A DNA stretch of 64,000 bases from Actinomyces sp. B33 (lineage in GTDB: Bacteria; Actinomycetota; Actinomycetes; Actinomycetales; Actinomycetaceae), in NCBI RefSeq assembly GCF_028437565.1, contig NZ_JAMRYR010000001.1, forward strand, positions 62,001 to 126,000. Reading direction: 5' to 3'. Below the pieces are notes generated by a model that was not told the DNA's origin, ran no database searches, and was given only the letters and a program-made list of their open reading frames with translations. Shown here in pieces: positions 1 through 64,000 of the stretch. Each line of letters opens with the position of its first letter. Position 1 is the stretch's first letter. A program made the position numbers and the translations under genes.

Positions 1-1631
1 CGCCTCTGACCCTCGACCTGCCCGAGGGCACCTCCACCCTGCTCATCGGCCCCTCCGGCTGCGGCAAATCCACCGTCTCCCTGACGATCGACGGCCTCAT
101 CCCCCATTCCGTGCCCTCCGACTACCGCGGCTCGATCCTCGTCGACGGCTCCGAGGTCGCCGACACCGACATCGCGCCCCTGGCGACCCGCGTCGGCATC
201 GTCATGCAGGACCCCGACGCCCAGATCGTCACCCGCACCGTGTGGGACGAGGTCTGCTACGCCCTGGAGAACCTCCTCCTGCCCGCCGACGAGATCATCG
301 AGCGCGCCGGCAGGGCCCTCGCCGACCTCGGCATCGCCGACCTCGCCGCCCGCGACCCCTGGACCCTGTCCGGGGGCCAGCGCCAACGGGTCGTCCTCGC
401 CGGGGCCCTCGCCCAACGGCCGAAGATTCTCGTCCTCGACGAGCCCACCGCCAACCTCGACCCCGCGGCCGCCCACGACCTGCACACCCGGATCGCCGGA
501 CTCACGACGACCGGAACCTCCCTGCTCATCATCGAGCACTCCCTCGACGACCTCGCCCACCGGGTCGACCGGGTCATCGCCCTCGACGAGGACGGGGGAC
601 TCATCGCCGAAGGAACCCCCCGCGACGTGTTCGTCGATGCCGCCGACTCCCTCGCCGCCGCCGGCATCCGCCTGCCCACCTCCATCGACCTCGGCAGGCG
701 CCTCTCCGTCAGCCCCCCGCCCCTGGGGCCCGAGGAGACCCTCGCCGCCCTCGCCACCAGCTTCTCCCCCCGCATCGACGGAGCCCCCGACGACGCCCCG
801 GCCCCCCTCCCGCCGCCGGAGCGCCCCGCCCCCGTCCTGCGCGCCCACCGGCTGTGCGTCCGACGGGGAGACGAGACGATCCTCTACGGCATCGACCTGG
901 AGATCGGGGGCGGCGAGATGATCGCCCTCCTGGGCGCCAACGGCTCCGGGAAGTCGACGCTCCTGCGCGCCCTCGTCGGGATCCAAAGGCTCTCCGACGG
1001 CTCCGTCCGCACCGCCGGCCCGACGCGCCGCCCGTCGAACCGCCCCGTCACCCTCGTCACCCAGAACCCCGAGCACCAGTTCGTCACCGGCACCGTCCGC
1101 GACGAGCTCGCCCATGCCATGCGCCTGGCGAAACTCCCCTCCGACGTCATCGACCGGACCGTCGCCCGCCTCCTCGACGACTACCGCCTCACAGGCCTCG
1201 CCGACCGCAACCCCTTCACCCTCTCCGGCGGCCAGAAGCGGCGCCTGAGCGTCGCCGCCGCCCTCACCATCCCCCGCGACCTCGTCCTCCTCGACGAACC
1301 CACCTTCGGCCAGGACGATCGGCACGTCCACGCCCTCATGGAGCACATGCGCGCCTTCGCCGAGGACTCCGGCGCCGTCCTCTTCGCCACCCACGACCTG
1401 TCCATCGCCTCCGCCTACGCCGACCGGGCCGTCGTCCTCGACCGCGGGCGCATCGTCGTCGACGGCCCCGCCCGGACCGTCCTCGCCGACCACCTCCTCC
1501 TGCGCTCCGCGGGGCTGCGCCCCACCCCCGTCGCCCTCATCGCCGAACGCGCCCGAGCCCGAGGCATCGACGTCCCGGCCTGGCTGTCCCTCGACGACCT
1601 CGCCCCGGCCGCAGAAGCGGGACTCCCATGA
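1..1631 (+). CDS. ECF transporter energizing ATPase, fused double ATP-binding protein (5' end outside window)
   Basis: The reading frame is open from the left edge, so the start lies upstream; 542 residues are visible. Two complete ABC ATPase units are fused. Unit one has a Walker A GPSGCGKST (nt 48-74), an LSGGQ signature (366-380) and an LDEPTANLD Walker B/D-loop. Unit two has GANGSGKST (933-959), LSGGQ (1221-1235) and LLDEPTFGQD. The Q-loop phrases MQDPDAQIV and TQNPEHQFV are typical of EcfA proteins of energy-coupling-factor importers. The fusion of two EcfA units is the YkoD-like arrangement common in actinobacteria. It would sit on the cytoplasmic face and power EcfT, which follows with a 4-base overlap. 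The substrate-binding S component is not in the window and may lie upstream. The substrate is not shown by the sequence; the downstream genes suggest a metal or metallophore. Confidence 0.9.
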   Translation, partial: PLTLDLPEGTSTLLIGPSGCGKSTVSLTIDGLIPHSVPSDYRGSILVDGSEVADTDIAPLATRVGIVMQDPDAQIVTRTVWDEVCYALENLLLPADEIIERAGRALADLGIADLAARDPWTLSGGQRQRVVLAGALAQRPKILVLDEPTANLDPAAAHDLHTRIAGLTTTGTSLLIIEHSLDDLAHRVDRVIALDEDGGLIAEGTPRDVFVDAADSLAAAGIRLPTSIDLGRRLSVSPPPLGPEETLAALATSFSPRIDGAPDDAPAPLPPPERPAPVLRAHRLCVRRGDETILYGIDLEIGGGEMIALLGANGSGKSTLLRALVGIQRLSDGSVRTAGPTRRPSNRPVTLVTQNPEHQFVTGTVRDELAHAMRLAKLPSDVIDRTVARLLDDYRLTGLADRNPFTLSGGQKRRLSVAAALTIPRDLVLLDEPTFGQDDRHVHALMEHMRAFAEDSGAVLFATHDLSIASAYADRAVVLDRGRIVVDGPARTVLADHLLLRSAGLRPTPVALIAERARARGIDVPAWLSLDDLAPAAEAGLP

Positions 1632-2443
1632 GCGCCCCCGTCCTGCCCCCGCCCCGCCCGGCTCCATCCGGGCTCGCCGGCGTGCTCCGCCTCGACCCCC
1701 TGGCCCCCTTCCTCGCGATCCTGCCCGTGATCGCCGTCATCGCCACCTCGTACTCCCCCGAGCCCGGCGCCCTCGCCCTGGCCGTCGCGGTCCCCCTGAT
1801 GGTCCTCGCCCAGCCCCGACGGGGCCTCCGGGCCGCCGCGCTGATCCTCGTCTTCGCCTCCCTGCTCACCCTCGGGGCCGGCTGGTCCGCCGACCCCGCG
1901 GCCGCCCCCTCCCCCGACGCCCCCACCGGCCTGCCCCTGCTCTCCCCCGGCCAATGGGCGTCCGGGATCAACCTCAGCAGCCGCATCGCCTCGATCGTCT
2001 CCCTCATCGTCACCGCGGGACTGCTCAGCAGCCCCGAGGACACCATCCGCGCCTTCGTCGTCCACCTGAGGATGCCCAGCAGGATCGGGCAGGCCGGCAC
2101 CGCCGCCCTCGGCTTCATCGGCGTCCTGCGGCGCGAGCAGCAGTCGATCCTCGAGGCCCAGATGCTGCGCGGATCCAGCCTCGACCTGCCCCTCATCGGC
2201 ACCGCCGCCCGCTGGCTGCGCTCCGTCCCCGCCCTCGTCGCCGCCGCCGTGCGCCACGCCGAGCGCGTCTCCATGTCGATGGACGCCCGGGCCTTCGGCG
2301 CCCACCCGACGCGCACCGAGAGGACGGACTTCGTGTGGCGCGCCCGAGACACCCTCGTCCTCCTCCTCGCCCTCGCCGCCACCGCCGCCCTCGTCGCCGC
2401 CTTCTGGGACGACGGATTCGGCCTCCAACGCAGATTCGCCTAG
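1628..2443 (+). CDS. ECF transporter transmembrane protein EcfT
   Basis: Integral membrane scaffold of an ECF importer, 271 residues. The ATG at 1628 overlaps the stop of the ATPase gene (ATGA), so translation is probably coupled. Several hydrophobic segments are visible near residues 25-60, 65-80 and 110-130, and a final one near 245-262. Two arginine-bearing coupling motifs of EcfT are recognisable in the cytoplasmic part: AQMLRGSS and, further on, SMDARAFG; these contact the two ATPase units. Length and domain order fit the CbiQ/EcfT family. A 16-base gap separates it from the next gene, so all five genes are likely one transcript. The substrate cannot be read from EcfT itself. Confidence 0.88.
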   Translation: MSAPVLPPPRPAPSGLAGVLRLDPLAPFLAILPVIAVIATSYSPEPGALALAVAVPLMVLAQPRRGLRAAALILVFASLLTLGAGWSADPAAAPSPDAPTGLPLLSPGQWASGINLSSRIASIVSLIVTAGLLSSPEDTIRAFVVHLRMPSRIGQAGTAALGFIGVLRREQQSILEAQMLRGSSLDLPLIGTAARWLRSVPALVAAAVRHAERVSMSMDARAFGAHPTRTERTDFVWRARDTLVLLLALAATAALVAAFWDDGFGLQRRFA

Positions 2444-2459
2444 AACCGATGGACCCCCT

Positions 2460-4178
2460 ATGGAACTCTCCCGACTCCTGCGCCCCGTGAGGACGATGAT
2501 GATCGCGGTCTTCGCCGCCGGTTTCCTCGCCTCCGCCTTCACGCTCATGGCGCCGATCGCCGTCACCGCCCTCGCCTCCCGCGCCCTCGACGCCACCCTG
2601 GACGCGCCGACCGCCTGGCTGTGCCTGGCCGCCATCGCCGTCGGATTCGCCGCCTCCCACCTCATCGTCCTGGCCGCCACCGGTCGCGCCCACATCGTCG
2701 AGTCCGCGTTCCGGCACGACCTGCGCTCGCGCATCGCCCACCACCTCGCGCGACTGCCCCTCGGCTGGCACACCGCCGAGTCCTCCGGCCGGGTCCGCAC
2801 CATCGTCTCCGAGGACGTGACGAAGATCCACACGATCATCGCCCACTCCGGCACCGACCTCGGGCACGCCCTGGGAACCCTCCTCCTCGGCTCCGCCTAC
2901 CTCTTCTCCCTGTCGTGGCAGTACGCCCTCCTCCTCGTCGGCTGGCTCGTCGCCTGCCTCCTCGTCTTCTTCCTCGGGATGCTCGCCACCCCGTCGGGCT
3001 CCATCGAGGTCTTCACCGAGGCCGAGAAGGACCTCACCTCATCGACCATCGAACTGGCCGACGGGATCGCCACCGTCAAGGCCTTCGGCATGTCCACGAG
3101 CCTGTTCCAGCGCTTCTCCGACGCCCTCGACCGCTACACCACCGCCTCCTACGAGTGGATGAAGGGGCCGGGCACGCCCATGGCGGTGACGATGGCGCTC
3201 TTCTCCCCCGCCGGGCTGCTCATCCCGATCCTCCTGGGCGCCTGGGGGCTCGACCGGCTCGGCCTCATCGACCCGGTCCTCATCGTCCCCTTCCTCCTCG
3301 TCGGCGTCACCCTCCCCTCCGGGCTCTCCAGGGTCATCCCCCTCGCCCACCTCCTCGCCCAGGGCAAGGACGCCGCCGAGCGGATCAGCGCCCTCCTCGA
3401 CGAGGAGCCCCTCGCCGAGCCGGCCAGTCCCGCGACCATCCCCGACGGGGCCGCCGCCGACATCGTCTTCGACGACGTGTCCTTCCGCTATTCCGACACC
3501 GCCCCCGACGCCCTCCACTCCATCAGCGCCCGATTCCCCGCCGATTCCGTCACCGCCGTCGTCGGCCCCTCCGGCTCGGGCAAATCGACCCTCGTCACGC
3601 TCATCGCCCGCTTCTGGGACGTCTCCTCCGGACGCATCCTCCTGGCCGGTACTCCCATCACCGAGCTCGCCTCCTCCGACCTCCTCTCGCGGATGGCCAT
3701 CGTCCTCCAGGACGGCGGGCTCATCGCCGACACCGTCGAGGAGAACATCCGCCTCGGGCACCCCGGCGCCTCGCGCGCCCAGGTCGAAGAGGCCGCTCGG
3801 GCCGCCCGGATCCACGACCGGATCCTCGAACTGCCCGACGGCTACGACTCCGTCGTCGGCTCCCCCGGCGTCCACTTCTCCGGCGGCGAGGCCCAGCGCA
3901 TCGCCCTGGCCCGCGCCTTCATCGGCGACCCCGACGTCCTCCTCCTCGACGAGGCCACCGCCCAGGCCGACCCCCATTCGGAGCGCCGCATCCAGGAGGC
4001 CCTCGGCGCCCTCGCCCGCGGCCGCACGACGATCGTCATCGCCCACCGGCTCTCGACCATCGTCGACGCCGACCAGATCCTCGTCCTCGACGAGGGGCGC
4101 CTCGTCGAATCCGGGACTCACCGCGAGCTCGTCGAACTCGGCGGTACCTACGCCGCGATGTGGGAGGCCCAGCAATGA
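2460..4178 (+). CDS. ABC half-transporter, YbtP/IrtA-like exporter-fold (first of pair)
   Basis: A 572-residue type IV ABC half-transporter. An N-terminal transmembrane domain of about six helices (residues about 15-310) is followed by an ATPase domain with Walker A GPSGSGKST near residue 369, the phrase LIARFWDV, a slightly unusual signature FSGGE near 473, and Walker B VLLLDEAT. Exporter-fold half-transporters with an ARFWD phrase, encoded in tandem pairs, resemble YbtP/YbtQ and IrtA/IrtB, which import ferric siderophores. The next gene starts inside this stop codon, so the two products probably form a heterodimer. Import of a metal-chelate is an inference from family and context (ECF genes upstream, DUF364 downstream); drug or peptide export cannot be excluded. 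Confidence 0.85.
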   Translation: MELSRLLRPVRTMMIAVFAAGFLASAFTLMAPIAVTALASRALDATLDAPTAWLCLAAIAVGFAASHLIVLAATGRAHIVESAFRHDLRSRIAHHLARLPLGWHTAESSGRVRTIVSEDVTKIHTIIAHSGTDLGHALGTLLLGSAYLFSLSWQYALLLVGWLVACLLVFFLGMLATPSGSIEVFTEAEKDLTSSTIELADGIATVKAFGMSTSLFQRFSDALDRYTTASYEWMKGPGTPMAVTMALFSPAGLLIPILLGAWGLDRLGLIDPVLIVPFLLVGVTLPSGLSRVIPLAHLLAQGKDAAERISALLDEEPLAEPASPATIPDGAAADIVFDDVSFRYSDTAPDALHSISARFPADSVTAVVGPSGSGKSTLVTLIARFWDVSSGRILLAGTPITELASSDLLSRMAIVLQDGGLIADTVEENIRLGHPGASRAQVEEAARAARIHDRILELPDGYDSVVGSPGVHFSGGEAQRIALARAFIGDPDVLLLDEATAQADPHSERRIQEALGALARGRTTIVIAHRLSTIVDADQILVLDEGRLVESGTHRELVELGGTYAAMWEAQQ

Positions 4179-5914
4179 TCCGCCAACTCCTCAACCTCAT
4201 CGAGTCGCGCCGAGCGACCCTCTTCTGCCTGACCGCCCACGCCGTCGGCGGCGTCTTCCAGGGCATCGCCCTGGCCCTCCTCGTGCCCCTCCTGTCCGGG
4301 TTCCTCACCGGAGCAGGCGCCGACCCCCGCTGGTTCGCCGGCATCGTCGCCTCCGTCCTCATCGCCGTGACCGCGAGCATCACCGGGTCGATCGTCGCCT
4401 TCAGGGTGGCCTCCTTCGACCTGTGCGGGACCCTGATCCGCCGAGTCGGGGCCCGAGTCCAGCAGCTCCCCCTCGGATGGTTCGACGAGGGCGCCACCGG
4501 GCGGATCACGACGGCCACCTCGACGAGCATCAACACGCTGTCGCACCTGCCGTCCATCGTCCTGCCCGAGCTGATGTCCATGGGCGGGGCGGCCGCCGCG
4601 GTCCTCGTCGCCTCCTTCCTCCACGACTGGCGCATGGGCCTGGCGCTCCTCCTCGCCGTGCCCGTCGCCCTCATCGCCCTGCGCTCCCTGAAGAAGGCCG
4701 TCGTCGTCGAGCACCGGGCCGAGGAGAAGGCGATGGAGGCCCTGTCCTCCCGGATCATCGAATTCGCTCAGCTCCAGCCCGTCCTGCGCGCCACCGACTC
4801 CCTCGCCGACGGATGGGAGCCCCTCGAGAGGGCCCTCGCCGACGAGCACGAGACGACGGATCGCGCCGGCCTGTCGAAGGGACCGGCCGGCTCGCTCTTC
4901 CACGCCGGCGTCGAAGGATCTCTCCTCCTGGCCCTCGGCATCGGCGCATTCGGCCTCCTGGGCGGTCACTCGTCACCGACGACGTTCATCGCCCTGGCCC
5001 TCATGGCGGTGCGCTTCGCCGAGCCCATCGGGATGCTCGCGTTCTACGTCGACCCCCTCCATCAGGCGCGCGTCGCCCTCGACCTCATCTCCTCCATCCT
5101 CTTCTCCCCCACCCTGCCCGAGCCCGGACCCGATCGCGCCCGCTCCCCCCGTCCCCCGGTGTCCATCGCCCTCACGGGCGTGGACTTCTCCTACGGGGCC
5201 GGCCGCCCGGTCCTCAGCGGCGTCGATCTCGACGTGCCCGCGGGCTCCGTCACCGCCCTCGTCGGGCCCTCCGGCTCCGGGAAGTCGACCCTCCTGCGGC
5301 TCGTCGCCCGCTTCTGGGACGTCGACGCCGGCTCGATCCGCGTCGGCGGGGCCGATGTGCGCGACATCCCCGAGGAACGGCTGATGGGCGCCATGTCGAT
5401 GGTGTTCCAGGACGTGTACCTCTTCGACACGACGATCATCGAGAACGTCAGGGTCGGGCGCCCCGGGGCGCCCGACGACGACGTGGCCCTGGCCGCCCGG
5501 CGGGCGGGCCTCACCGACGTCGTCGAGCGAATGCCCGACGGGTGGGCGACGCGCGTCGGCGAGGGCGGCTCGGCCCTGTCGGGCGGCGAGCGCCAGAGGG
5601 TCGCCCTGGCCCGCGCCTTCCTCAAGGACGCGCCGATCCTCCTCCTCGACGAGGTGACGAGCGCCCTCGACGGCATCAACGAGGCGTCGGTGACACGGGC
5701 GCTGGCCGAGCTGTCCGAGGGCAGGACCGTTCTCGTCATCGCCCACCGGCTCTCGACGATCCGGCGCGCCGACCGCATCGCGGTGCTCAACGGCGGGAGA
5801 ATCGAGGCCGTCGGCACCCACGAGGCCCTGTACGCCGCCGGCGGCACCTACCGGGAGTTCTGGGACGATCAGTCCAGCGTCGAACGGTGGAGGATCAGGA
5901 GGTCGGGATCATGA
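4175..5914 (+). CDS. ABC half-transporter, YbtQ/IrtB-like exporter-fold (second of pair)
   Basis: Partner half-transporter of 579 residues. Its ATG at 4175 overlaps the previous stop (ATGA). The transmembrane domain covers roughly residues 10-310. The ATPase has Walker A GPSGSGKST near residue 364, LVARFWDV, a canonical LSGGE signature near 468, Walker B ILLLDEVTSALD and the switch histidine in IAHRLST. DEVTSALD and ARFWD occur in YbtQ/IrtB-type siderophore importers. In the first half-transporter the signature is FSGGE and the D-loop reads DEATAQAD, so the two nucleotide sites may be unequal, as in many heterodimers. Like its partner it should act in the cytoplasmic membrane. The substrate is not proven. 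Confidence 0.85.
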   Translation: MIRQLLNLIESRRATLFCLTAHAVGGVFQGIALALLVPLLSGFLTGAGADPRWFAGIVASVLIAVTASITGSIVAFRVASFDLCGTLIRRVGARVQQLPLGWFDEGATGRITTATSTSINTLSHLPSIVLPELMSMGGAAAAVLVASFLHDWRMGLALLLAVPVALIALRSLKKAVVVEHRAEEKAMEALSSRIIEFAQLQPVLRATDSLADGWEPLERALADEHETTDRAGLSKGPAGSLFHAGVEGSLLLALGIGAFGLLGGHSSPTTFIALALMAVRFAEPIGMLAFYVDPLHQARVALDLISSILFSPTLPEPGPDRARSPRPPVSIALTGVDFSYGAGRPVLSGVDLDVPAGSVTALVGPSGSGKSTLLRLVARFWDVDAGSIRVGGADVRDIPEERLMGAMSMVFQDVYLFDTTIIENVRVGRPGAPDDDVALAARRAGLTDVVERMPDGWATRVGEGGSALSGGERQRVALARAFLKDAPILLLDEVTSALDGINEASVTRALAELSEGRTVLVIAHRLSTIRRADRIAVLNGGRIEAVGTHEALYAAGGTYREFWDDQSSVERWRIRRSGS

Positions 5915-6741
5915 CGAATCCGTGGGAGCTCTACGAGCGCCTCATCGACGAGATCCCGCCCGAGCCGCGCGTGACCAGCGCCGTGCGCTCCGGCCAGTGG
6001 TGCCGTGTCGGATCCGACTGCGGCGGGGTCGGCATGGCCTTCAACCTGCCCGAGCAGTCGCGGCCGCGCAGTCGCCAGGACGACGAGGTCGTCGGGATGG
6101 GGCTGCGCGACGCGGCCGCCCTGGCCCGCAGCTGGAACCTCGCCGAGGCCGGCATGGGCGCGGCGGCCCTCAACGCGTGGTACGCCGCCCCCGAAGTCGC
6201 CTCCGCTCACGGGTTCGCCCCCTGCCTGATGAACAACTTCGCGCACCTCTTCGACCCGTGGATCGACGAGGCCCGGGGTAGGCGCGTCGGCGTCATCGGG
6301 CACTTCCCCTTCGCTCGCCGCGCCCTGGCGGAGGCCGGCGAGGTCGTCATCCTCGAACGGAGCACTCGCGACGGCGACTATCCGGACAGCGCCTGCGAGT
6401 ACGAGCTGGCCTCCTGCGACCTCGTGTTCATCACCGGCTCGTCGTTCGTCAACAAGACCGCGCCGCGACTGCTCGCCCTGACCGCCGACTGCCCGCGGAC
6501 GATCGTCGTCGGCCCGTCGACGCCGGCCTCGCCGGCCCTCCTGGACTACGGGGCGGACACGGTCCTCGCGTTCTCCTGCGCCGACGCGGCGCGCCTGGAG
6601 GACGGCCTGGCCGGGCGGCTCCTCGCCGGCATGTACGACGCGGGCGAGCGCATCGAACTGCACCGCGAGGGCGCCGAGCCGTCGGGGCCCGTCGTCGCCG
6701 CAGCCCTCCCGACGAGAGTGCTTCCCCTGGCTCCCGCCTGA
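5911..6741 (+). CDS. DUF364 / DUF4213 protein, putative heavy-metal chelation family
   Basis: A 276-residue soluble protein starting at the ATG that overlaps the transporter stop (ATGA). The N-terminal part (about 1-95), with its CRVGSDCGGVGMAF phrase, fits the DUF4213 enolase-N-like region. The C-terminal part (about 110-250) is Rossmann-like, with VGVIGHFPF, VVILERS, SCDLVFITGSSFVNKT and IVVGPSTPASP, typical of DUF364 (putative heavy-metal chelation). Family members usually sit beside metal or siderophore ABC transporters, which matches this operon. The biochemical activity of the family is not firmly established; handling or release of an imported metal chelate is an inference. Last gene of the operon. 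Confidence 0.8.
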   Translation: MTNPWELYERLIDEIPPEPRVTSAVRSGQWCRVGSDCGGVGMAFNLPEQSRPRSRQDDEVVGMGLRDAAALARSWNLAEAGMGAAALNAWYAAPEVASAHGFAPCLMNNFAHLFDPWIDEARGRRVGVIGHFPFARRALAEAGEVVILERSTRDGDYPDSACEYELASCDLVFITGSSFVNKTAPRLLALTADCPRTIVVGPSTPASPALLDYGADTVLAFSCADAARLEDGLAGRLLAGMYDAGERIELHREGAEPSGPVVAAALPTRVLPLAPA

Positions 6742-6787
6742 GCCGGCCCCGGTACGGGACTGCGCATGATGCGCCGGGCTGAGGGCT

Positions 6788-6815
6788 GGTGGGCCCCTGA
6801 GGGCTGAGGCCCACC
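6788..6815 (+). terminator. weak hairpin after the transporter operon
   Basis: An 8-bp stem (GGTGGGCC / GGCCCACC) with a 12-base loop begins 46 bases after the DUF364 stop. No T-run follows, so termination here is only possible, not convincing. Confidence 0.3.
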
Positions 6816-6841
6816 GTGATCCTCGCGGTCGTCGGCGCCAT

Positions 6842-7055
6842 GCCCTCCCCGCTCAGGCGTCTGGACGAGTGGGAGGTCGACCTCCTGGGCGAGCTCCACG
6901 TGATGCCGTCCCCGCTCAGGCGTCGGACGAATCCTGTCGACACGGGAAAGCTGCCCCGGTATCGCGCGCTCCCCGCTCGCCCAGGAACGAGCCCGAGCGG
7001 GGCAGCGATCGCATGCCGTCGATCAGGCGCTCCCCGTTCGCGCGGGGACGAGCCG
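6842..7055 (+). CRISPR. decayed type I-E-like CRISPR array (four degenerate repeats, no cas genes)
   Basis: Four related 29-base units start at about 6842, 6905, 6966 and 7027. The last three start exactly 61 bases apart, which is 29-base repeats with 32-base spacers, the type I-E period. The best copy (7027-7055) has GCGCTCCCCG, then TTCG, then CGCGGGGACGAGCCG: the CCCCG/CGGGG hairpin arms and a GAGCCG end resemble actinobacterial I-E repeats. The other copies keep CCCCGCTC and GGACGA or GAACGAGCC but have lost the hairpin pairing. No leader and no cas genes are visible, so this looks like a relic. The intervening 32-base stretches would be fossil spacers. Confidence 0.6.
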
Positions 7056-7120
7056 GTCACGCCTACAGGAGCCCCGGCGATCATCTGCGGCCCGCTGAGG
7101 AGGACGCCCGGGCATGCGCG

Positions 7121-7160
7121 GAGCCCCGGCGGGCCCGCTCGCGCGGGCCCGCCGGGGCTC
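7121..7160 (-). terminator. rpoBC terminator hairpin
   Basis: A perfect 17-bp inverted repeat (7121-7137 with 7144-7160, loop CTCGCG) lies just past the rpoC stop. It is almost pure G+C. No long T-run follows, as is common for terminators in high-GC actinobacteria. It could also stop transcripts arriving from the left. Confidence 0.75.
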
Positions 7161-7175
7161 CCCTGACTGCTCAGC

Positions 7176-11075
<3,900 letters not shown>

Positions 11076-11090
11076 AGTCTTCTCTTCCTA

Positions 11091-14567
<3,477 letters not shown>

Positions 14568-14700
14568 AGGGGATCCTTCCCTGCAAATCCGTTGCGCAAC
14601 GCGCCTGCGGCCCATTATCTGAAACCGTCCGCTCCCCGCTCAGCGCCTGTAACAGCGGGTGGGTACGGCTCACCTCGGGCACAATAAGACGCAAATACTC

Positions 14701-14729
14701 ATCGTAGGCACACGAGGGCGCCCTCTCAA
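14701..14729 (-). promoter_or_regulatory. probable sigma-70-type promoter of rpoBC
   Basis: On the minus strand TTGAGA (-35, 14724-14729) and TACGAT (-10, 14701-14706) are separated by exactly 17 bases. This lies about 135 bases before the rpoB TTG start, leaving a leader of about 125 bases. Both boxes are close to the actinobacterial housekeeping consensus. Confidence 0.65.
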
Positions 14730-14883
14730 CACGATCTCGCCTTTGTGCTGCGATTCACGGGCCCGTGGCATCGGTGGTCGCGGGCGCCTGTGCACCGGCG
14801 TGCGTCTCGGCGAGGTTTTCGCCCGTGGAGACGCAGAATCGTCGTCGAGACGCATCCTCGTGCACATCTCGCCGCACGAACAG

Positions 14884-14957
14884 TGCCCCAAGTCGGGCTT
14901 GAACCGACGACCGACGGATTATGAGTCCGCTGCTCTGACCGACTGAGCTATTGGGGC
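14884..14957 (-). tRNA. tRNA with CAU anticodon (probably elongator Met)
   Basis: A 74-base cloverleaf on the minus strand. Acceptor arms are GCCCCAA and TTGGGGC with discriminator A, the D-arm begins TAGCTCAG, the anticodon loop is CTCATAA (anticodon CAU), and the T-arm contains GGTTCAAGCC. CCA is not encoded. CAU is shared by elongator Met, initiator Met and the Ile2 tRNA whose C34 becomes lysidine; the paired first acceptor base pair argues against initiator. Elongator Met is the likeliest, but Ile2 cannot be excluded by eye. Confidence 0.9.
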
Positions 14958-15220
14958 TCCCCCAGGGTATCGGCTGATCCGGACCGGGACCAAGACGATC
15001 CGTCGAACGGAAAGCCCCTATCGCCGCGGCGATCCGGGCTTCCTCGCGAACGGCGCCGCGCCGGCGGCTGCGGGGCACCCCCGCCGCCCGTTGGGGTGTA
15101 CGCACAGGCCGGGCCCGCCGTTGCGAACGGGCGCCTCCTCGCGCCCTGCGCAAGCACGACCGGACTGGAAACGGAAAACCCCGCGCCGGATGACCGGACG
15201 CGGGGATGAGCCTTTTGCGG

Positions 15221-15293
15221 TGGAGCTAGGGGGATTCGAACCCCCGACCTTCTCATTGCGAACGAGACGCGCTACCAACTGCGCCATAGCCCC
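15221..15293 (-). tRNA. tRNA-Ala (anticodon CGC)
   Basis: A 73-base cloverleaf on the minus strand. Acceptor GGGGCTA pairs with TAGCTCC, allowing one G-T pair; discriminator A. The D-arm is GCGC-AGTTGGTA-GCGC, the anticodon loop TTCGCAA gives anticodon CGC (Ala, codon GCG), and the T-loop contains GGTTCGAATCC. CCA is not encoded. Confidence 0.93.
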
Positions 15294-15363
15294 AAGGACG
15301 CGACCATTCTAATCCAGACGCCCCTGCTTGTGAAATCGACGAGCATGCAGAGCGCCGCCGCGC

Positions 15364-16359
15364 TCACTGGGCGCGCCGGGCCTCCAAGACGGCGTCGAGG
15401 TCGAGGGCCACGGGGGAGGAGGCGACGACCTCGTCGGTCGAGCGAGCGCCGGGGGCGCCGGTGGCCGCGACTGGGCGCCCGGGGACCCTCGCCTCCACCT
15501 TGGGGATGCCGCGCAGATCCGTGTCCGGGTGGATCATCCTCCCGGAGACCCTCCCGCGCATCGCGTACGTGGGGGCGGGGATGGGGGCGACGGACCACGT
15601 GCGGCGCTCGACGGGCGCGGGGGCGTCCGCGAGGTCCGGGGAATCCTCGCGCTCGAGGGGCTGCGCGACCTCCTCGACAGCGCCCTCCGACGCCTCCTCC
15701 GCGGGGGAGGACACCGGATCGGCAGCGGCGGAGGGGCGGTCCTGGGACCGGTCGCCGCCGGTCGACGCCTCGACGACGATCGGGCGGGCGGCGGGACGGG
15801 GCGCCCCGTCTCGGAGTTCGCGCAGGAGGTCGAGCTCGGCGGCACCGACCGCCCGCGAGCGGCGCGCCGCCAGGCGGGAGGCGACGAGCTCGGCGCCCAG
15901 GAGGGCGACGGGGACGAGGACCCACGGCCACGTGAGGGGGGTCATAGCGGCGACGACCCCGATGACGAGGACGGCGACGGCGAGGGCGGCGCAGACGGCC
16001 ATGCGGCGGCGGCCCGCCGCGGCCTCGGCGGAGATCCGAGCGGCTCGACGGGCCCGGAGGTTGGCGATCTCGCGCACCCGGGGCGTCACGGGCCGTGCGG
16101 CGCGGGTCCGGGAGGTGGCGGCCGTGTCCATATCGTCTCCAGTCTCGATGGCGATCCGCCGGGAGTGCGGGAGCAGGGCGGTGGTCGCCTGTTCGCACTG
16201 CACTGCGGTGTCGCGCGGGGGGTGGAGGAGCCGCATCCGCGGGGAGAAGCGGTCGATCTCCCGCGACTGCGTGATCGCCGTCCGACGGGCGACCATCTGG
16301 GGGAGCGCCGACAGCGCCGCGATGACGGCGATGATGACGATGAGCCCCCCGAGTTCCAC
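15364..16359 (-). CDS. GlpR-like membrane protein of the Glp/galU cluster
   Basis: A 331-residue membrane protein. An N-terminal hydrophobic segment (about residues 5-22) is followed by a basic cytoplasmic stretch, a closely spaced pair of hydrophobic segments (about 118-137 and 143-160), and a long Ala/Pro/Glu-rich, probably disordered C-terminal half. Its position after galU, the moeA-like glp gene and rimJ, and its topology, match the actinobacterial membrane protein family that includes M. tuberculosis Rv0996. In Corynebacterium glutamicum the protein at this place, GlpR, is described as the membrane receptor of the gephyrin-like protein Glp and acts in division and polar growth. Assignment here rests on synteny and topology, not on strong sequence motifs. 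Confidence 0.6.
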   Translation of the reverse strand: MELGGLIVIIAVIAALSALPQMVARRTAITQSREIDRFSPRMRLLHPPRDTAVQCEQATTALLPHSRRIAIETGDDMDTAATSRTRAARPVTPRVREIANLRARRAARISAEAAAGRRRMAVCAALAVAVLVIGVVAAMTPLTWPWVLVPVALLGAELVASRLAARRSRAVGAAELDLLRELRDGAPRPAARPIVVEASTGGDRSQDRPSAAADPVSSPAEEASEGAVEEVAQPLEREDSPDLADAPAPVERRTWSVAPIPAPTYAMRGRVSGRMIHPDTDLRGIPKVEARVPGRPVAATGAPGARSTDEVVASSPVALDLDAVLEARRAQ

Positions 16360-16509
16360 CTCCTCACGCTACGGCCCGCCGCCCCGACGCGGGCCCCCCG
16401 TCGGGCGTGTGTCGGAGGTCGGATCGGCGAGGCCCCCGCATCATCACCACAGCCATCACATTCGCCACACCAGCCACACGTTCGGGCCTGCGGCTCAGAG
16501 CATCGAGGA

Positions 16510-17196
16510 TTATTCGTCGACCCCCCGGCCCCACCCGGCGACGACGTATCCCCCGGGAGGGACCGACTCGGCATCCGCGACGAACACCACGTGATCGGCC
16601 CACCGCCCGGCGATGTTCATGTACCGCTCCCGCAGCCCCTCCTCGCGCAGGCCCAGGCGCCGGCACACCGCCAGCGATCGGTCGTTCTCGGGGCGCACGC
16701 AGATCTCCACGCGATGCAGCTCCAGATCGCCGAGGGCCATGTCGAGGGCCACGGCCGTCACCAGGGGCCCCACTCCCCGGCCGGCCCACTCCCCGGCGAT
16801 CCAGTAGCCGATCATCGCCTGCGACATCGCCCCCCCGTGGACGTTGGCGATCGACACCTGCCCGATCGCCCGCCCATCCGCCTCGACGACGAGGAAGAGC
16901 GCCTCACCCCGTCGCTGCTGGCCGTCGGCCCGGCGACGATACTCCCCCAGACCCGGGAGGATCTCCGTCGACCCCGCCGGCAGCGTCGCCTCCCACGGGG
17001 AGAGCCACTCGGAGTTCGCCCGTCGGACCTCGTCGATCCGGGCGTGATCGCGGCCGAACGCCGGGCGCACCACGAGCCTGCGCGGATCCTCCCCCCCGGG
17101 CGACGAGCGGATCATCCCACGGCCGACCGGGTCGTCGACGACGACCGTCAGATCCAGGACCGGCCGCCCCCACGCCCTGTGGGGGAACCCGATCAT
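16510..17196 (-). CDS. GNAT acetyltransferase, RimJ/RimL-like
   Basis: A 228-residue GNAT protein. The ATG at 17196 overlaps the glp stop (ATGA) and fixes the start. The fold is visible from about residue 45 on: LFLVVEADGRAIGQVSIANV (beta 2-4), the acetyl-CoA motif YWIAGEWAGRGVGP (Q/RxxGxG/A type), then VEICVRPENDRSLAVCRRLGLREEGLRERYMNI, a typical RimJ/RimL phrase. RimJ-type enzymes acetylate protein N-termini, but family members also act on small molecules, so the substrate is open. It sits between glp and glpR in a cluster conserved in actinobacteria. A 150-base gap separates it from glpR. Confidence 0.85.
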   Translation of the reverse strand: MIGFPHRAWGRPVLDLTVVVDDPVGRGMIRSSPGGEDPRRLVVRPAFGRDHARIDEVRRANSEWLSPWEATLPAGSTEILPGLGEYRRRADGQQRRGEALFLVVEADGRAIGQVSIANVHGGAMSQAMIGYWIAGEWAGRGVGPLVTAVALDMALGDLELHRVEICVRPENDRSLAVCRRLGLREEGLRERYMNIAGRWADHVVFVADAESVPPGGYVVAGWGRGVDE

Positions 17197-18422
17197 TCGA
17201 GGACGAGGCACTGAAGGAGGTCCCCCGCGCGCACGTTCGTCGTCTCCTCGGGCACGACCGCGAGCGCATTGGAGTCCGCCAGCGCCGACAGCAGCAGCGA
17301 GGCAGGCGCCCCCATGACGCGCGCCTGATACCCGGCCTTCGGGTCGCCGACGAGGCGGACGCGGACGAACTCCCGGCGCCCCCTGGGCGAGTACCACGAG
17401 CGGTCCACGGCGGCGCGCACGCTCGGACGGGTCAGCACCGTCCACCCCTGCATGTGGCGCAGCGCCGGCCGGACGAACACCTCGAAGCACACCTGGGCGG
17501 AGACCGGGTCCCCCGGCAGGCAGAAGATCGGGATGCCCCCGCGCCCCTGCTCGTCGGCGCCGACCGATCCGACGCCGAGGATGTGTCCCGGCCAGGCGGC
17601 GACGTTGTCGAAGCGGACGGTGCCCAGGGCGCCGAGGACCTCGCGCACTGTGTCGCCCGAGCCGTAGGAGATGCCCCCGGTCGTCAAGATGAGGTCGGCG
17701 CGCACGAGCTGGTCCTCGATGGTCTCGCGCAGCGCGTGGCGCTCGTCGGGGACGGCGGCGACGCGGAAGGTCTGCGCACCCGCGTCGGCGATCGCCGTCG
17801 ACAGGGCGTGCCCGTTGGCGTCGAAGACCGTGCCGGGGCGCGCCGGGCGCCCCGGTTCGACGATCTCGTCGCCGATCGACAAGATGACGACCCGCGGACG
17901 CGGGTGGACGAGGACGCGCGAACGCCCGACCCCCGCCAGGAGCGCGACCTGGCGCGCGCCGACGCGGGTCCCGGCCCGCAGGACGACGTCGCCCTCGGCC
18001 ACGTCCTCCGCGCGCCGCCGGATGTTCTCCCCGATGGCCGGCTGGGTGCGCACCCGCACCCTGGCCAGGCCGTGGTCGGTGAAGTCGAGGGCGATGACGG
18101 CGTCGGCCGCGGACGGCAGGGGCGCACCCGAGGCGATGCGGATCGCCGTGCCGGGGACGAGGGCCGCCGGGTTGACGTCCCCGGCGCGGATCTCGTCGGT
18201 GACGGCCAACTCCACCTGGGCGTCCGGGCGGGCGCCCGCGAGGTCCTCGGCGCGCACCGCGTACCCGTCGCAGGCCGCCAGGTCGGCGACCGGCAGGTCG
18301 AAGGGCGCCTCGACGTCCTCGGCGAGGACGCAGGAGACGGCGTCGGCGAGCTGGACCTCGAGGGGGGGCTGCTGGGCGACGGCGGCGAGGCAATCCTGGT
18401 AGAACTCGGCGACCGAGCGCAT
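17193..18422 (-). CDS. glp: gephyrin-like molybdotransferase Glp (MoeA paralogue)
   Basis: A 409-residue MoeA/gephyrin-E family protein. Characteristic phrases occur in order: LADAVSCVLAEDVEAP, CDGYAVRAEDLAG, ASGAPLPSAADAVI, LSIGDEIVEPGRPARPG, ILTTGGISYGSGDTVREVL and IFCLPGDPVSAQVCFEVFVRP, followed by the C-terminal domain IV. MoeA inserts molybdenum into molybdopterin. No other molybdenum-cofactor gene is visible in the window, and the galU-glp-rimJ-glpR order is that of corynebacterial Glp, reported to bind FtsZ and the membrane protein GlpR. I therefore favour the Glp role, while enzymatic MoeA activity remains possible because the GGISxGSGD site is intact. It starts 10 bases after the galU stop. 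Confidence 0.85.
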   Translation of the reverse strand: MRSVAEFYQDCLAAVAQQPPLEVQLADAVSCVLAEDVEAPFDLPVADLAACDGYAVRAEDLAGARPDAQVELAVTDEIRAGDVNPAALVPGTAIRIASGAPLPSAADAVIALDFTDHGLARVRVRTQPAIGENIRRRAEDVAEGDVVLRAGTRVGARQVALLAGVGRSRVLVHPRPRVVILSIGDEIVEPGRPARPGTVFDANGHALSTAIADAGAQTFRVAAVPDERHALRETIEDQLVRADLILTTGGISYGSGDTVREVLGALGTVRFDNVAAWPGHILGVGSVGADEQGRGGIPIFCLPGDPVSAQVCFEVFVRPALRHMQGWTVLTRPSVRAAVDRSWYSPRGRREFVRVRLVGDPKAGYQARVMGAPASLLLSALADSNALAVVPEETTNVRAGDLLQCLVLE

Positions 18423-18432
18423 GTCGGTCCCC

Positions 18433-19356
18433 TCAGTCCTGAAGCTCGGCGCGCAGGTAGTCGCGCAGCGCCGGGCCGAGCCTCGGGTCGGCCAGGGCGA
18501 GCGACACGTTGGCCTCGAGGTAGCCGAGCTTGTCGCCGGTGTCGAAGCGCCTCTCGTTGACGACGACCCCGTAGAGGCCGCCGCCGTCGGCGGGGTCGCG
18601 GTCGATCATCCGGGCGTAGCCGTCGGTGAGCTGGTACTCGCCGCCGGCGCCCGGCTCGATCTGCTCGAGGGCCTCGAAGACCGCCGGGTCGAGGAGGTAA
18701 CGGCCGATGACGGCGTACTCGGACTTGACCTGGTCGATCGGGGGCTTCTCGACGACGTCGGTGATCCGCACGAGCTCGCCGTCCTCCAGGTCGACGCCCT
18801 CGGGGATGTCGAGGAACTCGACGGAGGTGGAGGCGTAGGCGGTGGCCTGCTCGGGCGTGACCTTGAGGAGGGCGACGACGGACCCGCCGAGGGCTCGACG
18901 GACCTGGATCATCTTCGACACGAGCCGGGAGCCCGGTTCCATGAGGTCGTCGGGGAGCATGACGACGAAGGGGGCGTCGCCGACGTGGCGCTTGGCTTGG
19001 AGGATCGCGTGCCCCAGGCCCAAGGGCTTGCCCTGGCGGACGGAGTGGACGCGGGCGTACCCCAGGTACTCGCGGATCGTCTCCAGGGCCCCGGTCTTGC
19101 CGGCCCGTTCGAGTTCCGCCTCGAGGTCTCCCTCGGCGTCGAAGTAGTCCTCGATGGAGGTCTTGCCGGCGCGGGTGACGAACAGGACGTCCTCGATGCC
19201 GGCGTCGGTGGCCTCGCGGACGATGTACTCGATCGACGGGCGGTCGACGATGGGGAGCATCTCCTTGGGGATGGATTTGGTGATCGGCAGGAAGCGGGTG
19301 CCGCGTCCGGCGGAGGGGACGACTGCGTGGACGACGGGATCGGGTGTGTCTGTCAT
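18433..19356 (-). CDS. galU: UTP--glucose-1-phosphate uridylyltransferase
   Basis: Makes UDP-glucose from UTP and glucose 1-phosphate for cell-envelope polysaccharides. 307 residues. The nucleotidyltransferase signature AVVPSAGRGTRFLPITKSIPKE is split near residues 10-31, followed by MLPIVDRPSIEYIVREA, LGLGHAILQAKRHVGDAPF and VMLPDDLM, all standard GalU features. The ATG at 19356 is preferred: a TAATGT -10-like box (19364-19369) lies 7 bases before it and there is no ribosome site, so the message may be leaderless. A GTG at 19365 would add three residues. First gene of the galU-glp-rimJ-glpR cluster, divergent from the cyclo-ligase gene. Confidence 0.93.
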   Translation of the reverse strand: MTDTPDPVVHAVVPSAGRGTRFLPITKSIPKEMLPIVDRPSIEYIVREATDAGIEDVLFVTRAGKTSIEDYFDAEGDLEAELERAGKTGALETIREYLGYARVHSVRQGKPLGLGHAILQAKRHVGDAPFVVMLPDDLMEPGSRLVSKMIQVRRALGGSVVALLKVTPEQATAYASTSVEFLDIPEGVDLEDGELVRITDVVEKPPIDQVKSEYAVIGRYLLDPAVFEALEQIEPGAGGEYQLTDGYARMIDRDPADGGGLYGVVVNERRFDTGDKLGYLEANVSLALADPRLGPALRDYLRAELQD

Positions 19357-19363
19357 GATGGCC

Positions 19364-19369
19364 ACATTA
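19364..19369 (-). promoter_or_regulatory. candidate -10 box for leaderless galU mRNA
   Basis: TAATGT on the minus strand ends 7 bases before the galU ATG, the spacing expected when transcription starts at or next to the start codon. No Shine-Dalgarno sequence is present. Confidence 0.45.
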
Positions 19370-19394
19370 GTGCAGGGGTTCGGGGAGGGCGCAG

Positions 19395-19991
19395 ATGGGC
19401 GGGGGCAAGGCGGGAATCCGCGAGGGGATCCGGCTGTCGAGGGCGGCCAGGCGCGGCGGGGGCGGGGCCGACGCGGCGGAGGCGCTGGGCCTTGTCGAGT
19501 CGTGGCGCGAGGCGCTCGCCCTCCTCGGGGTCGACGGGGCGAGGCCGGCGCTGTTCGTCCCGACCCGCACGGAACCGGACGTCCGCGCCGTCATCGGCTT
19601 GTACGAGGAGTGCCTCCTGCCGATCCTGGCCGACGGGGGGCGCCGGCTCGACGGGCCCGCGTGGGGGGTTCATCGGCGAGGGGGCGCGCTCGTGCGCGCG
19701 GCGGGGGCCGCGGCGCGGCAGCCGTCCTCGCCGATCCTGGGGCCCGAGGCGCTGGGGGGCGCCGACGCCGTTCTCGTCGCCGCCCTGGGGGTCGACGCCT
19801 CGGGGACGCGCATCGGCCAGGGGGGCGGCTGGTACGACCGGGCGCTCGTCCATCGTCGGCCGGGGGCGCCGGTGATCGCCGCGGTCTTCGACGACGAGGT
19901 GCTCGGCGAGGGGGAGCTGCCGTCGTGCGCCCACGACATCCGCGTCGACGCGGCGATCACGCCGACGCGGGCCCTCCTCCTGGACCGGTAG
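19395..19991 (+). CDS. 5-formyltetrahydrofolate cyclo-ligase
   Basis: ATP-dependent conversion of 5-formyl-THF to 5,10-methenyl-THF, in cytosolic one-carbon metabolism. 198 residues, normal for the family. The C-terminal signature is clear: DAVLVAALGVDASGTRIGQGGGWYDRAL, where GQGGGWYDR is the phosphate/ATP-binding loop, followed by VIAAVFDDEVL and HDIRVDAAITPT. The N-terminal KAGIREGIRLSRAAR supplies the basic substrate-binding helix. GGGAGG lies 6 bases before the ATG. It is divergent from galU, a common actinobacterial arrangement. No FmdB zinc-ribbon gene follows it, although I would expect one in many relatives. Confidence 0.9.
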   Translation: MGGGKAGIREGIRLSRAARRGGGGADAAEALGLVESWREALALLGVDGARPALFVPTRTEPDVRAVIGLYEECLLPILADGGRRLDGPAWGVHRRGGALVRAAGAAARQPSSPILGPEALGGADAVLVAALGVDASGTRIGQGGGWYDRALVHRRPGAPVIAAVFDDEVLGEGELPSCAHDIRVDAAITPTRALLLDR

Positions 19992-20387
19992 CGCCCGGGT
20001 CCGTTCAGCGGGGCGGGGCGGTCGCGCGCAACCGGGGCGCCCGGGAGTCCGGGTGTCCGGGAGCCCCGCGGTCCGCGGCACGGGCCCTCGCTCCCGTCGT
20101 CGCATGACGGATCCACGCATCCGCAGTGGCCGTGCTCATCCGCGGCCCATGGGCGATCTTCGCGGCAAACACCGGAGACAGCGGCGGCGGATCCGCGGCC
20201 GATGCCCGCCATCATCGTCGTCCGCGCCGAAGGGGTCCGGCGATCGTGCTCGCGCGAGCGCTGGACCCGGGGCGCCCGCGAGCGGCGGGCCCGTCCCTCC
20301 CTCCACAGGCGGCGACGGGATCGCCCCGTCCACAGGTCCCCCGCCGCCCCCTGGTCAGGCTCCTCCCCATCGGCTCATCCTCGTGCC
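19992..20387. other. 396-base gap with no recognisable gene
   Basis: No ribosome site with a credible reading frame is visible on either strand, and no FmdB-like start. The stretch is GC-rich with a repeated TCCACAGG near 20310-20340. It may contain the promoter of the SAF-domain gene. Confidence 0.5.
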
Positions 20388-21005
20388 ATGGAACGACTGA
20401 CCCGCCGCCCCGTCCTGCGCATCGTGCTCACCTCCCTGGCCCTCGCCGGCGTCGTCGCCGGCTCTCTCCTCGCGATGCGCGCCGCCGAGCCGGGCCGCGA
20501 CGTCCTCGTCGCCGCCCGCGACCTCACCACGGGAGACGCCCTGGCCCCCGCGGACGTGCGCATCGTCCGCGTCCCCGAGGAGGCGGCGGCGTCGGACGCG
20601 CTGAACGGTCAGGACCGCCTCCCGCAGTCGTGGAGGTCCCTGCCCGTGGCCTCCGGGACGATCCTCACCGAGTCCCTCGTCGCCGGATCCGTCGATTCAC
20701 GGGCCCTCGGCCCGCATGAGGCGAGGATCTCACTGGTTGTCGAGGAAGCCCGTGTCCCGCGGCTCGAGGCGGGAGACACGGTCGACGTGTGGTCGATCCC
20801 CGGCGAATGTGACGAACGCGGCTGCTCCTCGTCTTTATTGGCCGGCGGCGTCCGCATAGTCTCGATCTTGAAGGAGGAGGGGCCGCACTGGCAGTCCTCC
20901 CCGCTCCTGCGGATCGATGTGATCGTCGACGAGCGGGACTCATCAGCGGTCCTGGGCCATTCCGGGGCCGAGAACCTGAGCCTGGCTCTCCGCACCAGCC
21001 GCTGA
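20388..21005 (+). CDS. SAF-domain protein (CpaB/FlgA-like), membrane anchored
   Basis: A 205-residue protein with one N-terminal membrane helix (about residues 10-30: LRIVLTSLALAGVVAGSLLA) and an extracytoplasmic SAF domain. The SAF core is visible as VLVAARDLTTGDALAPADVRIVRVP, then LPVASGTILTESLVAG, followed by a second strand-rich part, VDVWSIPGECDERGC and VIVDERDSSAVLG. Such proteins sit next to mscL in many actinobacteria. Flp-pilus assembly CpaB has the same domain, but no pilus genes are present here. Function unknown. The ATG at 20388 lacks an obvious ribosome site. Confidence 0.75.
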   Translation: MERLTRRPVLRIVLTSLALAGVVAGSLLAMRAAEPGRDVLVAARDLTTGDALAPADVRIVRVPEEAAASDALNGQDRLPQSWRSLPVASGTILTESLVAGSVDSRALGPHEARISLVVEEARVPRLEAGDTVDVWSIPGECDERGCSSSLLAGGVRIVSILKEEGPHWQSSPLLRIDVIVDERDSSAVLGHSGAENLSLALRTSR

Positions 21006-21048
21006 GCACGGGAAGACGCACGGGCTCCCAACACAGGAGACACCCCTC

Positions 21049-21450
21049 ATGATCCAGGGCTTCAAGGACTTCATCTCCCGGGGCAACGCCATCGACCTGG
21101 CCGTCGGCATGGTCATCGGCGCCGCCTTCACCGCCGTCGTCACCGCCCTCGTCGAGCAGGTCATCAACCCGCTCATCGGCGGCCTCATCGGCAAGCCGAA
21201 CTTCGACAGCTTCCTCGAGTTCTCCCTCGGCGACGCCGTCGTCCAGCCGGGCGCGGTCCTCACCGCCCTCGTCAACTTCCTCCTCGTCGCCCTCGCGCTC
21301 TACCTGTTCATCGTCATGCCGATGAACAAGATGGCCGAGCGCAGGGCCGCCGCCTCCCCCGCCGAGGAGGAGCCCGTGGCCCTGTCCGATGAGGCCCAGC
21401 TGCTCGTCGAGATCCGCGACGCCCTCGTCGCCCGCACCCCCCTCGACTGA
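21049..21450 (+). CDS. mscL: large-conductance mechanosensitive channel
   Basis: Emergency pressure valve in the cytoplasmic membrane; a homopentamer that opens under hypo-osmotic shock. 133 residues. The N-terminal amphipathic helix and first membrane helix read FKDFISRGNAIDLAVGMVIG and continue AAFTAVVTALVEQVINPLIGG, the family signature. The second membrane helix is ALVNFLLVALALYLFIVMP, followed by a cytoplasmic helix with acidic residues. AGGAG precedes the ATG. A strong hairpin follows the stop. Confidence 0.96.
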   Translation: MIQGFKDFISRGNAIDLAVGMVIGAAFTAVVTALVEQVINPLIGGLIGKPNFDSFLEFSLGDAVVQPGAVLTALVNFLLVALALYLFIVMPMNKMAERRAAASPAEEEPVALSDEAQLLVEIRDALVARTPLD

Positions 21451-21464
21451 TACCCGCCCGAGGC

Positions 21465-21498
21465 GAACGGGTCCTGCGCATGAGCGCAGGACCCGTTC
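21465..21498 (+). terminator. mscL terminator
   Basis: A perfect 15-bp stem (GAACGGGTCCTGCGC and its complement) with loop ATGA starts 14 bases after the mscL stop and is followed by CGTCTTTC. Confidence 0.85.
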
Positions 21499-21720
21499 CG
21501 TCTTTCGGCACGCCCCTCGACGGGGTCTAGGAGCGCCGCCCCGCCCCCCGGCTTCGACGCGAGACCAGCCGCCATACGGGAGTCCCCTCCCCCGGGCCAT
21601 CGGGGACCCGGCCGATCCCGGCCACCTCCCCGGGCGCCGCCGCGAGACGAGGGGCCGCCTTCGAGAGCCGATGAGATCCCGCCTCCCCCTCCCCCGGGCG
21701 AGACGGGCTCGACGCCGACG

Positions 21721-21942
21721 TCACGCCCGGGGCTGGGCATGAGGGGGCACGTTCTCCACGAGCCTCCGGTCGTTCGCCCCGTCCCCCCGGTCGGGCGAGT
21801 CAGCCATAGCGCCGGGCCTGCGATCCCCGGGGCCAACCCGGTCCTCCCACGACGGGGCGATCCCCCGCTCGATGAGCCGACGATCGACCTCGGACACGTG
21901 GACGGCGATCCTCCTGCGACGCGACCGCCCCTCGTCCGTCAT
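21721..21942 (-). CDS. small conserved hypothetical protein (C-terminal NDxRL...PPH motif)
   Basis: A 73-residue polar protein whose ATG overlaps the stop of the preceding large gene by four bases (ATGA), strong evidence that it is translated. It is basic at the N-terminus (EGRSRRRR) and ends with ANDRRLVENVPPHAQ. From memory, a C-terminal NDERLxxxxPPH phrase recurs in small proteins encoded next to this helicase-like gene in other actinobacteria. No function is known to me. The remaining 220 bases to the mscL terminator hold nothing I recognise. Confidence 0.6.
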   Translation of the reverse strand: MTDEGRSRRRRIAVHVSEVDRRLIERGIAPSWEDRVGPGDRRPGAMADSPDRGDGANDRRLVENVPPHAQPRA

Positions 21943-24900
21943 CCCCGCCCCCGCTCGGCCTGCCGGCGGATGCGCCGCACGACATTGCCGAGGACCGCGT
22001 CGGATTGGAAGCCCCGCCGGGTGATCCCCAGGGCGAGGCGCAGCTCCTCAACGGCCTCCTCGTCGGTGCGCTCGACTCCGTCGGAGCTCACCCAGGCGGC
22101 CATCTCGTCGAGCTGGTCGTCGGAGTACGCCGCCAGCGGGAGCCCGCGGGCGATCGACGGGCGGGGGCCGCGATCGGGGGCCGCGTCCTGCTCGGCGGGG
22201 CCTCCCGTCGCCATCTCGTCCGAGCGCGCATCCGAGCGCTCCCGCGCCAGGCTCGTCTCGGCGACGATCCCGTCGAGACGCTCATCGACCGACGGGCCCG
22301 CCCCGGCCTCCTCGTCGAGGACCGCATCGATCTCGTCGGTGGCCTCCCGGGGGATCTCGACGACGGGGGCGCCCGCCCCGGTGAACTCGTCGACCGCGTC
22401 GAGGACGAGCTGAACGATGGCGTCGGCCTCCTTGGCCGGATCGATGAAGACCGCCATCGACAGGGCCGTGTGGACCTTCCACCCCTGGGCCTGAAGCATC
22501 GCCGGCCACATCCGGTCGCGCACGCGCAGGGACGGCTCGCGCACATACGCCTCGTCATCCGTCAGGACCGCCACGAGGAGCCTCCCGGGGACCTCCGGGT
22601 GCCCGATGGCCAGGGGGATCCTCATGCCGCCGGGCACGCCGACGTTCGGAACGACCTCGAGCCCCATCCCGTAGAGGCGGTCGGCCAGGTCAACGAGGAG
22701 CCGATCCGGCTCCTCTTCGAGGACCGGCCACTGCTCCCCCGTCCGGCCCGACTGCCCCTCGGCGACTTCGAGCAGATCGATGAGGATCCGCGGGCCGTCC
22801 GTCGTCAGCCGCGACCGGTCGAGGTCGCCGGGCCGCAGCGACGACACGACCGTCAGATCGCCGCGCACCGCCTTGAGGACGTCGCCCATGAGGGCTCCGC
22901 CATGCTCGCCCGACAGCTCGCCGAAGTCGTGGATGACCCTCCCATGGGGGGTCTTGGCGAATCCGACGCAGATCATCGCCCGGTCGTGGGACAGGCCCTT
23001 GGCGCCCGCCGGACCGACGACCGCGAAGGGCTCGGCGCGAGTCGGATCGAAGAACCCCGCCAGCCCCGGCTCGGCGGCGCGCAGGCGCGAGACCGCCTGG
23101 CGGATCCGCTCAGCGTGACGCTCGTTGAGGGCGATGACGGCCAGGGACCGATCGGGCTGCTCGACGGCGTGCTCGACGACGAGATCGATGACCGCGTCGA
23201 CCTCGACGGCTGTCGATTCCACTGCCGAGGCGCCCAGGGCCGGCATCCCGGACCCGTCGCACCACACGGCGGTCACCGGGGCGTCGGTCGCGGTCCACGG
23301 CACGGGGACCCCCGTGTGGTCGATCCCGTGGCGCGCGAGGATCAGGGCCACCTGGTCGTTGAGCCGCGCCGGAGAGACATCCATCCGCAGGGAGGGCAGG
23401 ACGGATGCGAGGGCCCGGGCTGGCCCGTCCGGCCGGGCCGCCGCGAGATCGGAGAGGAGGACGACCTGGCGGGCGCGGGCGACGATCGGAACCAGCTCGG
23501 CCAGGGGGAGGGCGTCGACGTCGTCGAGGACGAGCAGGTCGACCCGGTGCCCCTCCGGCACGAGGGCGGGCACGAGGGTCGGCACCGTCAGGGCGACGGG
23601 GACGAGGTGGCGCACGAGGGGGAAGCGTTCGAGGAGGTCGAGATCGGCGGGGTCCGCGTCGAGGGCGGCGGCGAGGTCGGCGTGCTGCTCGGGGCGGGTC
23701 GCCAGCGCCTGGAGGCGCAGCCGACGCAGTTGCCCGATGGCCTGCGGGGCGAGGGACTCGACCTGCTCGAGGTCACGGGCGCGGCCGACGGCCAGCGACG
23801 CCTCCAGGCGCGCCGGATCGATCCCGCCCAGGCGCGAATCGCCGGCGAGCATGAGGCCCAGGAGGGAGGCCCACCAGGCCAGATCCAGCTCCGCGTCGAT
23901 GAGGCCCTCGTCGACGTGGCGCTCGCGCAGGTCCTGGACCAGGGGGTCCAGCCCGATCGCGGCGAGGTCCTTGAGGACGGCGACCCTGCGGGGCAGCTCG
24001 CGTGCGCCCTCCTGGTCGGCGTCGAGCCGTTCGAGGAGCCCCGCGAGATCCGCCACCGGCATCCGGTCGAGGTGGGGGTGTGCGGTGGAGAACATCGGGG
24101 CCAGGCGCTCGAGGTCCTCGCGGACGTCGGCGGTCAGCTGCTCGGCCTCGTCGAGGCGCTGGGGCAGCGTCGGCCACCCGTCGTCCTCGGCGACGGCCCG
24201 CCACGCGTCGCGCCGCTCCTGCACGAGCAGGAGCATCCGGTGGAGGTTCTCGACGTGGACCCCGGGGCGGACGAGGTCCTCGGCCTGACGGGTCAGCCGG
24301 ATGCGCTCGGCGCGCTTCATCGTGATCCCGTGGGCGCGGCGCCAGTCCTTCGAGGCGGTGGCGATGACCATGTCGGCGGCGGAGCGCTCGAAGACCCGGG
24401 CGTGGAAGACGTCGAGGACGTCCCGCACCCCGTCGAACATCCTCAGCTGCTCCTCCCATTCGACGAGGCTGGTCGCCGGGGCGATGCCGGCCTCCCCGGC
24501 GACGGCGCTCATCCGCAGGCGCAGCTCGGGCAGGGTCCGGGTCGACAAGCGGGTGATCCGCGTCAGGGCGTCGGAGACCTGCTCGCGGGCGTTGATGACG
24601 ATCCCCCTCCACGCGGCGTGGGCGGTGGAGCGGCTGAAGATCCCGAGCCGGCAGGCGCGGTGGAGGAGGTCGCGCGCCGCCTCTCCCCGATCGTGGCCGA
24701 TTGCGTAGAGGACCTCCTCGGGGAGGCGGACGCGGGTGGCGGGGGCGGGGTGCCCGCTCGTCAGGTCGGTGAGGACCTGGAGGGTGTCGAACGCGGAGAC
24801 GCCGAACGCCCCGAAGGGCTGGTGGAGGGACGTCGTGTAGGACGCGAGGACCTGACGGGCGGACTTCAGGTCGGCGCGCATCTCGTCGACCTCGTGCTGG

Positions 24901-26030
24901 TCGGCGACCGGGGTCGTGTCGCTCATCGCGGCCCGGACCTTGGGCGCGAGGGCGCGCCCTGCGCGGGAGGCCCCGTCGAGGCGGATCGTCATCTCGTCGA
25001 GGCCGAGGTCGCGCAGGCGCTCCTCGGCGCGCGCGGTGCGCGAGGGGGATCCGCCGATGTGGACGACGGAGCGGCCGGAGGCGCCCGCATCGGCAAGGAT
25101 CGCGGCGACGACGGCGGTGTCGTCGGCGCCGTCCGGGACGTCGACGACGAGGCTGCGGCCCTGGGAGACGGCCTCGACGACGTCCTGCTGCCGCGGGGTG
25201 AGGTCGCCGACACCGCGTTCGCGCCACGGATCGCGGTCCCCGGGGTCGGGGGTCGGCAGGGGGGCGCGGGTCTGCGCCGCCGCGTCGGGGTCTCCGGCAA
25301 GGGCTCGCACGAGGATCGACGAGGCGAGTGTCGGGGCCGCGTCGAGTTCGCGCAGGAGCCCGGAGGCGGGGTGCTCGAAGATCCCCAGGACGAGTTCGTC
25401 GCGCAGCTCGAACCGGTCGAGGACGGCGCCGGCGAGCCGCAGGTCCGCGAGGGCGCGGGAGGCGGAGAAGCCGTGGGCGGTCGTCGCCCGGGCGACGACC
25501 TCGCCGGGGTTGATGTCCATGCCCCCGTTCCTCAGGGCGCTGCGGAGCACGGGGTCGAGCCCCGTGCCGGGCAGGAGCGTGATGACGACGTCGTCCCCCT
25601 GCTCGGCGAGGGCCACGGGGCGCAGGATCGCGGCCGAGAAGACGGGACCGTCGGGGGTCTCCCATCTGGCCTGCCCGATGGACAAGTGGATCGTGCCGAC
25701 GCCGTGGCGCGCGGCGAGGTCCTCGGACCGGGCGATGATCTGGCGCGCGCGCTCGAGGGCGCGCCGGTGGGAGGCGGCTTCTCGCACGAGGAGCGCCAGG
25801 CGCGTCGGGTGCTCGGTGTAGAGCTGGGCGAGGCCGCCGGGGTGGGCCTGCCCGATGGTCAGGCGGGGCGCCTCCTCGCCGTCGGTCTCGGTGAGGAGGA
25901 GGAGTTCCCGGCGCCACCTGGCGACGGCCTCGTCGAGGCGGGCCGTGACCTGATCGGGGTCGGCCTGCTGGTCGCGGTCGCGGGGCCCCTCGTCCGAGGA
26001 GGAGTGCCGGGTGAAGAAACTGGAAGCCAC
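21939..26030 (-). CDS. SF1-helicase-like protein with degenerate ATPase motifs and C-terminal REase-like domain
   Basis: A very long protein (1363 residues) from a GTG at 26030 preceded by GAGG; the open frame extends further upstream but that part is arginine-rich and crosses the integration site. The middle resembles an SF1/AAA_11 helicase: LTPRQQDVVEAVSQGRSLVVDVP, where the P-loop should follow but reads DVPDGADDTA without the GKT lysine, and LLVLDDVDALPLAEL in place of a DE-box. Helicase motifs near SLAVIALNERHAERIRQAV and KGLSHDRAMICVGFAK follow. The C-terminal section (about residues 1130-1230), with VGVPGGMRIPLAIGHPEVPG, VREPSLRVRDRMWPAMLQAQGWKV, fits a VSR/MTES_1575-type nuclease-like domain. 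Likely acts on nucleic acid; ATPase activity is doubtful. Confidence 0.7.
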   Translation of the reverse strand: MASSFFTRHSSSDEGPRDRDQQADPDQVTARLDEAVARWRRELLLLTETDGEEAPRLTIGQAHPGGLAQLYTEHPTRLALLVREAASHRRALERARQIIARSEDLAARHGVGTIHLSIGQARWETPDGPVFSAAILRPVALAEQGDDVVITLLPGTGLDPVLRSALRNGGMDINPGEVVARATTAHGFSASRALADLRLAGAVLDRFELRDELVLGIFEHPASGLLRELDAAPTLASSILVRALAGDPDAAAQTRAPLPTPDPGDRDPWRERGVGDLTPRQQDVVEAVSQGRSLVVDVPDGADDTAVVAAILADAGASGRSVVHIGGSPSRTARAEERLRDLGLDEMTIRLDGASRAGRALAPKVRAAMSDTTPVADQHEVDEMRADLKSARQVLASYTTSLHQPFGAFGVSAFDTLQVLTDLTSGHPAPATRVRLPEEVLYAIGHDRGEAARDLLHRACRLGIFSRSTAHAAWRGIVINAREQVSDALTRITRLSTRTLPELRLRMSAVAGEAGIAPATSLVEWEEQLRMFDGVRDVLDVFHARVFERSAADMVIATASKDWRRAHGITMKRAERIRLTRQAEDLVRPGVHVENLHRMLLLVQERRDAWRAVAEDDGWPTLPQRLDEAEQLTADVREDLERLAPMFSTAHPHLDRMPVADLAGLLERLDADQEGARELPRRVAVLKDLAAIGLDPLVQDLRERHVDEGLIDAELDLAWWASLLGLMLAGDSRLGGIDPARLEASLAVGRARDLEQVESLAPQAIGQLRRLRLQALATRPEQHADLAAALDADPADLDLLERFPLVRHLVPVALTVPTLVPALVPEGHRVDLLVLDDVDALPLAELVPIVARARQVVLLSDLAAARPDGPARALASVLPSLRMDVSPARLNDQVALILARHGIDHTGVPVPWTATDAPVTAVWCDGSGMPALGASAVESTAVEVDAVIDLVVEHAVEQPDRSLAVIALNERHAERIRQAVSRLRAAEPGLAGFFDPTRAEPFAVVGPAGAKGLSHDRAMICVGFAKTPHGRVIHDFGELSGEHGGALMGDVLKAVRGDLTVVSSLRPGDLDRSRLTTDGPRILIDLLEVAEGQSGRTGEQWPVLEEEPDRLLVDLADRLYGMGLEVVPNVGVPGGMRIPLAIGHPEVPGRLLVAVLTDDEAYVREPSLRVRDRMWPAMLQAQGWKVHTALSMAVFIDPAKEADAIVQLVLDAVDEFTGAGAPVVEIPREATDEIDAVLDEEAGAGPSVDERLDGIVAETSLARERSDARSDEMATGGPAEQDAAPDRGPRPSIARGLPLAAYSDDQLDEMAAWVSSDGVERTDEEAVEELRLALGITRRGFQSDAVLGNVVRRIRRQAERGRG

Positions 26031-26112
26031 GCCCTCACGGTAGTGGGGAGTACCGCCGGCGGCGCGGCGGCCTCGCCGGGGACGCGGCGATTGGACCGCC
26101 GTGCGGCTGCGC

Positions 26113-26153
26113 GTGCCCCCGAGACGATTCGAACGTCCGACACCCGCTTTAGG
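26113..26153. repeat. left attachment-site direct repeat (fragment of tRNA-Arg 3' end)
   Basis: 41 bases identical to 38988-39028, beginning GTGCCCCCGAGACGATTCG. It carries the T-arm, acceptor 3' strand and part of the anticodon arm of tRNA-Arg, but no complete tRNA. Identity stops after TTTAGG. It marks the original 3' end of the host tRNA displaced by integration. Confidence 0.92.
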
Positions 26154-26269
26154 GTGGGCAGTTCGAGCATCCCGCCGCTCAGAGCCGCATTTCCCCTTGA
26201 TTCTACAGGTTTCTCGGGAGCTTAACGTTGCTGAGTATTGTCGGATATTGCTCGATGTTGCCTTCAAAG

Positions 26270-26298
26270 AGGGTAGATAAGAGAGTAGATCTACTCTC
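26270..26298. promoter_or_regulatory. arm-type integrase binding sites, left end (overlap int stop)
   Basis: AGGGTAGAT (26270-26278) and AGAGTAGAT (26282-26290) are direct repeats 12 bases apart. The second merges into a perfect 18-base palindrome, GAGAGTAGATCTACTCTC (26281-26298), covering the integrase stop codon. The same motif pair recurs inside the other element end, as expected for arm sites of a lambda-type recombinase. Confidence 0.6.
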
Positions 26299-27490
26299 TT
26301 CGGGTCAGGGCCTCGACGGCCTCCATCATGGGCCGCACGTTGACATGATCCGTGTACGCGCGTGCGTTCACCTTTTCCGTGTGCCCGAAGTAGGCGGCGC
26401 GGATGTCCGGCCTGAGGTGGGGTGCCGTGATCGTGTTGAGCGCACCACGCCAGGCGTGCGAGCGCACCTTCGCTAGGAAGGCCAGTTCCTCGCTCTTCGT
26501 CGCCACACCCTCGTAGTATTCCCGGACCGCCTTGTGGACGCCTGCCTTGTCCCACGGCCTGCCGGAGGTCGGTTGGGGGATCACCAGGGCATCGTCCTCA
26601 CCCCTGCGAGCAAGGAGCCTCTCGCCGACCTCGGGCACGAGCACGGGGATGGTTCGCCCGACCTTCGTCTTCGAGATGGTCGCGGGCACGGTCACCCAGA
26701 CCGTCCCGTCGGCCTCGCTGACGTTGGCCCACGTGATCTGCCGGGCTTCGGAGGCTCGCAGGCCGGTGGCGAGTTGAAGTTCGGTCATTTGGATGATCCG
26801 CGCGTGCCGGGCCTTCGCCTCGGCCTTGTGCGCCTGGGGCACGTTCTCCTTGCCCGGCATGGGCGAGTCGGGGTCATCGGCGAGCACATAGTCGAGGAAG
26901 GCCCTCCACTCGGCCTGAGTCGGGAAGTATTTCTCTTCGCGGTCCTCAGCCCTCAAGAAGTCGAAGGACATTCCCCGGATGGGGTTCGAGGGCACGACCT
27001 GATGGACGATGAGTTGGCCGAACACGTAGTTGGACACGACGGAGCGGGTCTGTCTGGCCGTCTCGGGACCGATCTCCTTGGAGATGACCTTGAGGGTGCG
27101 GATGAGCGAGGAGGCGCTCGTGGCGGCGCCGATCGACTTCCCCAGCGTGTAGCGCCGATAGTGGGCCAGGACCTCCAGGTAGCGCGCCCTCGACGCCTCG
27201 GAGAGCCGCTTCTCCTTGATGACAGGCTCGACCTCACGGTCGAGGAAGTCCGTGATCGAGTCGGCAGGGCTCCACGAGGTCGTCACACCGGAGGTCGCCC
27301 TCTTGATCTGCTCGGCCTTCTCGTAGGCCCTACGGCGGGCCTCGCCGACCGTCCGCGCCTGTGTCCGCTTCGCGTGGAGACGGCCCTCGAAGTCGCGTAC
27401 GCGCCAGCGCAGTTCATAGCCGGTCTCGGTCTTGCGAGGCGTGACCGACTTGATTGTGTCCTCGCCCGGTTGCAGTTTCGCTCTCGCCAT
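26291..27490 (-). CDS. int: tyrosine-type site-specific integrase
   Basis: A 399-residue integrase that would insert and excise the element at tRNA-Arg(CCU). An N-terminal arm-binding region (about 1-70, with KTETGYELRWRVRDFEGRLH) precedes a SAM-like core-binding domain (about 75-180) and the catalytic domain. The first catalytic Arg is in LQLATGLRASEARQITW. The box II equivalent is SHAWRGALNTI, with a divergent H-x-x-R, and further on AAYFGHTEKVNARAYTDH gives the third His and the Tyr nucleophile. The gene lies 138 bases from the left repeat and reads toward it. An arm-type motif sits just before its ATG, so the integrase may control its own transcription. It has no good ribosome site. Confidence 0.93.
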   Translation of the reverse strand: MARAKLQPGEDTIKSVTPRKTETGYELRWRVRDFEGRLHAKRTQARTVGEARRRAYEKAEQIKRATSGVTTSWSPADSITDFLDREVEPVIKEKRLSEASRARYLEVLAHYRRYTLGKSIGAATSASSLIRTLKVISKEIGPETARQTRSVVSNYVFGQLIVHQVVPSNPIRGMSFDFLRAEDREEKYFPTQAEWRAFLDYVLADDPDSPMPGKENVPQAHKAEAKARHARIIQMTELQLATGLRASEARQITWANVSEADGTVWVTVPATISKTKVGRTIPVLVPEVGERLLARRGEDDALVIPQPTSGRPWDKAGVHKAVREYYEGVATKSEELAFLAKVRSHAWRGALNTITAPHLRPDIRAAYFGHTEKVNARAYTDHVNVRPMMEAVEALTRRE

Positions 27491-27495
27491 ACCAA

Positions 27496-27506
27496 AGAGA
27501 GTAGAT
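27496..27506. promoter_or_regulatory. arm-type motif upstream of int
   Basis: AGAGAGTAGAT, identical to the copies at 26281 and 38899, lies 5 bases upstream of the integrase start. It could be an additional arm site or an autoregulatory operator. Confidence 0.5.
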
Positions 27507-27851
27507 TGTTACGGTAGGTTGTGCAATGGAGGCCACAGTTGTAGACTGGGGGTGCACCGGATGGTCCGGTGCGGTTGCCCTCGTGGGATCGCGGCCCACG
27601 TTGGAGTGAGCGGTTCGCTACCGCCCGCCGGTAAGCCCCTGGTGCCGGTGCGATGTTGATAAGGGGCAGGCCGCACGGGGCCATTCGTGAACCGCACCGT
27701 GCAGGAGCCGCAGCCGGGAGACCTCCCCCGGTTCGGTGAGGAGCCTCAGGAGGTCCCGCCCAGGCTGGAGACGACGCCTTCCTGGGAGTATCGGTCGGGG
27801 ACATCGCCATCGTTGAGATCGCAACCTTTGCTACCCGCAAAGGAACCTCCG
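27507..27851. other. non-coding divergent region between int and xis (hairpin at 27554-27572)
   Basis: 345 bases separate the divergent int and xis genes. A perfect 8-bp inverted repeat with loop TGG lies at 27554-27572 (GCACCGGA / TCCGGTGC). The stretch should hold promoters for both directions, but I see no clear -35/-10 pair. It is also a reasonable place for an origin of transfer or replication; nothing in the sequence proves either. Confidence 0.45.
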
Positions 27852-28076
27852 ATGACTACCCCTACAATCACGGCACAGTTGCCGACCTCCCCTTATCTCC
27901 TGTCCACGGAGCAGGCCGGTGAGTATCTCGCCGTCTCGCCAGACACACTGCGCACCTGGCGCTGCCGTGGACGCGGACCTGCCTACGTGGCCGTTTCGGC
28001 CCGTAACGTCCGTTACCGCGTTGAGGACCTCCGCGCATGGGCTGATGCCCACCTCGTTGGGGGTGGTCGTCGATGA
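27852..28076 (+). CDS. excisionase-like / AlpA-type winged HTH protein
   Basis: A 74-residue DNA-binding protein. The ATG at 27852 follows AAAGGAACCTCCG, giving a ribosome site, and begins MTTPTITAQLPTSPYLLSTEQ. The MerR-like HTH_17 signature is complete: LLSTEQAGEYLAVSPDTLRTW, then RCRGRGPAYVAVSARNVRYR and VEDLRAWADAH. Such proteins act as excisionases or regulators in tRNA-integrated elements. Its stop overlaps the polymerase ATG (ATGA), so the two are co-translated and the protein might also control or assist replication. A role as Xis is inferred from size, family and position next to int. Confidence 0.82.
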   Translation: MTTPTITAQLPTSPYLLSTEQAGEYLAVSPDTLRTWRCRGRGPAYVAVSARNVRYRVEDLRAWADAHLVGGGRR

Positions 28077-31000
28077 CCGGCACCGCCTCCATCACCGCCA
28101 GTCAGCCTGTGGGCACCGTTGGGGTGCCCCAGCGGGGTGCGGAGGAAGAGCACTCGCGTGACGATAAGGCCTTATCTTCACGGAGCACCCCTTCGATTCG
28201 CCTGGAAGACCAGGCGAATCTCGGACTGGCGGCAGCCCCCTATGGGGTAGCCCCCGTTGCCGCCGCTGCCGCCAGTGCGGTCGCGGCAAGCTGGTCCGCC
28301 ACCGAGGCTCGCGACACGGCGACCTCGAAGAAGCACCCGGCAGAGTTCACAGTGCTGACCCGGACGGTCGCGCGCTCGGTGTCAGGAGCTGGATCGACGT
28401 TCCGCGATTACCCGTCGATCGAGGCGATGGGCGCGGGCGGAGCGCCGGGCATCGTCATCGGCTTCGATACCGAGTTTGTGGGAGCGGACGAGCTGGACCC
28501 TCAGCGGGGATGGATCGGTGAGAGCGAACAGGTCGCCCGGAGGGTGATCTCCTACCAGTTCGCCGCACTCGATCCAACCGACGACACACGGCTGCGACTC
28601 GCAGTGGTCCTGCCCCATGAGTACCCAGGCCCCGTCGGCGTGCGCGTCGCGAGGCTGAGCTTTGAGAGGGCACTCGAAATCGCGATCACGGCCCTCGGCC
28701 TGCACGAGCACCCTCTCGCTCAGGGGTGGAGTGAGAAGGGCGTGCCCGACTCTGACTGTGTGGACTCTAAGGGCGTACGCCGCCCCTCAGCGTGGTATCG
28801 CAAGGGCTGTCCGTCCAGGGCGCTGCCCCTCACCCTCGTCGCGCATTTCCAACACGCTGATCTGACGACCTTCGTCGACAAGCGCAAGGCGGTGAACACC
28901 TGGAACGAGGCCTACCCGAGCAGGGCACGGAAGGTGTCCGAGCAGGCTGGGCATGAGTCCCGTCGCGCTCGTTGGCTCGACAACGCTGCTCCTGACATCC
29001 TGCGTGCCGTCATCAGCGCCTCCGCAGGGATGGTCAGCCCCACCCCGGTTCGGCTCATCCTCGACGGTGACAACTGGCGTTGGAAGCGCCCGGTCGAGGT
29101 CTCGATCAGGGACACCATGGCCCAGTCTGGGGCTGTGAGCCTCAAGGTGCTCGGCGACTCGGTCGGCGTCCCAAAGCTTGACGTGCCCGGCGACTTCATC
29201 ACGCGCATGGACGACTATCTGGCTGAGTACCCCGTCGAGTTCCTTGAGTATGCGGCCAACGACGCCGTCATCGCCCTGGAATACGTGACCGCGCTCTATG
29301 GGCATGACCGCTCTTTCCCGCTGTCGCTACCAACGGGTGCAGCGGCGATGATGCGCAGGCACATCACCAAGCAGCTGTGCGGTGGAGACATCGTCGAGCA
29401 GGTGCACGGCGAGGTCCTCGGGACCTCTTCAGCCACGTTCAACGGCGTCTTCGGTGGTCTGACCAAGATCGACAAGACCGTCGACGCCACGACGAGCCAC
29501 GAAAACGAGCTCGCCTACTACCGCAAGCGTGAGCTGGTGCCCCTGGATGGGGCCTCGGCCACGTGGAGCCACTCTTGTGCGCTGAGCTTCAGGGGTGGGT
29601 ACAACATGTGCTCGGAGATCGGGTTCTTTCCCCAGGAGACGCACGACTTCGACCTGATCTCCTGCTATCCCACGAGCTCATCAACGATCCTCGACGTGGA
29701 CTTCCTCGCCGACGGTGGGGTCATCGAACGGACGGTGAACAACCACTCTCTGAGCCTTGACAACTTCACGGAACTCGGGCCGCTCACCCCGTTCGCCGGC
29801 TTCGTCTCCTTCGAGTTCCCGAGGTCAGTTGCCTACCCGTGTCTGCCAGTCCCGCTCGACGGCTCGATGGTCTACCCAAGGTCCTCGGGTGGGGCTCGGG
29901 GTGTGTGGGCGACTGGGCCGGAGGTGTGGCTCGCGTTGACTCTCGGCGCTGATGTGAGTTGCCAGATCGGCCACTTCGCCCGTGTCCGTCGAGTCGTCGA
30001 GGAACCATCCCGGCTCCTGCGCGGTGCCTATCAACAACTCCTCGACGACCGTGCTCGGGCGAAGGAGGAGTTCGGCCCCAAGTCCTTCGAGCAGGGTGTT
30101 CTCAAGCTCATGGGCAACTCCCCATACGGGAAACTCGCTCAGGGAGTGATGGGCCAGCGCGGCTGGAATGCCTGGGCTCAAGAGCGCGACGACGTAGGTG
30201 GGTCCGCTATCACCTCCCCCTACCACGCGACCATGACGACTGCCCTGGTCCGGGCTGTCCTTCTCGCGACCCTCAACCAACTGCATGATCTCGGGTACTC
30301 AACGCCCTCGTGCACGACCGACGGCTTTATTACGGATGCACCGCTGGGCGTCGTTGATGGTCTCGACCTCTTCGGTCTCGCTGAGCTGTGGCGAGAGTCC
30401 CGTGAAGCGCTGACAGGGTCTCGCAACATGTGGGAACGCAAGCACCATCAGCAGGACCTCCTCAACATCACCACGCGAGCGAACTTCTCCCGTGAGCCGA
30501 GCGGTGTGCTCGCACACGGGGGGTACAAGCTCCCCGAGGGGATCGTTGAGGACTCGCAGGAGGATCGCGATCTGATGTATGAACTCATGGTCAGTCGTGA
30601 CGGGGCCCTGCCGGTCACAATGAAGGTCTTCCCGTCCGTTCAGGAGCTCACCCGCACCGAGCACCGTCTCGACTTCGCTCCCAAGATCGTCGACAAGCAG
30701 TTGACCATCGAGTTTGATCGCAAGCGTCGACCCGTCCGGGACGGCATGACGGCCCACCTTGTCGAGGTCGGCGACGATGTCTACGAGGTCGCACACGTCC
30801 ACACCATCCCATGGGAAGACGCCCAAGAGGCGATGCTGGGCCGTTCGGTCGATAAAGGTCTCAAGCGCTTCGACAAGGACCTCGGCGAGGTTGTCTGGGA
30901 GAGGTCTCCGGTTAGGCGCACTCGGGATCAGTGGAACGACTATTTCGACCGGCTTGATGCCCTCCTCGATGAGGACGGTCGGGTCTGCGAGGCCGAGCGC

Positions 31001-31261
31001 CTCGACCGCATCAGTAAGGGAATCGTCATTGCCCACCGCCAGGGTGTCATCACGATCCCCTGGCTGGACTCCACCGCGCCGCTGGCTGAGCGCCTTGACG
31101 CATTTGAAGCCTTCGGGCTCCCCCGACCGAAGGAACGGTTCTGGAGCCATGCGCGCTCGAAGGTCGAGAGGCAGATCGAGGTCGAGCTCGATGAGATCGC
31201 GCCCTACGTGGAGGAGATGCTGCTCGTCGACCCACTCTCCGAGGAAGGAGAGCTCTCATGA
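28073..31261 (+). CDS. family-B DNA polymerase with DEDDy 3'-5' exonuclease (pipolin-type candidate)
   Basis: A 1062-residue DNA polymerase. After about 130 poorly conserved residues the proofreading domain is intact: Exo I FDTEF (Asp132, Glu134), Exo II HFQHADL (Asp263) and Exo III Y393-AAN-D397. Polymerase motif A is DLISCYPT (Asp527), motif B is KLMGNSPYG (Lys678-Gly686), and motif C reads CTTDGF (Asp750), so the first Asp of the usual DTD is Thr. Downstream, WERKHHQQDLLNITTRANFS resembles the KTRG region of protein-primed and primer-independent PolBs. It starts inside the excisionase stop and ends inside the next start. The expected role is self-replication or repair of the element; whether it is primer-independent (piPolB) needs a tree or an assay. 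Confidence 0.88.
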   Translation: MTGTASITASQPVGTVGVPQRGAEEEHSRDDKALSSRSTPSIRLEDQANLGLAAAPYGVAPVAAAAASAVAASWSATEARDTATSKKHPAEFTVLTRTVARSVSGAGSTFRDYPSIEAMGAGGAPGIVIGFDTEFVGADELDPQRGWIGESEQVARRVISYQFAALDPTDDTRLRLAVVLPHEYPGPVGVRVARLSFERALEIAITALGLHEHPLAQGWSEKGVPDSDCVDSKGVRRPSAWYRKGCPSRALPLTLVAHFQHADLTTFVDKRKAVNTWNEAYPSRARKVSEQAGHESRRARWLDNAAPDILRAVISASAGMVSPTPVRLILDGDNWRWKRPVEVSIRDTMAQSGAVSLKVLGDSVGVPKLDVPGDFITRMDDYLAEYPVEFLEYAANDAVIALEYVTALYGHDRSFPLSLPTGAAAMMRRHITKQLCGGDIVEQVHGEVLGTSSATFNGVFGGLTKIDKTVDATTSHENELAYYRKRELVPLDGASATWSHSCALSFRGGYNMCSEIGFFPQETHDFDLISCYPTSSSTILDVDFLADGGVIERTVNNHSLSLDNFTELGPLTPFAGFVSFEFPRSVAYPCLPVPLDGSMVYPRSSGGARGVWATGPEVWLALTLGADVSCQIGHFARVRRVVEEPSRLLRGAYQQLLDDRARAKEEFGPKSFEQGVLKLMGNSPYGKLAQGVMGQRGWNAWAQERDDVGGSAITSPYHATMTTALVRAVLLATLNQLHDLGYSTPSCTTDGFITDAPLGVVDGLDLFGLAELWRESREALTGSRNMWERKHHQQDLLNITTRANFSREPSGVLAHGGYKLPEGIVEDSQEDRDLMYELMVSRDGALPVTMKVFPSVQELTRTEHRLDFAPKIVDKQLTIEFDRKRRPVRDGMTAHLVEVGDDVYEVAHVHTIPWEDAQEAMLGRSVDKGLKRFDKDLGEVVWERSPVRRTRDQWNDYFDRLDALLDEDGRVCEAERLDRISKGIVIAHRQGVITIPWLDSTAPLAERLDAFEAFGLPRPKERFWSHARSKVERQIEVELDEIAPYVEEMLLVDPLSEEGELS

Positions 31262-31662
31262 GCTACATCCTCGGTGGCAAGTCCTTCGAGACCGCGACGG
31301 CGGTTGCCGATTACGCGCGGATCGTCTTGCATCGCGCGGTTCCCGGTTTCGCTGTGGAGGGCGAGGACGCTGCGTTCGTCGCGGACCTCTTCTCTCATCA
31401 TCCCGAGGCCCGTCGCAAGGCAGGGCCCGGCATCGCGTTCTTCTATGTCGGCACCGTGCCTGACTGGGGCACAAGGAACTTCCTCTTCTTTAGGAGCGAC
31501 GGTACATACGACAACTTCTCGATCAAGAAGTGCATCGAGTCGATGAAGAAACAGACCCGGAAGCCTGAGCGGCTTCGCCCCACCGGCCGGGATGGGCGCC
31601 TGCACCAACCCCTCAAGGAAAAGGAATACCAGCATGAACAACCGCGATCACGCCCTCGATGA
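31258..31662 (+). CDS. DUF3223 (DCL-like) protein
   Basis: A 134-residue protein whose ATG overlaps the polymerase stop (ATGA). Residues about 10-95 carry the DUF3223/DCL pattern: a helix, LFSHHPEARRKAGPGIAFF, GTRNFLFFRSDGTYDNFSI, then KKCIES. In plants this fold occurs in DCL proteins linked to rRNA maturation and at the C-terminus of RNA polymerase IV/V largest subunits; bacterial copies have no known function to me. The last 35 residues are basic. Its end overlaps the next gene by 29 bases. Placement directly after PolB suggests a role in nucleic-acid processing for the element. Confidence 0.75.
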   Translation: MSYILGGKSFETATAVADYARIVLHRAVPGFAVEGEDAAFVADLFSHHPEARRKAGPGIAFFYVGTVPDWGTRNFLFFRSDGTYDNFSIKKCIESMKKQTRKPERLRPTGRDGRLHQPLKEKEYQHEQPRSRPR

Positions 31663-31936
31663 TCTCCTTGCCAAGGAGCGCGCCGCCTATCAGAAGCGTG
31701 TGCGTCGCCTACGCGAGCAAGCACGAAAGGACGAGGAGCGCCTGGCGTTGCGCACCGCGCACCTCATCCGAGACAAGCACCCCGACACCTACCAGCGGTT
31801 CGAGGAAGAGGCTCGCCGTCTCCTCGCCGAGGAGCGAGCGACGCGCTCGTCTCGCGCGAAGGCTGCCTCGACCTCAGAGCAGCCGGTGCAGGGCGATGTC
31901 CGGGCCGATGAGCAGGAAGGGGGCGATGCAGCATGA
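31634..31936 (+). CDS. small charged coiled-coil protein of the mobilization cluster
   Basis: A 100-residue, highly charged, mostly helical protein: ERAAYQKRVRRLREQARKDE and further Arg/Glu-rich helix, then an Ala/Ser/Glu-rich tail. A purine-rich ribosome site lies before the ATG at 31634. The start is inside the DUF3223 gene and the stop overlaps the MobC start (ATGA). I do not recognise a family. Position suggests an accessory of the relaxosome or polymerase. Confidence 0.7.
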   Translation: MNNRDHALDDLLAKERAAYQKRVRRLREQARKDEERLALRTAHLIRDKHPDTYQRFEEEARRLLAEERATRSSRAKAASTSEQPVQGDVRADEQEGGDAA

Positions 31937-32553
31937 CTAGCCTGTACGACCCGATGTATGAGGCTCGGAAGGCGCTGCGAGAGGCTATGCGGACCCAGCG
32001 GGCTCGGTCGCTCGCGTCCGCCCCGCAAGGGGTCGGCGCGGCGCCCTCCCCTCCGCCCGCAACGAGCGCAGTGAGTGAGGACGGAGGCCAGCGGAACGAC
32101 GTCAGACACGAGGGCGTCATGCCCGCAGTGTCTGACAAGTTCCCTGCTGGCCGACCGGCGTTCACACCACAATCACTGCCCAAGCAGGCGGGTGGGGACA
32201 CCGATCCCGGCGGTCGCTCGAACAGGATCACTGTGCGACTGTCCGGGGCCGAGCACGACGCGATCATGCGGCGTGCGATGGCGCTCGGCGTGAGGCCGAG
32301 CTCGTGGGTGAGGGCAGCCGCGCTCCATGCGCTGAATGCCTCGAACCCGCTCCCGGAGGCGGTGCCCCAGGCTCCGGCTCCGGGTTCGCCCGACGTTGCC
32401 CGCGCCGTCGAGCAACTTCGGCGGGTGGGCGTCAACCTCAACCAGGCGCTTCGGCGCGGTTCGGTCGTTGACGATGCCCGCGTGCGTGACCTCGCACGCG
32501 CCGTTGACGAGCTGCGCCGGTCGCTCGGAGATGGGACGGTGATCGGGACATGA
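31933..32553 (+). CDS. mobC: MobC-like relaxosome accessory protein
   Basis: A 206-residue protein starting in an ATGA overlap. Residues 1-95 are variable and Pro/Ala-rich. The conserved part follows: RITVRLSGAEHDAIMRRAMALG with VRPSSWVRAAALHAL, a ribbon-helix-helix-like DNA-binding segment, then VARAVEQLRRVGVNLNQALR, the core MobC signature. MobC proteins open and hold the origin of transfer for the relaxase. The relaxase gene follows with a 4-base overlap, confirming a mobilization module. Confidence 0.85.
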   Translation: MTSLYDPMYEARKALREAMRTQRARSLASAPQGVGAAPSPPPATSAVSEDGGQRNDVRHEGVMPAVSDKFPAGRPAFTPQSLPKQAGGDTDPGGRSNRITVRLSGAEHDAIMRRAMALGVRPSSWVRAAALHALNASNPLPEAVPQAPAPGSPDVARAVEQLRRVGVNLNQALRRGSVVDDARVRDLARAVDELRRSLGDGTVIGT

Positions 32554-33536
32554 GCACGATCAACGTCAAGTCTTCGAGGTCCGCCGCTTCGGCGGTGAAC
32601 TACGTGCTCTACGGTTCGGATGCGAAGGTGCGCTCTTTCCTTCATCGGGAGGGGCGCACCCGTGCCTCTGCGCTCACTGTCCACACGGCAGACGGCACGG
32701 CCACCCCTGAGCAGTTCCTCGCCCGCGCGCAAGCCTTAGCGAGACTGCACGGGCGCAAAGTCGAGGCCTACACCTACGTCCTCGCCTTCCATCCGGACGA
32801 GTTCGACGTGACGAAACCGGAGGACATGCAGCGGGTGTGTGAGGTCGCGCAACACCTCACCGAGGCGATGCACTCGGCGGACTACCTCATCGCCGTTCAC
32901 ACCGACGCGAGAGGCCACCACGCACACGCGCATATCACCGTGACGAACCACGACAACCTCACCGGGAAGGCACTCACCCGCTACACGAGTTGGAGGCACG
33001 GCCTACGCCAGCTGAACGATCAGATCATGAGGGAGGAGGGCCTCCAGGTACTACCGGACCCTCAGCGTCCGAAGCCCGAGTGGCTCCAGCGGCGGGAGGA
33101 CTTCACTGCCGGAGGCTTCGAGCAACGCCTCGGTGACATCGTCAACGATGCGCTCACCGATCCGCGCTCGATGGACCGGGCATCGTTCGAGCAAGTCCTC
33201 GCCGAGCAGGACGTGCGCCTCGCGGTCACTAACCGCGACGGTTGGTCGTTCAAGATGCGGCGGGAGGACAACGGCAAGATCGGCAGGAAGAAGGCCTCGG
33301 CTTTGTGCCCGGACTTCACTGCCGACAAGGCGAGCGAAGTCTTCAAGGCTCACGCCCAGCAGGCAACACCCGTGCCCGTTGTGCCGCTCATGGAGGAAGA
33401 GCAGGAGGGGAAGCCCGCCAAGCGAGCACCCGGCAAGGAGGCACCGCCGGCTCGGATTACAACAGCAGCCGAACGGTGGCGTGGACGCTTACCTGAGATC
33501 GTCGAGGACGAGCCCGATGTCGACCTCAGCCTCTGA
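32550..33536 (+). CDS. MOBP-type relaxase
   Basis: A 328-residue relaxase that would nick the origin of transfer and carry the strand into a recipient. Motif I with candidate catalytic tyrosines is SAASAVNYVLYGSD (residues about 12-24). Motif III is the metal-binding HTDARGHHAHAHITVTNHDN (about 116-135), matching HxDxxxxHxHxxxxN of the MOBP class. The protein is shorter than many MobA relaxases and lacks a primase or helicase domain; the C-terminal third is basic and probably contacts DNA or partners. No coupling protein or mating-pair genes are present, so transfer must rely on a helper element. Confidence 0.9.
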   Translation: MSTINVKSSRSAASAVNYVLYGSDAKVRSFLHREGRTRASALTVHTADGTATPEQFLARAQALARLHGRKVEAYTYVLAFHPDEFDVTKPEDMQRVCEVAQHLTEAMHSADYLIAVHTDARGHHAHAHITVTNHDNLTGKALTRYTSWRHGLRQLNDQIMREEGLQVLPDPQRPKPEWLQRREDFTAGGFEQRLGDIVNDALTDPRSMDRASFEQVLAEQDVRLAVTNRDGWSFKMRREDNGKIGRKKASALCPDFTADKASEVFKAHAQQATPVPVVPLMEEEQEGKPAKRAPGKEAPPARITTAAERWRGRLPEIVEDEPDVDLSL

Positions 33537-34502
33537 GCCGGACAACATGCTCAACAAACAAGTGCTCCCGGCGACCATATCGGTCGCCGGGAGCACTTCC
33601 CGATCGTCGTTTCGACATTCACAGTTCGATCCCCACACCCTCGCTCTCTGCTCCAGCGTCCAGCTCAGACTCGAGCAGCGCCAGCCGCGCCTGCCGCAGA
33701 TTTGACTCAAGCCTGCGCTTGCGGATCCGCCTCGCCGTCTTGCAGACTTCGCCATCCTTGAACGCCTCGTCCGCGTTGCAGAACTTGACGACCTCGGCGA
33801 GCTGCCCATCAGACAGGCCTTCAAGGTTGTAACGGACGAAGTGGACCGGCCTGAAGAGCGCATGATCGAGGACGCGGACGAACTTCTCCGCATCGTGCAT
33901 TTCCGCCATGATTCCTCCCTTTCTCGCGAATTGCTTGCACAACAATTATCGCCAATCGAACAGGTGTTCGACAAGCCGAAATTAATGACATTCTGCGAGT
34001 TTCGTCCACACTCCTCCTCCACGTGATGGTCAGTCACCAGCGTCAGCAGGCTCAGCTCGTTGGCGCGACTCAGCGCCCCGGTGCTGTTCGTCCCCGCGTC
34101 GCACGTGATGACAGCCTTGGCATCAGGATGAGCAGCGACGACTGCATCGATCACCTCAGGTTGTATCTCGTGGCCGAGGTGGTAGTCGGGCACGTGCAGG
34201 CGCACGTCCATGCCCAGCTCGGAAAGCCCTGCGTACAGGATCATCCCGGCACAGATGCCGTCGGTGTCGAAGTCGGGGACGACGACGAGTGGCATCTGAC
34301 GAACTCTGAGGTACTCCAGAGCGGCACACATGGTGTCGATGTCCTGGAGCAGCGGGTGGGAGGGGTCGTTAACCTCGGCGAGGTACTCGTCGGTCCATCC
34401 CATGCGTTCACGGACGATGCTGAACAGGTCCAGGCCGGTGGGGCCGGAGGTGAGCTCGTCGATGTCCAGAGGTTCAGACGGCGGTGGCTTTGTCATGGTC
34501 AT
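33489..34502 (-). pseudogene. truncated DHH/RecJ-like phosphoesterase
   Basis: Homology is confined to about 33982-34502. After an acidic leader the phrase VVVPDFDTDGICAGMILYAG is DHH motif I (DxDxD), ITCDAGTN is motif II, and VTDHHVEEE is the DHH motif itself. Just after the VIN that normally precedes the rest of the RecJ core, the sequence becomes unrelated and the frame runs on for about 160 residues through a different, well-formed gene (33619-33909) and into the relaxase 3' end. The second half of the phosphoesterase and the DHHA1 domain are absent. AAGGA precedes the ATG at 34502, so a short product may still be made. A genuine small DHH protein with an artefactual tail is the alternative. 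Confidence 0.6.
33619..33909 (-). CDS. small hypothetical protein of the element
   Basis: A 96-residue protein with a strong ribosome site, GGAGGAAT, directly before the ATG at 33909. The sequence looks genuine: MAEMHDAEKFVRVLDHALF, then GLSDGQLAEVVKFCNADEAFKDG, a charged helical stretch KTARRIRKRRLESNLRQARL and an acidic tail. No family recognised. The first 54 residues are compact and the rest is probably one long helix. It lies inside the formal reading frame of the broken DHH gene on the same strand, which supports that gene being truncated. Confidence 0.7.
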   Translation of the reverse strand: MAEMHDAEKFVRVLDHALFRPVHFVRYNLEGLSDGQLAEVVKFCNADEAFKDGEVCKTARRIRKRRLESNLRQARLALLESELDAGAESEGVGIEL

Positions 34503-34510
34503 GGGAGTCC

Positions 34511-34834
34511 TTACTCTTCGTAGCCGAGGATGGTGAGACCGAACTCGATGGCGGCGCTGTGTTCAATGCGACAGCCTCGGGCTTTGGACCAGCCAGGGCA
34601 CATGTAGATCACCTCGGCGTGAGATAACCTCATGAGGGCCTTCCCCATGTGCCACAGAGCGGGGTTGGTGATAGTCTCATCCGGTTCGTCGGTGTATTGG
34701 AATGTGGTGTCGTACGCATCTGGCAGGATGTCGTAGCCCGCAGCGGTGAGTTCTGCTTCGGCGGTTTGACGTGCGGTGCGCACTCGGTCGGGTTCGATAC
34801 CTCGCATGGGCTGGGAAATGACGGCATAAGTCAT
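34511..34834 (-). CDS. DUF4406 protein (nucleoside 2-deoxyribosyltransferase-like fold)
   Basis: A 107-residue protein. The ATG at 34834 is chosen because GAAAGAAGA lies before it and the family begins there with the core strand TYAVISQPMRGI. The C-terminal hallmark VIYMCPGWSKARGCRIEHSA continues AIEFGLTI, matching DUF4406 (strand, P-G-W, S-x-G, E-H-x-x-A). Relatives of the nucleoside deoxyribosyltransferase-like fold occur widely in phages and plasmids. It lies 8 bases upstream of the DHH gene and is probably co-transcribed with it. Enzymatic activity unproven. Confidence 0.8.
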   Translation of the reverse strand: MTYAVISQPMRGIEPDRVRTARQTAEAELTAAGYDILPDAYDTTFQYTDEPDETITNPALWHMGKALMRLSHAEVIYMCPGWSKARGCRIEHSAAIEFGLTILGYEE

Positions 34835-34868
34835 GATGGTTCTTCTTTCAGTGTCGGAACCATGAACT

Positions 34869-34928
34869 GGTTCCACTCGGTTGACATGATGGGTTGGTTG
34901 GAACTATTACCCGGTTCCGCTCGGTTGA
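34869..34928. repeat. pair of 16-base direct repeats upstream of the DUF4406 gene
   Basis: GGTTCCACTCGGTTGA (34869-34884) and GGTTCCGCTCGGTTGA (34913-34928) differ at one position and start 44 bases apart, about four helical turns. They lie in the promoter region of the DUF4406/DHH unit and may be operator half-sites. Confidence 0.45.
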
Positions 34929-34943
34929 TAGATGCGTAAAACG

Positions 34944-34980
34944 CACCCACGCCCACTGGGTGAACCAGTGGGCGTGGGTG
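34944..34980 (-). terminator. terminator after the coiled-coil surface protein gene
   Basis: A perfect 16-bp stem (34944-34959 with 34965-34980), loop GTGAA. Read on the minus strand it is followed by CGTTTTA, giving a short T-run. It lies 24 bases past the stop at 35004. Confidence 0.85.
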
Positions 34981-35003
34981 GTGATCGTGGTGGCTGGCGA
35001 ATC

Positions 35004-36146
35004 TCAGTTGCAGTAAGCCTGGCCTTCGATGTACCAGCACTTACCGGGAGTCGTGTCCAGCTCTCCGCTGGTGTCGCCCCAGTCAATCATCGTGTCCCCA
35101 CCGCTACCGGACGAGCTGTTGCTGCTGTTGTTCGAGGGAGCAGGCGCAGGGGCGCTGTAGGACCCACCACCCGAGTAACTGGAGGACGAGCTGCCGCTGT
35201 AGTCGCTAGAGTAGCCAGAGCCACTCCCACCGGAGTATTCAGAGGTTTCACCAGAACCAGAAGCAGCCTGAGCGGCAGTAGTCTCAACAGCCTTGGCATC
35301 CTGGTACGCCTTGATGGCGTCCTTGAGAGCCTGGGTGGCGGTGTTGACCTCGGCGGTCTTGGTAGCGACCGTCTTGGCCTTGTCGATGGATGCCACAGCC
35401 TCGTCGTAGGTCGAGGTGGTCACGGTCGTGGAGACACTGTGCGACTCAGCCTCAGTGCTCTTGAGTGCGTCATAGGCGGCCTTGACGGTGGCATCGCTCT
35501 GGAGGGCAGTGTCGCCGTCCACGACGGCGAGCTGGTCGGTGGCGTCCTTCTGAGCAGCAGCCAGGTCAGTCTTGGCTGTGTCCATGGAGGTCTCTGCCTC
35601 CTCGGTCGCCTTGTCGAGACGGTACTTCTCGACAGTCTCGGTGAAGGTCGCCGTCTGGGTCTTGAGAGCATCCAGGTCGGCCTGACGAGCGCCGGTGAGA
35701 GTCGTCAGCGCGGTGAGTGTCTTGCCATCGGAGCACTGTTCGGGAGCGGTGTCCTTACTGTGCTCTTCGGCCTTGCCGAGAGCGTTGTTGAGGTCTGTGA
35801 TGGCCTTCTGACCCTCAGGAGACAGCGGGAAGTCGTCGGTGTGCTCCAGACGCTTGCCCTCGCCAACCTTGACGGAGGCATCAACGCTGTCCAGAGCGTC
35901 ATGGGCCTCGCCTACGGCCTTGCTGAGGTTGTCCTTCTGGTCGGTGAAGACCTTGCCCTGGGCCTTGCAGTCACGTTCGACAGTGTAGGCGCGGTAGGCA
36001 AAACCGCTCCCCACTCCGGTCAGGATGAGAGCGAGGACTGCGATGGAGGCGATGATCTTTGTTCGCGTGGTCCAGTGCTTTGGGTTGAGACGGTGGGTGC
36101 TTGTCGTAGAGCGTTTGTTTTGGTCATTGTGCTGTGGGGGTGTCAC
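35004..36146 (-). CDS. membrane-anchored, coiled-coil secreted protein with Ser/Gly-rich tail
   Basis: A 380-residue protein. After about 28 polar residues there is one membrane helix (about 30-50: IIASIAVLALILTGVGSGFA). The outside part (about 60-290) is a long Ala/Lys/Glu-rich helical region, then comes a Ser/Gly/Tyr-rich low-complexity stretch (about 300-350) and a compact end with CWYIEGQAYCN, where two cysteines may bridge. The GTG at 36146 follows AGGAG. No domain family recognised. It could be a surface adhesin, entry-exclusion or helper-contact protein. Composition is visibly lower in GC than the chromosome. It forms a minus-strand set with the two membrane proteins upstream. Confidence 0.75.
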   Translation of the reverse strand: MTPPQHNDQNKRSTTSTHRLNPKHWTTRTKIIASIAVLALILTGVGSGFAYRAYTVERDCKAQGKVFTDQKDNLSKAVGEAHDALDSVDASVKVGEGKRLEHTDDFPLSPEGQKAITDLNNALGKAEEHSKDTAPEQCSDGKTLTALTTLTGARQADLDALKTQTATFTETVEKYRLDKATEEAETSMDTAKTDLAAAQKDATDQLAVVDGDTALQSDATVKAAYDALKSTEAESHSVSTTVTTSTYDEAVASIDKAKTVATKTAEVNTATQALKDAIKAYQDAKAVETTAAQAASGSGETSEYSGGSGSGYSSDYSGSSSSSYSGGGSYSAPAPAPSNNSSNSSSGSGGDTMIDWGDTSGELDTTPGKCWYIEGQAYCN

Positions 36147-36170
36147 TGAGGACTCCTGTGTCGCAGGGTT

Positions 36171-36638
36171 TTAGTAGGGGTGATATCCAGGTGGGTAGAT
36201 GATATCTGGGCTTGTTTGGGCAGCGTGTGCGGCAGCGGCTGCTGCCGCGTATTCTGCATCACTGATTTCTTTGAGCTTTGGGCGGATGTATCGCTTGATG
36301 AACAGAATCGACCAGACCAGTGAAATTATCACAGCAGCAAGGACTATCCAGGGAAGTGCTGATACGAGGGCCTGTGTTTCTTGTTCACTTCCTACACCCA
36401 CAATCCGCATACTTGCGTAAAGCAAGACCATCCAAGCGATCAAGAACGAGATGGGAAAGTGCGCGACTGCCATGAGCTTCAAGCGAATCCGGCGACTCTT
36501 GACCGCAGCCGCCCCGAGTGCGACGCCACCGAGCATTAGGCCACCGGTCATCAAAACCGCACTCTTCGCTGATTGTTCGAGACCGTTGTGCATGGTCTCA
36601 CCGAAACTTGGTGTGCGTGGTTCAAATCTGAGTTTCAT
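36171..36638 (-). CDS. small multi-pass membrane protein of the element
   Basis: A 155-residue protein. The ATG at 36638 is preferred because GAGGAAAAC lies directly before it. Three or four hydrophobic segments are visible (about residues 22-45, 55-75 and 88-110), followed by a basic stretch IKRYIRPKLKEI and a Tyr/Ala/Pro-rich cytoplasmic tail ending PPGYHPY. No family recognised. It lies 24 bases upstream of the coiled-coil protein and 27 bases downstream of the next membrane protein, so the three form an operon. Confidence 0.75.
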   Translation of the reverse strand: MKLRFEPRTPSFGETMHNGLEQSAKSAVLMTGGLMLGGVALGAAAVKSRRIRLKLMAVAHFPISFLIAWMVLLYASMRIVGVGSEQETQALVSALPWIVLAAVIISLVWSILFIKRYIRPKLKEISDAEYAAAAAAAHAAQTSPDIIYPPGYHPY

Positions 36639-36665
36639 GTTTTCCTCTAACAGTTGCACCTTGTT

Positions 36666-37634
36666 CTACCCGCGCCGTATTTCAACGGCGCGAGGTGCGG
36701 ATGCTGCGGCCGCGATATTTTGACCTTGAGTACGGATCTCACTAATCGTCGCCGCCTGCATCGCGGTATTGATCATGGTGGACATCACTTGAAGGCGCTG
36801 CATTCGCTTCTGCTCTTCGATGATCTGCTGCTGGCCACGTTCCATCCGCATCCGGTGCTGCTCTTCCTCAAAGAGATTGATCGCTTCCGGCAAAGTGGTG
36901 GCACGGTAGTTGTCCACGAGGGTGAACAGGTAGGTGACTATACCCTCATCAAAGTACTGATTTGGGAAGACGCCGATGTACTCGTTTTGAAGTGCACGAC
37001 TCAACTCGTTCATACGTTGAGAGATCGCCAATGCATTCTGTTCGATGACAGCATTGGCTGCCATCGCCACACGATTTGATTCCTCGGCTCGCACGTTGAA
37101 ACTCGCAGCGCGTTTTCTTGAAACAAAGGCAACGACAAGACCAACCACAATCCCTATGAGGATGGCCGCTCCGGTCACAATAGCAATGAGAACGGGCGGG
37201 AAGAGGAGGAACTGGACGACGAGGAGGAATAGGTCTGCCACGAGCAGCGTTGCGAGAAGTTGGCGGGCAATGAAGGTTCGATCCGAGATGACGACAAGAA
37301 CCTCGTTGGTTCTACGAAGCTTGAAAACCTTCCAAATCATTTTCGTCAGCGAATACGCCACAGCGATGAACACAGCCGTCATGACCACCATCGACACCAG
37401 ATCAGAAACTCCGAGGGCGAGATAGAACAGCTCGATAAACACACCCACAAAGGCAGTGATCACCAACAACTGATCGTCTGAGGCAACCGCCCCCCTCGAC
37501 TGGATGAGTGGGCGATACCCAGACAGCACCTGCCGTTTTTGGGCATCCAACAGCCTGAGGTCTCGAAGTAGGTCACGAAGGCGTGCCAACCAGGGTTGGA
37601 GGGCGTCCCTTCCCTGAGGAACACATGAAGACAT
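36666..37634 (-). CDS. multi-pass membrane protein with cytoplasmic helical domain
   Basis: A 322-residue protein from the ATG at 37634, chosen for the AGGGAGAAAG ribosome site and MSSCVPQGRDALQPW start. Two pairs of hydrophobic segments occupy about residues 60-105 and 128-175. The cytoplasmic part holds ALQNEYIGVFPNQYFDEG, then NYRATTLPEAINLFEEEQHR and a Gln/Met-rich helix. A similar phrase, with RADTLxEAINLYEEExHR, is common in small membrane proteins of Gram-positive phages and elements, from memory; its function is unknown. First gene of the three-gene membrane operon. GC is lower than in the host genes. Confidence 0.75.
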   Translation of the reverse strand: MSSCVPQGRDALQPWLARLRDLLRDLRLLDAQKRQVLSGYRPLIQSRGAVASDDQLLVITAFVGVFIELFYLALGVSDLVSMVVMTAVFIAVAYSLTKMIWKVFKLRRTNEVLVVISDRTFIARQLLATLLVADLFLLVVQFLLFPPVLIAIVTGAAILIGIVVGLVVAFVSRKRAASFNVRAEESNRVAMAANAVIEQNALAISQRMNELSRALQNEYIGVFPNQYFDEGIVTYLFTLVDNYRATTLPEAINLFEEEQHRMRMERGQQQIIEEQKRMQRLQVMSTMINTAMQAATISEIRTQGQNIAAAASAPRAVEIRRG

Positions 37635-37765
37635 CTTTCTCCCTAAATAGGTTGCACCTATGGTCATCTCCATTACGCGACAGACAACATCATAGGGGAA
37701 CCAATGCGTTCCCGGTACTGATAAGTACCTGGAACGCCTCAGTGCCACTAACGACGATTGACAGG

Positions 37766-37993
37766 GTGAGCGGCAAGCCGACGAAAGTCCTGCGTAAGGC
37801 GCTCGGTGCCAACGTGCGTACCGAGCGCCACCGCCGCGCCCTCACCCAGGAGAGTCTCGCCGAGCAGCTCGGGATCACACCCCGGTACCTCGCCGCGATC
37901 GAACGCGGCGAGCGCAACTTGACACTGGATTCGATCGAAGCGCTTGCCGCACAGCTCGACGTCGATCCTCACTCGCTTTTGGCGTGCCCGTAG
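37766..37993 (+). CDS. XRE-family HTH transcriptional regulator
   Basis: A 75-residue Cro/CI-type DNA-binding protein, essentially one HTH_3 domain: LGANVRTERHRRALTQESLA, then EQLGITPRYLAAIERGERNLT and LDSIEALAAQLDVDPHSLLAC. The GTG at 37766 is chosen as the start nearest the domain; a GTG at 37742 would add eight residues, and neither has a strong ribosome site. It is divergent from the membrane operon and probably controls it or the element's excision genes. Its 3' end overlaps the convergent gene by 25 bases. Confidence 0.75.
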   Translation: MSGKPTKVLRKALGANVRTERHRRALTQESLAEQLGITPRYLAAIERGERNLTLDSIEALAAQLDVDPHSLLACP

Positions 37994-38220
37994 CGGAGGC
38001 GCAGACTCGCAGGACTCGGTGCGATTGCAGCTGCCACCGCCGCCCATGACAGGCCCTCGAAGGCGACGAGCTCGCGCACATGGACGGCGATCACCTCGTC
38101 CACTGCATCCCGCAGGAGAGCAAGGTCCCGCAGTTCAGCCTCCCCTAGAGACAGGTTGGGATCGTCGGCGTCAGAACGGAACGCGGCCACGTAGGCTCTC
38201 GCACGGCCATAGTCGCTCAT
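37969..38220 (-). CDS. small HTH-like hypothetical protein
   Basis: An 83-residue helical protein. GAGGGGG lies before the ATG at 38220. The end reads LVAFEGLSWAAVAAAIAPSP and continues ASLRLRYG, a pattern seen in small actinobacterial proteins with a sigma-like or Fis-like helix-turn-helix. It is encoded 10 bases after the ArdA gene and presumably in the same transcript. A DNA-binding regulatory role is an inference. Confidence 0.65.
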   Translation of the reverse strand: MSDYGRARAYVAAFRSDADDPNLSLGEAELRDLALLRDAVDEVIAVHVRELVAFEGLSWAAVAAAIAPSPASLRLRYGHAKSE

Positions 38221-38230
38221 GCCCGCCCCC

Positions 38231-38776
38231 TCAGCAGTCCCGGAACACACGCACGCCGCCGTCAGGGACATCAAGCACGGCGAAGTCGTAACGGCAGTCG
38301 CGCTCATAGGCATCCCAGTCGAAGTATCTGATCGCTTCCTCGGTCCAGCCGTAGAACAGTCCGCAGTCCTCGGCCCAGGACTGCACGAACTCACGAAACG
38401 AACCCCAACAGCCCTGGTTAGCCTCCTCGAACTCGACCACTGAGGGGGTACCGTTGACGTCGAGGGAACGCGAGCAGTGCTCGCACCAAGCGAGCAGGGC
38501 GGGCCACTGGCTATCCCCAACCTCGGTGAACAACTCGCCCCAGGCAGCGGCCTCATCCTGGGTGACCTCGCCAACCCCGGCAGGCAGGTGCTCGGAATCC
38601 AGGCCGAGGACCTCCTCGCAGCCCTCACGGACGTTCTCGGCGCCTCCATGGACCTCAGCGAGCGAAACCTCCTCGAGGCCATCGCATGGGAACCAGGCCC
38701 CGACCAAGCGCCCCTCGTTGTAGCAGGACAAACAAGCGAGCCAGACGGCGGGACGAACAGCAGTTGAAGTAGTCAT
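38231..38776 (-). CDS. ardA: ArdA-like antirestriction protein
   Basis: A 181-residue acidic protein. ArdA mimics B-form DNA and blocks type I restriction enzymes, protecting incoming elements. Signs of the family are the N-terminal VWLACLSCYNEGRLVGAWFP, strong acidity throughout, and the C-terminal SFREFVQSWAEDCGLFYGWT followed by IRYFDWDAYERDCRYDFAVL. The second of two adjacent ATGs (38776) is preferred because GGGAGG is then 5 bases away; the first (38779) would be too close. It lies next to the right attachment site, a typical early-entry position. Confidence 0.85.
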   Translation of the reverse strand: MTTSTAVRPAVWLACLSCYNEGRLVGAWFPCDGLEEVSLAEVHGGAENVREGCEEVLGLDSEHLPAGVGEVTQDEAAAWGELFTEVGDSQWPALLAWCEHCSRSLDVNGTPSVVEFEEANQGCWGSFREFVQSWAEDCGLFYGWTEEAIRYFDWDAYERDCRYDFAVLDVPDGGVRVFRDC

Positions 38777-38898
38777 CATGACCTCCCGAGTAGGCGGAGG
38801 CCGGACTGCGGCAGTCCACTCGGGAACAGGACGCTCACGGGACAGCCCGACCTCCAAGAGGTCTCCCGGACCCCGCCAGGGGTCTGATCCCAAAGCAA

Positions 38899-38921
38899 AG
38901 AGAGTAGATAAAAGAGTAGAT
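38899..38921. promoter_or_regulatory. arm-type integrase binding sites, right end
   Basis: AGAGAGTAGAT (38899-38909) and AGAGTAGAT (38913-38921) are direct repeats with a 12-base period, in the same orientation and spacing as the left pair at 26270-26290. They lie 67 bases inside the right attachment repeat. Confidence 0.6.
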
Positions 38922-38987
38922 CGGGGTCCCGAGCGCTTCCGCAACTCGGAACCCCGACCCGTTTCCCCTGGTAAGCCAGGGATTTAA

Positions 38988-39028
38988 GTGCCCCCGAGAC
39001 GATTCGAACGTCCGACACCCGCTTTAGG
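38988..39028. repeat. right attachment-site direct repeat (within tRNA-Arg)
   Basis: 41 bases identical to 26113-26153. This copy is the 3' part of the functional tRNA-Arg gene, so the element supplied a replacement 3' end on integration. Confidence 0.92.
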
Positions 39029-39061
39029 AGAGCGGTGCTCTATCCCCTGAGCTACGAGGGC
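38989..39061 (-). tRNA. tRNA-Arg (anticodon CCU), integration target
   Basis: A 73-base cloverleaf on the minus strand. Acceptor GCCCTCG pairs with CGGGGGC (one T-G pair), discriminator A. The D-arm is TAGCTCAGGGGATAGAGC, the anticodon loop is CTCCTAA (anticodon CCU, codon AGG) and the T-loop contains TTCGAAT. Its 3' 40 bases are duplicated at 26113. Confidence 0.95.
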
Positions 39062-39181
39062 GCGGCGCGCGGACGGACCGCGCGCGCATGGGGGAGTCTA
39101 CCAGCCGAGCGACGGCGGGTCCGCCGACGGGCCCGAGCGCCCCCGTCCGCGTCCGTCGGGCCCGCGGGCGGGGGCTCGGAT

Positions 39182-40114
39182 TCAGCGCCTCTCCCAGTCG
39201 GGGGCCGACGCGCTCTCGGCCGCGGCGAGGTGGTCGGAGGGGACGACCATCACCGGGCACGTCGAGTGGGAGATCACCGTCTGCGAGGTCGATCCGAGGA
39301 GGACGCCCGCCAGGCCGCCGCGGCCCCGCGTCCCGACGACGACCAGGTCGACGGCGGTCGAGAACTCGACGAGGAGCGACGAGGGGGTCCCGTCGAGGGC
39401 GTGCCGGGCGACGTCGATGCGGCGCCCGGCGAGGGCCTCGTCGATGGCGGCCCCCATCCCCTTGCGGACGTCCCTGAGGAGCCCGGCGTGGTCGGCGCCC
39501 GTCGGCATCCACGCGACCATCGTCGCACCCGTCTGGATGGGGATGGCCGAGACCGCGGTCAGGCGCGCGTCCCACGTCTGCGCCTCGTCGATGGCCCGTC
39601 GCAGGGCCGAGGAGGGGACGTCGGAGCCGTCGACGCCGACGACGATCCTCTCGACGGGCATGAACTTCTTGCCGGACGTGTGCTTGGGGACGATGACGAC
39701 GGGGCATTTGGCGTGGGCGGGGAGCGCGGACGAGACCGTGCCGAGGAGCCGATCGGCGAATCCGCCTCCTCCTCGCGATCCGACGACGACGAGATCGACC
39801 TCGCGGGACATCTCGACGAGGACCCCGGCGGGGTCGCCGGGCTCGATCGACCCGGAGACGATGGAGCCGCCGTGAGCGCGGGCGTGGTCGACGGCCTCGT
39901 CGACGACCTGCTGGGCGCCCCGCCTGAGGGCCTCGTCGTCGAGGATCGCGTACCCGCCGTCGAGGGCGGCCGCCGAGTATGAGGCCAGGGCGTAGGTGCA
40001 CAGGACGTGGATGCGCGCTCCGGTTCGGGCGGCGCGGCCTGCGGCCCAGGAAACGGCGGCGAGGCTCTCCGTCGAGCCGTCCACGCCGACCAGGATGACT
40101 TCGGTGGAACCCAT
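39182..40114 (-). CDS. universal stress protein with two Usp domains
   Basis: A 310-residue tandem UspA protein. Each half starts with a strand of the form ILVGVDGS / IVVGVDGS (about residues 6-13 and 160-167). Each ends with the ATP-binding loop: GSRGGGGFADRLLGTVSSAL in the first and GTRGRGGLAGVLLGSTSQTV in the second, matching G-2x-G-9x-G(S/T). Such proteins bind ATP in the cytosol and help survival under stress or low oxygen. GAGGAGGA precedes the ATG at 40114; an upstream in-frame ATG lacks a ribosome site. Stands alone. Confidence 0.93.
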   Translation of the reverse strand: MGSTEVILVGVDGSTESLAAVSWAAGRAARTGARIHVLCTYALASYSAAALDGGYAILDDEALRRGAQQVVDEAVDHARAHGGSIVSGSIEPGDPAGVLVEMSREVDLVVVGSRGGGGFADRLLGTVSSALPAHAKCPVVIVPKHTSGKKFMPVERIVVGVDGSDVPSSALRRAIDEAQTWDARLTAVSAIPIQTGATMVAWMPTGADHAGLLRDVRKGMGAAIDEALAGRRIDVARHALDGTPSSLLVEFSTAVDLVVVGTRGRGGLAGVLLGSTSQTVISHSTCPVMVVPSDHLAAAESASAPDWERR

Positions 40115-40193
40115 GATGTCCTCCTCGTGATGTGAGTCACTCTTATTGTGCCTCATCATCGCCGATCCGGTGAACGCCTTCCCCGGAAAAGGC

Positions 40194-40229
40194 CGGGGGC
40201 TCGTCGACCGGACGGTCGACGAGCCCCCG
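40194..40229 (-). terminator. terminator of the NlpC/P60 gene
   Basis: A perfect 16-bp stem (40194-40209 with 40214-40229), loop GGAC, 17 bases past the stop. No T-run. Confidence 0.8.
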
Positions 40230-40245
40230 AAAGGAAAGAGAAAGC

Positions 40246-40977
40246 TCAGTAGCGCACGTAGTAGCCGCCGCCGCGGACAGCGGACACTCGCGAGAGCGCG
40301 CCGGGGACGGTGGCCTCGACCATCTGCCCCCCGCCGATGTAGATCGCCACGTGACCCGGGTAGGCGACGATGTCGCCGGGCTGCGGGTCCGACACGATGG
40401 TCCCGCCGGCCGCCTGCGCGGACGACGAATGCGGGAGGTTGATGCCGACCTGGGCGTAGGCGTACTTGACGAGGCCCGAGCAGTCGAGCCCGGCCAGGCT
40501 CTCCCCGGCGTAGACGTAGGGGATGCCGGTCAGGGCCAGCGCGATCGACGCGATGTCGGAGCCGGCGGCGTTGAGGGCCGCGGCCGCGCCGATCGTCGAC
40601 GCGCCGTCGATCTCCGCGCGGGACTCGGACCGGTCGGCCGCCTGGGCGGCGTCCTCGACGGCCGGCTCAGCGGCCGGGCCCTCGGCGGTCGCCGTGATCT
40701 CCTCGAGGTCCCACGCGATGTCGGGGACGTCGATGGTCATCACCGGCTGGGCGGCGACGGTCATCGGCTCGACGGCGCGAGCGGGGGCGGTGGGCGCCTC
40801 GGTCGGGGCGGCGTTCGCGGCCCCGCCGACGACGGCGGTCAGCGCCAGGCCGGTGACGGAGGCCAGCGCGACCGGGCGGACGGCGCTCATGGAGGTAATG
40901 GTGTCAGCCAGTTCAGTGACCGGAGCCATCGGACGGCGGGCCATGCGATGACGCGGAGCGGGTTGAGCTGTAGTCAC
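40246..40977 (-). CDS. secreted NlpC/P60 peptidoglycan endopeptidase
   Basis: A 243-residue exported cell-wall hydrolase. An Arg-rich N-terminus, a hydrophobic stretch (about 33-55) and ANAAP form a signal peptide with cleavage near residue 57. A variable Ala/Pro/Glu linker follows. The C-terminal NlpC/P60 domain (about 138-243) has the nucleophile in YVYAGESLAGLDCSGLVKYA, the general-base His in PGDIVAYPGHVAIYIGGG and a final HVAIY-strand context. It cleaves stem peptides between D-Glu and the diamino acid. The start is GTG with AGGGAGAA upstream. A c-di-AMP riboswitch occupies the leader, linking expression to turgor or wall state. Confidence 0.92.
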   Translation of the reverse strand: MTTAQPAPRHRMARRPMAPVTELADTITSMSAVRPVALASVTGLALTAVVGGAANAAPTEAPTAPARAVEPMTVAAQPVMTIDVPDIAWDLEEITATAEGPAAEPAVEDAAQAADRSESRAEIDGASTIGAAAALNAAGSDIASIALALTGIPYVYAGESLAGLDCSGLVKYAYAQVGINLPHSSSAQAAGGTIVSDPQPGDIVAYPGHVAIYIGGGQMVEATVPGALSRVSAVRGGGYYVRY

Positions 40978-41000
40978 GTGTGGTTTTTCTCCCTGTTGAA

Positions 41001-41140
41001 CCTACGAGGTCAGCTGTCGGATTCGGGCAGGAGAGCCCGGCTCGGTTTCCCGAGCTTCACCCCAAGGCCCTGTCGGGCCGAAGATGGTTCCCCCGTGTTG
41101 GACCGGATGTCCCGCACTCCTCACGGTCCAACCTCGGTGG
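41001..41140 (-). promoter_or_regulatory. c-di-AMP riboswitch (ydaO/yuaA class)
   Basis: On the minus strand the leader of the NlpC/P60 gene contains the conserved ydaO blocks in order: CGGGGGAACCA, TTGGGGTGAA, a variable hairpin GCTCGGGAAACCGAGC, GGGCTCTCCTGCCCGAATCC and GACAGCTGACCTCGTAGG. The outer helix pairs CGAGGT (41131-41136) with ACCTCG (41005-41010). This class binds cyclic di-AMP and in actinobacteria commonly controls rpf or NlpC/P60 wall hydrolases, usually switching them off. The ribosome site AGGGAGAA follows the aptamer at once; I see no separate terminator hairpin. Confidence 0.9.
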
Positions 41141-41248
41141 ATGAGGAGCGGGGTGGTCGATCGACCAAGAGCAAGAGTAACGACTCCCGAGCCGAATGTC
41201 ACGCGACGGTAACGACACTGTGTCGTGTCCGATAACCGGCCCCGCCGC

Positions 41249-41926
41249 TCACTCCTTCTCGACGAAGAGATGGGGGGACAGGGCGACGGGAATCGTCACG
41301 TACCCGGACACCGCGCCGGCCTCGTCGATCGCGCTGATCCGCACGACGTCGCCGTGGACCGACAGCCCCACCCGGGCGCCCGGGACGAGGCCGAGTTCGG
41401 CGAAGGACGCGATGAGGCCCTCCTCGGCCTGAATGGGCTCCCCGATGCGAACGATCCGCATGATGAGATCGTCCGGGGTGCGCACCGCGATCTCCACGGA
41501 CTCCCCACGGCGCTCGAGGCCCGCGCCCGGAACCGGATTCCCATAGGGGTCGACATCGGTGGTCTCGAGGAGATCGACGAGGCGCGTCTCGACCCGATCC
41601 GACATCACGTGCTCCCACCGGCACGCCTCCTCGTGGACGAGCGCCCAGTCCAGGCCGATGACGTCGAGGAGGAGGCGCTCGGCGAGGCGGTGCTTGCGCA
41701 GGACGTCGGTGGCCAGACGACGGCCCTCCTCCGTCAGGTCCAGGCGCCGGTCCCCCATGACGTGCAGCAGCCCGTCGCGCTCCATGCGCGCCACCGTCTG
41801 GGAGACCGTCGGCCCGGAATGGCCCAGCCTCTCGACGATCCTCGCACGCAGGGGGGTCACCCCGTCCTCCTCCATCTCGAGGATGGTCTTGAGGTACATC
41901 TCGGTGGTATCGATGAGGTCGCCCAC
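41249..41926 (-). CDS. DtxR/IdeR-family iron-dependent regulator
   Basis: A 225-residue metal-sensing repressor, the length of DtxR/IdeR with the SH3-like third domain. The winged helix reads LIDTTEMYLKTILEMEEDGV, then TPLRARIVERLGHSGPTVSQ and TVARMERDGLL, nearly the DtxR consensus. The metal and dimer domain has HKHRLAERLL-like RKHRLAERLLLDVIGL and EEACRWEHVMSDRVETRL with the metal-ligand Cys and Glu/His. GTG start with AAGGAG. Fe2+-loaded protein would repress iron uptake genes; it could control the importer operon at the left edge of the window, but that promoter is outside. MntR-like manganese sensing is less likely given the third domain. Confidence 0.93.
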   Translation of the reverse strand: MGDLIDTTEMYLKTILEMEEDGVTPLRARIVERLGHSGPTVSQTVARMERDGLLHVMGDRRLDLTEEGRRLATDVLRKHRLAERLLLDVIGLDWALVHEEACRWEHVMSDRVETRLVDLLETTDVDPYGNPVPGAGLERRGESVEIAVRTPDDLIMRIVRIGEPIQAEEGLIASFAELGLVPGARVGLSVHGDVVRISAIDEAGAVSGYVTIPVALSPHLFVEKE

Positions 41927-42088
41927 AATGAGCTCCTTCCAGGCGCGCGCCGATCCGTGGTCCGACCAGGATATGCCGGGCCGAGGAACCTCTCACGGGA
42001 ATGGCCTCCCGGCGCCGAAGACCGCCGTTAGAGCCGCCCGTTCCGACCGGAATATGCGCATCGGTCCCGTCATCGAATTGCGCGACGC

Positions 42089-42094
42089 TACATT
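42089..42094 (+). promoter_or_regulatory. candidate -10 box for leaderless serC mRNA
   Basis: TACATT ends 6 bases before the serC ATG at 42101, with no Shine-Dalgarno sequence between, the layout of leaderless actinobacterial messages. The -35 region is not recognisable. Confidence 0.45.
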
Positions 42095-42100
42095 GGGGCC

Positions 42101-43216
42101 ATGCCTGAGCTCCCCTCGATCCCCCCGCGCCTGCTGCCCGCCGACGGCCGTTTCGGATCCGGGCCCTCGCGGATCCGCCCGAGCCACACGCGAGCCCTCG
42201 CCGCCTCCCCCCTGCTCGGCACCTCCCACCGGCAAGCGCCCGTCAAGGGCCTCGTCTCGTCGATCCGCCGCGGGCTCGGCGATCTCCTGCGCGCCCCCGA
42301 CGGCTACGAGGTGGTCCTGGGCAACGGCGGGGCCACCGCCTTCTGGGATGCGGCCTGCGCGAGCCTGATCCGCGAACGAGCCGCCTTCGCCGTCTTCGGC
42401 GCCTTCGGCGCGAAATTCGCCGACGAAGCGCGGCGCGCCCCCCACCTCGACGATCCGATCGTCGTCGAGGCCCCCGCCGGGCGCCTCGCCCGCCTGAACG
42501 GCGACGAGGACGCGGACGTCTTCGCCCACCCCCACCACGAGACCTCCACCGGCGTCGTCTCGCCCGTCGAGCGCCTCGGGCCGGCCGACGCCCTGACCCT
42601 CGTCGACGCCACCTCGATCGCCGGGGCCCATCGGGTCGACCTCGCCCAGACCGACGCCTACTACTTCTCCCCGCAAAAAGCCCTCGGATCCGACGGGGGG
42701 CTGTGGATCGCCGTCCTGTCCCCCGCGGCCCTCGACCGGGCCCGGGAGCTGTCACGGGCCCCAGGCCGATGGGTTCCCGCCTTCCTCGACCTCGACGCCG
42801 CAGCGCGCAATTCCCTCAACAACCAGACCCTCAACACCCCCGCGATCGCCACCCTCGTCCTCCTCGACGAGCAGATCCGCTGGCTCCTCGGTCTCGGGGG
42901 GATCGAGGCCGCCGCCGCGCGGGCGGGCGCCGCCTCCGACCTCGTCTACCGGTGGGCCGAGGCCTGCCCCCTGGCCCGCCCCTTCGTCGACGACCCGGCG
43001 CTGCGCTCCCCCGTCGTCGCAACCGTCGAATTCGACGCCTCCGTCGACGCCCGCGCCATCGCCGACCACCTGCGCGCCCACGGGATCGTCGACCTGGGCG
43101 CCTACCGGGGGGTCGGCGACAACCAGATGCGCATCGCGACCTGGCCGTCGACGCCGACGGAGGACGTCGAGGCGCTCCTCGCCTGCCTGGATTTCACCCT
43201 CGCCGCCATGGGCTGA
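42101..43216 (+). CDS. serC: phosphoserine transaminase
   Basis: PLP enzyme of serine synthesis, converting 3-phosphohydroxypyruvate to phosphoserine. 371 residues, the size of the actinobacterial SerC class. Marks are the N-terminal DGRFGSGPSRIRPSH, the GTSHRQAPVKGLV substrate loop, GNGGATAFWDAA, HHETSTGVV, LVDATSIAGAHRVDL with the PLP-binding Asp, and the lysine loop DAYYFSPQKALGSDGGLW. The C-terminal YRGVGDNQMRIATWPS is also typical. It stands alone and converges on the MFS gene 21 bases away. Confidence 0.94.
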   Translation: MPELPSIPPRLLPADGRFGSGPSRIRPSHTRALAASPLLGTSHRQAPVKGLVSSIRRGLGDLLRAPDGYEVVLGNGGATAFWDAACASLIRERAAFAVFGAFGAKFADEARRAPHLDDPIVVEAPAGRLARLNGDEDADVFAHPHHETSTGVVSPVERLGPADALTLVDATSIAGAHRVDLAQTDAYYFSPQKALGSDGGLWIAVLSPAALDRARELSRAPGRWVPAFLDLDAAARNSLNNQTLNTPAIATLVLLDEQIRWLLGLGGIEAAAARAGAASDLVYRWAEACPLARPFVDDPALRSPVVATVEFDASVDARAIADHLRAHGIVDLGAYRGVGDNQMRIATWPSTPTEDVEALLACLDFTLAAMG

Positions 43217-43237
43217 CCCCGCGCCGCCGCGGCCGCC

Positions 43238-44557
43238 TCAATCCGTCTGGTTCGCCAGGCGCTCGACGGCGGCCGCCTCCTGGGACATCCGCGCCCGCTC
43301 GACCGGCCCCTCGAACACGATCGGCCGGCGCCGCGAATGCGAGAGCCGCACGTGCACGTCCCAGTGGATCATCGCCCACACCCCGCACAAGACGGCGACG
43401 AGCAGCGACCCGATGCCGCCGACGAGGATCGACCACCGGGCCCCCCACTGCTCGCCGATCCACCCGACGAGGGGCGCCCCGACCGGCGTCGAGCCGAGGA
43501 AGATCATCGTGTACAGGCTCATGACCCGACCCCGCATCCGCTCGTCCGTCGAGATCTGGATCGTCGCATTCGCCGCCGTCACCATCGTCAGCATCGCCAG
43601 CCCCGTCGGGATCGAGGCGGCCGCGAAGGCCACGTAGGTCGGCGCGAGGCCCAGGAGGATCTCCAGAACCCCGAAGAGGGCGGCCGCGACGATGATCATC
43701 CTCAGCCGGGGATGGGCGCGCCGGGCCGCGAGGAGCGACCCGGCCAGGGCGCCGACCGCCATGCACGACGAGAGGAGGCCGTACTCCCCGGCCGCCTTGC
43801 CGAAGACCTCGGTCGCCATGAGGGCGCTCGTCATCTGGAAGTTCATGCCCAACGCGGAGACGACGGTCACCGTGCACAGGATCATCAGGATGTCCGGCCG
43901 CGCCAGGACGTAGGCGACGCCCTCGCGGATCTGGCCCTTCGCGCGGGGGACCGCCGTGCGGGCGACGAGGAGGTCGCGGCGCATGAGGGCGAGCGCGGTG
44001 ATGGGGGCGGCGAAGAACAGCGAGTTGGCGACGAGGACCCATCCCGTGCCCACGGCGTCGATGAGCAGGCCGGACACGGCCGGGCCGATGAGGCGGGCCG
44101 CGTTGAACGCCGTCGAGTTGAGGCCCACGGCGTTGGCCAGGGAGTCGACGGGGACCAGTTCGGAGACGAACGCCTGGCGCGCCGGCGAGTCGACGGCCCC
44201 GGCAACCCCGCCGATCAGGGCGAGGACGTAGACGTGCCACAGCTGGGCCGTCCCCGTCAGGACGAGGGCGCCGAGGATCAGGGCGCACGCCCCGGTAGCG
44301 CCCTGGCAGGCCTGGAGGATCCGCCGCCTGTCGAGGCGGTCGACGAGGACCCCCGCCCACGGGGACAGGAGGAGGATCGGGAGGAACTGGAGGGCGGTGA
44401 CGACGCCGATCTGCGTCCCGGAATTGTCGGTGAGAACGGTCAGGACGAGCCAGTCCTGGGCGACGCGCTGCATCCACGACCCGGTCGAGGCGATGAGGCT
44501 GGCGAAGAACCAGAGCCGGAAGTTGACATGGGACAGCGACTGGAACGTCCGGGACAC
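43238..44557 (-). CDS. MFS transporter, EntS-like (MFS_3) exporter
   Basis: A 439-residue major-facilitator exporter with about 12 membrane helices. The opening NFRLWFFASLIASTGSWMQR followed by VAQDWLVLTVLTDNS is the hallmark of the MFS_3/EntS-like group, and GVLVDRLDRRRIL is the loop 2-3 motif A. The group includes the enterobactin exporter EntS as well as many drug exporters. The substrate cannot be read here. GTG start with AGGAGGTGG. A terminator separates it from the permease gene upstream, so it probably has its own promoter. Confidence 0.85.
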   Translation of the reverse strand: MSRTFQSLSHVNFRLWFFASLIASTGSWMQRVAQDWLVLTVLTDNSGTQIGVVTALQFLPILLLSPWAGVLVDRLDRRRILQACQGATGACALILGALVLTGTAQLWHVYVLALIGGVAGAVDSPARQAFVSELVPVDSLANAVGLNSTAFNAARLIGPAVSGLLIDAVGTGWVLVANSLFFAAPITALALMRRDLLVARTAVPRAKGQIREGVAYVLARPDILMILCTVTVVSALGMNFQMTSALMATEVFGKAAGEYGLLSSCMAVGALAGSLLAARRAHPRLRMIIVAAALFGVLEILLGLAPTYVAFAAASIPTGLAMLTMVTAANATIQISTDERMRGRVMSLYTMIFLGSTPVGAPLVGWIGEQWGARWSILVGGIGSLLVAVLCGVWAMIHWDVHVRLSHSRRRPIVFEGPVERARMSQEAAAVERLANQTD

Positions 44558-44603
44558 GACGGTCCACCTCCTGGGGTGCGGGGATCGTCTCCGAGGATAC
44601 GAG

Positions 44604-44632
44604 GGACCCGCGGGAGGCGCTCCCGCGGGTCC
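44604..44632 (-). terminator. terminator of the NCS2 permease gene
   Basis: A perfect 13-bp stem (GGACCCGCGGGAG and complement), loop GCG, 19 bases past the permease stop and before the MFS gene. Confidence 0.8.
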
Positions 44633-44651
44633 GTCGTGCGGAATCGGCGAT

Positions 44652-46097
44652 TCAGCCGAGCAGGGCCTGGATCGGCCCCATAAGGAAGTAGACGACGAAG
44701 AGCGCGCCGACGAGCCACATGATCGGATGGATCCTCTTCGCCTTGCCGCTGGCGACCATGAGGATGACGTGGGAGATGAAGCCGACGCCGATGCCGACGG
44801 AGATCGAGTACCCGAACGGCATCAGGGCGATCGTCAGGAACGCCGGGATGGCCAGTTCCGGGGCCTTCCAGTCGATGTCCGTGACCTGCGTCATCATGAG
44901 GAAGCCGACGAACACGAGGGCCGTCGAGGCGGCCTCGGTCGGGACGACCTCGACGAGCGGGGCGAGGAACGTCGACAGGAGGAAGAGGACGCCGGTGACG
45001 ACCGAGGACAGGCCGGTCCTGGCGCCGTCGGCGACGCCCGACGCGGACTCGACGAAGGAGGTGTTCGAGGAGACCCCGCCGACGCCGCCGGCGACGGCCG
45101 CGAGGGAGTCGATGAGGAGGATCTGACGGGTCCGCTCGGGGTTGCCGTTCTCGTCGAGGAGGCCGCCCTCGGATCCGACGGCGACCATGGTCCCCATGGT
45201 GTCGAAGAAATCGGCGAGCATGAGCGAGAAGATCGTCAGGCACACCGAGACGACGCCGAGCGTCGAGAAGGCCCCGAGCATGTCGACCTTGCCGAGGGTG
45301 TCGAAGACGGGCAGGGCGATCGGCGATCCGGACAGGGCCGGGACGGTCTGGCCCCAGCCGGTCGCGTTCTCCTGAGAGCGCAGGCCGAGGTGCCCGAAGG
45401 ACTCGGCGAGGACCGCGATGACCGTGGCGACGGCGATGGCGATGAGGACGGCACCGCGCACGTTGCGCACGTAGAGGACGAACATGAGGAACAGGCCGAC
45501 GACGAAGACGAGGGCCGGCCAGCCGGACAGGGAGCCGGAGATGCCGAACTCGACGGGGGTGGCGCCGGCGCGGACGATGCCGGCGTTGACCAGGCCGATG
45601 AGGGCGACGAACAGGCCCAGGCCGACGGTGATCGCGGTCTTGAGGTGGGCGGGGACCGCCTTGAAGACGGCCTCGCGGAAGCCCGTGAGGACGAGGAGGG
45701 TGATGAGGATGCCCTCCCAGGCGATGACGCCCATCGCCTCCCCGTAGGACAGGCCCGATCCGAGGACGAGGGTGAAGGCCACGAGGGCGTTGATGCCCAG
45801 GCCGGCGGCCAGGGCGAGCGGGTAGTTCGCGACGACGCCCATGAGGATCGTCATGACGCCGGCGACGAGGGCGGTGCCCGCGGCGATTCCGGCGCTCGTA
45901 ATGGAACCATCCTCGGGCAGTGCTGCACCGAGGATGGCGGGGTTGACGACGAGGATGTAGGCCATCGCGAAGAACGTGACGACTCCTCCTCGGATCTCAC
46001 GGGCGACGGTCGATCCGCGCTGCGTGATGTGGAAGAAACGGTCGATGGACTGTGCGGCCGATGATGGGGATGAGACGGCCTTGGTGCGTGTGCTCAC
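44652..46097 (-). CDS. NCS2-family purine permease (AzgA/PbuG-like)
   Basis: A 481-residue inner-membrane permease for adenine, guanine or hypoxanthine with proton symport. The family opening is clear: EIRGGVVTFFAMAYILVVNP, then AGIAAGTALVAGVMTILMGV and NYPLALAAGLGINALVAFT. The later signature SSNTSFVESASGVADGARTG marks the AzgA-like subgroup. About 12-14 membrane segments cover the protein. GTG start. I checked the 106-base leader for a purine riboswitch and saw none. Which purine is carried is not shown. Confidence 0.92.
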   Translation of the reverse strand: MSTRTKAVSSPSSAAQSIDRFFHITQRGSTVAREIRGGVVTFFAMAYILVVNPAILGAALPEDGSITSAGIAAGTALVAGVMTILMGVVANYPLALAAGLGINALVAFTLVLGSGLSYGEAMGVIAWEGILITLLVLTGFREAVFKAVPAHLKTAITVGLGLFVALIGLVNAGIVRAGATPVEFGISGSLSGWPALVFVVGLFLMFVLYVRNVRGAVLIAIAVATVIAVLAESFGHLGLRSQENATGWGQTVPALSGSPIALPVFDTLGKVDMLGAFSTLGVVSVCLTIFSLMLADFFDTMGTMVAVGSEGGLLDENGNPERTRQILLIDSLAAVAGGVGGVSSNTSFVESASGVADGARTGLSSVVTGVLFLLSTFLAPLVEVVPTEAASTALVFVGFLMMTQVTDIDWKAPELAIPAFLTIALMPFGYSISVGIGVGFISHVILMVASGKAKRIHPIMWLVGALFVVYFLMGPIQALLG

Positions 46098-46203
46098 AGG
46101 TTAATCGTGCACGGCGATGACATCCGGTGGCAAAGGCGTTCACCGTGACATTCGCCGCTTCCACCGACGCGCCCGCCGGTCCCCGGTCGGGCGATCCTAG
46201 GTT

Positions 46204-46995
46204 TTACCGGGCGGACTCGTCCGTCCCGCGGTCGCGGGGCATCGGCTCGGAGTCGATCGCCCCGTCGTTGATCCGCGAGGGGCGCACCGGCCAGGCGGTG
46301 CCGGTCTTGGGGACGTCCGTCTCCGAGTGGGCGCCGCACGCGTGGTCGAGGCTGACGACGCGCCCGTCGTCGGGGGCCCACTCGTTGGCGCACACGCCGA
46401 AGATCGTCCTCATGCCGCCGGCCATCTTGAGGAGGAACCCGCAACTCGAGCACGTGCTGCGGGGCCTGCGCCCGCGCTCGGGACCCTGCTCGGAGCGGTA
46501 CCAGCGGGCGATCGCCTCGGCGCGCCCGTGCGCGGACAGGACGCGCGGCCTGCCGAGCCCGAGTTCGCGGATCACCGGCAGATCCGGGTCGTCGCCGGTG
46601 TCCTCGAACCCCTGGTCGAGGCGCTCGTCGTCGACGACGTAAGGGAGGACGTCCTCGCGGGTCAGGTCGCCCGGGCGCAGCCGATCCTCCCAGGGGACCC
46701 ATTCGGGGGCGAGGAGCGCGCCCTCGCCGGGCGTCAGGTCGACCTCGCAGACCGTCGCCGTGCGCCCCCGGGGCACACGGGCCACGGACACGGTCCAGCA
46801 CCACCCGGAGTACCCGGGCTCGGTGCAGGCGAACCAGTGGGTCCCCAACCGGTCGGCGTCCATGGTGAAGGCGATATGGTCGCCGACCTCGCGCGGATGG
46901 GCGATCGACCGCGCGGCCTCGCGGGCGGTCTCGACGGCGGCCTCGAGGACCGCGTCCTTCTTCACTGTGCGCGTGCGCGCGGTCTTCTCAGGCAT
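46204..46995 (-). CDS. DUF3027 protein
   Basis: A 263-residue actinobacterial protein of unknown function. Its DUF3027 features include an N-terminal helix AVLEAAVETAREAARSIAHP, the phrase HWFACTEPGYSGWCWTVSVA, WVPWEDRLRPGDL, and a cysteine cluster STCSSCGFLLKMAGGMRTIF followed by GVCANEWAPDDGRVV and HACGAHSE, probably a zinc site. Its ATG lies just past the cold-shock gene stop, overlapping that reading frame's final bases by eight positions. The pairing with a cold-shock protein is conserved in actinobacteria, suggesting a role with RNA. Confidence 0.88.
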   Translation of the reverse strand: MPEKTARTRTVKKDAVLEAAVETAREAARSIAHPREVGDHIAFTMDADRLGTHWFACTEPGYSGWCWTVSVARVPRGRTATVCEVDLTPGEGALLAPEWVPWEDRLRPGDLTREDVLPYVVDDERLDQGFEDTGDDPDLPVIRELGLGRPRVLSAHGRAEAIARWYRSEQGPERGRRPRSTCSSCGFLLKMAGGMRTIFGVCANEWAPDDGRVVSLDHACGAHSETDVPKTGTAWPVRPSRINDGAIDSEPMPRDRGTDESAR

Positions 46996-47365
46996 CGAAG
47001 TCCTCCGCGACGGCGCGCAGCACCTTCGCGATCATCTCGGCGTTGTCGGGGTATTTGCCGCGGCGCAGCGACCCGGAGGAGCCATCGAGAAGCTTGATGA
47101 GGTCCTCGACGACACCGACCATGGTCTCCGGCTTGCGGCGGCGGTGCTGGGCGATGGAGGCGGGCTGTTGGAGGATCCTCACCGACAGGGCCTGGGGGCC
47201 CTTGCGGCCATCGGCGACGCCGTACTCGACGCGCGTGCCGGCGCGGGGCGCGGGAGCGTCCTCGGGCAGGGCGGAGGCGTGGAGGAACACCTCGACTCCG
47301 TCGTCGCCCCCGATGAAACCGAAGCCGCGATCGGCGTCGAAGAACTTCACCTTGCCGGTCGGCAT
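46988..47365 (-). CDS. cold-shock domain protein with C-terminal extension
   Basis: A 125-residue protein. Residues 1-65 form a cold-shock domain: MPTGKVKFFDADRGFGFIGG holds RNP1 (RGFGFI), and VEVFLHASAL holds RNP2 (VFLH). Residues 66-125 are a helical extension absent from CspA, with MVGVVEDLIKLLDGSSGSLR and EMIAKVLRAVAEDFDA. It binds single-stranded RNA or DNA. GGAGG precedes the ATG. DUF3027 follows with an 8-base overlap. Confidence 0.9.
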   Translation of the reverse strand: MPTGKVKFFDADRGFGFIGGDDGVEVFLHASALPEDAPAPRAGTRVEYGVADGRKGPQALSVRILQQPASIAQHRRRKPETMVGVVEDLIKLLDGSSGSLRRGKYPDNAEMIAKVLRAVAEDFDA

Positions 47366-47420
47366 GGCCGCCTCCCCTCCGTTGTCGTCGTCCGCCCCGC
47401 ATGGGCGTCCCCCCATGATA

Positions 47421-47448
47421 CGGGGAGCCGGGGCGCCCCGGCTCCCCG
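47421..47448. repeat. 13-bp hairpin between divergent csp and TPM genes
   Basis: CGGGGAGCCGGGG and its complement with a 2-base loop. It lies 56 bases upstream of the cold-shock gene and 117 upstream of the TPM gene, so it terminates neither. It may be leader structure of the cold-shock message. Confidence 0.5.
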
Positions 47449-47564
47449 GGGACGCGTCCTCCGCGCGGGCGCGGCGACGACTTGCGGTCCCCCGACGGGC
47501 CCGAGCCGCGTAGGCTGGGCGCGACAGGCCCCGCCAAGAGCCACGCAAGAGCCAAGGAGGACCC

Positions 47565-49568
47565 GTGACCCGTATCCGGACCGCGCCCCGAATTCTCGGG
47601 GCCGCCCTCGTCAGCCTGTTCGCCGCGGCGGCCCTGGCCGTCCCCGCCTGGGCCTCCTCCCCGGTGACGGTCTCCGACCCGGTGACGGACCCCGAGGGGT
47701 TCCTCTCCGCCGACCAGGCGAACTCCGTCGTCGACGCCGTCGAGGACGCCGCCCACGAGGGCGTCGACCTGTACGTCGTCCTCGTCCCCGACCTGTCGGG
47801 GGCCGAGCCCGTCGCCTGGTGCGAGCAGGTCGGGGTCGGCTCGCGCTTGGCGGACTCCTCCATCGTCTACGTCATCGCCTACGAGGAGCGCCAGCACACG
47901 ACGTGCGGCAACGTCGACGGGGCCGTCACCAACGCCCAACTGACGTCCGCCATGGCCGATGCGAAGGACGTCCTCGCCAAGTCGACCCCCCTATCCCCCC
48001 AGGCGACGGCCGAGGCGGCCTCCACCCTCGCCTCCTCCCTTCGGGCCGCCGCCGCAGGCGCCCCCTCCCCGACGGCGCCCTCCGCCGACGGATCCGGCTC
48101 ATCGTCGTTCCCCATCCTCCCGATCCTGGGGATCGTCGCCGCGGTCGCCATCGCCGTCGTCCTCCTCGCCTCGCGCAGGCGGACGAAACAAGGGATCGCT
48201 CGGGACGAGGCCCGGACCGCCGCGCAGGACGAGACCGCCGTCGACCTGGCGAACCGCCGCCTCCTGGAGGCCGACGAAATGATCCGCAGCGCCGACGACG
48301 AGCTCGCCTACGCGCGCGCCCAGTTCGGCCAGGGCCGAACCGACCCCTACGCGCGCGCCCTCGACGCCGCGCGAACCGCCGTCTCCGAGGGCTTCGCCCT
48401 CCAGGCGCAGATGAACGACCCGGCCCTGGCCGCCGGCCGCGGGGAAACGGCCCGCCGCATCCTCTCCGCCCTCGACGCCGTCATGCCCGGCCTCGTCGAG
48501 CGCCAAGAGGAGTTCGCCCGACTGCGCGATTCCGAGGCCGGGGCCGCCGAGCAGGTCGCCGACATGAGGACGCGGATCGCCGAGGCCCACCGCGATCTCG
48601 ACCTGGCGCGCACCGAACTCGCCTCCCTGACCGGCCTGTACCCGGCGACGTCCCTGGCGTCGCTCATGGACAACCCGGAGCAGGCCGAGGCGCTCCTCGC
48701 GTCGGCCACCGCTGCCGCCGACCGCGCGGACGGCCTCGTCCCCACCGACCCGGCGGCGGCCCTGTCCTCCATCGACACCGCGCGCCGGGCCCTGGCCATG
48801 GCCCACCACCAGATCGGCGCCATCACCGGGGCCAAGGACGACCTCGACCGGATCGAGGAGTCGCTGACCGCGGCCATCGCCTCGATCACCTCCGACATCT
48901 CCGACGTCACCCACCTGGGCGCCGACCCCGGCGCCTTCGCCCCCCTCGTCGCCGACGCCTCGGCGGCCGTCGAGGCCGGACGGGCGGCGCGAGGCGCCGG
49001 CGCCGACCCGCTGGCCGCCCTCGAATCCCTGCGGCTGGCCGAAGCGGCCCTCGACGCCGCCCTCGAGCCCCTGCGCACCGCCGAGGAGGCGCGGGCGCGC
49101 AAACTGGAGGCCGCCCGCCGCGAGGTCTCCGACGCCGCCGGGGCCGTCGCCGGCGCCCAGGCGCACATCCAGGCCCGCCGGGGGGTCATCGGCCTCGACG
49201 TGCGCTCCCTGGCGACCCGGGCCGAGCAGGCCCTCGCCGACGCCCAGCGCCTCGTCGAGTCCGACCCGGACGCCGCGATCCCGCGCGCGCGCGAGGCCCG
49301 CTCGCTGTCGCAGCAGGTGCTCTCGGCCCCCGCGTGGGCGGACCCGAGCGGGTTCGGCGCGGGCGCGCCCGGCACCGCCACCGGGTCGACCCTGGGCGAC
49401 GCCCTCATGTGGTCGGTCCTCCTCGGCGGGGGCCGCCACTCGGGGGGCGGCTCGCACGACTCCGGGTTCGGCGGAGGCTTCGGGGGCGGGTTCCCCGGCG
49501 GCTTCGGCGGAGGCTTCGGAGGCGGTTTTGGAGGAGGATTCGGCGGAGGGCGAACATCGAGCTTCTGA
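47565..49568 (+). CDS. TPM-domain membrane protein with coiled coil and Gly/Phe-rich tail
   Basis: A 667-residue protein starting at a GTG with AAGGAGG. A signal peptide (about 1-30, cleavage after PAWAS) precedes an extracytoplasmic TPM domain (about 38-165; VTDPEGFLSADQANSVVDAV, LYVVLVPDL, YVIAYEERQH). A membrane helix (about 180-200: FPILPILGIVAAVAIAVVLL) leads to a long cytoplasmic Ala/Glu/Arg-rich helical region (about 210-590) with repeated heptads. The tail is a low-complexity FGGGFGGG run. This architecture is common in actinobacteria next to a PspA gene, here 93 bases downstream, and the pair is thought to act in membrane stress. The exact role is unknown. Confidence 0.87.
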   Translation: MTRIRTAPRILGAALVSLFAAAALAVPAWASSPVTVSDPVTDPEGFLSADQANSVVDAVEDAAHEGVDLYVVLVPDLSGAEPVAWCEQVGVGSRLADSSIVYVIAYEERQHTTCGNVDGAVTNAQLTSAMADAKDVLAKSTPLSPQATAEAASTLASSLRAAAAGAPSPTAPSADGSGSSSFPILPILGIVAAVAIAVVLLASRRRTKQGIARDEARTAAQDETAVDLANRRLLEADEMIRSADDELAYARAQFGQGRTDPYARALDAARTAVSEGFALQAQMNDPALAAGRGETARRILSALDAVMPGLVERQEEFARLRDSEAGAAEQVADMRTRIAEAHRDLDLARTELASLTGLYPATSLASLMDNPEQAEALLASATAAADRADGLVPTDPAAALSSIDTARRALAMAHHQIGAITGAKDDLDRIEESLTAAIASITSDISDVTHLGADPGAFAPLVADASAAVEAGRAARGAGADPLAALESLRLAEAALDAALEPLRTAEEARARKLEAARREVSDAAGAVAGAQAHIQARRGVIGLDVRSLATRAEQALADAQRLVESDPDAAIPRAREARSLSQQVLSAPAWADPSGFGAGAPGTATGSTLGDALMWSVLLGGGRHSGGGSHDSGFGGGFGGGFPGGFGGGFGGGFGGGFGGGRTSSF

Positions 49569-49661
49569 CCGCGGGAACCTATTGGGCGCGCCCGCGCTCG
49601 GATAGACTCGTGGGGCAGCGCGGTCCCCGCCGTGCAGTCCTCGTCATCGAAGGAGCCACTT

Positions 49662-50378
49662 ATGGCAGAGAAGCAATCGATCCTCGGCCGCATCGCGCAG
49701 CTCGCGAAGGCCAACATCAACGCGCTCATCGATCGCGCCGAAGACCCCGAGAAGATGCTCGACCAGCTGATCCGCGACTACACGAACTCGATCGCCGACG
49801 CCGAGACCGCCGTTGCCCAGACCGTCGGGAACCTCCGCCTGGCCGAGAAGGACCACGCCGAGGACATCGCCGCCGCCCAGGACTGGGGGCGCAAGGCCGC
49901 CGCCGCCTCCGCCAAGGCCGACGACCTGCGCGCCTCCGGCGACGCCGCGGGCGCCGACAAGTGGGACGGCCTGGCCAAGGTCGCCCTCGGCAAGCAGATC
50001 CAGTTCGAGTCCGAGGCCAGCGCCGCCGAGCCGATGATCGCCTCCCAGACGGAGGTCGTCGACAAGCTCAAGTCCGGCCTGGCCCAGATGAAGGACAAGC
50101 TCGCCGAGCTGCGCTCCAAGCGCGACCAGCTCGTCGCCCGCCAGCGCAGCGCCGAGGCACAGGCCCAGGTCACCGACGCGATCTCGTCGATCAACGTCCT
50201 CGACCCCGCCTCCGAGCTGTCCCGCTACGAGGAGAAGGTCCGTCGCACCGAGGCCCTCGCCCAGGGCAAGGCCGAGGTCGCCGCGTCCTCGCTCGACGCC
50301 CAGTTCGCCGAGCTCGAGACGGACTCCTCCGACCTGGAGATCGAGGCCCGCCTGGCGGCCCTGAAGAAGACGAACTGA
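49662..50378 (+). CDS. pspA: PspA/IM30-family membrane-stress protein
   Basis: A 238-residue helical protein of the PspA/Vipp1 family. The ATG at 49662 has AAGGAG upstream. The N-terminal amphipathic helix and first hairpin read ILGRIAQLAKANINALIDRA, then EDPEKMLDQLIRDYTNSIAD, nearly consensus; coiled-coil helices cover residues 25-225. PspA proteins polymerise under damaged inner membranes and limit proton leak. No PspF-like regulator or PspB/C gene is nearby; the TPM protein upstream is the likely partner. A terminator follows. Confidence 0.93.
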   Translation: MAEKQSILGRIAQLAKANINALIDRAEDPEKMLDQLIRDYTNSIADAETAVAQTVGNLRLAEKDHAEDIAAAQDWGRKAAAASAKADDLRASGDAAGADKWDGLAKVALGKQIQFESEASAAEPMIASQTEVVDKLKSGLAQMKDKLAELRSKRDQLVARQRSAEAQAQVTDAISSINVLDPASELSRYEEKVRRTEALAQGKAEVAASSLDAQFAELETDSSDLEIEARLAALKKTN

Positions 50379-50397
50379 TCCGGCCGACCGGTCGGAT

Positions 50398-50432
50398 GGA
50401 TGAGGGGCCCGCGGATCGCGGGCCCCTCATCC
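50398..50432 (+). terminator. pspA terminator (possibly bidirectional)
   Basis: A perfect 16-bp stem (50398-50413 with 50417-50432), loop GAT, 20 bases after the pspA stop. The convergent NYN gene ends at 50448, so it may serve both sides. Confidence 0.85.
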
Positions 50433-50447
50433 GTTGTCCCCTGCGAA

Positions 50448-51038
50448 TCACAGGAACTCGAAGGGGTCGAATTCGTCGATGTCGATGATACGCAGGCGCG
50501 GGAGCGTGACCTGGAACGCCTTGACGTCGTACTCGAGGTCGATGATCTCCAATCCCCGCTCCTGCAGGTCCTGGAGCTGGGACGACAAGAACTCCCTGAA
50601 GCACATGATCGCCACGCGGCGGCCCTGGTCGAGGAGCTCCTCGACCTGCGGGAGGAAGTCGACGTCGTGGCTGGCCAGGATCACCGACCCGGACTCGAGC
50701 TGGCAGATCGCCTCCATCGTCCGCTGGAGGCCGACGTCGACGACCTTGACGTCCTCGGGGCCCGACAGGGGGATCACCGAGTAGTCCATGGCGGTCAGCG
50801 CCTGGACGAAGCCCATCGGGAGGAATCCCGACGACGCGTTGAGGAAGAAGAGGCCCTTGGCCTCCTCCCCCCACTGCTCGCCCGCGGCCTCGAGGACGCG
50901 GTCCCAGCGCGGGCGCTCCTCGGGATTGGGGCGCCGGTCGAGGACGGACAGGCCGAGCGTCGCGTCGATGTTCTCCCCGTCGATGACGAGGTAGGTCATG
51001 CCGTTGTCTTTATGGGGGTTCTGCTCGTTAATGGTCAT
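50448..51038 (-). CDS. NYN-domain (LabA/DUF88-like) putative ribonuclease
   Basis: A 196-residue protein with a PIN-like NYN domain: TYLVIDGENIDATLG with the first acidic residues (about 16-29), YSVIPLSGPEDVKVVDVGLQ with the central Asp, and SVILASHDVDFLPQVEELLD with the DxD pair near the C-terminal part of the site. NYN proteins are predicted metal-dependent RNases acting on tRNA or mRNA. All acidic positions seem present. No partner gene is adjacent. ATG at 51038; an ATG 13 codons later is an alternative. Confidence 0.82.
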   Translation of the reverse strand: MTINEQNPHKDNGMTYLVIDGENIDATLGLSVLDRRPNPEERPRWDRVLEAAGEQWGEEAKGLFFLNASSGFLPMGFVQALTAMDYSVIPLSGPEDVKVVDVGLQRTMEAICQLESGSVILASHDVDFLPQVEELLDQGRRVAIMCFREFLSSQLQDLQERGLEIIDLEYDVKAFQVTLPRLRIIDIDEFDPFEFL

Positions 51039-51100
51039 GCGAGCAGCCTATCGGCCCGGCGAGGCGTTGAGGAACGGCGCCGTTTCCAGGCGTCGACCGA

Positions 51101-51145
51101 CGCCGCGGCCCCGTCCTCGCGGGGGACGAGGACGGGGCCGCGGCG
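51101..51145 (-). terminator. glpK terminator
   Basis: A perfect 19-bp stem (51101-51119 with 51127-51145), loop CGGGGGA, 41 bases past the glpK stop. Confidence 0.82.
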
Positions 51146-51186
51146 GGCGCGGGGCGCTCAGCCCCGGACGCCGATGGGGGCGACGC

Positions 51187-52707
<1,521 letters not shown>

Positions 52708-52749
52708 GGTGTCCGTTTCCCTTCTCGTTCACTTCGTTGTGTGACGGCG

Positions 52750-52785
52750 CGAGGGGTCCCGGGCGAGTCCGCCCGGGACCCCTCG
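52750..52785 (-). terminator. intra-operon hairpin between glpF and glpK
   Basis: A perfect 16-bp stem (52750-52765 with 52770-52785), loop AGTC, starts 23 bases after the glpF stop and ends 42 bases before glpK. It may attenuate read-through or protect the glpF message. Confidence 0.6.
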
Positions 52786-52808
52786 TCAGTTGTGGCGACC
52801 GGCCGGGG

Positions 52809-53591
52809 TCAGGCGAGGCCGGAGGTGAAGGCGATGATCGTCGCGACGACGGCGCCGATGATCGGGCCGACGACGGGGACCCACGAGTAGCCCCAGTCGG
52901 AGCCGCCCTTGCCCTTGATCGGCAGGATCGCGTGGGCGATGCGGGGGCCGAGGTCGCGGGCGGGGTTGATGGCGTAGCCGGTGGGGCCGCCGAGCGAGGT
53001 GCCGATGACGACGATGATCAGGGCGACGCCGAGGGGGCCGATGGCGGTCTGCGTGTAGCCGGAGACCCACACCCACAGGATGAGGACGGCGGTGCCGATG
53101 GCCTCGGTGACGCAGTTCCAGCCGTAGGAGCGGATCTCCGGGCCGGTCGAGAAGACGCCGAGCTTGAGGGCCGGGTCGCAGTCCTCGTCGAAGTGCTGCT
53201 TGAAGGTCAGCCAGCACAGGACGGCGCCGCAGAATGCGCCGAGGAACTGGGCGACGATATAGATCGCGACATTCGCCGCGGTGACGGCGACGCCCCCGGC
53301 GAGCTCGACGGAGGAGTCGAACATGTGGCCGACGACCTTGGCCAGGGTGACGGCGGGGTTGAGGTGGCCCCCCGTGTCGTAGGCGACGTACACGCCGGCG
53401 AGGACCGCCAGACCCCATCCCCAGTTGATCATCAGCCATCCGCCGCCCTTGCCCTTGGACTTGGGCAGGAGGTTGGTGGCGACGACGCCGCCACCGAGGA
53501 GGAGGAGGATCGCGGTCCCGAGGAACTCGGACATGAAGATGTGTGTCGATGTCAGCTCGTGGGGAGCCATGGGAAGAAGTGTCGAGAGCAT
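52809..53591 (-). CDS. glpF: glycerol uptake facilitator, aquaglyceroporin
   Basis: A 260-residue MIP channel with six membrane helices. Both NPA boxes are intact: TGGHLNPAVTLAKVVGHMF and GPTGYAINPARDLGPRIAHA. The Asp after the second box (NPARD) is the aquaglyceroporin residue, so glycerol is the likely solute. The start is uncertain: ATG at 53591 has AGGG very close, and ATG at 53570 has none. Longer in-frame starts upstream read as non-coding. First gene of the glycerol unit; a SorC-type regulator is divergent across a 345-base region without other genes. Confidence 0.92.
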   Translation of the reverse strand: MLSTLLPMAPHELTSTHIFMSEFLGTAILLLLGGGVVATNLLPKSKGKGGGWLMINWGWGLAVLAGVYVAYDTGGHLNPAVTLAKVVGHMFDSSVELAGGVAVTAANVAIYIVAQFLGAFCGAVLCWLTFKQHFDEDCDPALKLGVFSTGPEIRSYGWNCVTEAIGTAVLILWVWVSGYTQTAIGPLGVALIIVVIGTSLGGPTGYAINPARDLGPRIAHAILPIKGKGGSDWGYSWVPVVGPIIGAVVATIIAFTSGLA

Positions 53592-53930
53592 TTCCCTATG
53601 TACTTTCTCGATGCGCCATCGCATCGGATCGTTCAACGGAGAACCGCTGAAGTCCTGTGCCGGGACATCGCTGTCCGATTCGCTCCCGGGCTTCGGGGCG
53701 TCACTGCGAATCGAATCCCCACGTCGTCGAGAGCACTGGTGCGACGGGATCATTCCGGCTTGGCCGCATCCAGTATGACGCCCCTGCACATCGATTCCCC
53801 GCAAGTGAACGTGTGTGCCGCACTTTTCCACGCCCCTGAGCAAATGTGATGAGCCTCGCATCCCCGGTCATTTCCCACCGCACGTGCACGTAGAAGATCG
53901 CCCCGATGCACGCTTGTGCATGGCACACTG

Positions 53931-53942
53931 TGTCACGTGACA
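53931..53942. promoter_or_regulatory. perfect palindrome at the SorC-regulator start, candidate operator
   Basis: TGTCACGTGACA is a perfect 12-base palindrome that spans the regulator's GTG start. A regulator bound here would block its own transcription or translation. The rest of the 53592-53930 gap should contain the glpF promoter, but I see no clear box pair. Confidence 0.4.
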
Positions 53943-54917
53943 ATCAGAGACGAGCAGGCCCACGAAGCCGCATCGATGTACTACCTCCAGGGGCAGACGA
54001 TGGAGACCATCGCCCGTCACCTCGGAGTATCCCGCTCCTCCGTGTCCAGGCTCCTGTCCTACGCGCGCGACACCGGCCTCGTGAGGATCTCCGTCGCCGC
54101 CGCCCCCGGGCACAAGGGCACCCTCGCCGGCCAGATCTCCGAGATCTTCGGCGTCCAGGCCTCCGTCGTCCCCGTCCACGACGTCCACACCGAGGTCAAC
54201 CGGCTCCACAACGTCTCCCTCGTCGCCGCCGAGCGCCTCGTCGACATCCTCGCCCCCGGCGCGACCCTCGGCATCGCCTGGGGCAACACCACCGCCGAGA
54301 TCAGCCGGTGCATGCCCCGCGTCTCCTTCCCCGGATCCACCGTCGTCCAGCTCAACGGAGCCGCGACCGCCACCGAGTCCGGCATACCCTACGCGGACGC
54401 GATCATCTCCCGAATCGCCCACTCCATCGGCGGGCGGATGGTCAACTTCCCCGTCCCCGCCTTCTTCGACTACGAGGACACGAAGACCGCCCTGTGGCGC
54501 GAGCGCTCCATCCGCACCGTCCTCAAAACCATCGACCAGTGCGACATCGCCCTCTTCGGCGTCGGCTCGATGTCGGCCCGCCTGCCCTCCCACGTCTACT
54601 CCGGCGGCTTCCTCGACCCCGAGGAGCTCGCCGCCGTCCAGCGCGATGGCGTCGTCGGCGATGTCTGCACCTTCCTCATCCGCGAGGACGGCTCAACCGA
54701 CATGGCCCTCAACAACCGCGCCTCCGGCCCCTCCCCCGACACCCTGCGCGCCATCCCGCGGCGCCTGTGCGTCGTCTCGGGCGCCTCGAAGGCCCTCCCC
54801 CTCCTCGGGGCGCTGCGGGCCCGCGTCGTCACCGACCTCGTCCTCGACGACGGCGCGGCGCGCGAACTCATCGAACTCGTCCGCACCCGCACGACCACCG
54901 CGAGGGGCGCGCGGTGA
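53937..54917 (+). CDS. SorC/DeoR-type sugar-binding transcriptional regulator
   Basis: A 326-residue regulator from the GTG at 53937; CACACT at 53924-53929 could be a -10 box for a leaderless message. The N-terminal HTH is MYYLQGQTMETIARHLGVSR then SSVSRLLSYARDTGLVRI (about 13-52). The SorC effector domain (about 55-320) shows GATLGIAWGNTTAEISRCM, IVQLNGA-like VVQLNGAATATESG, IALFGVGSMS and LRVVTDLVLDD-like VVTDLVLDDGAARELI. It binds a phosphorylated sugar or polyol. Position opposite glpF-glpK suggests it senses a glycerol-derived phosphate and controls that unit, which is an inference. Confidence 0.88.
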   Translation: MTIRDEQAHEAASMYYLQGQTMETIARHLGVSRSSVSRLLSYARDTGLVRISVAAAPGHKGTLAGQISEIFGVQASVVPVHDVHTEVNRLHNVSLVAAERLVDILAPGATLGIAWGNTTAEISRCMPRVSFPGSTVVQLNGAATATESGIPYADAIISRIAHSIGGRMVNFPVPAFFDYEDTKTALWRERSIRTVLKTIDQCDIALFGVGSMSARLPSHVYSGGFLDPEELAAVQRDGVVGDVCTFLIREDGSTDMALNNRASGPSPDTLRAIPRRLCVVSGASKALPLLGALRARVVTDLVLDDGAARELIELVRTRTTTARGAR

Positions 54918-55450
54918 CCTTCCGCATCCGCTACGCCCGGCCCACCGACGTCCGCGGGATCGCCGACCTCGTCCGCCCCTACGCGATGCGGCGGATCCTC
55001 GTCACCAAAGAGCTCATCGCCTATTTCGAGGACGTCCAGGAGTTCGTCGTCGCCGTCGACGACGAGACCGGCAGCCTCATCGGATGCGGGGCCCTGCACG
55101 TCATGTGGGACGATATCGCCGAGATCCGCACCCTCGCCGTCTCCCCCGAATTCCTCCACCGAGGCGTCGGCTCGGCGATCCTCGAGGCCCTCATCGAGAG
55201 GGCGATCCTCCTGGGGCTGCGCCGCGTCTTCTGCCTGACCTTCGAGGTCGACTTCTTCACCCGCCACGGCTTCGCCGAGATCACCGGGACCCCCGTCGGC
55301 GAGGACGTGTTCCACGAGATGCTCCACACGCACGACGACGGCGTCAAGGAGTTCCTCGACCTGGCCTCGTACAAGCCGAACACCCTGGGCAACACCCGGA
55401 TGCTCCTCGACCTGACGACGCGGGCCGCCTGGTCCGACGCCCAGCGCTGA
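54914..55450 (+). CDS. argA: GNAT N-acetyltransferase, N-acetylglutamate synthase-like
   Basis: A 178-residue GNAT enzyme resembling the short ArgA-type synthases of actinobacteria, which make N-acetylglutamate for arginine synthesis. The GTG start overlaps the regulator stop (GTGA). Visible parts: IRYARPTDVRGIADLVRPYA, FVVAVDDETGSLIGCGALHV, the acetyl-CoA loop AEIRTLAVSPEFLHRGVGSA and VFCLTFEVDFFTRHGFAEI. Phrases LHVMWDDIAEIRTLAV and FFTRHGF are characteristic of the ArgA-like group. The gene symbol is tentative. A large hairpin follows between it and the convergent phosphatase gene. Confidence 0.82.
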   Translation: MTFRIRYARPTDVRGIADLVRPYAMRRILVTKELIAYFEDVQEFVVAVDDETGSLIGCGALHVMWDDIAEIRTLAVSPEFLHRGVGSAILEALIERAILLGLRRVFCLTFEVDFFTRHGFAEITGTPVGEDVFHEMLHTHDDGVKEFLDLASYKPNTLGNTRMLLDLTTRAAWSDAQR

Positions 55451-55673
55451 GACCGCCGACCCCGGGCCGACGACCGTCAGGGGCGGACGCCGCGCGGGGC
55501 GGCGAGGCGCCCACGTGGACGAGGCGACGACGACTCGTCGCCGGTCTCACGACCGAGCGGGGCCTGGGCCTGCGACAAGGGCCTCGCGCGGTCGCGCGGC
55601 CGATCGTTGGGCAGTCGCGCCTCGCGGGCGCGCTCCGGGCGGTGCGACGACCGCCGATGGCCGGCGGGCGCAC

Positions 55674-55718
55674 GGCCGGCCCGCCCGAGGGGCCCGGGGT
55701 CCTTCGGGCGGGCCGGCC
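55674..55718. terminator. bidirectional terminator between convergent argA-like and HAD genes
   Basis: A perfect 15-bp stem (55674-55688 with 55704-55718) extended by a few imperfect pairs, loop about 15 bases. It ends 5 bases before the phosphatase stop. The stretch 55451-55673 before it holds no gene. Confidence 0.7.
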
Positions 55719-55723
55719 CCGCG

Positions 55724-57622
55724 TCACGGCAGGTAGTACGTCGGGTTCGGCAGCTTGTACGCGACATCGGCGTGCCCGCCGATGAGGTCGGAGTACTGGT
55801 CGCCGAAGTTGCCGACGATCCGGTAGCCGAGGTCGTCCTCGATGTGCTTGCGCACGGAGGACTTGAACTCGATCGTCGTGCACTTGGGCTCCGCGCATGT
55901 CACCCACGCCGGCAGCTCGGCCGCCGACGACGACGTCTTCGTGAAGTAGAGCGCGGGGTCGATCGACGGATAGCCGACCTCGTCCATATTGCGCTGGGTG
56001 ACCTCCTTGAGGCTGTCCGATCGGCCGGTGAGCCCGATGATCTCGCACCCCGCGTCCTTCGCGGCGTGGACGAGTCCGACCATGCCCGGCGTCGCCGGCA
56101 GCGCGTGGTAATCGGTTTTGAGGTACTCGGTCTGCTTCTCGGGGGAGAAGGTGAATTCCATCCACTCCTCCATGTCGTAGGTCCACAGCGTCGTGTCGTC
56201 GGCGTCGAGGGTGATCGCCGGCCGTTCTCCCCGGGCGACGGCGGCCCGGCAGTTCGCGACGACCTCGGTCCGGGCCCGGTCGACGACCGCGGTGACATCC
56301 GAGATGTACGGCGATTCCGATGTATCCGCGACGTATTGGCCGAGCTTGTCGTCCTTCGTGGCGCCGTAGTAGGTGCGCAGGGTCTTCTTGACGATGTCCA
56401 TGTTCGGGATCATGTGGTCCTTGACGCCCTCGCGCCTGCCGGAGGATCCGTCGGGCGCCAGTTCATAGGTCGCCTCGGGCGGAGCCATGCCGGCCGCGGC
56501 GTCCGCCGCCTCGGCCTCGGGCAGGTCGGGGCTGGGCAGGTAGTACGTCGCGTTGGGCAGTTTGATCCACGAGTCGGCGTAGCCGCCCTGGAGGTCGGAC
56601 CACTGGTCGCCGAAGTTGCCGACGATCGTGTAGCCGAGGTCCTCGATGAGGTGCTGACGGGTGCCGGCCTTGAATTGGACGGTGGTGCACGTGTTGTTCG
56701 CGGTGTCGCACCGCCCCTGGGCCGCGAGGTAGTCGGGCATGGGGGCCGTTTTGAGGAACTTCGTGTAGTACTTGTCGGCGGTGAACAACGGCGCCCCGCT
56801 GTCGTCGACGTACCCGGCGTCGGCGAGGTTCTTCAGCGTGTAGTCCTTCTGCGCGTCGTTGCGCCCGGTCAGGCCGATGATGTCGCATCCGGCGGCATGG
56901 ACCTTCGTGACGAGGGCGACCATGCCCGGGGTGGCCGGCATCTGGTGGTGGTCGAACCACTCCTGCTGCTTGGCGTGGGTGAAGGCGAAGTGCATCGCCC
57001 CGTCCTCCATGTCGTAGGTCCACAGCGTCGTGTCATCGGCGTCGAAGACGGCGGCGGGCTTCTTCCCGGCCTGGGCGGCGCTCGTGCAGGCGGCCGCGAT
57101 CTCGTCGGCCCTGGCGGTCGTGATCGCCGTGACGTCGGCGATGTAGGGGGATTCGGATTTGTCGGCGATGCCGTCCCGTCCGGCGTTCATGTAGGCGCGG
57201 ATGGTGGCGCGGGCGATGTCCCAGTTGGGAAGGTCCTCGCCCGTGGCCGTCAGGCCGGTGGTGCCGTCGGCCTTGAGGGTGAAAACGGTGCGGGGGCGCA
57301 TCCAGGACTCGTCATGGTCGGAGCGGTGCTCGGGCGGTGCGGGGACTGGCTGCGTCGAGCCGTTCTGAGCGTCCGTGTCGAGGGCGGCGACGTACCGGTA
57401 TCCGGCGGGGCACTGCTTGGCGGCACCGGCCTCGGCCCGATGGGGGATTGCGAGAAGAGCGGGGACGAGCACGAGGGCCAGGACGACGGCCAGGCCCGCG
57501 CGGGACCGTCGTCGCACGACGAGGGTCGCGCCGACGAGGGCGGCCCCGATCGCGAGAATGAGAACGGGGGCGACAGAGCCTCCGGTGTTCGCCAGTTCAC
57601 GGACGCAGTACTCGGGGATCAC
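55724..57622 (-). CDS. double HAD (class B acid phosphatase-like) protein with N-terminal LANTG-TM module
   Basis: A 632-residue protein. The N-terminus is odd: L10-A-N-T-G14, a hydrophobic segment (about 17-36) and RRRSR copy a sortase sorting signal, normally C-terminal. A second hydrophobic segment (about 42-60) ending HRAEAGA may be the real signal peptide. Two HAD subfamily IIIB domains follow. Domain one has FDADDTTLWTYDMED near 190 and GCDIIGLTGRNDAQKDYTLK; domain two has LDADDTTLWTYDMEE near 470 and GCEIIGLTGRSDSLKEVTQR. DxDxT nucleophile, Lys/Thr positions and late Gly-Asn-Phe-Gly-Asp-Gln (VGNFGDQ) occur in both, so both may be active. Probably a cell-surface phosphatase. GTG start with GAGGAGGAA. 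Confidence 0.85.
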   Translation of the reverse strand: MIPEYCVRELANTGGSVAPVLILAIGAALVGATLVVRRRSRAGLAVVLALVLVPALLAIPHRAEAGAAKQCPAGYRYVAALDTDAQNGSTQPVPAPPEHRSDHDESWMRPRTVFTLKADGTTGLTATGEDLPNWDIARATIRAYMNAGRDGIADKSESPYIADVTAITTARADEIAAACTSAAQAGKKPAAVFDADDTTLWTYDMEDGAMHFAFTHAKQQEWFDHHQMPATPGMVALVTKVHAAGCDIIGLTGRNDAQKDYTLKNLADAGYVDDSGAPLFTADKYYTKFLKTAPMPDYLAAQGRCDTANNTCTTVQFKAGTRQHLIEDLGYTIVGNFGDQWSDLQGGYADSWIKLPNATYYLPSPDLPEAEAADAAAGMAPPEATYELAPDGSSGRREGVKDHMIPNMDIVKKTLRTYYGATKDDKLGQYVADTSESPYISDVTAVVDRARTEVVANCRAAVARGERPAITLDADDTTLWTYDMEEWMEFTFSPEKQTEYLKTDYHALPATPGMVGLVHAAKDAGCEIIGLTGRSDSLKEVTQRNMDEVGYPSIDPALYFTKTSSSAAELPAWVTCAEPKCTTIEFKSSVRKHIEDDLGYRIVGNFGDQYSDLIGGHADVAYKLPNPTYYLP

Positions 57623-57876
57623 TCGTGTTCCTCCTCATCGAGTTCATTAACGAGTGGGCCCACGGTACGGCAAGATCCCTGGATCGTCCAGGGGCGCGGG
57701 AACTCGACCCTCGGTGCCGAAGCGCCGATCGACGGCCGGGAGGCGCGCATGGAGACACCGGTCCGTCCCCAGAGGCGTCCGTCATGCGGTCCAGCACGGG
57801 GCGGCGGCCCGCCTCCCGCGGGATTGAACGAGGATCTGCGCGACGCGCAGGGGCCGATTCGTGGCGCTGACGCCCC

Positions 57877-58593
57877 TCAGCGGCGGTCCCGCAGGGCCGC
57901 GAAACCGGCGAGGAGGACTTCGAGGGCCTCGTCGAGCCCGTCGTCGGCGGGCTCCTCAGGGCCGGGCGCCGCATCCGTGCGAAGGGCCGACAGGAGCCGG
58001 GCGACGTGCGGGAACTCGGCGCTCCGGGCTTCGACAGCGTCGACAAGGCCGGCGTGGGCGCTGCGGGAGCCGTGACGCCCACGGGGAGGGACGGCCGGGC
58101 ACGCGGCAGTCCGCCCGGCGGCGGCGGCCGCGTGGGAGACCGCGCCGACCGCGCGGACGGACAGCTCCTCGTCGAAGCCGGCTCGATCGAGGGCCGCCAG
58201 GGCCCTCTCCAACGGGGCGATCAGGGGGTCGATGCCGACCCGCTCCATGTCGAGGTGCTCGGCCAGGGGCCCGACGGAAACGACCGCGTTGCGCACGAGC
58301 GCCGCGTAGTCGCGCAGGGCCTGCTCCCAGCCGACGTCCTCCCCGAGCGGGGCGGCGGGGGCGCTCTCGATCGCCGCGATCATCCTGTCTGCGGCGACGA
58401 GGGCGAGCAGGCCCTTGCGCCCGCCGACATGGTAGTTGAGCGCGGTGGGGTCGACGCCGAGGGCGGCGGCGACCGCTTGCATCGAGACCCTGTCCGCGTC
58501 GATCCGGCGGGACGCGGCGATGATCTTCTCCCGGCTGAGGATCGCGGGGCGGCCCTGGCCGCGTCCCTGGGCGGACTGGTCTGCGGCGGGCAT
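57877..58593 (-). CDS. TetR/AcrR-family transcriptional regulator
   Basis: A 238-residue regulator. ATG at 58593 with GAGAGGTG before it; an in-frame start 31 codons earlier lacks a ribosome site. The TetR HTH is AILSREKIIAASRRIDADRV, then SMQAVAAALGVDPTALNYHV and GGRKGLLALVAADR (about 17-70), followed by a helical ligand domain with a poly-Ala stretch and a C-terminal tail ending FAALRDRR. It resembles tetracycline-repressor-like members with a TetR_C domain. Neither neighbour is an obvious target. The 254 bases between it and the phosphatase gene contain no gene. Confidence 0.85.
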   Translation of the reverse strand: MPAADQSAQGRGQGRPAILSREKIIAASRRIDADRVSMQAVAAALGVDPTALNYHVGGRKGLLALVAADRMIAAIESAPAAPLGEDVGWEQALRDYAALVRNAVVSVGPLAEHLDMERVGIDPLIAPLERALAALDRAGFDEELSVRAVGAVSHAAAAAGRTAACPAVPPRGRHGSRSAHAGLVDAVEARSAEFPHVARLLSALRTDAAPGPEEPADDGLDEALEVLLAGFAALRDRR

Positions 58594-58722
58594 GGGCACC
58601 TCTCCGGGTCGGATCGACGGTTCGACCAGCATACTCAGTTTCTCCGGCGCCTGAAATAGGAGTCGGCGGGGAATGCGGTCGCCCACGGCCCGGCCCTCAC
58701 CGAGCGGGACGGGCCGATGGCC

Positions 58723-60312
58723 TCAGAGCTTCTTGACGAGCGGGAAGGTGATCGTCTCGCGGATCCCCTGGCCGGTCAGCGCCATGAGGAGGCGGTCCAG
58801 CCCCATCCCCATGCCACCCGCCGGCGGCATCCCGTACTCCATCGCCATGAGGAAGTCCTCGTCGAGAACCATCGCCTCCGGATCGCCGTTGGCGGCGGCC
58901 AGCGCCTGCGCCTCGAAGCGCTCCCGCTGGATCACCGGGTCGACGAGCTCGGAGTAGGCCGTCGCCAGCTCGAAGCCGCGCACGTACAGGTCCCACTTCT
59001 CGACGACGCCCGGCTTCGACCGGTGCCCGCGCGTCAGCGGCGAGGAGTCCTCCGGGTAGTCGCGCACGAACGTCGGCTCCCACAGGGAGTCGCCGACGGC
59101 GGCCTCGAAGATCACCTCGGCGATCTTGCCCGGGCCCCAGTGGTCGGCGACGTCCTCGCCCAGCCCCTCGGCGATGCGGACCAGCTCGTCGCGCGGCGTC
59201 TGCGCGGTGAACTCGCGGCCCAGCGCCTCGGCGGTCGCCTCGAACATCGAGATCTCCCGCCACGAGCCCGACAGGTCGTAGGACGACCCGTCGGCGAGGG
59301 TGACGACCTCGGTGCCGAGGGCGTCGCGGGCGGCCTTCTGGACGAACTCGCGGGTCCGGCGGGCCATCGTGTCGTAGGAGCCGTAGGCCTCGTACGCCTC
59401 GAGCATCGTGAACTCGGGGCTGTGGGACGAGTCGGCGCCCTCGTTGCGGAAGTTCCGGTTGATCTCGAAGACCCTGTCGACGCCGCCGACGACGGCGCGC
59501 TTGAGGAACAGCTCGGGCGCGATCCGCAAGAACAGCTCGGTGTCGTAGGCGTTCATGTGCGTCGAGAACGGGCGGGCCGCGGCGCCCCCGTGGAGGTTCT
59601 GCAGCATCGGCGTCTCGATCTCGATGAAGCCGGCCTCATCGAAGTAGTCCCGGAGGGACTTGACGACCTTCGACCGCGTCCGCACCATGTCGCGGGCCGA
59701 GGGGCGCACGATCATGTCGAGGTAGCGCCGGCGGATGCGCATGTCCTCCGACAGGGACATCTCGGTCCCGTCCTCGGCGGTGTACGTCTTGGGCAGGGGG
59801 CGCAGGGACTTCGCGGCGATCCGCCAGGCCGGGACCTCCTCGCCCTCGGCGATGCCGGGGGTGAACAGACCCGCGGGGGCGGTGCCGGGGCGGGCCATGA
59901 TCGACAGCTCGCCGCGGCGCGAAGAGATCACGCGGCCATGGACGAAGAGGTGATCCCCGAGGTCGACGTCGGCCTTGTAGTCGGCGAGGGACTCGAGGCC
60001 GACCTCGGCGGCGGAGAGCATGACCTGGATGCGGTTGCCCGCCCCGTCCATGAGGGTCGCGAAGCACAGCTTGCCGCCATTGCGGGCGAGCATGACGCGC
60101 CCGGCGATGCCGACCTCGTCGTCGGTCTCCTCGCCGGCCTCCAGGTGCGCGTACTTCTCGCGGACCTCGGCGATGGACGAGGTGATGGCGAGGACGACCG
60201 GGTAGGCCTCCTGACCGGATTCGAGGAGGCGGGCGCGCTTGTCGGCGCGGACCCTGACCTGCTCGGGGGCGTCGTCGGCCTCGGCGGCGGGAATCTGGAT
60301 CGCGTCAGTCAC
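58723..60312 (-). CDS. lysS: lysyl-tRNA synthetase (class II)
   Basis: Charges tRNA-Lys. 529 residues, complete. An OB-fold anticodon domain (about 60-165; [20 protein letters not shown]) precedes the class II core. Motif 1 is [20 protein letters not shown] with IEIETPMLQ, motif 2 is [20 protein letters not shown] with MLEAYEAY, and motif 3 is [20 protein letters not shown]. Start is GTG; TACGAT (60319-60324) ends 6 bases before it with no ribosome site, so the message may be leaderless. In many actinobacteria lysS neighbours the panD region, as it does here apart from the inserted gene at 60408-62531. Confidence 0.96.
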
Positions 60313-60318
60313 CCGACC

Positions 60319-60324
60319 ATCGTA
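60319..60324 (-). promoter_or_regulatory. candidate -10 box for leaderless lysS mRNA
   Basis: TACGAT on the minus strand ends 6 bases before the lysS GTG. No Shine-Dalgarno sequence lies between. The same spacing is seen at galU and serC. Confidence 0.45.
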
Positions 60325-60407
60325 ACCGTCCGCCGGCCTCCGACGCCTTCACGAGGACGTGGTGATCGTCGCGCCGAATCCACCAGACCTCCTCCTCGAC
60401 GCCGGGG

Positions 60408-62531
60408 TCAGCAGGTTTTCGTGTTCGTGAGATGGCGTCCGATGTATCCGATGACGATCCGGCTCTGCTCCTTGATGCGGTCCTCGAAGTACAGTCTGGG
60501 ACTGATGGACCCACGGGTCTGGATCTCGACATGTTTAACCATGCGGAGCAGACCGGAGGCGTCGACCTCTTCGGGCACCTTGAAATCGCGTTCACTGCCC
60601 CACTGATTCATCGTCGTCTGCGACTCGGAGGAGCGGTAGCGCTCGGCGGAGAAGGTGTAGCGTCCCGCAGAGGAGGCACCATGGCTCAGATACTTCCTGA
60701 GATCCCCACCGAATGCTCTGCCTTCTTCCGTCGATTTGAACGCGACGTACTGATCGAGCGTCTTGAGGATCTTGAGAGTCGTCTGCAACCAGGTCGCCGA
60801 CTCCTGTTGGGCGTCGAGCTCGAATGTCGGCTTCCAGTCCTGTGGCGGCACCAGATTCTTGAACATCTCATCGAAGAAAATCTCTAGCTCCTCCCAGGTA
60901 TAGATCTCCCACTCCTCATAAGGATCCTTGGGGATATCCCGGGTCTCCTGGTCGCTGAGATTATGCGAGCGAATAAGCTCTTGTGCTCTTTTGAGATGGT
61001 ATTGCAGCTTTCTGACCTGCTTGTCCCGCTCCTCGAGCTCGCTGTTCCTGTCCTGGACTTCGAGAAGTGCCAACTCGTATTTTTCGCAGAGCTCACGCTC
61101 CCGTTCCTTGTAAGTGTCGATGCGATCCTCGTATTGCGAGATATCCTCGGCGCGCTGCTCGTCGAGACAGCGGTTGAGCTCCTCCTCGAATCGGCCTTCG
61201 TGTTCATCGATCCGGCGGCTGAGCCTCTCAACCCTGTCACGCAACACCGCGATCGTCTCGGCGTTGCTCGAATTCTGAGCCCTCAACTCCTCGTTCTCGC
61301 GCTCGATCTTCTCGACTCTCCCTCGATCTGCCTTCGATGACACGACCGGCGCAGGATTCTGCTTCTGAGTCACGGGAAGCGGTGCGGCCGAGGGCTTCGC
61401 CGTCATTCCTGCTCTGATAGCGTCGGGCTTCGCTACGGCCCGCTGAGCCGTCGCCGACGCCTGGGCGGAACGACGCTCCACAGGGACAGCGGAGTTCTCG
61501 GGCCCAGCATCGGCGAGATGCGCGAGTGCGGATACCGCGTCCCGAGCCCCGGTCGCAGAAGCCTTCATCGTCGAATCGCCCCGGGAGAAGCGCTCGATAC
61601 GAGAGGCTTGGAGGGCAACGCGATCCAGCTCGGCCGAGGCGAAAGCATCGAGGCGGCGGATGTAGCGGTCTTGCGGGAGTTCACGCGCGTGCGCACGGCA
61701 CAGTCGCCCATAGAAGTCGATGAGTTCGGACTTTCTTCTCGAAAGCAACGTGCGTGGAGCGAGGAAACGATGCCTGAGTCCATCCTCGGCCGCGTCGATC
61801 CTGGCACCCGGCTTGAAGGTACGGATCGAATAGGGGCGCAGCCGATGTCCCTCGGATACTCGAGGATGTTCGTTGTAACGCCCCATCATCGCCTTGTCGA
61901 GGAGGAAGACCGCGGCCTGCCCCGAGCACTGGGAGGTGATCTCGTCGAAAATCCCCAACCACTCGGATTCGGGGACTGTCCCATCGGTTCCGCAGGCGAT
62001 GATGAGCCCTCTGCGGCCCGGATCCTCGAGCGCATTGAGAAAGCCTTCAAGCTGCTCCTCGTCGTCGACTCGGATCGGGTGGTCGGATATCTTGACGCCC
62101 ATGTCGTAGCAGTCGAAACCGTCGAGGATGTTCTTCACGAGCACGGGACAGGAGGCGAAATGAGGGGCCCTCGGTCGCCCGGGATCCTCAGGAGCGTCGA
62201 TCTCGATCGAGACGATCACCGCGTGCGGATTCTTCGGCCGTGCCCCAATTAGGAGGGTCGTCACCCACTGCCCAACCTTCTGAGGGGGGTCGAAGTAGAC
62301 GAATTTCCCGTACTGGTCGTCAGCCGGAGTCGCCCCCTTCCCGTAAATTACGCGCCCGCCGTTCGAAAGTTCTTTCTCAACCCAGGGCTCGAGCGTGTCG
62401 ATCTCCTTGACGCGCTTCTTGTCGCGGATCCAGTTGAACGCCTCCCCGAGAATGACATCAATCGCATCCTGCCGAGAGATCCCCACGGAACGATCGACAT
62501 TGATCTCGAATACTGTCCTGTAACTGAGCAC
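60408..62531 (-). CDS. lone 707-residue protein of unknown function, possible defence gene
   Basis: I do not recognise a named family. GTG at 62531 is preferred because AAGGAG lies 5 bases before it; GTG at 62549 is an alternative. Three parts are visible. Residues about 1-290 look globular: RTVFEINVDRSVGISRQDAI, an effector-like RVIYGKGATPADDQYGKFVY, and a Rossmann-like GRRGLIIACGTDGTVPESEW. About 390-540 is a long charged coiled coil. The end (about 640-707) has LLRMVKHVEIQTRGSISPRL then YFEDRIKEQSRIVIGYIGRH and LTNTKT, like the C-terminal strands of RelE/HigB-fold proteins or of single-gene phage-defence proteins. GC is visibly lower than in lysS and mpg, suggesting transfer. Function unknown. 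Confidence 0.75.
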   Translation of the reverse strand: MLSYRTVFEINVDRSVGISRQDAIDVILGEAFNWIRDKKRVKEIDTLEPWVEKELSNGGRVIYGKGATPADDQYGKFVYFDPPQKVGQWVTTLLIGARPKNPHAVIVSIEIDAPEDPGRPRAPHFASCPVLVKNILDGFDCYDMGVKISDHPIRVDDEEQLEGFLNALEDPGRRGLIIACGTDGTVPESEWLGIFDEITSQCSGQAAVFLLDKAMMGRYNEHPRVSEGHRLRPYSIRTFKPGARIDAAEDGLRHRFLAPRTLLSRRKSELIDFYGRLCRAHARELPQDRYIRRLDAFASAELDRVALQASRIERFSRGDSTMKASATGARDAVSALAHLADAGPENSAVPVERRSAQASATAQRAVAKPDAIRAGMTAKPSAAPLPVTQKQNPAPVVSSKADRGRVEKIERENEELRAQNSSNAETIAVLRDRVERLSRRIDEHEGRFEEELNRCLDEQRAEDISQYEDRIDTYKERERELCEKYELALLEVQDRNSELEERDKQVRKLQYHLKRAQELIRSHNLSDQETRDIPKDPYEEWEIYTWEELEIFFDEMFKNLVPPQDWKPTFELDAQQESATWLQTTLKILKTLDQYVAFKSTEEGRAFGGDLRKYLSHGASSAGRYTFSAERYRSSESQTTMNQWGSERDFKVPEEVDASGLLRMVKHVEIQTRGSISPRLYFEDRIKEQSRIVIGYIGRHLTNTKTC

Positions 62532-63042
62532 CTCCACTCCTTCCTTCACGGATCAGGATCGCAGAGGGCACAGGCATGTGCATCCGGTTCGAGGATCAGC
62601 GCTCACCACGCACCATTAGTGACGAAACGACCCGCACAACCGTCGCTCCCCTCGATATTAGCAGCTATTCATATTCGCGCATATCGAAGTCGGCGCACAT
62701 GGAAGCTGTGTACCGGCATACGTGCCCCACGTTCGCGTAAGACGGCTCGATGAGCAGTCAGACGTCGCGGGAGCAGTTCGGACCGAGCCCCGAGCAGAAG
62801 AATACGGTCGCCATGTCCTGTCTTGGAGGCCCGACTCGCACGCAGCACGGGCACCGCCCGGAGGATCGCGTTCGGGTTCTTCACCCTCGAGTGGTTCGTT
62901 CGCCGGGATCTCGCCGGCGCGTAGGGGTGGGCTCGGTCTTGCGCCTCTCTCCTCGTGGCGCTGATCCTCGATGCCGCTCCCGCGCCAGCTCGCAGCCCCA
63001 CCGCCGCGACATAGCGCGGAGAATCCCCGCCCCGGGCCGGCG
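62532..63042. other. 511-base gap with no recognisable gene
   Basis: The first 140 bases are lower in GC and include AT-rich TATTAGCAGCTATTCATATTCG near 62655, a plausible promoter area for the 707-residue gene. The rest has no ribosome site or coherent frame on either strand. It may be scar sequence left by insertion of that gene beside the panD-mpg unit. Confidence 0.5.
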
Positions 63043-63675
63043 TCATCCCCTCCGGCGCCTCGCGGGCCGGTAGGGCGACACCGTGGGGTCGGAGTCGATC
63101 CAGAAGCGCCGGGGGAACGCCGTCCCGTCCCCTCCGAGGCCGGAGACCCCCGTGCGCGGACCGGTCCTGACGAGTCCCGGGGGGACCGGCTCGTCGGGCA
63201 GGACGAGGCTCGCCCGGCTCCCCGCGCGTCCCAGGCGCGCCCCGTCGTCGGCCCGCGTCAGGCCCAGCGCCGCGCACAGCCTCCCCGGCCCCCGCGCCAG
63301 ATCCGCGTCCCTGCGGGCGGCGGGGCGGCGCGAGCGGGCCGTTTCCCCTCCCGCGACGACCTCGCCGGCGCGCAGGAGGACGGCGGACGCCCGTCCGGCG
63401 GGCCCGCAGACGATGTTCGCGCAATGGTGCATCCCGTAGGTGAAGTACACGTAGAGGATCCCCCCGGCCTCGAACATCGAGGCGTTGCGGGGCGTGCGGC
63501 CGGTGTACGCGTGCGACCCGGGGTCCTCGGCGCCCCCGTAGGCCTCGACCTCGGTCAGGCGCACGGCGACCGTCTGCGCGTCCGGGGCGCGCGGGTCGCG
63601 GACGGCGAGGACCGCGCCCAGGAGGAGCGGGGCGACGTCGACGGCGTCGTCGGCGAGCAGGTCGATCGGGTCCAC
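63043..63675 (-). CDS. DNA-3-methyladenine glycosylase (AAG/MPG family)
   Basis: Base-excision repair enzyme that removes 3-methyladenine and related alkylated or deaminated purines. 210 residues. The AAG signature is complete: LLGAVLAV, RLTEVEAYGGAEDPGSHAYT with the catalytic Glu in EVEAY, GRTPRNASMFEAGGILYVYF then TYGMHHCANIVCG. LARGPGRLCAALGL matches the GPGxLxxALGI region. GTG start at 63675, 11 bases after the panD stop, so the two are probably co-transcribed, which is unusual in function but common as a gene order. Confidence 0.93.
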   Translation of the reverse strand: MDPIDLLADDAVDVAPLLLGAVLAVRDPRAPDAQTVAVRLTEVEAYGGAEDPGSHAYTGRTPRNASMFEAGGILYVYFTYGMHHCANIVCGPAGRASAVLLRAGEVVAGGETARSRRPAARRDADLARGPGRLCAALGLTRADDGARLGRAGSRASLVLPDEPVPPGLVRTGPRTGVSGLGGDGTAFPRRFWIDSDPTVSPYRPARRRRG

Positions 63676-63685
63676 GTTCCCCGCC

Positions 63686-64000
63686 TCAGCGGCCGGTCCC
63701 GCTCGACGCCAGTTGGAGGCTCCTGGCCCGGTCGGAGTCCTCGGGGACGGCCCCGGGGTCGTCCCCCCGCTCGACGACCCGGTTGGCCCCGTCGACGAAG
63801 ACGACGGATGGGCGCCAGTCGCGCGCGAGCTCGTCGGGGACCTGCGCGTAGGCCATGACGATGACGAGGTCGCCGACGTTCACGAGGTGCGCGGCGGCGC
63901 CGTTGAGCTGGAGGATTCCCGACCCCCTCTCCCCCGCGATCGTGTAGGTGGACAGGCGGGCGCCGTTGTCGACGTCGACGATGTCGACCCGCTGGCCGGG
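63686..64000 (-). CDS. panD: aspartate 1-decarboxylase (5' end outside window)
   Basis: Makes beta-alanine from aspartate for pantothenate and CoA. 104 C-terminal residues are visible, the frame staying open to the right edge. Diagnostic phrases are QRVDIVDVDNGARLSTYTIA, GSGILQLNGAAAHLVNVGD and LVIVMAYAQVPDELAR then WRPSVVFVDGANR, matching PanD after its self-cleavage site. The Gly-Ser cleavage site itself lies outside the window. The C-terminal tail after the core is long and polar (about 25 residues), as in many actinobacterial PanDs. Confidence 0.93.
   Translation of the reverse strand, partial: PGQRVDIVDVDNGARLSTYTIAGERGSGILQLNGAAAHLVNVGDLVIVMAYAQVPDELARDWRPSVVFVDGANRVVERGDDPGAVPEDSDRARSLQLASSGTGR

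Follow-up and report, generated by a model that had tools for sequence, protein, structure and literature searches.

The chromosome of Actinomyces sp. B33 carries 12.9 kb of mobile DNA, flanked by exact 41-bp direct repeats, which is best explained as an integrative, mobilizable pipolin with a piPolB in place of a Rep protein. We consider this reading, made from the sequence, likely to be right. Within the window (the whole stretch of 64,000 nucleotides analysed), GC content is 62.3% in the element versus 70.9% in the remainder. The features are collected in Table 1.

Table 1. Features of the element and its integration site, in window coordinates.
Feature	Position	Strand	Basis or remark
attL, 41-bp direct repeat	26113..26153	+	exact copy of tRNA 3' end
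Candidate integrase arm sites, left end	26268..26299		26268-26278 (one mismatch), 26280-26290, 26289-26299 minus
Tyrosine integrase, 399 aa	26291..27490	-	PF00589 5.7e-11
Arm-site-like copy, directly upstream of int	27496..27506	+	
Excisionase-like HTH_17 protein	27852..28076	+	PF12728 2.8e-10; ATGA overlap with PolB start
piPolB-type family-B DNA polymerase (PolB), 1062 aa	28073..31261	+	profiles, trees
DUF3223 protein (PADLOC HamC2-like), overlaps PolB stop	31258..31662	+	PF11523 9.9e-17; PADLOC 1.3e-19
Small charged protein, 100 aa	31634..31936	+	coiled-coil-like by eye
MobC/NikA-type relaxosome protein	31933..32553	+	PF21983 3.7e-9
Predicted oriT, within mobC reading frame	32054..32152	+	three covarying helices, then invariant CCTGCTGGC
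MobA relaxase	32550..33536	+	PF03432 6.8e-14
ORF with DHH/RecJ-like first half	33489..34502	-	PF01368 6.1e-13; PHROG RecJ-like 3.7e-15
Hairpin with 18-bp stem between convergent genes	33560..33598		probable terminator
DUF4406 / nucleoside deoxyribosyltransferase-like	34511..34834	-	PF14359 3.5e-6; PHROG 4.7e-14
Three ORFs (380, 162, 360 aa)	35004..37748	-	no family above cut-off
HTH_3 regulator	37583..37993	+	PF01381 1.5e-12
ArdA antirestriction protein	38231..38779	-	PF07275 1.1e-17; start chosen by eye
Candidate integrase arm sites, right end	38899..38921	+	
attR, 41-bp repeat inside tRNA gene	38988..39028	+	exact repeat
tRNA-Arg(CCU), integration target, left intact	38988..39061	-	Rfam tRNA 60.3 bits

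The right 41-bp copy coincides with the 3' end of tRNA-Arg(CCU), which gives the element a feature of integrated pipolins, att repeats at a tRNA gene. This tRNA gene was found in all 35 same-genus genomes searched (the host's own included), and in several of them the site is empty. Among the 28 other tRNA loci read, the match to the left-flank gene starts 70 to 424 bp from the tRNA in 11 and 1036 to 1067 bp from it in 6; the later part of the gene alone was seen in 1, and the stretch examined held no match in the remaining 10. In a Buchananella MAG (L002), an identical 41-bp attL lies beside an integrase gene whose product is 94% identical to the element's tyrosine integrase. The earlier note had described 41-bp terminal repeats in tRNA-Arg(CCU) together with a tyrosine integrase and an excisionase-like protein, all of which we recovered. 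The 41-bp boundary, which it wished to see in related strains, is backed by the empty sites and by the same attL in the Buchananella MAG.

Candidate arm sites for the integrase lie near both ends. Allowing at most one mismatch, AGAGAGTAGAT matched six times in the window, each time within the element (6/6), compared to a mean of 0.36 and a maximum of 2 in 100 shuffles. The Buchananella MAG retains the three left-end copies and the copy at the int promoter. The integrase and excision genes expected of an integrative and mobilizable element (IME) are both present. Among PolB loci, a tyrosine integrase was seen only in this element and the Buchananella one, and a large serine recombinase lies near PolB in 8 of the 11 others.

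To which class of family-B polymerases does PolB belong? The 1062-residue protein reported earlier is indeed encoded in the element. It has no match in Pfam and one weak DNA-polymerase match in PHROG (2.8e-5), so its identity comes from profiles and trees. A profile of five non-actinobacterial pipolin-type PolBs gave PolB 202 bits, one of ten phi29/PRD1-type phage PolBs 5.2 bits. The E value of PolB, 7.5e-59 (Z set to 100000), comes from this home-made five-sequence profile, which is distinct from the published pipolin HMM to which the criterion of an E value below 1e-50 applies. In PMC9710591 a pipolin is defined as piPolB-encoding. The trees used plasmid piPolBs as reference, two of them from species to which PMC9710591 assigns plasmid pipolins and the others their relatives; the characterised E. 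coli enzyme was left out. In the full-length alignment behind the first tree, motif C and Exo I failed to align for the phage PolBs, and the tree was therefore redone on 116 hand-anchored motif columns. In these two trees PolB falls in one clade with the pipolin-plasmid PolBs (support 100/99 and 100/100), and a forced grouping of PolB with the phi29/PRD1-type phage enzymes was rejected (p-AU 6.9e-6 and 0.008). Both trees recover the piPolB clade, and the actinobacterial PolBs are nested inside it as a clade of their own. In the 116-column tree the phage rows are not monophyletic, with the PRD1-type enzymes weakly (80/67) closest to the piPolB clade.

These data support PolB as a piPolB-class enzyme, a class of polymerases presumed to start without a primer. 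The earlier note had proposed a pipolin or a sister group, and named firm grouping with phage or protein-primed enzymes, plus discovery of a terminal-protein gene, as the main observation that would speak against it. PolB clusters with the pipolin plasmids, away from the phage PolBs, which sustains the pipolin reading; the nesting of the actinobacterial PolBs makes the sister group unneeded. Motif C of PolB reads TTDGF, with the first Asp missing, as described for piPolBs (PMC7544198); phage BP1 PolB also has TDG, and motif C is therefore not diagnostic for piPolB. A PDB sequence search with PolB returned one meaningless match (E value of 0.79), and an AlphaFold model built on a three-sequence alignment (pLDDT 28.9) was set aside.

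Could PolB be a protein-primed polymerase from a decayed linear element or phage? The two kinds of enzyme have the polymerase family in common, and Actinomyces is infected by phages with such PolBs (phage Av-1). Such an origin nevertheless seems very improbable to us. Neither the profiles nor the two trees place PolB in the protein-primed group, a search of phage records with PolB gave no match, and a scan of viral contigs gave no confirmed match. The ends of the element are not joined by an inverted repeat of at least 20 bases, and no terminal-protein gene was recognised among its genes, such proteins being hard to recognise.

The piPolB-class gene does not stand by itself. The genes for the excisionase, PolB, the DUF3223 protein, the small charged protein, MobC and MobA form one overlapping run, with ATGA overlaps at 28073, 31258, 31933 and 32550. 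Together with a candidate oriT in mobC, this run agrees with the coupling of PolB to mobilization suggested in the earlier note. The relaxase and MobC that it listed are there as well, but its MOBP typing found no confirmation, the NCBIfam MobP models scoring far below their cut-offs. MobA had no match in plasmid records at 1e-10. Relatives of the 100-aa charged protein were found by tblastn in the Buchananella MAG, L015 and L018, and similar proteins were recognised by eye in L016, L067 and L070. Beyond the run, a T4SS_pilin match below threshold (E value of 0.21) was obtained for the 162-aa ORF. No coupling or mating-pore family exceeded its cut-off among the element proteins scanned, and the coupling protein family PF02534 had no match in the host genome. 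When nine proteins were scanned with PADLOC at 0.01, only the HTH regulator, the DUF3223 protein and the left-flank chromosomal gene matched. The terminator scan as a whole revealed no excess of terminator-like sites over shuffles.

Inside mobC, we predict an oriT. Covariation of its helices is 0.498, versus 0.147 ± 0.031 in shuffles and at most 0.064 in slid pairings. A model trained on six loci and searched against 396 genomes of the order (E value of ≤0.001) found 14 places, namely the six training loci and eight new ones. All 14 lie just upstream of a MobA homologue on the same strand, with MobA located by a separate protein search. A block within a reading frame could also reflect a coding constraint on MobC or a regulatory RNA, for instance an mRNA hairpin regulating mobC and mobA. 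We find this quite unlikely, given that the MobC peptide across the block varies while the helices stay paired, that the block begins shortly after the Rep gene in Rep-type loci, and that every genome-wide match accompanies MobA. Helices beside an invariant site are, moreover, the usual layout of an oriT. With its own relaxase found and an oriT predicted, the element would thus share a further IME feature.

What occupies the position of PolB in relatives that lack it? We read 20 PolB-free MobA loci, which were picked away from known PolBs, so that the count of zero PolBs among those 20 is partly selection. A Rep_OBD protein lies directly before the oriT block, in PolB's position, in 16 of them, and each of the 11 proteins checked for Rep_OBD scored above its cut-off. 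With a profile made from six Rep_OBD proteins, Rep was found in 17/20 PolB-free loci and in 0/13 PolB loci. Of the PolB loci, L068 and L070 have distant relaxases only (30 to 33%), with no oriT match at L068 and a weak one at L070 (30.5 bits). These data suggest that the polymerase occupies the place of a replication-type protein in sister elements. PF01719-helicase proteins of streptococcal elements are treated as putative relaxases in the available part of PMC5704250, and the Rep_OBD proteins here might therefore not be replication initiators. We tentatively propose, at somewhat less than an even chance, that an integrative-mobilizable chassis of the Actinomycetales swaps its replication module, a primer-independent PolB for a rolling-circle-type Rep beside the same oriT/relaxase, and that excised mobile DNA can rely on primer-free polymerization as a functional alternative to rolling-circle initiation.

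PolB might, on the other hand, be cargo, a repair or damage-tolerance polymerase, with the element relying for its copying on chromosomal replication or the transfer machinery alone. In PMC9710591, as far as its available text goes, the role of piPolB is called unclear and a putative damage tolerance/repair function is shown. Two of the 13 PolB loci show no MobA (L019, L071), and on a Fusobacterium plasmid PolB is listed alongside a replication initiation protein. We regard cargo as unlikely, if a serious contender, because PolB sits at the Rep_OBD position of PolB-free relatives and because its gene, overlapping those for the excisionase and the DUF3223 protein, belongs to a run that continues into the transfer genes. 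The gene tables of the small PolB plasmids pSE-12228-03 and p3GD01, which are incomplete and hold unnamed proteins, also name no Rep besides PolB.

For an integrative, mobilizable pipolin, we infer the following activities from the gene content. The tyrosine integrase and excisionase most likely recombine attL with attR and release a circle. Replication or priming of this circle most likely falls to PolB, with no separate Rep protein involved. Together with MobC, MobA would nick the predicted oriT, and the conjugation machine of another element would carry the strand to a new cell, where PolB possibly makes the second strand and ArdA may protect the element. Since excisionase, PolB, MobC and MobA lie in one overlapping run, the steps of excision, replication and transfer are probably activated jointly.

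The service of piPolB to its element is presented as an open question in PMC9710591. Relatives with either piPolB or Rep_OBD beside the same predicted oriT/relaxase would offer a direct test of piPolB as a replication initiator. The predicted oriT could serve as a searchable signature of mobilizable elements in the Actinomycetales; the PolB described here goes unseen by Pfam. In the literature covered, which does not extend to the 2017 Cell Reports and 2024 NAR pipolin papers, we met neither the predicted oriT nor the Rep/PolB exchange. New here are the predicted oriT inside mobC, the apparent alternation of Rep_OBD and PolB at the same position, and the split between serine and tyrosine recombinases.

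How does the element compare with known systems? With pipolins, as described in the available text of PMC9710591 and PMC7385651, it shares a piPolB-class polymerase, a tyrosine recombinase, an excisionase-like protein, att repeats overlapping a tRNA gene and a size within 10 to 40 kb. The E. coli pipolins described there use a tRNA-Leu gene with one exception, whereas the Actinomyces element uses tRNA-Arg(CCU). It further differs from them in that its PolB gene run includes an oriT/MobC/MobA module, in carrying ArdA, and in showing no uracil-DNA glycosylase in the element proteins scanned.

On plasmids pSE-12228-03, p3GD01 and pLME300 (the last partly read), as in the element, a MobC-like gene and a relaxase come after PolB, separated from it by small or recombinase genes; unlike the element, these are circular plasmids. 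A recombinase-family gene is present in pSE-12228-03 and p3GD01. PolB is ∼26 to 27% identical to the two Staphylococcus pipolin-type plasmid PolBs over half its length. PolB and relaxase together are already known, as pSE-12228-03 and pLME300 have both, and the 2024 NAR pipolin paper reportedly speaks of mobilizable and plasmid pipolins. Judging from the species named, these three are presumably the plasmids meant in PMC9710591, according to which plasmidic pipolins carry relaxases. A pipolin-like segment on Pseudosulfitobacter plasmid P1 likewise combines integrase, PolB pieces, MobC and relaxase, but its PolB pieces are split by an IS66-type insertion and it is located on a 276-kb plasmid.

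Like canonical IMEs (PMC5704250, in the part available), the element has its own integrase and relaxase with no coupling protein found; unlike them, it has PolB where others may have Rep. Just one canonical IME of Actinobacteria, ATE-1 with MobV, is listed in that part of the review. Among the PolB-free Actinomycetales loci, a serine recombinase upstream was confirmed in L130, with similar ORFs seen by eye in others. In L130, L134-L136 and L138-L149, MobA relatives are present and the oriT model of the element also fits, but a Rep_OBD protein takes PolB's place.

The earlier note had placed the element between 41-bp repeats in tRNA-Arg(CCU), and this was borne out: the two repeats are exact, and the right copy is the 3' end of the tRNA. 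GC content is 62.3% within the element versus 70.9% across the remainder of the window, and the integrase gene adjoins the left end, attL. Allowing at most one mismatch, AGAGAGTAGAT occurs six times in the 64-kb window, each time inside the element (three copies close to attL, two close to the right end, attR, and a single copy preceding the integrase gene); 100 shuffles gave a mean of 0.36 copies and a maximum of 2. These copies look like candidate integrase arm sites.

Is the site empty in related genomes, as the note proposed to look for? A search of 35 same-genus genomes, the window's own among them, found the tRNA in every one, and several have the empty site. In the window, the element sits between the left-flank gene and the tRNA. 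Among the 28 other tRNA loci examined, the match to this gene starts 70-424 bp from the tRNA in 11 and 1036-1067 bp away in six (17/28 within 1.1 kb); one locus has just a later portion of the gene visible, and 10 gave no match inside the available stretch. The left-flank gene itself matches the PADLOC models PDC-S37 (1.3e-60) and Hhe (4.7e-21). Separately, in one same-genus genome (G156:C210:4110-7769), 44 bases of the tRNA-Arg end recur at a distance of ∼3.3 kb from the tRNA, which suggests another small integrated element at the same site.

Features of the element and its left flank (window positions)
Feature	Position	Strand	Remarks
Element	26113-39028		bounded by exact 41-bp direct repeats
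Left-flank chromosomal gene	21939-26555	-	MTES_1575 nuclease domain
DUF3223 protein	31258-31662		directly 3' of PolB; PADLOC HamC2 models, 1.3e-19
DHH/RecJ-like ORF	33489-34502	-	family match confined to first half
97-aa ORF	33619-33912		overlaps remainder of DHH/RecJ-like ORF

We then asked about the class of the DNA polymerase. PolB had no match in Pfam or NCBIfam and none in phage records, and a relative was encoded in 0 of 16 pattern-matching viral-contig stretches. A tblastn search against plasmids returned 46 records, the best being Staphylococcus epidermidis pSE-12228-03 (2e-28). In a profile comparison of 31 PolBs, it scored 202 bits against a profile built from five non-actinobacterial pipolin-type PolBs and 5.2 bits against one built from ten phi29/PRD1-type phage PolBs. 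Because the first alignment (763 columns) aligned the phage rows poorly at two motifs, a second tree of the 31 sequences was built from 116 hand-anchored columns. Both trees united the 13 PolBs from actinobacteria with the six from plasmids in a single clade (support 100/99 and 100/100), and constraining the actinobacterial PolBs with those of phages was rejected (p-AU 6.9e-6 and 0.008), in agreement with the note's inference of an actinobacterial pipolin or a sister group. In the second tree, the phage rows were not monophyletic, and the PRD1-type PolBs were weakly nearest to the clade of primer-independent pipolin polymerases (piPolBs). The enzyme retains intact motifs A, B, and Exo I, and its motif C reads TTDGF, with the first Asp missing. 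A motif C without this Asp is described for piPolBs in PMC7544198; since the PolB of phage BP1 likewise has TDG, this motif is supportive only.

The plus strand carries, in order, xis, PolB, DUF3223, a 100-aa charged protein, MobC, and MobA, joined by four ATGA overlaps and one of 29 bases. The other genes are the DHH/RecJ-like ORF, a DUF4406 protein, three ORFs of no assigned family, an HTH regulator, and ArdA. Given the half-length family match and the overlapping 97-aa ORF, the DHH/RecJ-like gene may be shortened or may be two genes. DUF3223 relatives also come after PolB in four other loci (L002, L003, L068, and L069), and ArdA relatives lie close to PolB in 5 of 12 relatives (L016, L017, L018, L067, and L068). 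The host genome had no match to the PF02534 coupling protein, so a helper would be needed for transfer.

Of 213 genomes in the family, 7 carry a relative of PolB (in one case a fragment), as do 9 of 396 in the order, the window's own counted in both; a phylum-wide draw of 396 genomes yielded one in that genome only. Excluding the fragment, there are 13 distinct PolB loci. MobA adjoins PolB in 10 of the 12 besides the window (30-81% identity) and was not seen in L019 and L071. The overlapping gene run and the candidate oriT in mobC support the proposed coupling of PolB with mobilization. The Buchananella element (L002) has an identical 41-bp attL and left-end arm sites. Its integrase is 94% identical to that of the window and its DNA 82-84%, whereas full-length matches of the neighboring chromosomal Usp protein share just 67-83% between species of the window's genus. 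This comparison points to horizontal spread.

In 8 of the remaining 11 loci, a serine recombinase match (frame of 494-614 residues) lies within ∼22 kb of PolB, with the Recombinase domain confirmed in three of the eight; the nearest same-contig tyrosine recombinase match in the 11 is ∼37 kb off, some contigs being short. This distribution of tyrosine versus serine recombinases indicates exchange of the recombination module, with PolB and the mobilization genes remaining linked for the most part. Other arrangements were seen at individual loci. In L017, a predicted tmRNA gene (2961-3342) and the end of a large serine recombinase ORF (3095-4936) overlap beside the PolB element, at what may be an integration site. 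The same-genus element L015 (G167) carries a serine recombinase and two 290-bp direct repeats (6434-6723 and 16712-17001, 96% alike); tRNA-Arg(CCU) of that genome is ∼278 kb away from it. In a Pseudosulfitobacter plasmid record (L053, 4637-8513), PolB is in two pieces flanking an IS66-type insertion.

Across nine loci with MobA identity of at least 50% (window counted), a DNA block in the 5' part of mobC is conserved while the peptide varies. Three helices of this predicted oriT retain pairing via compensating changes; covariation was 0.498 versus 0.147 ± 0.031 in 500 shuffles and at most 0.064 with partners slid, the structure having been selected on the same nine sequences. Helix 2 is paired in 100% of cells, with 4/4 pairs varying on both sides, and its last arm leads into an invariant CCTGCTGGC. 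This stretch is a plausible nic region and may resemble other nic sites. In 396 genomes, the covariance model found 14 places at E ≤ 0.001, six of them training loci and the other eight new. Each of the 14 is upstream of a same-strand MobA match from an independent protein search; the new ones lie ∼0.4-0.6 kb upstream. Counting against the prediction, the model had no match in L068 and a weak one (30.5 bits) in L070.

What accompanies this block where PolB is absent? An order-wide search gave 39 MobA matches, seven adjoining known PolBs; 20 PolB-free loci cover 23 of the other 32, so that the exchange described here holds for the loci examined and not as a rate, nine matches falling outside the comparison. 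The oriT block is present in 17 of the 20 (no match in L132, L133, and L137). Their alignment, 13 distinct rows fitted to the model and hence biased toward it, is paired in 98.1% of cells, with covariation of 0.438 versus 0.132 ± 0.023. The gene ahead of the block codes for a protein of the Rep_OBD family (PF01719), in most cases also bearing an RNA_helicase-type domain; all 11 proteins examined for it exceeded the Rep_OBD cut-off. A Rep profile built from six of these matched 17/20 PolB-free loci and 0/13 PolB loci, and the PolB profile matched 13/13 PolB loci and 0/20 PolB-free loci. Rep precedes the oriT match in 16 of the 20. The gene is split across two frames in L135 and L136; L137 has a Rep fragment alone, ∼7.7 kb ahead of MobA, L131 an oriT match and no Rep, and L132 and L133 no match to either. 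PF01719-helicase proteins of streptococcal elements are treated as putative relaxases in PMC5704250, and the same role could be considered here; since a separate MobA is present in these loci, a replication role for Rep_OBD is likelier.

Sequence shows the boundaries, the run of genes, the class of PolB, the oriT-like structure, and the exchange of modules; all activities of the element are inferred. The integrase and Xis would release it as a circle, which PolB would copy or prime; MobC and MobA would process oriT, the pore of a helper would carry out transfer, and ArdA may protect the element during entry. As far as tested, the element agrees with the definition of an integrative and mobilizable element. 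We met no prior description of the oriT or of the Rep/PolB exchange in literature whose coverage excludes the two main pipolin papers. The element falls within the pipolin definition in PMC9710591 and is therefore a pipolin; pipolins are reported from Actinobacteria (PMC7385651, PMC9710591), and relaxases from plasmid pipolins (PMC9710591).
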